Source: a virus | DNA length: 27,105 nucleotides | IMG/VR virus record: IMGVR_UViG_3300017751_000174 | Coordinates: 1-27,105 of that record | Strand: one strand, 5' to 3' | Shown here: positions 1 to 27,105 of the stretch, piece by piece | Numbering within the stretch: position 1 is the first letter of the stretch | Layout of the letters: each line of letters opens with the position of its first letter | The notes under the pieces: model-generated | Told to the model about the DNA's origin: nothing | The model's database searches: none | Seen by the model: only the letters and a program-made list of their open reading frames with translations | Position numbers and translations under genes: made by a program

Positions 1-1
1 A

Positions 2-826
2 ATTAATGCTTCAGGCGGCGGTGGAGGCGGTGGTACTGACCTCAACAGTTTAACAGGTGGAACACTTGATGTAGCATCAGATAGTATTGGATTTATTGAT
101 GCTGATGATTCTAATAATTCTAAAAAAGACACGATCGCTGATTTTGTTACAGCAATTGCAGGTACTAATTTAACAGCAAGTAACGGAGTATTAAACGCAT
201 CGGGTGGTAGCTCGGTTTCAAACACTGATATTATTAATGCAGTAACTGCCTCTGATTTAGATATGGGTGGTAATAAAGTATTATTTAATAATGTTTATTC
301 TACAGAAGGTGACTTACCAAATGCTTCAACTTATCACGGTATGTTTGCTCATGTACATGGTACAGGTGCAGCGTATTTTGCACACTCAGGTAACTGGGTA
401 CAACTTGCAAATAATTCAGACCTCGGTGGCGGAGGTGGAGGTGGAGCTTCAAGAGTACAAGAAGCAGAAACAACTGCTTCAATCTCAGATGGTGCTTCAG
501 GTTCTGTTGAATACGCAACGTTAGGATTATCATTCGCTTTACAAAAAGTTACAGTAGACAAACAATGTTGGGTAAGGATTTATTCTGATACAGCATCAAG
601 AACTGCAGACGCAGGAAGAACACAAGGAACTGACCCATCAAATGGCTCAGGTGTTATTGCAGAATTTATTGCTACAGCTTCTGGTACTACAGAATTTAAA
701 ATCACACCATCTATTATGGGATGGCTTGATGACAGTGAAACTGAGGTTCCAGTAGCAGTACAAAATAATTCTGGAAGTGCAGGAACAGTTACAGTTACTA
801 TTGACGTATTAAAACTAGAGAGTTAA
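2..826 (+). CDS. Phage tail-fibre-like protein, 5' end missing
   Basis: This reading frame is open from the first bases of the window, so the gene starts upstream; the in-frame ATG at 263 is internal, because the coding sequence before it is already typical of the protein. Visible parts in order are a poly-Gly linker, a module containing GFIDADDSNNSKKDTIADFV (about 86-145) that I recognise from marine phage fibres, a segment with YHGMFAHVHGTG (about 331-366), a second poly-Gly linker at about 424-447, and a C-terminal domain of about 120 residues containing WVRIYSDTASRTADAGR and ending VTIDVLKLES. The C-terminal domain resembles small beta domains at the ends of cyanophage virion proteins. 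A surface role in host contact is inferred from the modular, Gly-linked layout. No enzyme motif is seen. The next gene starts 4 bases after the stop, which suggests coupled expression. Confidence 0.75.
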   Translation: MNASGGGGGGGTDLNSLTGGTLDVASDSIGFIDADDSNNSKKDTIADFVTAIAGTNLTASNGVLNASGGSSVSNTDIINAVTASDLDMGGNKVLFNNVYSTEGDLPNASTYHGMFAHVHGTGAAYFAHSGNWVQLANNSDLGGGGGGGASRVQEAETTASISDGASGSVEYATLGLSFALQKVTVDKQCWVRIYSDTASRTADAGRTQGTDPSNGSGVIAEFIATASGTTEFKITPSIMGWLDDSETEVPVAVQNNSGSAGTVTVTIDVLKLES

Positions 827-830
827 ATAA

Positions 831-3092
831 ATGAGCAAACGTATTCATAACGTTATATTTCAGCCAGGGACAGATGAAGCAGATTTTCTAGCTAATGAAG
901 CAGCTGGAATGCAAGTTCATTGTAACTTTGATTTATGGGATGGTATGATTGCGATGATGTTGACTGACGAAGAAGCAGAAACATTAAGAGCAAGTTCTAA
1001 AGTAATTGAATGTGGACCAGAAAGAGATGTACAAGAATTAGTATCATATCCATCTACTACTCCAAGATACGAAACAAGCAGTGTAACATACAGAACTAAA
1101 TTTAATCCTACTGGTAATGGTGCAGAAAATACTGGTTTAAATATGTTTTTTACAAGCGAGTTTAAAACAGCAGATGGTACACAGCCATTTGGTTATTTTC
1201 AAGGTACTGAATATCAATTTGATGATACTGTTAAAAGCAATTATCTTGGTGAATATGTAGATATTGTTGCTATTGAAGCAGGTAGTCCAGCTTCAGGTAA
1301 TGCAGGTCACGAAGACCATGTTGATTTTGAAGAATGGGATAGTAATAATTCTAAATTTGTTCCTATGGAGTGGAGCGATACTTCCAGTTCAATGACTTCA
1401 GCAAGAAACAATCAAGTAACTAATAATAATACAAATTGGTTCTCATCTCATGCAATTGGTGTACTCAGTGCAGCAGGTGGTAAGTATTGTGGTTGGGGTA
1501 AAAAAAGTTCATTAAGAGTTATGTATTTAGCTGATGGTGTAACAACTGCTTACTATACAGCATTAACTTGGCACATTAATAAACCGGTCAATCCTGTCAC
1601 AGGAGTTCGTAATGCAACTGTAGTAACAGGAGCATGGGGATTCGTAGGAGTTGACCACGAAAGATTCTATAAAATAAATGATATCAGTCAGATTGTAGCA
1701 TATCAAGCAGATGGTTCGTCTGAAACAATTACTCGTAATAATAGTTATAAACCAAAAACTTGGAACATTACAATGACTGCTTCAGGCTCAAGTGCTTATG
1801 AAGTAACTGGTGATGATAGAATTTATGCTAAAGTTGCAGGTGATACACAAGTTAGTAATAGAGTTATTACTGTAAAACCGGGTGATACTGTAGTTATTGA
1901 TAATCAAGCATCTGGTGGACATCCATTATATATCAGAAAAAGCGGAACTAATGTTGCAGGAGTAAGTGGTCAAGGAACATCTACAGTTACAGTAACTATG
2001 CCAGAAGCCGGAGATGTTTATGATTATATTTGTGATTATCACGGTGGAATGACTGGTGAAATTAGAGCTAATGTTAGTAATAATTGGTACGATGACTATA
2101 GACCATTTGTAGATAATTTACTTATTCCAAGAGTTATCGAAGACCCTGCAGATAGTACTGACAAGTGGATGATTTCCATACCCGACCAAACAAGGTATTC
2201 TGCATTTGATACAGTAATGAGTCAATATAATAGTTATAATGGAATTTATGCATTTACAAGTGCAGGTAATAATTCTCATATTGGTGTAAGCCCAACAGAC
2301 CCAAGATTTAATACATCAATTACGGTTGATGCAGGTTCAACTTATGTTACCAATACAATTACAAATGATAGAAATACTTTAACATCTTCAACACAGGGTT
2401 CTCAAACAACTGTATATCCTTTGAGAGCAGAAAATACAGGTGGAGATAATCAGTTTACAATTGCTGCATGTCAACAAGATGATGTAAACAGATTAATGGA
2501 CGATTATAGTAGTCGTGGACCTCAGATTGATTTTGCTGCTTATGGTGCATATACTTGGACAAGCTATCCGACTGGTACTTATTCAGATGGCAAATGGGGA
2601 TATTTCAGTGGAACAAGTTGTGCAGCACCTCTCGCAGCTGGATGCGCAACAGTATTTTTAGAGCATTACTTTACTGAGCGAGGAGTATATCCATCCATTG
2701 CAAAATTAAAAGATATTATGGTTAACGCTGCAAAAGAAAATTTAATTGGAGATACAGACTTATCTACAGATGTAGATGACGGAATTGATTTCCAAAATGT
2801 TTCAGGTTCTTATCTTCTTAGTGCAACTTGTGTATATCAACCTCAAGATTTATCATCGAGCAAATTATATGCATCGACTGAAGTAAACAGAATTAAAGAT
2901 AATAATTATCAGAACGGTGGTGCAGAACTAACAGAGCTATACGGAACACCAGCATTAAGAGTACATATCCCTTGGGGAATTAGAATGGGCAACGGTAAAT
3001 ATATTGCCGGTGGTTCAGAACAAACAACAAATGGCAGAAGACCAGTAACAGGAAGAGCATGGCCTAGGCAAAAGGTTTCTTTTTCATCTTGA
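831..3092 (+). CDS. Subtilisin-like (S8) serine protease with I9-like propeptide and inserted cupredoxin domain
   Basis: This 753-residue protein looks like a subtilase zymogen. Residues 1-66 resemble an inhibitor I9 prodomain (DGMIAMMLTDEEAETLR). The catalytic His is probably H207 in SSHAIGVLSAAG, the oxyanion Asn N480 in TSAGNN, and the nucleophile S596 in FSGTSCAAP. The motif DYSSRGPQIDFAAYG (558-572) is also typical of S8 enzymes. At the expected Asp position the sequence reads VDIVAIEAG, which puts Glu149 where family members usually have Asp. Between the His and Asn motifs lies a cupredoxin domain, listed separately. The C-terminus (GRRPVTGRAWPRQ) resembles tails I know from phage virion proteins. 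No signal peptide is seen, so a virion-bound enzyme or a maturation protease is more likely than a secreted one. Its place between a fibre gene and gp8 supports a structural or late role. Whether it is active is uncertain because of Glu149. Confidence 0.8.
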   Translation: MSKRIHNVIFQPGTDEADFLANEAAGMQVHCNFDLWDGMIAMMLTDEEAETLRASSKVIECGPERDVQELVSYPSTTPRYETSSVTYRTKFNPTGNGAENTGLNMFFTSEFKTADGTQPFGYFQGTEYQFDDTVKSNYLGEYVDIVAIEAGSPASGNAGHEDHVDFEEWDSNNSKFVPMEWSDTSSSMTSARNNQVTNNNTNWFSSHAIGVLSAAGGKYCGWGKKSSLRVMYLADGVTTAYYTALTWHINKPVNPVTGVRNATVVTGAWGFVGVDHERFYKINDISQIVAYQADGSSETITRNNSYKPKTWNITMTASGSSAYEVTGDDRIYAKVAGDTQVSNRVITVKPGDTVVIDNQASGGHPLYIRKSGTNVAGVSGQGTSTVTVTMPEAGDVYDYICDYHGGMTGEIRANVSNNWYDDYRPFVDNLLIPRVIEDPADSTDKWMISIPDQTRYSAFDTVMSQYNSYNGIYAFTSAGNNSHIGVSPTDPRFNTSITVDAGSTYVTNTITNDRNTLTSSTQGSQTTVYPLRAENTGGDNQFTIAACQQDDVNRLMDDYSSRGPQIDFAAYGAYTWTSYPTGTYSDGKWGYFSGTSCAAPLAAGCATVFLEHYFTERGVYPSIAKLKDIMVNAAKENLIGDTDLSTDVDDGIDFQNVSGSYLLSATCVYQPQDLSSSKLYASTEVNRIKDNNYQNGGAELTELYGTPALRVHIPWGIRMGNGKYIAGGSEQTTNGRRPVTGRAWPRQKVSFSS
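1755..2072 (+). other. Cupredoxin (type 1 copper) domain inserted in the protease
   Basis: Residues of about 309-414 of the protease form a plastocyanin-like domain. They carry VKPGDTVVIDNQ, then GGHPLYI and YICDYHGGMTGEI. The ligand set His364, Cys401, His404 and Met407 matches a type 1 copper site, with C-x2-H-x2-M spacing. Subtilase sequence continues on both sides: the His motif lies before it and the Asn and Ser motifs after it. The domain is therefore an insertion and not a terminal fusion. Copper binding follows from the family; what it does on a phage protease is unknown. Confidence 0.8.
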
Positions 3093-3099
3093 AGCTGGT

Positions 3100-3107
3100 A
3101 ATAAATA
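3100..3107 (+). promoter_or_regulatory. Late promoter, NATAAATA type
   Basis: The sequence AATAAATA lies in the 39-base gap after the protease stop and ends 25 bases before the gp8 ATG. T4-like phages use TATAAATA, and cyanophage relatives the looser NATAAATA, as the sigma-gp55 late promoter. The leader also holds AGTCTAA just before the start codon, shared with the leader at 11464-11496. The first base departs from the T4 consensus. Confidence 0.65.
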
Positions 3108-3131
3108 ATAAAAACAGTTAGAGTCTAACAA

Positions 3132-4784
3132 ATGGCAGAAATATTAAGTAATAGTTTTAAATCAGATGTGACAAGGTTATTCATAGATGACCTCGTGAAC
3201 AATGATTATTATATTTTCGTATCTGGTATCGACACGTTCGCACCAGTCGATGCACAAGCCTCTAAAGCTGGATTCTTAGAGCGAACACTTTTTGGTAAAA
3301 AAATATTACCTAACGATATTCATTTTATGGTTAAATATTATCCTTGGCAGGTTGGTCAAGTATATACTGAATATGATGATAATATAGATTTAACTGACAC
3401 AAAATTTTATGCAGTAGTTGGTCCTAATGATAATGATACTGGTGATTACCGAGTATTTAAATGTTTAAATAACAATAATAGTACAACAGCATCAACACCG
3501 CCTAATTACGACCCTACTAATTCAAACCAAATATACATTACAGCTGATGGGTATGTTTGGAAATATATGTACTTTATTTCAACATTAGAATTTGACGCAT
3601 ATAATGCAATCGGTTATGTTCCAATTGTACCAACTCCAAATCCAAATAATCCTTTACCAACAACAAATAGTACTATATCAGATATTAAGGTAACTAATCC
3701 AGACGATAACTTTGGATATGAAGAGCACAGAGGCGGACTACTTCAAAGCCCATTTCAATCTGGCGTATTAATCGTTAACCCATTTACTGAATTTAGCCCA
3801 GTTCAAAACTTTTATACTGGTCAGTTTATTTACACTACTAATCCAACAGACGGTGTATCTCGTTTATTCCAAATTACTTATTATAACTATAATGAAAATA
3901 CAGGTAATGCTGAAATACGTGTTGGTGCTGAATTATTAACAGGTGCTCCAACACCAGATACAACTGGAGTATTGAGTAATGCTAACTTTAAAATATTCCC
4001 AAGAATAAAAATTACTGGTGATGGTACAGGAGCTGTAGGTATACCTAATATTGTAAACAATAAAATTGCAAGTATTACAGTTTTAAAAGAAGGAAGTGAT
4101 TACACTAATGCAACAATAGAAGTAATAGACCCTGGTACTAATCAATTTTTACCAGAAGATAATACAACAACAGATGTACGAGCATTAGCAAGAGCTCGTT
4201 TATCACCCCCAGGTGGCCACGGTTTTAATTTAATTGATGAATTAAAATGTAAACACTTTAGTTTTTATGGATATATTACAGCAGAAGACAATACTCAAAT
4301 TGGTGATGTTAATACTTACGGTGGTGTAGGTATTGTGCGATCACCTGAATTTGATAGTGGATTTACTGCTAATATATTCGACAACAGAATAGCAGTAGTA
4401 ACAGATGATTACAATAAACTAACAGCAAATAGTACAGTCATACAAGTCAATAGTAGCAATGAAACAACATTTAGTGGAAAAATACATGAAATTGACTCAT
4501 CAGCAAATACAGTTTATATTGCTGAGTATTTAGGACCATTCCCAAATAATGCAAATACGGGTCAATTACATTCAAATAACACAAACGATGTACCATTAGA
4601 TTTAACTTTACCATTTAGAAACGAAACAGGCCAGACTATCAATATAAATAATCCGGTAACAACAAACGTTACATTATCAAATTATATGCAAAAGACTGGT
4701 GAAGTCTACTTTATGGAGAACTTCTTCCCACTAGCAAGAACCGACCTATCTCGTGAGGAATTTAAGTTTGTACTGGAATTTTAA
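3132..4784 (+). CDS. gp8: Baseplate wedge protein, gp8-like
   Basis: This 550-residue protein matches the gp8 family of T4-like phages in its N-terminal pattern: MAEILSNSFKSDVTRLFIDD, then YYIFVSG, LFGKKILPNDIHFMVKYYPW, an acidic segment (YTEYDDNIDL), YRVFKCLNNN and ITADGYVWKYMYFIS. In T4 gp8 is part of the baseplate wedge beside gp6, gp7 and gp10. The protein is longer than T4 gp8 (334 residues), as in marine phage versions, with the extra length in the middle and C-terminal parts (about residues 180-480). The start follows a NATAAATA promoter with a weak ribosome site. The next gene begins 13 bases after the stop. I am confident of the family and less sure of exact one-to-one equivalence with T4. 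Confidence 0.82.
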   Translation: MAEILSNSFKSDVTRLFIDDLVNNDYYIFVSGIDTFAPVDAQASKAGFLERTLFGKKILPNDIHFMVKYYPWQVGQVYTEYDDNIDLTDTKFYAVVGPNDNDTGDYRVFKCLNNNNSTTASTPPNYDPTNSNQIYITADGYVWKYMYFISTLEFDAYNAIGYVPIVPTPNPNNPLPTTNSTISDIKVTNPDDNFGYEEHRGGLLQSPFQSGVLIVNPFTEFSPVQNFYTGQFIYTTNPTDGVSRLFQITYYNYNENTGNAEIRVGAELLTGAPTPDTTGVLSNANFKIFPRIKITGDGTGAVGIPNIVNNKIASITVLKEGSDYTNATIEVIDPGTNQFLPEDNTTTDVRALARARLSPPGGHGFNLIDELKCKHFSFYGYITAEDNTQIGDVNTYGGVGIVRSPEFDSGFTANIFDNRIAVVTDDYNKLTANSTVIQVNSSNETTFSGKIHEIDSSANTVYIAEYLGPFPNNANTGQLHSNNTNDVPLDLTLPFRNETGQTININNPVTTNVTLSNYMQKTGEVYFMENFFPLARTDLSREEFKFVLEF

Positions 4785-4797
4785 GGAAATAATATAA

Positions 4798-7700
4798 ATG
4801 CCTATTAACACAAATCTCAATCAATCGCCATATTTTGACGATTACGACCAAGATAAACAATTTAATCGAATCTTGTTTAAGCCGGGATTTGCGGTTCAAG
4901 CTCGTGAGCTCACACAGTTACAAAGCATTCTGCAAAACCAGATTGAACAATTTGGTGACAATATATTTAAAGAAGGTAGTATTGTTAAAGGTTGTACTTT
5001 TAATAACTATGAAGATTTAAAATATGTTAAACTTTTAGCTCCTGCTGGTTTCGACCCGTCTGAATATGAAAGTAGAGTTGTTGTAGAGTCACCTGGTGTA
5101 GACGATATTGAAGTTGACTATGTTTATGTAATGGTAGGCTCTATCTCTGGATTGCGAGCTCAAATTATTAAAGGTGTTAAAGGTACTAATGCTACAGCAA
5201 CACCAAGTACATTTTGGATTAAGTATTTAAATACAACAACAAATTATACTGAATATACAGTTAACGAAACATTTAGTATTGAACTCTTTAAATATAAGCG
5301 TGGTACTGAAGCTCCATTAGCAGTAACAAATCCAGTATTCGCTATTGACAGTAATACAAAAACAGCATCAGGTAGTGATAGAGTAGGTAAAGCATTTGGT
5401 ATTCAAATGTCACCTGGTATTGTATTCCAAAAAGGTCATTTCATATTTGCAGAAGAACAAACACTCATTGTTGAAAATTATAGTGAGGTTGCTGCTGATA
5501 AATCTGTTGGTTTCCAAGTAACAGAATCACAAATTAATGCATTACAAGACAACAGTTTATATGATAATGCATACGGTTCTAAAAACGAAAATGCACCTGG
5601 TGCAGACAGATTAAAACTTACTCCAACATTAAGTATTCTTTCACCTGCTGCAGCTGCAGCAGATTCTGACTTCTTCACACTAATTCGTTACCAAAACGGA
5701 AACGCAGTTGGGCTTAGAGATGTTTCTCAATATAATGTTCTAGGCGAAGAAATGGCTAGACGAACATATGAAGAGTCAGGTAACTATGTATTAGAACAAT
5801 TTCCAATTTCTACAGATGACCGTATACCAGAAGGTGAAGTCAATTCACAAGTTCATGCACTTGTAGGTCAAGGCGTAGCATATGTCAAAGGTTTCCGAGT
5901 TGAAAACTCTGGTGAGCAAAGTATTCAAATTGACCAAATTGCAGCAACAGAAATAGTTAACAACCAAAGTATTGGAACACAATATGGTCACTATGTTGAT
6001 GTGAGTGGTTTTAGTGGTCGTATTGATATTGACTACACACCAATTACTTTACAAGATTCAAGTAGCGTAACTATTGGTACTGCAATTGCTATCAACTTAA
6101 CTCCTACAAGACTTTATCTTGCAGCTGTTCAGTTAAGTGGAAGCATTTCAAATTTAGATAGAGTATCAGATGGAAACGGATATATTTCAGTTGGTAATAA
6201 ATTAAAAGAAGTAAGCAAGAAGCCATTATTATTTGACTCAAGCATATTAGGAACATTTGAGTTGACAGATACATTAGTACCTGTTAGACAAAGAGTTGCT
6301 GCTACACATTCAGCAGGAGCTATAACTCTTACAGCAAATCCTGGTGAAGATTTTGATTGTCAACAAAACGATATTTTAGTTATTGCTGATAACGGTGTTC
6401 AATGGACAGTAAGTGGAATAACAAAATCATTAAATAATTCTCAGATGGATTTCACTATTGACTCTAGTGCAAACTCTAATGTATATGTTTATCATAACAG
6501 AAGATTAGTTGGCACAGGTTCTAATGGTATTGATTCATATAATAAAGTTATTCGTGAAACTTGGGTTAAAGTGACAACATCTCTGATCGCAACCCCAGCT
6601 AATACAAAATACAATTTAGGTTTCCCAGATGTATTTGAAATTTTAGAAGTTAAAGATTCTACTGGACTTGACGTAACAGATAGCTTTAGACTTAAAACAA
6701 ATCAAAAAGACCAGTACTATGACTTATCATATATGGAATATATTCCTGGTAGAGTTAAACCAGCTGATGGCACGGTCTTAATTAATGTTAAGGTATTCCA
6801 ACCCTCATCGTCCACTGGTGAGTACTTTTACTCAATTAATAGTTATCCTAATACGCTCGATAGAAATGACATACCGGTACATGTAAGTGACACAGGGTTA
6901 ATATTTAACCTTAGGGATTGCTTAGACTTTAGACCTCATTGTGATAAAGAAACTAATGCAGATTACGGCTCAAGTGAATCCAACGCAAACGCAGGGTCAG
7001 CATTACCGAGTGTTGGACTTACTAAACCAACATTTGCAGATTTAGGAGCTCCTCTAGTTCCAGCAATAGATGAGAGCGCAACAACAGACATTGAATATTA
7101 TCTTAAGCGTATTGACGCACTTGTTTCTGACTCTTATGGTCAAATTAATTTAATTAAAGGTAAAGAAGCAAGACAGCCTGTTCCACCTCAAATTGAAAAC
7201 GATAAACTTGTTTTAGCAAACGTTGTAATACCAAGTTTCCCTGCACTATCAAATAAAGTTGCTCAAGAAAAACGTGCTCTTGATTATTCAATCAAGGTAA
7301 CTCCTACTGGTGTTAAAGCATATAGAATGAAAGATATGCATGCGCTAGAACAAAAAATTGATAGCATGGCATATTATATTTCACTTAATCAATTAGAGTC
7401 AGATACTCAAAACTTATTAGTACTTGACGAAAATGGTTTAAACAGATTTAAAAATGGATTTGTTGTTGAACCATTTAATAACTTAAGTCTTGCAAATATT
7501 CAAAGCCCAGAATTTAGGTCAGCAGTACCATTCAATCAGAAAATATTAACACCTGAAGTTAAGACATTCCCAATTGATTTAAAATATAAAACAAATTCAA
7601 GTGGTACAGTATTCCCATCACTTACTAATGCAAAAGTTGGCATGTTGACAAAAGATTCAAACGTTGATATAATAAATCAACCATACGCAACAGATTTTAG

Positions 7701-10161
7701 AAATTGTGTAAGTAACTTCTTTAAATATGTTGGTGAAGCTGTTATTTCACCTCCGTACGATGCTTCTTATGATACAACTACAAACCCTGTAACATTAGAG
7801 ATTGATTTAGCAACTCCTTTCCAAGAGTTTGTTGATAGTATTCAAAGATTCCTTCCAATGACCGATACACTAATTCAGCAGATTGATTTCGAAGCTCAAG
7901 GTCGACGTGGAGCAGGTGTTGCTACAGACCAAATTACTACAATAATGAATGAGATTATTGTTAATAATAATACAATCAGTGCACCAATTGGTGACTTTGT
8001 ATCTAATTTCCAATTCCAACCATTTATGGCATCTCGCGATGTTAAGATTTTTATGAGTGGATTAAGACCTGACACTGCTCATTATTTCTATTTTGATGGA
8101 GTTGATGTTAATGCACATATTATTGAAGGTTCTCCATCTGACACTGTCGACGGAATCGCAAGACTAGGAGCTAAAGGCGTTACATCAGTAACAACAGATG
8201 CTAACGGTAATCTTTATGCTGTATTTAATATTCCTGCTGAAACATTTTATGTTGGTGATAGAGTATTAGAAGTTGCAGACATTGATACATATTCAAGTAT
8301 TGATAGTGGCTCAACATCTAAAGGATTCATTACATACCGTGCATATAACTTTAGTGTTGAAAAGACTGCACTCACTACTTCAACAAGACAGCCTGACTTT
8401 GATGTTAATACAAGAACAACTACAAGAAACGTTACAAGAAGAGTAAGAGGTCGTGACCCAATTGCTCAAACATTCTTTATTAAGAAAGGTATGGGTCAAG
8501 GTAGTAACTCAGTATTCTTATCTGAAGTTGATGTATTCTTTAAACGTGTAAGTACTGACAACGGAATTACTTTACAGATTCGTGAAGTTATTAACGGATA
8601 TCCAACAAACCAAATCGTACCATTCTCTAAAGTACATAAACTTGCAAGTCAATTAACAAGTGCTGCATCTGATGATGCTTCAGTAGCAACAACATTTGCA
8701 TTTGATGCACCTATTAAACTTGATGTTGAAAAAGAATATGCAATGGTATTACAGCCTGATGCATCAGACCCAAATTATTTAGTATTCATATCAAGAGTTG
8801 GTGGAACAGATTTAACGCCAGGTGTATCACAGGGTTCAGCAATTGTGCAGGACTGGGGTGACGGTGTTCTATTTACTTCAACTAATAACCAAGCATGGTC
8901 ATCTTACCAAGATGAAGATATGAAGTTTACTTTACGAAGAGCTAACTTTAGTGCTTCAAGTGGTAGTATAACATTAACACCAAATAATCCAGAGTTCTTA
9001 ACTGTTGGTAATATTACTGGTCAATTTAATGTTGGTGAAATGATTTACCAAGACGATGCAACACAGCCAAGTGCTAATACAGTTTCAGTAACAAGTGGTA
9101 GTACAACAGTTACTGCTGGAAACGGACTAGACAATTTCTATAGTGCTGGTGATTTCATCAGACTATTTGCTAACAGTCCAGCTTCAAATGGATTATATAA
9201 AATTGCAACAGTAGATAGTGCAATACAAATTACTCTTGAAACTCCTTACGGATTTACAAGTGGTTCTGTATTCCATTCACCAGTTACAGTTGCTGAATTA
9301 TCTTATTTAGATAAACGTAATGCTACAATCATGCATTTAGAAAACAGTTCGGCAAAAGCAACAAGAAAATTTGGACCTTCTGCTAAACCAATTAAAGGCT
9401 TAGATAGTGAAGTTAGTGCAGATGCAGTAAGTGTAGACAATATCAATATTAGTTATATGCAACCATTTGTTTCTAAAGTTAATGATTCTGTATCTTCAAC
9501 AACATTTGACGGAACATTTGTACCAACAGATAATGTTAACATTACATACGACTTACCACTTCAGTTTAATAACAATAATCATTTTAATGAAAAGGGTGTA
9601 GTTCTTTATAGTACATCGAATGACCCATCTGGTTCAAAATCGTTTGATTTAAAAGTTAATATGGAAAATGGTGGTAATACAACATCATCTCCATTTATTG
9701 ATATGGAAATTTCTAAATTACTAGCTTATCAATATACTTTATCAAACACTGCAACAGATACATCTAAATATATTTCTAAAACTATAGAGTTATCAAGTGA
9801 TTTAGATGCTGAAGATTTAGAGGTCATATTAACAGGTTACAGACCTAATGGTTCTGATATTAAAGTTTATCTTAAAGCACAAAGCCCATTTGATGGAGCT
9901 GCATTCGACACATTAGATTGGACAGAGTTAGAATTATTTGAAGGTGTCGGCGTATTCTCAAATAAAAGTAATATAAGAGATTATAAAGAATACAAATATA
10001 AAGTATCTGACACTAATAAAAACGCTGGTGTATGGGAATACACTAGTGACAACGGTACATTTACAGAATATAGAAGATTTGCAATACGTATTGATTTGCT
10101 TTCAAGTGACATTGCTAATGCACCGACTGTAAAAGATTATCGAGCGATCGCACTTACATAA
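4798..10161 (+). CDS. Very large virion structural protein, DUF4815 type
   Basis: This 1787-residue protein begins MPINTNLNQSPYFDDYD, followed by NRILFKPGFAVQARELTQLQ and a segment on a non-fixed fibre attachment (FGDNIFKEGSIVKG). That N-terminus is the hallmark I know from DUF4815-type structural proteins of cyanophages and other marine myoviruses, where the gene follows gp8. A second conserved block at residues of about 1219-1385 starts RDPIAQTFFI and holds LQIREVINGYPTNQIVPFSK and DEDMKFTLRRANF. The stretch in between is beta-rich with no enzyme motif that I can see. The likely place is the outer baseplate, perhaps joining fibres to the wedge, but that is inferred from position. A good ribosome site (AAGGAAA) lies just before the ATG, with only 13 bases after gp8, so it is likely cotranscribed with gp8. 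Confidence 0.8.
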   Translation: MPINTNLNQSPYFDDYDQDKQFNRILFKPGFAVQARELTQLQSILQNQIEQFGDNIFKEGSIVKGCTFNNYEDLKYVKLLAPAGFDPSEYESRVVVESPGVDDIEVDYVYVMVGSISGLRAQIIKGVKGTNATATPSTFWIKYLNTTTNYTEYTVNETFSIELFKYKRGTEAPLAVTNPVFAIDSNTKTASGSDRVGKAFGIQMSPGIVFQKGHFIFAEEQTLIVENYSEVAADKSVGFQVTESQINALQDNSLYDNAYGSKNENAPGADRLKLTPTLSILSPAAAAADSDFFTLIRYQNGNAVGLRDVSQYNVLGEEMARRTYEESGNYVLEQFPISTDDRIPEGEVNSQVHALVGQGVAYVKGFRVENSGEQSIQIDQIAATEIVNNQSIGTQYGHYVDVSGFSGRIDIDYTPITLQDSSSVTIGTAIAINLTPTRLYLAAVQLSGSISNLDRVSDGNGYISVGNKLKEVSKKPLLFDSSILGTFELTDTLVPVRQRVAATHSAGAITLTANPGEDFDCQQNDILVIADNGVQWTVSGITKSLNNSQMDFTIDSSANSNVYVYHNRRLVGTGSNGIDSYNKVIRETWVKVTTSLIATPANTKYNLGFPDVFEILEVKDSTGLDVTDSFRLKTNQKDQYYDLSYMEYIPGRVKPADGTVLINVKVFQPSSSTGEYFYSINSYPNTLDRNDIPVHVSDTGLIFNLRDCLDFRPHCDKETNADYGSSESNANAGSALPSVGLTKPTFADLGAPLVPAIDESATTDIEYYLKRIDALVSDSYGQINLIKGKEARQPVPPQIENDKLVLANVVIPSFPALSNKVAQEKRALDYSIKVTPTGVKAYRMKDMHALEQKIDSMAYYISLNQLESDTQNLLVLDENGLNRFKNGFVVEPFNNLSLANIQSPEFRSAVPFNQKILTPEVKTFPIDLKYKTNSSGTVFPSLTNAKVGMLTKDSNVDIINQPYATDFRNCVSNFFKYVGEAVISPPYDASYDTTTNPVTLEIDLATPFQEFVDSIQRFLPMTDTLIQQIDFEAQGRRGAGVATDQITTIMNEIIVNNNTISAPIGDFVSNFQFQPFMASRDVKIFMSGLRPDTAHYFYFDGVDVNAHIIEGSPSDTVDGIARLGAKGVTSVTTDANGNLYAVFNIPAETFYVGDRVLEVADIDTYSSIDSGSTSKGFITYRAYNFSVEKTALTTSTRQPDFDVNTRTTTRNVTRRVRGRDPIAQTFFIKKGMGQGSNSVFLSEVDVFFKRVSTDNGITLQIREVINGYPTNQIVPFSKVHKLASQLTSAASDDASVATTFAFDAPIKLDVEKEYAMVLQPDASDPNYLVFISRVGGTDLTPGVSQGSAIVQDWGDGVLFTSTNNQAWSSYQDEDMKFTLRRANFSASSGSITLTPNNPEFLTVGNITGQFNVGEMIYQDDATQPSANTVSVTSGSTTVTAGNGLDNFYSAGDFIRLFANSPASNGLYKIATVDSAIQITLETPYGFTSGSVFHSPVTVAELSYLDKRNATIMHLENSSAKATRKFGPSAKPIKGLDSEVSADAVSVDNINISYMQPFVSKVNDSVSSTTFDGTFVPTDNVNITYDLPLQFNNNNHFNEKGVVLYSTSNDPSGSKSFDLKVNMENGGNTTSSPFIDMEISKLLAYQYTLSNTATDTSKYISKTIELSSDLDAEDLEVILTGYRPNGSDIKVYLKAQSPFDGAAFDTLDWTELELFEGVGVFSNKSNIRDYKEYKYKVSDTNKNAGVWEYTSDNGTFTEYRRFAIRIDLLSSDIANAPTVKDYRAIALT

Positions 10162-10171
10162 GGCAATAATT

Positions 10172-10357
10172 ATGACAAATATTAAAAGAGACAAAAAGAG
10201 TGGAGCTGTACTTAACACAGATGCAGCTGCGCTGAATAAATATAAAGTAGAGCGATTATATTATCGTAAAGTAGATAAACTACAAGACGACATTTTAGAA
10301 ATTAAGCGCAGCATAATTTCCATTTATGAGAGAATAGAAAAGCTGGAAACCAAATAA
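10172..10357 (+). CDS. Small charged helical protein, function unknown
   Basis: This 61-residue protein is rich in Lys, Arg, Glu and Asp. Residues of about 20-60 show hydrophobics spaced for a coiled coil (LYYRKVDKLQDDILEIKRSI onward to RIEKLETK). Small proteins with a similar opening (IKRDKKSGAVLNTDAAALNK) occur in this position in related marine myoviruses as I recall, always without a known function. The gene starts 10 bases after the large DUF4815 gene with AAGGCA ahead of the ATG. Its TAA stop overlaps the next ATG by one base (TAATG), a sign of translational coupling with the S74 fibre gene. A role as a small assembly or adaptor helix is only a guess. Confidence 0.75.
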   Translation: MTNIKRDKKSGAVLNTDAAALNKYKVERLYYRKVDKLQDDILEIKRSIISIYERIEKLETK

Positions 10358-11442
10358 TGGCTAAAAATATATCAAATGTAAATACTTCCGACACGTTTCA
10401 ACAGTGGTTAGATAAAACTAATGCTTTTGCTTCGGCGTTTAGAACAGATGTAGTTACAACTGGGTCTGGTGATACAGCTGGACAAGGTAATGCACAAATT
10501 ACTGGTAACTTTACAGCTGCTGCTTTTTTAGGAGATGTTCAGACTGATGCTATATCTGCAGAAACATCTTCTGCTGTTATTCAAGTTAATAGCCCATTTA
10601 AAGTTAATGGTGCATCACAAACAACTGCTACATTTTCTAACGGAACCGGTGGTCAAGTTGAATTTACTAATGGTAGTTTAACATGGGATGTTGGTTTAAA
10701 AGATAGTGGTGGTAATTTTCTTATTAACACTGGAGCCGGTGACTCTAAATTTGAATTGTCATCAGCTGGTACGTTAACTGTTCCAAACATTACAGTAACT
10801 GAAGACATCTCTGCTAATAATTTTATTGGTGATGGTTCTCAATTAACTGGAGTTATATCATCTGTTGCTCTTGACGATATATCAGATATTACACTTACAA
10901 ATGTACAAGGTGGCCAAGTATTAAAATATAACTCAAGTGCAGGAGCATGGGTTAACGATACAGATTTTGATGGTGGCTCTAATGTAAACGCTGCAACACT
11001 TGACAATTTAGATAGTACACAGTTTTTAAGAAGTGATGCTAACGACACATATACTGGTGATTTAACAGTATCTGGTGCTATTAACCAAACTGGAAATATG
11101 GCAATAGACGGTGCACTAACGGTTACTGGAGATATTACAACTAATTATAGTGCATCTGATGAAAGATTAAAAGAGAATTTAAAAGTTATTGAACAACCAC
11201 TAGAAAAAATAAATGCAATTAGTGGTTACACATTTAATTATAAAGATAAACCCCGAGAAACAGTTCCGGGAGTTATCGCACAGGAAGTTGAAAAGGTTCT
11301 TCCTAACGTTGTATTTGACCACGAAAGAGATGGTGGTACATATAAAGCCGTTCGCTATGACCAATTAATCCCTCTACTGATAGAGTCGATTAAAGAATTG
11401 AACGAAAAAGTCAATGAATTGCAAAATGAGTTGAATTCGTAA
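10357..11442 (+). CDS. Tail fibre with C-terminal S74 self-cleaving chaperone domain
   Basis: This 361-residue protein starts MAKNISNVNTSDTFQQWLD and has a long, low-complexity beta region that includes FIGDGSQLTG, a common fibre motif. From residue 267 on it shows the intramolecular chaperone (peptidase S74) domain: SDERLKENL, then INAISGYTFNYK, PGVIAQEVEKVLPNVV and YDQLIPLLIESIKELN with a coiled-coil end. Ser267 and Lys272 have the five-residue spacing of the S74 Ser-Lys dyad. By analogy with endosialidase and T5 fibres, the domain would trimerise the fibre and then release itself, leaving a mature fibre of about 266 residues. The start overlaps the preceding stop. The short length suggests a short fibre or whisker-like part and not a long tail fibre. 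Confidence 0.88.
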   Translation: MAKNISNVNTSDTFQQWLDKTNAFASAFRTDVVTTGSGDTAGQGNAQITGNFTAAAFLGDVQTDAISAETSSAVIQVNSPFKVNGASQTTATFSNGTGGQVEFTNGSLTWDVGLKDSGGNFLINTGAGDSKFELSSAGTLTVPNITVTEDISANNFIGDGSQLTGVISSVALDDISDITLTNVQGGQVLKYNSSAGAWVNDTDFDGGSNVNAATLDNLDSTQFLRSDANDTYTGDLTVSGAINQTGNMAIDGALTVTGDITTNYSASDERLKENLKVIEQPLEKINAISGYTFNYKDKPRETVPGVIAQEVEKVLPNVVFDHERDGGTYKAVRYDQLIPLLIESIKELNEKVNELQNELNS

Positions 11443-11463
11443 TTGGCAATTGGGTACTAACCT

Positions 11464-11471
11464 AATAAATA
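11464..11471 (+). promoter_or_regulatory. Late promoter, NATAAATA type
   Basis: AATAAATA lies in the 54-base gap after the S74 fibre and ends 25 bases before the ATG of the giant gene. The surrounding bases (AATAAATAATA followed by purine-rich sequence, then AGTCTAA next to the ATG) closely match the leader at 3100-3131. A strong ribosome site, AAAGGGA, lies between the promoter and the start codon. Confidence 0.68.
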
Positions 11472-11496
11472 ATAGAAATTAAAGGGAAAAGTCTAA

Positions 11497-14400
11497 ATGG
11501 CAAAAATTTCAGAATTACCTCCTATTACCGGTGCTAATACCAGGCCTGAGGATTTATTTGTAATTGTCAACCTGGTTCAAGGTGACGATGGTACGAGTAA
11601 CATTACTAGGAAAGAACTGGTTCAAGCTATTCAGTATGAGATTTTTGACCGCATCACAATCACTGGCGGTACAATATCCGGTGTTCAAATGCGAGACTCG
11701 ACTCTCGATAATGTTCGTATTGATAATTCAGATATTGAAGATACTAATTTTCTCAGAGGAACAATCCGAGATACTGAAATCTTTAATTCCACCGCTAATA
11801 ACATTACAATTACTTCATCATCATTTACTGATGGTTCTTTAGTATCTTCAACTGGTGAAGATTTAGCAATTGCAAACTCTTCGTTTACTGATGGCACAAT
11901 CACAGATTCTACTGGTAACAATGTAGTACTTACAAGTTCAGAACTAAATGATAGTACTGCAAACAATGTCGTAATAACAAATTCCGAGTTTAATGATGGT
12001 ACAGGAAATAATGTAACATTAACTAACTCAACTATTGATGATTCTACAATCACTGATAGTACTGCTAATAACGTAACAATTACTCAATCAACATTCGACG
12101 ATGGCGCATTAAGTAATAGCACAGCTAATAATATTACAATGACTTCTTCCACATTTGGAAGTGGTGATATATTTGATAGTACTGCTAATAACGTAACAAT
12201 TACAAATTCTGATTTCTCAGAAGGTACTGGTTCTAATAATACATTTACAGATACAACACTTCTTGGTGGTACTGCAAATGCTGTAATCATTACTAATTCT
12301 GAATTTAACGATGGTACAGTTAATAACACAATTATTACTTCATCTGAATTTAATGATGGTACTGGAAATAATGTAGTACTGACTAATTCAACCATTGATG
12401 ATTCTACATTTACAGATGGTACAATATCTAATACTGATTTCCAAGGTACAATGCAAGATGTTGTAGCTACCGATATGACAATCAGAAGCTCATCTGCAGA
12501 TGGTCTTTCTTCAAATAATTCATCGTTCGATAATGGCACGATGTCAGGGTCAGTATTTGATGGTGGTACAATATCAAACTCTAACCTTGTCGACTTCGAC
12601 ATGGACATTAATAAAGAGTTTGAAGCACCAATTACAGATGAAACATTCTTTGCTATTAAAAATGAGAAAACTGGTGAAACAGAAAAAATCAATTTTGCTC
12701 AACTTTACGATGAAGTATCTAAGAAAACAGCACAAGCTTTAAAAGTTAATGTAGACGCTGCATCTGGTGACGATAAAAATCCAGGCACAATGCTACAACC
12801 TGTACAAACATTAGAAAAAGCGTTTGAACTATGTTTAGAAAAAGCAGGTGGTGACTTAAACAGAAACGCAATTAACAACGCAGTTCATATATCAGTTGGT
12901 CCTGGTACATATTATACAAAAGGTAATCTCATGTTACCTGATGATTGTTCATGTACTTCAACAGCTGGTCAGTATGCTACTGTTATCGAATTACTTCCTG
13001 GATATGAAAACAATAACGGAATCTTAGTTGGTTCTGGTTGTTATGTTCAAGGCTTCGGTTATCAGAACTTCCAAGTTGATAACTTTGATTTCCCAGAGGG
13101 TGGATTTGCGATCGCATATCGACCTGGTGCTAAACTATTACGTTCACCTTACTTAAGAGATAGTACTCAGTTATCTAACTTCTTACGACAAGATGTTGAA
13201 CCACCTTTAAATCCTTATAACACAAAAGGTACTCTTGCTGACCTAGGTAGAGAGTTTACATTAGCAACTGGACTTACAGGTTCTTGGGCAATGGACGATG
13301 AGATTGTATTCTCATCTGGTGCTATCGGTTACTTATCTTGGGACGATGCACAAGACGCACTGAAAGGCGTATCTGGTGATATTGCTACTTATCGTAAAAT
13401 TAGAGTTCGTAACCTTAAGAATGGTCAAGGATTCGCGGTTGGTGACACAGTAACTTCAGAGTCAGGCGGTGTTGGTGTTATCGAATCAATTGGTATTGAT
13501 GACTTCCCGAACAGAGCAGTTGGAAGAGGTGGTGGTTGTGTACTTGCAGACAGAAGAGTACTAGACACAGACTCACTATATACTTACGTATTATGTTTTG
13601 GTTTCACACCTCGTACTCAAAACGGTTTAGGTTATGTTGCTAGAGATGGTGCTGGTGTTAACGGTATTGGTTCTCTATCCATCTTCGTACGATGTGCATT
13701 CTATGCATTGAATGGTGGACAGATGACTCTGAACAACTCAGGTACTCAGTTCGGTGACATCTCAATGAGAGCAAAAGGTACTACAGAGTTCTTTGCTCCT
13801 AAGTCAACTACTGCAACAATTATTGGTAATACAGCTTTTGCTGATACTATTAATACTCAAGCTGATGATATTATTGACGACATGGTTGTTTACTTAACAT
13901 CCAACACAGCAAACGGTGGATTAGGTTACCAAGAGTATGATTCAGAAAAATGTTTAAGAGATTCAGGTATTGTACTTGACGGAACAGGTTATGACATTGC
14001 TCTCGATACTAACTATTGGGGAAGACTTGGTGGAATTACATATAGGTCTCCTATCAGTTATGTTGTACCAGGTGAACAATTAGAAGAAACAAAAGGCGCA
14101 CTTGAATATCTAAGAGATAGAACAAAAGAGGTATTTGATAGTGGTAATCCAAAAGTTAATGGCCGTATTGATACTTCATTCAGCGAATTACTCAATGTAT
14201 TAGAGTATGGCGAAGAAAACATTAACCCAATTATTTGGCAAGATACTTCAGTTGCTCAAACTGCAGCACGTAACTTAATACAAGATAACAGAGATTTAAT
14301 TACTAACGAACTTATTGACTGGATTGAAAACAACGGTCAGTTCTATGCATACGACAGTGCAGCATGCAGAAGAGATGTTTCAGACTATATTCTTCCAGCT

Positions 14401-17400
14401 GTTAAAAACGATATGTTGTTTGACACAAACTATAATGCAGTAACTGCAGGTAGAGCTTATTATATGGCTACTGCAAAAACTGTTATGGAAAATCAAAACA
14501 ACGAAACAGTAGCTGCATACAAAAGATTAAAAGACCAAACAAACGAATTAATTGATGGCGATTCTTATCTTGCTTCACAAAGATTAGATGATAGCTTTGA
14601 TAATATATTAGAAATCTTAGAAAACAAAGGAACACAGTTTACTCCTACTGCTGCAACTTACGACCCAGAAACTGGGTTATCAGTTATCACACTCGGCACT
14701 AAGAAAGATTTCACACCATCAGCTGTTGACTATGACCCTGCTACAGGAATTATGACAGCAACTGTTGGTAAACATGCACTAACCACTAAAGACCATATAT
14801 GGTTTAAACCAGGTGGTATAACATTTAGTTGTGATGCAGGTTCTGGCGTACAAAATCATGCTGTACCTGAATCACATCACCCTTACTATAATAAACCATG
14901 TCCAATTACTAGTGTAACTTCAAACACTATTACAATGAATGTAGGAGTTGGTGGTCCAACTGGTCAACAAGTACATACCTTCGTATCAGCCGTACCAAAT
15001 GCTTTAACATCAGGCCACGGTTTAGGAGTTGGTAGAAAAGTATTATTAAAAACTGGTGGCTTAGTATTTACATGTGACAGAGATAATAATGCATCACGAA
15101 CAGGATATCCAAGAGCTTCTGACCCAGCTGCTGGAACACCGATTGAAGTTATTGGTGCAAATGAAACTAAGATTACAGTTAATGTTGGTAAATCTGCAAT
15201 TATAGATGACCATACATTTGTTGAAGCATTAACAAATTCAGTATCAGTATTAGGTGACGACATTCATTATAGTAATGACGTTCCTGCTAATAACGCTAAT
15301 GCTAGAAAACAACTTCAGAAGAACAGAGAGTTCTTGCAAGACCTAGTTGAAGGTTATATCAATGATACCTATTTCAGATATGATTCTGATAAGTGTCAAC
15401 GTGATATTAAATCTTATATTTTACCTGCTGTTGAAAGAGATATTCTAACAGGTTCAAACTATAATGCAATTCAAACTGGTATTGCATACAGAAGTGGTAC
15501 AACACTTGCAGATAATGTTATCAATGAGCAATTGGTAGAAACAACTGGTGCTATTAACGAATTACGAACAAGAGTTAATTTAGACAATACAGAAACTGGA
15601 TTCACAGTAACTGGTGCTACTTATGACCCAGCTACTGGAGACTTTACAGCAACTATTGGTACTGGACACGGTTTAGCAATTGGTGATTACATCATGTTTG
15701 CCGATGAAGGTATAACAATGAGTTGTGATATGGGAAGTGGTCAACAGAATCACACATCTCCACAATCACATCACCCATATTGGAGAACACCTTGCCCAAT
15801 TACTGGAGTAACTTCAACAACTATTTCTATGAATGTTGGAGATGGTGGAACTGGACAATATCCACATACCTTCGTATCAGCTGTTGCTAATGCTATTACT
15901 CCTGCTAAAGGAGTTGGTTTAAGCTTTACGCCAACAGATGCTTCATACGACCCAGAAACTGGAAGGTTTGAAGCAACAATCGGTCATCACCATTTACAAG
16001 TTGGAGATTACGTAAGGTTCTTATCAGGTGGTGTTACATTTAGTTGTGATACAGGAAGTGGAGTTCAGAATGACTCAGTACCTGCTGTAGGGCATCCTTA
16101 TTATAATCACCCTTGCCCAGTTCATTCAGTAACTGGAACATCCATCGTAATGTATGTTGGAACGGGTGGTACTAATCCTCATACCTTTGTATCTGCATTA
16201 GATAACTCAATTATAGAAATGAGAGCAATTGATGAAAATGCTTCTGGATTTAGAAGTAACGAATCATTCGATAAAATTGTTTCTATTGTTAATAGTTCAA
16301 ATAAAACTTACTCTACAAGTAATGCTACTTATGACCCAGTAACTGGTTTAACAGTACTTACAGTTGGTTCTCACGATTTACAAATCGGCGATGAGATAAT
16401 GCTTGCTCCTAATAGCTTGACATTTACTTGTGCTACTGATGGTAATGTTTCACAACATACTTATCCAACAACAACGATTACAAACTTTACACCTACTGGT
16501 GCTACTTATGACCCAGCAACTGGTGTATTCACTGCAGAAATTGGTAGTCATAAATTACAAATTGGTGATGAAATTGAAATCGCACCTAACAGTATTGTAT
16601 TTACTTGTGCACTTGATGGTAACCAAGTACAACATCCTGCGCCAGAACCACATCACCCATTCTATAAGAAGAAGATTAAGTTAACTGCAGTTACAGCAAC
16701 AGGAATTGAATGTAATGTTGGAGCTGTAGCAAATGGCGGTGGAGCACATACGTTTGAATCTGCAATCACAAATGCTATACAAGGTGAAAGAAAGCATCCT
16801 GCATACAAGAAAGCTGTAGTAGTTGCTGCTAAGACAGACACAACAATAACAATGAATGTTGGTACATCAACTGATACATCTACACATACATTCGTATCGG
16901 CAACTGCAGATAATGTTAAATCTGCTAAGTATGTTTCAACATATACACCTAGAACAGCTACTTATGACCCAGCAACTGGAGTCTTCGTAGCAACTATCGG
17001 TCAACACAATTTAGTAGCCGGTGATTATGTATCTATCGCACCTGAAAGCGTAGTGTTTACTTGTGCAATGGATGGTAATAGTTACGAACATGCTGTTCCA
17101 CAAGGACATCACCCATTCTATAAAGTACCAGTAATGTTATCTAGCGTTACTGCTGATACAATAACAATGAATGTTGGTACTGGACCTGGTGGAGCTCATA
17201 CATTTGTAAGTGCTCAAGTTGGAGCTATTGATTCTGATGCGTTAGTATTTACTGACCCAGCATCCTATGTTAAACATTACACACCAACAACAGCTACTTA
17301 CGACCCAGCAACTGGTGTTTCAGTTATTACTATGCCAGGGCATGATTTAACAACTGATGACTATATTGAGTTTACTCCTTATAGCTTCACTTATACATGT

Positions 17401-20400
17401 GCTCAAGATGGTAATGCTACTGAACATTCATATCCAAGAAAAGGAGATAGCAACTACAGAACTCCAATGGCAATTACAAATATTGCTGGTGATGATATTA
17501 CTGTTCAACTTGTTGTATCTTCTGGTGGTGCTCATACATTTGTAAGTGTTGAAAAAGACGCTGTATCTAAAGTTACTTATAACTCTCAAGGTCAATATGC
17601 TAGAGAGCAATTACAAACTAATAAAGATTACTTAGCTAAGAAAGTATCTGCTTACTTAGATTCACAATACTTCGTATTTGATGGAGTAAAATGTTCTAGA
17701 GATTCTGGATTTATTTTAGATTCTGTAAGACGTGATATTGCAACTGGTTCTACTTGGAATTCTCAATTTATGGGATTAGGCTACAGAACTGGTTCTGTAG
17801 GAGCTACTGAAGTAATCACCGAACAATTAACAGAAACTGTTGCTGCAATTAACTTCCTTAAAGGAAAGGTTGCTGCAGACCCAAGTGTTACAGGAACTGC
17901 ATTAACTCGTTCTAACCAACACTTTGATAAAATTATTGATATCATGCAAAACGGTGCTGCTAACACAGGTACTAAATCTTACGGTGCAGATGCTGCGGTA
18001 ACAATTAATCATAAAGAAGCAACAGATACATTATTATCCAATAGAGCATTTATTATTGCTGAAACTACTGCATATATTGCAGACCAATATCCATCACTAA
18101 CATATGATGTTGCATCTTGTGAAAGAGATACTGGTTATTTAGTTGACTCATTAATTCAAGATGTTAGATTTGGTGGTAATACATGTTCAGTTAACTTCGC
18201 AAGACTTTACTTTGAAAATGCTGTATCAGTATTAGCTGAAGACCAGAAAGTACCAACATATAAAACTTGGGAACATATTGCTGAAATTGCATATAAGATT
18301 GTTAGAAACATTACAATTACTCCTACAACAGGAAATGCAGTATCACAAGTAACTGGTGCTGATAGAGGTATTGAAGTTGCTAATGCTGCAAGAGATGCTA
18401 TTAACATTGTAACTCAAGTAATTAGTGATGATACTTTAGATTACTTACCTAAGTACATTGAACCTAATGTTGAAGCTGCTATGGCTTCTGCTGTTGCTGC
18501 AATTGATGGTATAACAGAAAATCTATCAGAAGCAGTAATTGATTACCTTAGAGATGAACATAACGGATTACCATATACTAAATCAGTTTGTGAAAGAGAT
18601 GTCGGCCTTATGGTTGATGCTATATCTCGTGATATCGAATATGGTGGTAATGAGAATACATTGGAAGTGTTTGATTACTACTTCAGAAGATTCGATTCTC
18701 AATCAGCTGATTACGAACAACAGCGTTCAGTTAACGTATTACCACTTGAAGTAAAAGGTCAGTTCAGAAGATTATCAGATTATGAAGATAATGCTAATGT
18801 ATCTGGTTTAAGAGAAGCGATCAACGTTCTTCCATACGAACAACGTAAACCAACAAAACAAGCATTTACAGTTCTTGCTGATAATGCTGCTGAAATTGTT
18901 GCACAAATTGGTAACGGTATTGTAGGAACTCAATATACTCCAACTAATGCTACTTATGACCCAGCAACTGGTGTATTCACTGCAACGATTGGTTCTCATA
19001 ACCTTGTTGAAGGTGACAGTATTTGGTTGAAGCCAGAAGGATTTGTATTCTCTTGTGATATGGGTGGCGGTGTTGCTAACCATACTTCACCTCAGGCTCA
19101 TCACCCATTCTATAATAAACCAGTAATTATTACGAACACAACACCTACTGTTATAACAATGAATGTTGGTGGCGGTGGTTCTGGTCAGTATCCACATACA
19201 TTTGTTTCTGCTGATGCAAATTCAATTAGTGATGGTCCTTATCAAATTACTGATGGTACTGCTGCTTCAGTATCAACAGGTACTGCTGTACATGACCTCA
19301 TTCAAACTATTGCAGACTTAATTGATGATACTAATATTGAAACATCTCAATTACCAACATTAACTAAAGCATCGTTTGACCCGAACAGAACACTAGCAAG
19401 AAAGAACATCCAACGTAACAGAGAATTTATTATCGAAGAATTACAAGGATACTTGCAAGACAGATATTATGTCTTCGATGGTGACAAGTGTAAAGCTGAC
19501 TTAGGATTTATTCTTGATGCTGTTAAAACTGATGTACTAACAGGTTCTAATTATAATTCTGTATACGCAGGACTTGCTTATAATATTGGAACTACAAACA
19601 CAACTAGAGTATTAACAGAACAATTAACAGAAACAATTTCTGGTATTAATTATGCTAAGAATCTTGTGCTTGAAGCTGTAACTGATGATGCTGCAAAATT
19701 AAGAGTAGAATCTAGCTTTAACGAAATCATAGACATTATGACTAATGGTAGAGGAGCAGCTGATGCTATTAACTTTACAACTAACGCAGCTAATGTTAAT
19801 CGACTTAATGCATCACAACAATTACAAAATAACAAAGTATTCTTACAAGCTGAAATAACTGCTTGGTTGGCTGCAAACAGACCTTCACATACTTACGATG
19901 TAGCAAAATGTGAAAGAGATACTGGTTACATGATTGATGCTATCTCGTTTGACGCACAACATCGTGGAAACTTTGGTACTATTAACTTTGCTAAATTATA
20001 TTTTGAAAATGCAATATTAGTTGGACTACCTCAAGACCAGGTTGAACCAACTGCTGCTGCATATATTCACTTAGGTGATTGTGCTGATTTAATTGTACAA
20101 GACCAAGATATTGGTGGATTAAAATCAGCAGGAAATGGCGAAACACAAAATATAAGTTCAGGCTCTGCAGGAGCTGCGATTGGTGCTGAAGTTGAAGGAT
20201 TATTTGATATTGTTGCTAATGCAATTACTAACAATACAATGTTATTAAGTCCTCCAGTTCAATTCCCAACACTTGGAAACTATGACGATGCAAATCAATC
20301 TGCATTTGGTGAAATTGAAGCTGTCAAATCAACTGCACAATCTGGTGTACTAAAACACTTATCACAACAATTTGAAGTACTTCCTTATAGTGAAGCGAAG

Positions 20401-22707
20401 TGCAGAAGAGATACTGGATATATTGTTGATGCTGTTGCTCACGATATTCAATATGGTGGTAATGCAGCTACGGTACAAACTGCTGGAATGTATTTTGAAA
20501 ATGCAGTTAATACTGGATTACAAATCGAACAAAGAATGGGAACAAGAGATGCATTCTTACACATGGCAAAAATCATTGAACACGTTGCTGGTGGTAAAGA
20601 CATTGAAACTAAGATGTTCCCAAGAACAGGAAAATACTATACTGGTGATATCGTAACTAAATACGAATACTGGAATGGAGTAACTTCTTATCAGTCAACA
20701 GAAGCTCAAGACATGCAAGTACATGGTGCAAATCCAAATACTTGTATAGCTGCAAGAAAACTTGTAGAGATTGTTGCTAACGCGGTTGATGATTCTAATG
20801 AGGTTAGAAATACAATCCCTGATCGCATTGATGTTAACCAAACTTGGATGGGTGATAACTTTATCACTGCTAAAGAGATAATGGAAAGTCAATCTCAAGT
20901 ATTAGGTCATGCAGTAATTAGTTACTTATCACATACACATAACGGATTATCATTTAGAGATGCTAAGTGTAGAAGAGATATTGGATTCTTAATTGATGCA
21001 GCATCTCACGACATTAATAATCAGACTAACTTTGCAATGCGTCAAGCTGCAGGAATTTACTTCGAGAATGGAGTATCAGTACTACCTATTGACACAAGAG
21101 TACAGACTGCTAATATTTACCAATTCCTCGGAGATGCGGTTGAACAAGTTGTACAAGAAATTGCAGTAACTAACGCAGTTAATTACACATTAACTCCACA
21201 GAATACTGCAGGAACTGCTGCTACAGCAACTGAAGGCGCAAGGGTACATGAATTAATTGGATACATTGAAAATGTTATTATAGCAAATGATGTAGACGAA
21301 CTACCTGCTCCAGAGTCAACCGGTACTCAATCTGCTGAATTAGTAACAGCTGCACAAAGTATTGTTGATGAAACTGAAGAGCTTGCATCTGATGTAACAC
21401 AATTTATTAATAGTAACTTTGATGTACTTGATTATAACAAAGCGAAGTGCAGAAGAGATACTGGTTACTTACTCGACGCGTTTAGCTTCGACTTAAACTT
21501 TGGTGGAAACACTGCTTCAAGATGGAATGCAGATTTCTACTTCTGGAATTCAGTTTACAGATTACCAGAAGACCAGAGAATACCAACTGCAAAATCTTAT
21601 AGACATCTAGGCAGAATTTGTAAAGACATCGTATTAGGTGAATACGCAAATCAAGTAGTAATTGGTGAAGTAGCAACTTCAGTTGAAAGCTTGAAAGTTG
21701 AAGAATTAGCAAATATATTCTACAACACTCAACTGTATAATGATACTAAGTACTTACCAGTTAAGACTGAGCCAGATTACGCATATTCTTCATCAATATT
21801 TACTGATGCACAAGCTGTAATAGCTCAAAGAAGAAAGCAATTACAGAAAGATACTGTAAGATTTGTTAATTCAGAATACAACTTCATTGATATTAATCTA
21901 TCAAGGCGTGATGCTAGAAACTTACTCACAGCAGTTTATAATGACTTTGCTTATGATAAGTTTGACCCAGATGTTCCAGTACCAACATACAGTGATAATG
22001 GTTCACAGAATGCTGTAAGAACATACACTGCATCATTCTTTGACTATGATGGTACTCATGTATTCCCAGTATTTAACCCAACAAGACAAGGATTAAAATA
22101 CAAAGGTTCAGTTGCTCAATTATCTGATTTATCATCGATAACTGGAATGAAACCAAACTGGTCATACATTGTTGCTACTGATTACTCAACTAACTTCTAC
22201 GCTGGTAATATATACTACTGGAACGGCTCGACTTGGGTATTAGATGGAGTCAACAATACTGACCTTCTAGATGCATTTACTGGAGCTTGGGACAGAATGA
22301 GAGATTATATTGTTAATAATATATCTCCTAACTCAGAACATAGCTTAATGGTTGAAGGTTTATTTAATGACTGTCTAAAAGATAACATATTAAGACCTCA
22401 AACGTTAATATTTGGAGCCTTGGTTGAATCCATTGCTCACCAGTTTAACGGTGCTTCTGCAGGTGTTAACAGAAACGCGTTACCGCTTAACTTCAGAAAC
22501 TTAGGTGCTGCTATTTCAGCGGTTGCTTCGGTACTCAACGAAGACGGTGGTAGAATACGATGGTCGGGTGCTGATGAATTGAATAACCAGTACTTCGCAA
22601 GAGGATTGAGGATTAATGGTCGAACAGGACGAATTGAAGGTAGACCGTTTACATCATCTGTAAGAAAACTTGCAAGAAGAGCTTCAAACTCAAGAGCATC
22701 ATTATAA
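11497..22707 (+). CDS. Giant modular virion protein (3736 residues)
   Basis: This single frame covers about 41% of the window. In order it holds an N-terminal head (MAKISELPPITGANTRPEDL); a repeat region rich in T-A-N-N and N-D-G (about residues 54-368); a parallel beta-helix or pectate-lyase-like domain (about 419-800) opening with a GDDKNPGT motif and a later P-x-x-T; then about 2600 residues of repeated modules. These are helical modules marked by KC-x-RD (11 copies with Cys, first Cys at residue 819, last at 3318) and beta modules marked by YDP-x-TG and HHP (9 copies). The C-terminal part has a small domain with IYYWNGSTWVLDG and a conserved-looking end (GVNRNALPLNFRN, RIRWSGADELNNQYFARGLR) with a basic tail. 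I know similar KCRRDTGY modules from marine myovirus structural proteins. A long host-facing fibre is the likely role. No catalytic motif is certain. Confidence 0.85.
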   Translation: MAKISELPPITGANTRPEDLFVIVNLVQGDDGTSNITRKELVQAIQYEIFDRITITGGTISGVQMRDSTLDNVRIDNSDIEDTNFLRGTIRDTEIFNSTANNITITSSSFTDGSLVSSTGEDLAIANSSFTDGTITDSTGNNVVLTSSELNDSTANNVVITNSEFNDGTGNNVTLTNSTIDDSTITDSTANNVTITQSTFDDGALSNSTANNITMTSSTFGSGDIFDSTANNVTITNSDFSEGTGSNNTFTDTTLLGGTANAVIITNSEFNDGTVNNTIITSSEFNDGTGNNVVLTNSTIDDSTFTDGTISNTDFQGTMQDVVATDMTIRSSSADGLSSNNSSFDNGTMSGSVFDGGTISNSNLVDFDMDINKEFEAPITDETFFAIKNEKTGETEKINFAQLYDEVSKKTAQALKVNVDAASGDDKNPGTMLQPVQTLEKAFELCLEKAGGDLNRNAINNAVHISVGPGTYYTKGNLMLPDDCSCTSTAGQYATVIELLPGYENNNGILVGSGCYVQGFGYQNFQVDNFDFPEGGFAIAYRPGAKLLRSPYLRDSTQLSNFLRQDVEPPLNPYNTKGTLADLGREFTLATGLTGSWAMDDEIVFSSGAIGYLSWDDAQDALKGVSGDIATYRKIRVRNLKNGQGFAVGDTVTSESGGVGVIESIGIDDFPNRAVGRGGGCVLADRRVLDTDSLYTYVLCFGFTPRTQNGLGYVARDGAGVNGIGSLSIFVRCAFYALNGGQMTLNNSGTQFGDISMRAKGTTEFFAPKSTTATIIGNTAFADTINTQADDIIDDMVVYLTSNTANGGLGYQEYDSEKCLRDSGIVLDGTGYDIALDTNYWGRLGGITYRSPISYVVPGEQLEETKGALEYLRDRTKEVFDSGNPKVNGRIDTSFSELLNVLEYGEENINPIIWQDTSVAQTAARNLIQDNRDLITNELIDWIENNGQFYAYDSAACRRDVSDYILPAVKNDMLFDTNYNAVTAGRAYYMATAKTVMENQNNETVAAYKRLKDQTNELIDGDSYLASQRLDDSFDNILEILENKGTQFTPTAATYDPETGLSVITLGTKKDFTPSAVDYDPATGIMTATVGKHALTTKDHIWFKPGGITFSCDAGSGVQNHAVPESHHPYYNKPCPITSVTSNTITMNVGVGGPTGQQVHTFVSAVPNALTSGHGLGVGRKVLLKTGGLVFTCDRDNNASRTGYPRASDPAAGTPIEVIGANETKITVNVGKSAIIDDHTFVEALTNSVSVLGDDIHYSNDVPANNANARKQLQKNREFLQDLVEGYINDTYFRYDSDKCQRDIKSYILPAVERDILTGSNYNAIQTGIAYRSGTTLADNVINEQLVETTGAINELRTRVNLDNTETGFTVTGATYDPATGDFTATIGTGHGLAIGDYIMFADEGITMSCDMGSGQQNHTSPQSHHPYWRTPCPITGVTSTTISMNVGDGGTGQYPHTFVSAVANAITPAKGVGLSFTPTDASYDPETGRFEATIGHHHLQVGDYVRFLSGGVTFSCDTGSGVQNDSVPAVGHPYYNHPCPVHSVTGTSIVMYVGTGGTNPHTFVSALDNSIIEMRAIDENASGFRSNESFDKIVSIVNSSNKTYSTSNATYDPVTGLTVLTVGSHDLQIGDEIMLAPNSLTFTCATDGNVSQHTYPTTTITNFTPTGATYDPATGVFTAEIGSHKLQIGDEIEIAPNSIVFTCALDGNQVQHPAPEPHHPFYKKKIKLTAVTATGIECNVGAVANGGGAHTFESAITNAIQGERKHPAYKKAVVVAAKTDTTITMNVGTSTDTSTHTFVSATADNVKSAKYVSTYTPRTATYDPATGVFVATIGQHNLVAGDYVSIAPESVVFTCAMDGNSYEHAVPQGHHPFYKVPVMLSSVTADTITMNVGTGPGGAHTFVSAQVGAIDSDALVFTDPASYVKHYTPTTATYDPATGVSVITMPGHDLTTDDYIEFTPYSFTYTCAQDGNATEHSYPRKGDSNYRTPMAITNIAGDDITVQLVVSSGGAHTFVSVEKDAVSKVTYNSQGQYAREQLQTNKDYLAKKVSAYLDSQYFVFDGVKCSRDSGFILDSVRRDIATGSTWNSQFMGLGYRTGSVGATEVITEQLTETVAAINFLKGKVAADPSVTGTALTRSNQHFDKIIDIMQNGAANTGTKSYGADAAVTINHKEATDTLLSNRAFIIAETTAYIADQYPSLTYDVASCERDTGYLVDSLIQDVRFGGNTCSVNFARLYFENAVSVLAEDQKVPTYKTWEHIAEIAYKIVRNITITPTTGNAVSQVTGADRGIEVANAARDAINIVTQVISDDTLDYLPKYIEPNVEAAMASAVAAIDGITENLSEAVIDYLRDEHNGLPYTKSVCERDVGLMVDAISRDIEYGGNENTLEVFDYYFRRFDSQSADYEQQRSVNVLPLEVKGQFRRLSDYEDNANVSGLREAINVLPYEQRKPTKQAFTVLADNAAEIVAQIGNGIVGTQYTPTNATYDPATGVFTATIGSHNLVEGDSIWLKPEGFVFSCDMGGGVANHTSPQAHHPFYNKPVIITNTTPTVITMNVGGGGSGQYPHTFVSADANSISDGPYQITDGTAASVSTGTAVHDLIQTIADLIDDTNIETSQLPTLTKASFDPNRTLARKNIQRNREFIIEELQGYLQDRYYVFDGDKCKADLGFILDAVKTDVLTGSNYNSVYAGLAYNIGTTNTTRVLTEQLTETISGINYAKNLVLEAVTDDAAKLRVESSFNEIIDIMTNGRGAADAINFTTNAANVNRLNASQQLQNNKVFLQAEITAWLAANRPSHTYDVAKCERDTGYMIDAISFDAQHRGNFGTINFAKLYFENAILVGLPQDQVEPTAAAYIHLGDCADLIVQDQDIGGLKSAGNGETQNISSGSAGAAIGAEVEGLFDIVANAITNNTMLLSPPVQFPTLGNYDDANQSAFGEIEAVKSTAQSGVLKHLSQQFEVLPYSEAKCRRDTGYIVDAVAHDIQYGGNAATVQTAGMYFENAVNTGLQIEQRMGTRDAFLHMAKIIEHVAGGKDIETKMFPRTGKYYTGDIVTKYEYWNGVTSYQSTEAQDMQVHGANPNTCIAARKLVEIVANAVDDSNEVRNTIPDRIDVNQTWMGDNFITAKEIMESQSQVLGHAVISYLSHTHNGLSFRDAKCRRDIGFLIDAASHDINNQTNFAMRQAAGIYFENGVSVLPIDTRVQTANIYQFLGDAVEQVVQEIAVTNAVNYTLTPQNTAGTAATATEGARVHELIGYIENVIIANDVDELPAPESTGTQSAELVTAAQSIVDETEELASDVTQFINSNFDVLDYNKAKCRRDTGYLLDAFSFDLNFGGNTASRWNADFYFWNSVYRLPEDQRIPTAKSYRHLGRICKDIVLGEYANQVVIGEVATSVESLKVEELANIFYNTQLYNDTKYLPVKTEPDYAYSSSIFTDAQAVIAQRRKQLQKDTVRFVNSEYNFIDINLSRRDARNLLTAVYNDFAYDKFDPDVPVPTYSDNGSQNAVRTYTASFFDYDGTHVFPVFNPTRQGLKYKGSVAQLSDLSSITGMKPNWSYIVATDYSTNFYAGNIYYWNGSTWVLDGVNNTDLLDAFTGAWDRMRDYIVNNISPNSEHSLMVEGLFNDCLKDNILRPQTLIFGALVESIAHQFNGASAGVNRNALPLNFRNLGAAISAVASVLNEDGGRIRWSGADELNNQYFARGLRINGRTGRIEGRPFTSSVRKLARRASNSRASL
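11656..12600 (+). repeat. Coding repeat region, beta-helix-like T-A-N-N / N-D-G repeats
   Basis: The N-terminal part of the giant protein is a run of short repeats of the type T-A-N-N-V-x-I-T-x-S-x-F-x-D-G. They resemble pentapeptide-like or beta-solenoid rungs. The DNA is repetitive too. A 29-base identical stretch occurs at 12055-12083 and 12175-12203, exactly 120 bases apart. A 63-base near-copy occurs at 11986-12048 and 12346-12408, exactly 360 bases apart. A 120-base (40-residue) higher-order unit fits both. Confidence 0.8.
12751..13890 (+). other. Pectate-lyase-like parallel beta-helix domain
   Basis: Residues of about 419-800 of the giant protein start VDAASGDDKNPGT with PVQTLEKAF behind it, the entry motif of many right-handed beta-helix proteins. 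Short alternating Gly/Asn turns and strands follow, such as GILVGSGCYVQGFGYQNFQV, FVRCAFYALNGGQMTLNNSG and TATIIGNTAFADT. Family members bind or cut polysaccharides, but I cannot point to catalytic residues here. Confidence 0.6.
13930..22000 (+). repeat. Helical KC-x-RD module array, 11 copies plus one degenerate
   Basis: The marker Cys codons lie at 13951, 14365, 15394, 17692, 18118, 18589, 19489, 19909, 20401, 20968 and 21448. A twelfth copy near 21900 reads LSRRDARNLLTAVYNDFAYD and has lost the Cys. Each copy has C-x-R/A-D, a helix ending D-A-x-x-x-D, and often GSNYN or GGN. Several are followed by EQL-x-ET helices and an SFDxIxxI helix. Adjacent copies without inserts are 138-189 residues apart. 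A 25-base identical stretch at 20393-20417 and 21440-21464 shows recent duplication or recombination. Confidence 0.82.
14638..19227 (+). repeat. Beta-module array (YDP-x-TG ... HHP ... HTFVSA), 9 copies
   Basis: The copies are at 14638-14709 with 15007-15243 (split), 14710-15006, 15601-15897, 15925-16212, 16309-16485 with 16780-16917 (split), 16486-16779, 16942-17229, 17278-17565 and 18934-19227. Whole copies are 96-99 residues long. Each begins F/Y-x-P/S-x-x-A-x-YDP-x-TG, has IGD and F-x-C-D/A central strands, often HHP-F/Y-Y, and closes with T-I-x-M-N-V-G and HTFVSA. A 36-base identical stretch (16501-16536 and 18949-18984) links two copies about 2.4 kb apart. The function is unknown; a surface beta domain is likely. 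Confidence 0.83.
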
Positions 22708-22727
22708 AAGAAATAGGATAAAGAAAA

Positions 22728-23171
22728 ATGCCAATAACAACAATTACAACTTCCCAGGCACCTGACGCAAAACCAGTTGCCATTAATAAGGTCGTTTCTA
22801 CCAACTGGCAAGTTCTTATTGAAGTTCCTCAATACGAGGTTCCAGAACTAGTATTTGGTGGGTCGACAACAGTTGAACCAGGTGTTGGTGAAGTTATTTC
22901 ACCATTAATTTTATGTAATACAACAGCTAATACAGTTAATATAGATGTTAGAACTCATCGTGAAAATGATGGACAAGGTAGCTATATTAACGCAGAGTTT
23001 TACATACTAAGAAGTATGCCAGTACCAGGATTTCAAACAACAGCTATTCCTTTGAATGGCCAATTTTTAAAGAGTGGTGATACGCTAGAAATTAAAGCTT
23101 CGGCAGATTTAGCAGTACATAGTACATTATCATTCACATTAGGTCAATCAGAAGAAGATGACGTTGTTTAA
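22728..23171 (+). CDS. Small virion structural protein
   Basis: This 147-residue beta-rich protein contains QVLIEVPQYEVPEL, an SPLILCNTTANTVNIDVR segment, then a strand pair ending IPLNGQFLKSGDTLEIKASA and a C-terminal FTLGQSEEDDVV. Small proteins with this pattern (an N-term E-x-P, an L-x-x-C/T-N-T, an L-x-SGD-x-L, and an acidic end) are annotated as virion structural proteins in marine myoviruses, to my recollection. Their exact role is not known. A fibre-decorating or adaptor beta-sandwich is a reasonable guess. It starts 20 bases after the giant gene with AGGATAAAG before the ATG and no promoter in the gap, so it is likely cotranscribed with the giant gene. Confidence 0.7.
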   Translation: MPITTITTSQAPDAKPVAINKVVSTNWQVLIEVPQYEVPELVFGGSTTVEPGVGEVISPLILCNTTANTVNIDVRTHRENDGQGSYINAEFYILRSMPVPGFQTTAIPLNGQFLKSGDTLEIKASADLAVHSTLSFTLGQSEEDDVV

Positions 23172-23176
23172 TTGCC

Positions 23177-23184
23177 GATAAATA
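23177..23184 (+). promoter_or_regulatory. Late promoter, NATAAATA type
   Basis: GATAAATA lies in the 44-base gap before the collagen-like gene, ending 31 bases before its ATG. A ribosome site (CGGAG) sits between promoter and start. The leader lacks the AGTCTAA shared by the other two promoters, so it is the weaker member of the set. Confidence 0.55.
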
Positions 23185-23215
23185 TATTAATAATGATACA
23201 CGGAGAATAACTTAA

Positions 23216-26200
23216 ATGTCCCAATTTGGAACAATCACAGGAAAAAGTCAGCTAATAGGGTTTGGTAATCCACAACCGTTTCCTATTACATTAGATGTTG
23301 TCTTCTATGAAGGCTCTGTCGTATATGCTGATAATAATAAGGTTTATTACTCCAACGGAACAAATTGGATAGAGATTGGGGCTGGACCTCAAGGAATCCA
23401 GGGTGCTACGGGTATCCAAGGAACACAAGGTCTACAAGGTGATTACGGACCTGGTTTTACAATTATCGGTTCTGTTGCAGATGTTGACTCAGGTGGTGAC
23501 CCACAAGCTACATTAAACGGAGCATTCGGTTCTGCTAATGTTGGCGAAGGTGTTATTGATGAAGCTGATGATGAATTGTGGATTTATGTAGGTTCAAGCA
23601 CTTGGGTAAATATTGGTAACTTTAGAGGTGTTCAAGGTTTCCAAGGACCAACCGGTTTTCAAGGTATTCAAGGTCCATTAGGTAATGAAGGTATCCAGGG
23701 CGAAAGAGGATTTAGAGGTTTCCAAGGAGAAGCTGGACCACAGGGTACACAAGGTGTTCAAGGTGATTTAGGTATTCAAGGTATTCAAGGCCGAAGAGGA
23801 CCACAAGGTGTTCAAGGCGTACAGGGTGATTTGGGTATTCAAGGTACTCAAGGAAGCATAGGACCTCAAGGAATTCAAGGCACAACTGGTATCCAAGGCG
23901 ATACTGGTATTCAAGGTTTACAAGGTTATAACGGTGATGATACTGGTCATGTTGTAGAGTTTAGAGTTGCCGAACCTATTGTAGAGTCAGACCCTGGTGT
24001 AGGTAATTTAATTCTTAATAGTACAAACAGCCCAACAGATAATTTCTCATCTGTTACTAAAATGTGGATTGATAATGAAGCATTTTACAGTGTAAATTTA
24101 GAAGGTTTATACACACTTATTTCTCAGTCAACTGGTGCCAACAGAGGATTTATGAAAATCACTCTACGTGGTGGCCCAGACCATTATATGATTTTCTCAA
24201 TACAAGATGCTGTTGACCAAACAGGTTATTGGGAATTTGATATAACATACGTATCAGGTACTGGAACACGTGGTGACTTTGTTTTAGAAAATACTCCAAC
24301 ACCAGGCACAACAACTACTTTACCAACTATAGTTGCATTTAGCTTATCTGGTGATAAAGGTATACAAGGTGTTCAAGGCTTACTAGGTAATCAAGGAGCT
24401 CAAGGAGTTCAAGGCCTTCAAGGTCCAATAGGTCCACAGGGAGTTCAAGGCACAACCGGTAGTCAAGGCGTTCAAGGCCTCCAAGGGTTATTAGGGCCTC
24501 AAGGAGTTCAAGGGCCACAAGGACTACAAGGTATCCAAGGACCTCAAGGATTACAAGGAAATACTGGTGATTTTGGTGGTATTTCATACAATTACGATTA
24601 TAGTAACGATACAACAGATGCTGACCCAGGTTCTGGTAACTTACGATTCAGCTCAACAAATTTCACATCAGCAAACTTAAAACTTTGGATTGACGACGAA
24701 GATAACGGTGCAGTCAATGTAATGGACGGACTTCTTACTGAACTTGATGCACTTACAGGTTCTCCAAAAGGTTACGTTAGGTTTATTGATGCAACAGATT
24801 ATACAAGACAATTCCTAGCTCGTATTGACTTAATTACAGATAGTACTGGTTATTGGGAACTTGGAGTTACAAGACTTAACGGTGCAACATCATTTACAGA
24901 TGGTGACAATTTAAGAGTAACATTCTCAAGAAACGGTGATAGAGGTTTACAAGGAGTTCAAGGTACTCAAGGTCTAATAGGTTTCCAAGGTATTCAAGGC
25001 GTACAAGGTATTCAAGGCCAACAAGGTACTACTGGTATTCAAGGTTCACAAGGTATTCAAGGTATCCAAGGTGAAGCTATTCAAGGTTCACAGGGTACTC
25101 AAGGTATTACAGGTTCTCAAGGATTACAAGGACTTCAAGGATTACAGGGCGACACTGGTGGACAAGGTACACAAGGTGTTCAAGGTACTACTGGTATTCA
25201 AGGTTTACAAGGATTACAAGGTGAGCAAGGACAATACGGTGGTTTAACATTCCCTTGGAACTTTGTTAATAATACTTTAGGTGGAACAGACCCAGGCACA
25301 AACAATTTTAAATTCAATAATTCTAACCCAACACTTGCTACATTAATTACAATTGATGATGTTCCTGTTGACCAATTTGGCCAAGAAGTAGATAATTTCT
25401 TTGACTTTATTGCTGGACAACCAGGTACAGTTAAAGGTTATCTGAAAATACAAGAAGGTAATTACGAAGACGGTTCCGGTCCTGCTGGACACCATTGGTT
25501 AATTTATGAAATTACTGGTTGGACATGGGATAGTGGTTCAAAGAATTATGGTTATTGGGATGTTACTTGGGTAGATGGTAATGTTACTAATTGGCAATCT
25601 TCTGTTAACGCAGTACATGGTCCAACTACTTTAATTACATTTGTTCCAAGAGGTCCTGCAGGTATTCAAGGTGCTCAGGGAACTCAAGGATTACAAGGAC
25701 TTCAAGGTAGAATTGGTCAAGGTATACAAGGACCTCAAGGTACACAAGGAACAGGTGGACTTCAAGGTACGACTGGTTCATTCGGTGGTGTAACATTTGA
25801 TTATACATACGACGCAACAACAACAAACAGTGACCCAGGTACTGGTGGATTAAGAATTAATAATAGCACATTATCATCTGGTACAGCAATGTACATTGAT
25901 AATCGTGACGATAACTTTATTGATATTTCTACATTCTTAGCAACCATTGATGATTCTACATCTCCTATTAAAGGTCACTTCAAGATTACGAAGGTTGGTT
26001 CACCTGAAATATTCCATCTATATACAATTAGTTCAGCTACACCAATTGGTGGTTATTTCAATGTAGCTTGTGTTCATGTAGATGGTAATGGCGGATTAAC
26101 AGACGGCGATGATATTACAGTAACATTCGCAAGAACTGGTGATGCCGGTGCAACGGGTGCAACTGGACCACAAGGTGTTCAAGGAGTTCAAGGTACACAA

Positions 26201-27105
26201 GGTGATACTGGTATCCAAGGAACAACTGGAGCTGGTGCCCAAGGTGCAACAGGAGCTATTGGTCCTCAAGGTACACAAGGTGTTCAAGGTATTGTTGGTG
26301 CAACTGGTACTGGAGTTCAAGGCTTACAAGGTACTCAAGGTATTCAAGGTGATTTAGGATTACAAGGATTACAAGGAGCTACTGGAGCTGGTGAAGCTGG
26401 TTCTCAAGGTACTGTTGGTACACAAGGTATCCAAGGTGTTCAAGGTTTACAAGGTTCAGACGGAACTGGTGCACAAGGTGCTCAAGGTACTCAGGGTTTA
26501 CAAGGAACAACTGGTACCGGTCTTGACGGTTCACAAGGTTTACAAGGTGACTTCGGACCACAAGGTGTTCAAGGTTTACAAGGTATTGCTGGAACAGGTG
26601 GTATCGGTGGACAAGGTACACAAGGTATTCAAGGCGTTCAAGGTTCTGACGGACCTCAAGGTTTACAAGGTGGAGATGGTGGCGAAGGCCAACCAGGCCC
26701 AGAAGGTTCACAAGGTATTCAAGGTACAACAGGAGCTGGTACACAGGGTGTTCAAGGTCCTCAAGGTGCTGATGGATTTGGTATACAGGGTCCTTCAGGT
26801 GATGGTACTCAAGGTATTCAAGGCCCAGGTGGCCCTCAAGGTTTAGGCGGTTCGGGCCCACAAGGTACTCAAGGTGTTCAAGGTTTCCAAGGTACTCTTG
26901 GTGCACAGGGCTCTGGCGGAACAGGACCACAAGGTGTTCAAGGCCCAGAAGGTCCAGATGGTGGTTCTGGTACTCAAGGTGCTACGGGTGAAGGTATACA
27001 AGGTGTACAAGGACCTCAAGGTATTGATGGAGCAGTAGGTTTTGGTACTCAAGGTCTACAAGGTTTCCAAGGTATTCAAGGTGAAGCTATACAAGGTGCC
27101 GAAGG
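23216..27105 (+). CDS. Collagen-like repeat fibre protein, 3' end missing
   Basis: The frame from ATG 23216 stays open for 1296 codons and leaves the window, so the stop is not seen. The N-terminal head (MSQFGTITGKSQLIGFGNPQ, then VYYSNGTNWIEIGAG) leads into Gly-X-Y repeats from 23384, mostly G-I/V/L/T-Q. Globular inserts break the collagen: a short one at about 23457-23622 (LWIYVGSSTWVNIGN), then four related inserts at about 23950-24356, 24576-24940, 25241-25655 and 25786-26142. Each of the four holds a DPG motif near its start, and three of the four show a clear GYWxxxVT or similar strand near their end. The last collagen block runs from 26143 to the edge. Pro is nearly absent from the Y position, so the helix would not depend on hydroxyproline. 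A trimeric fibre is the likely structure. A late promoter and CGGAG site precede the start. Confidence 0.88.
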   Translation, partial: MSQFGTITGKSQLIGFGNPQPFPITLDVVFYEGSVVYADNNKVYYSNGTNWIEIGAGPQGIQGATGIQGTQGLQGDYGPGFTIIGSVADVDSGGDPQATLNGAFGSANVGEGVIDEADDELWIYVGSSTWVNIGNFRGVQGFQGPTGFQGIQGPLGNEGIQGERGFRGFQGEAGPQGTQGVQGDLGIQGIQGRRGPQGVQGVQGDLGIQGTQGSIGPQGIQGTTGIQGDTGIQGLQGYNGDDTGHVVEFRVAEPIVESDPGVGNLILNSTNSPTDNFSSVTKMWIDNEAFYSVNLEGLYTLISQSTGANRGFMKITLRGGPDHYMIFSIQDAVDQTGYWEFDITYVSGTGTRGDFVLENTPTPGTTTTLPTIVAFSLSGDKGIQGVQGLLGNQGAQGVQGLQGPIGPQGVQGTTGSQGVQGLQGLLGPQGVQGPQGLQGIQGPQGLQGNTGDFGGISYNYDYSNDTTDADPGSGNLRFSSTNFTSANLKLWIDDEDNGAVNVMDGLLTELDALTGSPKGYVRFIDATDYTRQFLARIDLITDSTGYWELGVTRLNGATSFTDGDNLRVTFSRNGDRGLQGVQGTQGLIGFQGIQGVQGIQGQQGTTGIQGSQGIQGIQGEAIQGSQGTQGITGSQGLQGLQGLQGDTGGQGTQGVQGTTGIQGLQGLQGEQGQYGGLTFPWNFVNNTLGGTDPGTNNFKFNNSNPTLATLITIDDVPVDQFGQEVDNFFDFIAGQPGTVKGYLKIQEGNYEDGSGPAGHHWLIYEITGWTWDSGSKNYGYWDVTWVDGNVTNWQSSVNAVHGPTTLITFVPRGPAGIQGAQGTQGLQGLQGRIGQGIQGPQGTQGTGGLQGTTGSFGGVTFDYTYDATTTNSDPGTGGLRINNSTLSSGTAMYIDNRDDNFIDISTFLATIDDSTSPIKGHFKITKVGSPEIFHLYTISSATPIGGYFNVACVHVDGNGGLTDGDDITVTFARTGDAGATGATGPQGVQGVQGTQGDTGIQGTTGAGAQGATGAIGPQGTQGVQGIVGATGTGVQGLQGTQGIQGDLGLQGLQGATGAGEAGSQGTVGTQGIQGVQGLQGSDGTGAQGAQGTQGLQGTTGTGLDGSQGLQGDFGPQGVQGLQGIAGTGGIGGQGTQGIQGVQGSDGPQGLQGGDGGEGQPGPEGSQGIQGTTGAGTQGVQGPQGADGFGIQGPSGDGTQGIQGPGGPQGLGGSGPQGTQGVQGFQGTLGAQGSGGTGPQGVQGPEGPDGGSGTQGATGEGIQGVQGPQGIDGAVGFGTQGLQGFQGIQGEAIQGAE
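26143..27105 (+). repeat. Terminal collagen block with G-X-Y codon repeats
   Basis: At least 321 codons of Gly-X-Y run to the end of the window with no globular insert. The DNA is a degenerate 9- and 18-base repeat built mainly from GGT-NNN-CAA codons. Single-residue steps (G-X-G) break the triplet phase many times, for example GATGTGVQG, GSDGTGAQG and GATGEGIQG. Earlier blocks are nearly unbroken. Repeats like this are open to slippage and recombination. Confidence 0.85.

Follow-up and report, generated by a model that had tools for sequence, protein, structure and literature searches.

The window analyzed here is a 27,105-nt stretch of marine bacteriophage DNA, in which an open reading frame (ORF) at 831-3092 on the plus strand encodes a 753-aa protein consisting of a subtilase of the Peptidase S8 family and a cupredoxin domain inserted into it. 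The ORF lies among baseplate genes, with a gp10-like gene upstream and a gp8-like gene downstream, an arrangement that identifies the locus as a T4-like baseplate region. The features of the locus are as follows.

2-826, plus strand: C-terminal 274 aa of a gp10-like baseplate/tail-fibre-connector protein (phrog_9627 and phrog_677; relatives compared)
831-3092, plus strand: S8 subtilase with inserted cupredoxin, 753 aa (Pfam, AlphaFold2 model)
831-1037, plus strand: prodomain-like unit, residues 1-69, beta-alpha-beta-beta-alpha-beta (secondary structure of the model, block pLDDT 86-96; alignment to 3wiu)
1275-1277, plus strand: Glu149 at the position of the catalytic Asp (alignment A5)
1449-1451, plus strand: catalytic His207 (65/65 rows with a letter there)
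1629-1640, plus strand: Gly267-Ala-Trp-Gly270 ahead of the insert (alignment; strand 262-267 in the model)
1755-2072, plus strand: cupredoxin cassette, residues 309-414 (Pfam, profiles; present in L063 and absent from its near-twin L097)
1920-1922, plus strand: copper ligand His364, followed by Pro365 (44/44 copies)
2031-2033, plus strand: copper ligand Cys401 (in register in 43/44 copies, permuted in the remaining one)
2040-2042, plus strand: copper ligand His404 (in register in 43/44, permuted in the remaining one)
2049-2051, plus strand: axial ligand Met407 (in register in 43/44, permuted in the remaining one)
2268-2270, plus strand: oxyanion Asn480 (Asn in 65/66 rows with a letter there; Ser in L167)
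2616-2618, plus strand: catalytic Ser596 in the motif FSGTSCAAP (67/67 rows with a letter there)
3132-4784, plus strand: gp8-like baseplate wedge subunit, the next gene (phrog_438, E 2e-52)

The 274-aa gp10-like part at 2-826 contains no cupredoxin; many relatives have one in that gene. Further along the window, 10357-11442 encodes a protein resembling tail fibres that has an endosialidase-type chaperone (Peptidase_S74) close to its C-terminal end, an ORF of 3736 aa occupies 11497-22707, and a tail protein with collagen repeats, 1296 aa or longer, encoded at 23216-27103, extends past the end of the stretch.

Residues 465-637 of the ORF 831-3092 product match the Pfam family Peptidase_S8 (E 9.9e-12), and an AlphaFold2 model of the protein reached a mean pLDDT of 84.4. 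The model was computed from alignment A5 (n = 100), which joins subtilases of the window type with the cores of two further S8 types and with cupredoxins from C-terminal positions; an earlier model based on 19 close homologues had a mean pLDDT of 47 and was set aside. Model residues 99 to 717 align with the proteinase K-like enzyme 2b6n (Z 29.9, 263/278 residues, 2.7 Å), and the S8 fold therefore continues across the cupredoxin insert. The initial annotation had asked whether the S8 fold closes around the insert, and it does so in this confident predicted structure (pLDDT 84, pTM 0.84). Pro-Tk-subtilisin (3wiu) aligned from model residue 2 onward (353/395 residues), from which residues 1-69 are recognized as the prodomain-like unit. 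Along the chain, the insert follows strand 262-267 and the GAWG motif, which we take by analogy to be the counterpart of the subtilisin S1-pocket strand, and precedes a helix and a strand leading toward Asn480. The 50 structure matches listed by VIA-align were all S8 proteins, which take up every row, and the result is not evidence against a cupredoxin fold.

The Asp-His-Ser triad is present in altered form, with His207 and Ser596 in place and the Asp replaced by Glu149. In alignment A5, among rows with a letter at this position, Glu stands in 38/38 of the window type and Asp in 27/27 of the other two S8 types; the subtilase of the cultured phage S-CAM1 likewise has Glu, in an IVTLESG motif. 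Its fold and ancestry place the protein in S8, its triad being altered, and we do not claim it as an active peptidase. The replacement of the catalytic Asp by Glu extends over this entire clade of phage subtilases, which keeps His, Asn, Ser, and the prodomain-like unit. Three subtilases (L073:859-4029, L099:6001-8802, and L111:407-3235) carry approximately 300 extra residues, in which no Pfam match was found at E 0.1, and in one contig the subtilase frame is split in two (L037:772-2654), through either a frameshift or a sequencing error.

The initial annotation had recognized a type 1 copper cupredoxin inside the subtilase from H364, C401, H404, and M407, flanked by H207, N480, and S596 of the enzyme. 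All of these residues lie where it had placed them, and the inserted domain is complete. The Pfam match to Copper-bind at residues 342-411 (E 7e-4, 20.3 bits) narrowly missed the cut-off of 21.2 bits, with sister copies falling both above it (L014 with 23.6 bits, L175, L181, L184, and L187) and below it (L016, L042, and L073). A profile built from eleven phage copies of the domain (profile A2) located the cupredoxin at residues 307-414 with 149.6 bits and detected this one copy only in the frames of the window. When compared with solved structures, the phage-copy profile matched Cupredoxin 1 (1.7e-5), amicyanin (2.5e-5), plastocyanin (2.7e-5), and also rusticyanin, the matches to solved cupredoxins spanning E values from 1e-5 to 1e-3. 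In the model, strands from 310 to 413 form the cupredoxin beta-sandwich (block pLDDT 72-95), and Foldseek matched the model to the cupredoxin-bearing nitrite reductase 2dv6 (E 2.8e-5, 120 columns).

The motif C-x2-H-x2-M with HP 20-60 residues ahead of it arose in 2/20,000 shuffles of the protein, and the ligands recur in 44/44 non-redundant relatives; the motif is therefore not due to chance. These 44 copies were retained from 163, at loci that had not been fetched by the ligand pattern, after removal of copies with fewer than 75 matched profile positions and of near-copies with 3-mer sharing of 0.65 or more. The first His is present in 44/44, and Cys, His, and Met are in register in 43/44, the 44th copy being that of S-CAM1, which keeps Cys, His, and Met in permuted order. 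Homologues without the Cys-His-Met set, which according to the initial annotation would speak against the assignment, were thus not encountered among the 44 copies. Column conservation is highest at the four ligands, Pro365, and Tyr399, and the residues are kept even in the gp10 copy of L090 and in L131, where the spacing between the second His and Met is three residues rather than two. The first His is followed by Pro in 44/44 copies, as opposed to Asn in the amicyanin and plastocyanin matched by the profile, and the second shell of the site therefore differs from that of those proteins. Such invariance of the ligands points to a bound metal, most probably copper, that matters to the function of the domain.

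To follow the insert among close relatives, a locus table of 179 rows was reduced to 47 distinct window-type subtilase loci by dropping rows whose S8 match missed the insertion point and merging near-copies. The inserted cupredoxin is present in 29/47 of these loci and absent from 18/47, so that other phage S8 proteins with the insert at the same place, a search for which had been suggested at the outset, do exist. The DNA of L063 and L097 is 98.1% identical over 1860 aligned nt, and their length difference of 342 nt, in frame, corresponds to the cupredoxin, which lies between shared NRP and WGTD motifs, with a few residues differing at the junctions. L014 and L009 have subtilase bodies that are 90.6% identical and cupredoxins that are 42.7% identical; the corresponding values for L088 and L132 are 44.9% and 78.5%. 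On a tree of the S8 bodies, built by a quick method and including some long branches, the state of the insert changes 6 times, at least 5 of these changes being forced by starred branches. The cupredoxin is an exchangeable cassette, which marine T4-like phages attach, swap, and drop.

In 43/45 loci with an informative upstream gp10-like gene, a cupredoxin is present in the subtilase or in the gp10-like gene (19 in the subtilase only, 9 in both, 15 in the gp10-like gene only, and 2 in neither; Fisher p 0.0005). One of the two loci with neither has a cupredoxin at the end of the ORF preceding the gp10-like gene (L205), and no cupredoxin was found in the 22-kb contig of the other (L215). Independent tree pairs do not support the idea that a cupredoxin in either of the two genes stands in for one in the other: among 5 such pairs, 0.0 on average changed in the same way, 1.3 in opposite ways, and 3.7 showed no difference. 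The apparent trade-off between the two genes is a pattern only and is non-significant once relatedness is allowed for.

Beyond the window-type loci, the cupredoxin is combined with S8 domains in several other ways. It lies C-terminal to the S8 domain in S-CAM4, ACG-2014e, S-H9-1, and ACG-2014h, and at the site corresponding to that of the window in two other S8 types, represented by AG-345-F15 (with which the relatives L151, L162, and L167 align) and by S-BM3. In P-HM1, a cupredoxin follows the S8 domain and a partial 14-bit match precedes it; tandem cupredoxins follow the S8 domain in L164, L168, L175, L176, L184, L187, and L192; an esterase-like domain (weak Pfam scores) separates the S8 domain and the cupredoxin in L183 and ACG-2014h; and in P-SSM2 and Sf-CH5 the cupredoxin resides in the tail-fibre gene downstream of the S8 gene. 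The phage proteins encoded at L183:379-3351, L280:3977-6907, and L283:2021-8455 combine a subtilase with an esterase-like domain of the alpha/beta-hydrolase kind and with a cupredoxin or a stretch resembling one. In S-BM3, the S8-cupredoxin protein (L277:3128-8317) also contains, further along its chain, a YHYH domain (Pfam E 2.5e-14).

Some copies are circularly permuted. In S-CAM1 (L041:7080-9332), a permuted cupredoxin occupies the loop that connects the catalytic Glu with the catalytic His: against a doubled profile, residues 198-304 align unbroken to positions 95-205 (66 bits), versus two pieces of 45 and 7 bits with the single profile. The same Glu-His loop site is empty in the relative L325. 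In L315, L318, and L320, a second permuted copy lies where ORF 831-3092 has its canonical copy; the alignment places a second permuted copy at the canonical site in L316 as well, and in L317 and L321-L323 the motif is found at the same places. The canonical insertion site is empty in S-CAM1, L310, L313, and L325. The set formed by L304-L328 and the cultured S-CAM1 contains permuted cupredoxins in one or two loops per subtilase, together with empty-site relatives.

A tblastn search with the S-CAM4 copy matched 92 phage records (72 of Synechococcus phages, 15 of Prochlorococcus phages, 3 of marine viruses, 1 of an Actinomycetia phage, and 1 of a cyanophage), and for many of the 60 matches listed the annotation reads baseplate wedge tail fibre connector. 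The profiles used found no S8 domain in several cupredoxin carriers, namely, the connector of S-RIM8, the tail fibre of Bellamy, and the proximal tail fibre of P-SSM2. An S8 of this kind is present in 17 phage records, including that of one single-cell virus; the domain was matched in 12 of them, including S-H38, where the sole match is a 114-aa frame that is perhaps a free plastocyanin, and in the other 5 no cupredoxin was found at E 0.001 anywhere in the record; the pairing of S8 and cupredoxin is therefore common, not obligatory. An S8 domain is present in the cupredoxin ORF at 62 of the best 80 loci for the domain, a count that is not to be read as a frequency, because the query rows were mostly S8-borne. 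At 18 of the best 80 loci (L140-L142, L144, L145, L150, L152, L153, L155, L157, L159, L161, L165, L172, L173, L179, L180, and L190), the ORF is without an S8 domain according to the profiles used, with frames of approximately 1100-2100 aa and 1-3 cupredoxins. In the Actinomycetia phage DSL-LC01, the cupredoxin protein (L278:3122-4492) is encoded between collagen-like genes and an annotated tryptophan halogenase gene.

A pattern scan of cellular genomes, one for each of 84,980 species, yielded 29 matches, 13 of which are relatives, with titles naming Bacteroidota, euryarchaea, a haloarchaeon, and a chloroflexus and none naming cyanobacteria. A slightly looser pattern recovered at least 245 confirmed copies from viral contigs, a comparison that leans toward phages, both patterns having been built from phage copies. 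The cassette appears to belong to a cupredoxin subfamily that, in the scans made here, is found mostly in phages. An origin from a host plastocyanin gene was considered and not retained, no cyanobacterial relative having been found with a short C-x2-H-x2-M pattern that would miss ordinary plastocyanins.

The gp8-like protein of the window is nearest to those of phages of heterotrophs, and the capsid protein of the relative L012 is 65.5% identical to those of phages of heterotrophs versus 63.9% for the best cyanophage listed, a small margin. No psbA gene was found in the 156-kb contig of L012, which is possibly incomplete. The window may still derive from a cyanophage.

In the initial annotation, the cupredoxin was interpreted as a metal-binding or redox-sensing surface part, perhaps one that stabilizes the protease in the virion or switches it on at the cell surface. 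The complete cupredoxin within a subtilase whose fold closes around it has stood up to analysis; the stabilizing or switching function has not, since near-identical subtilase genes occur with and without the insert (L063 and L097), the domain often resides in a neighbouring gene instead, and it also occurs on tail proteins in which no S8 domain was detected. The presence of the domain on protease-free tail proteins, and of the protease without the domain, renders a built-in stabilizer or switch unlikely. Among the literature matches listed, we found no paper that describes a cupredoxin as part of a subtilase or a tail protein of a phage.

We propose that the gene product is a baseplate-region subtilase that would be carried in the virion and may act as a protease, composed of a putative prodomain, an S8 core with Glu149-His207-Ser596, and one complete type 1 copper-type cupredoxin plugged in after the presumed S1-pocket strand. 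Carriers of the cassette subfamily would comprise subtilases, subtilase-esterase fusions, gp9/gp10-like connectors, and fibres of marine T4-like phages. On these proteins, the cassette may form a stiff, metal-locked beta-sandwich exposed on the tail surface, comparable to the accessory binding domains of tail hydrolases, and could help the enzyme or fibre to engage the surface of the host or to settle there. The accessory modules with which phage tails bind surfaces are position-independent, repeated, recombined, and shared with fibres and connectors. The cupredoxin resembles them in being independent of the protease and of position, often repeated, recombined, and common to fibres and connectors, which is why we favour, for tail hydrolases and fibres alike, a surface module that binds metal over a link in an electron-transfer chain or a fixed protease switch, while giving this interpretation slightly less than an even chance. 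The ligands, invariant in 44/44 copies, exceed the needs of a plain scaffold, and the metal may therefore do chemistry, which counts against a surface module.

The same invariance bears on the possibility that the domain is a purely structural lock, an Ig-like spacer in which bound copper or zinc stiffens the end of a loop with no specific partner. Ig-like decorations are common on phage tail proteins, Ig domains occur in the same protein in S-TIM54, and the position-independent, tandem, and freely swapped cupredoxins would fit such a spacer. Nevertheless, none of the 44 copies has lost any of the four ligands, the axial Met among them, even where the ligand loop is one residue longer (the gp10 copy of L090 and L131), and we regard a mere lock as unlikely, if still worth serious consideration.

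The place of the insert would be accounted for by copper or redox control: at the edge of the substrate cleft, binding of the metal or its reduction would uncover or obstruct the S1 side and thereby confine protease action to the host surface. In the window clade, the AG-345-F15 type, and S-BM3, the insert comes after the S1-pocket strand, as does the permuted insert of L315, L316, L318, and L320, and the ligands are invariant; however, near-identical proteases without the insert exist, and in many cases the domain occupies a different part of the protein or belongs to another gene, and it also occurs on proteins with no detected protease. Because the protease body exists without the domain, we rank a protease switch below the surface module and consider it rather improbable. 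Similarly doubtful is a broader use of the metal at host contact, either as bait for a copper-binding surface protein of the host or as a redox trigger of a tail enzyme.

The bait could take the form of a copper "Ferrojan horse," in which tail-held copper would be recognized by a copper-uptake or surface protein of the host and the phage would dock by offering the metal. Annotation of carriers as tail fibres or connectors, the invariant ligands, and the several copies in some proteins agree with this idea, but we know of no host copper receptor for these phages, and we judge it more improbable still. Its precedent is the existing hypothesis that iron in phage tail fibres baits a host receptor (PMC11705849). 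A role in real electron transfer, with electrons supplied or withdrawn at the envelope or the photosynthetic chain of the host, has in its favour the fold and ligands of blue copper proteins and the occurrence of petE as a free gene in cyanophages (PMC3037559), but is very improbable given that the domain is part of tail-type proteins and not a free carrier, that psbA was not found in the 156-kb contig of L012, whose capsid protein is nearest, by that small margin, to phages of heterotrophs, and that no redox partner domain was seen.

If copper is held in the virion, these tails would be metalloprotein devices, and phage adsorption would depend in part on copper in the sea, a kind of link already proposed for iron. 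Irrespective of what the domain does, the pair with and without it, the swapped pair, and the recurring permuted insertion constitute an unusual natural record of a whole metal-site domain being plugged into and out of an enzyme. The cultured phages S-CAM1, S-CAM4, and P-HM1 carry the domain, so that the question is open to experiment.

With the blue copper proteins (amicyanin, plastocyanin, and Cupredoxin 1, 4hcf), the phage domain shares the H...C-x2-H...M set in the same order, and differs in being built into a protease and in having circularly permuted members. The plastocyanin encoded by petE is also a cyanophage-borne cupredoxin, but a free metabolic protein; the available part of the same report describes an S8 peptidase cluster in P-HM1 and P-HM2 and makes no mention of a cupredoxin domain in tail proteins (PMC3037559). 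The fold, the His, Asn, and Ser motifs, and the prodomain are shared with Peptidase S8 enzymes such as proteinase K and the pro-subtilisins, from which the ORF 831-3092 product differs by Glu at the position of the catalytic Asp and by the cupredoxin between His and Asn. The top viral match among predicted structures (E 4.5e-39), the tail fibre protein AOV57349 of S-CAM1 (phrog_15006), is a related S8 protein with Glu, whose cupredoxin differs in being permuted and located in the Glu-His loop. The S8 protein of S-CAM4 and ACG-2014e (phrog_9158) likewise combines an S8 domain with one cupredoxin of the subfamily, but the cupredoxin is C-terminal and the catalytic Asp is kept.
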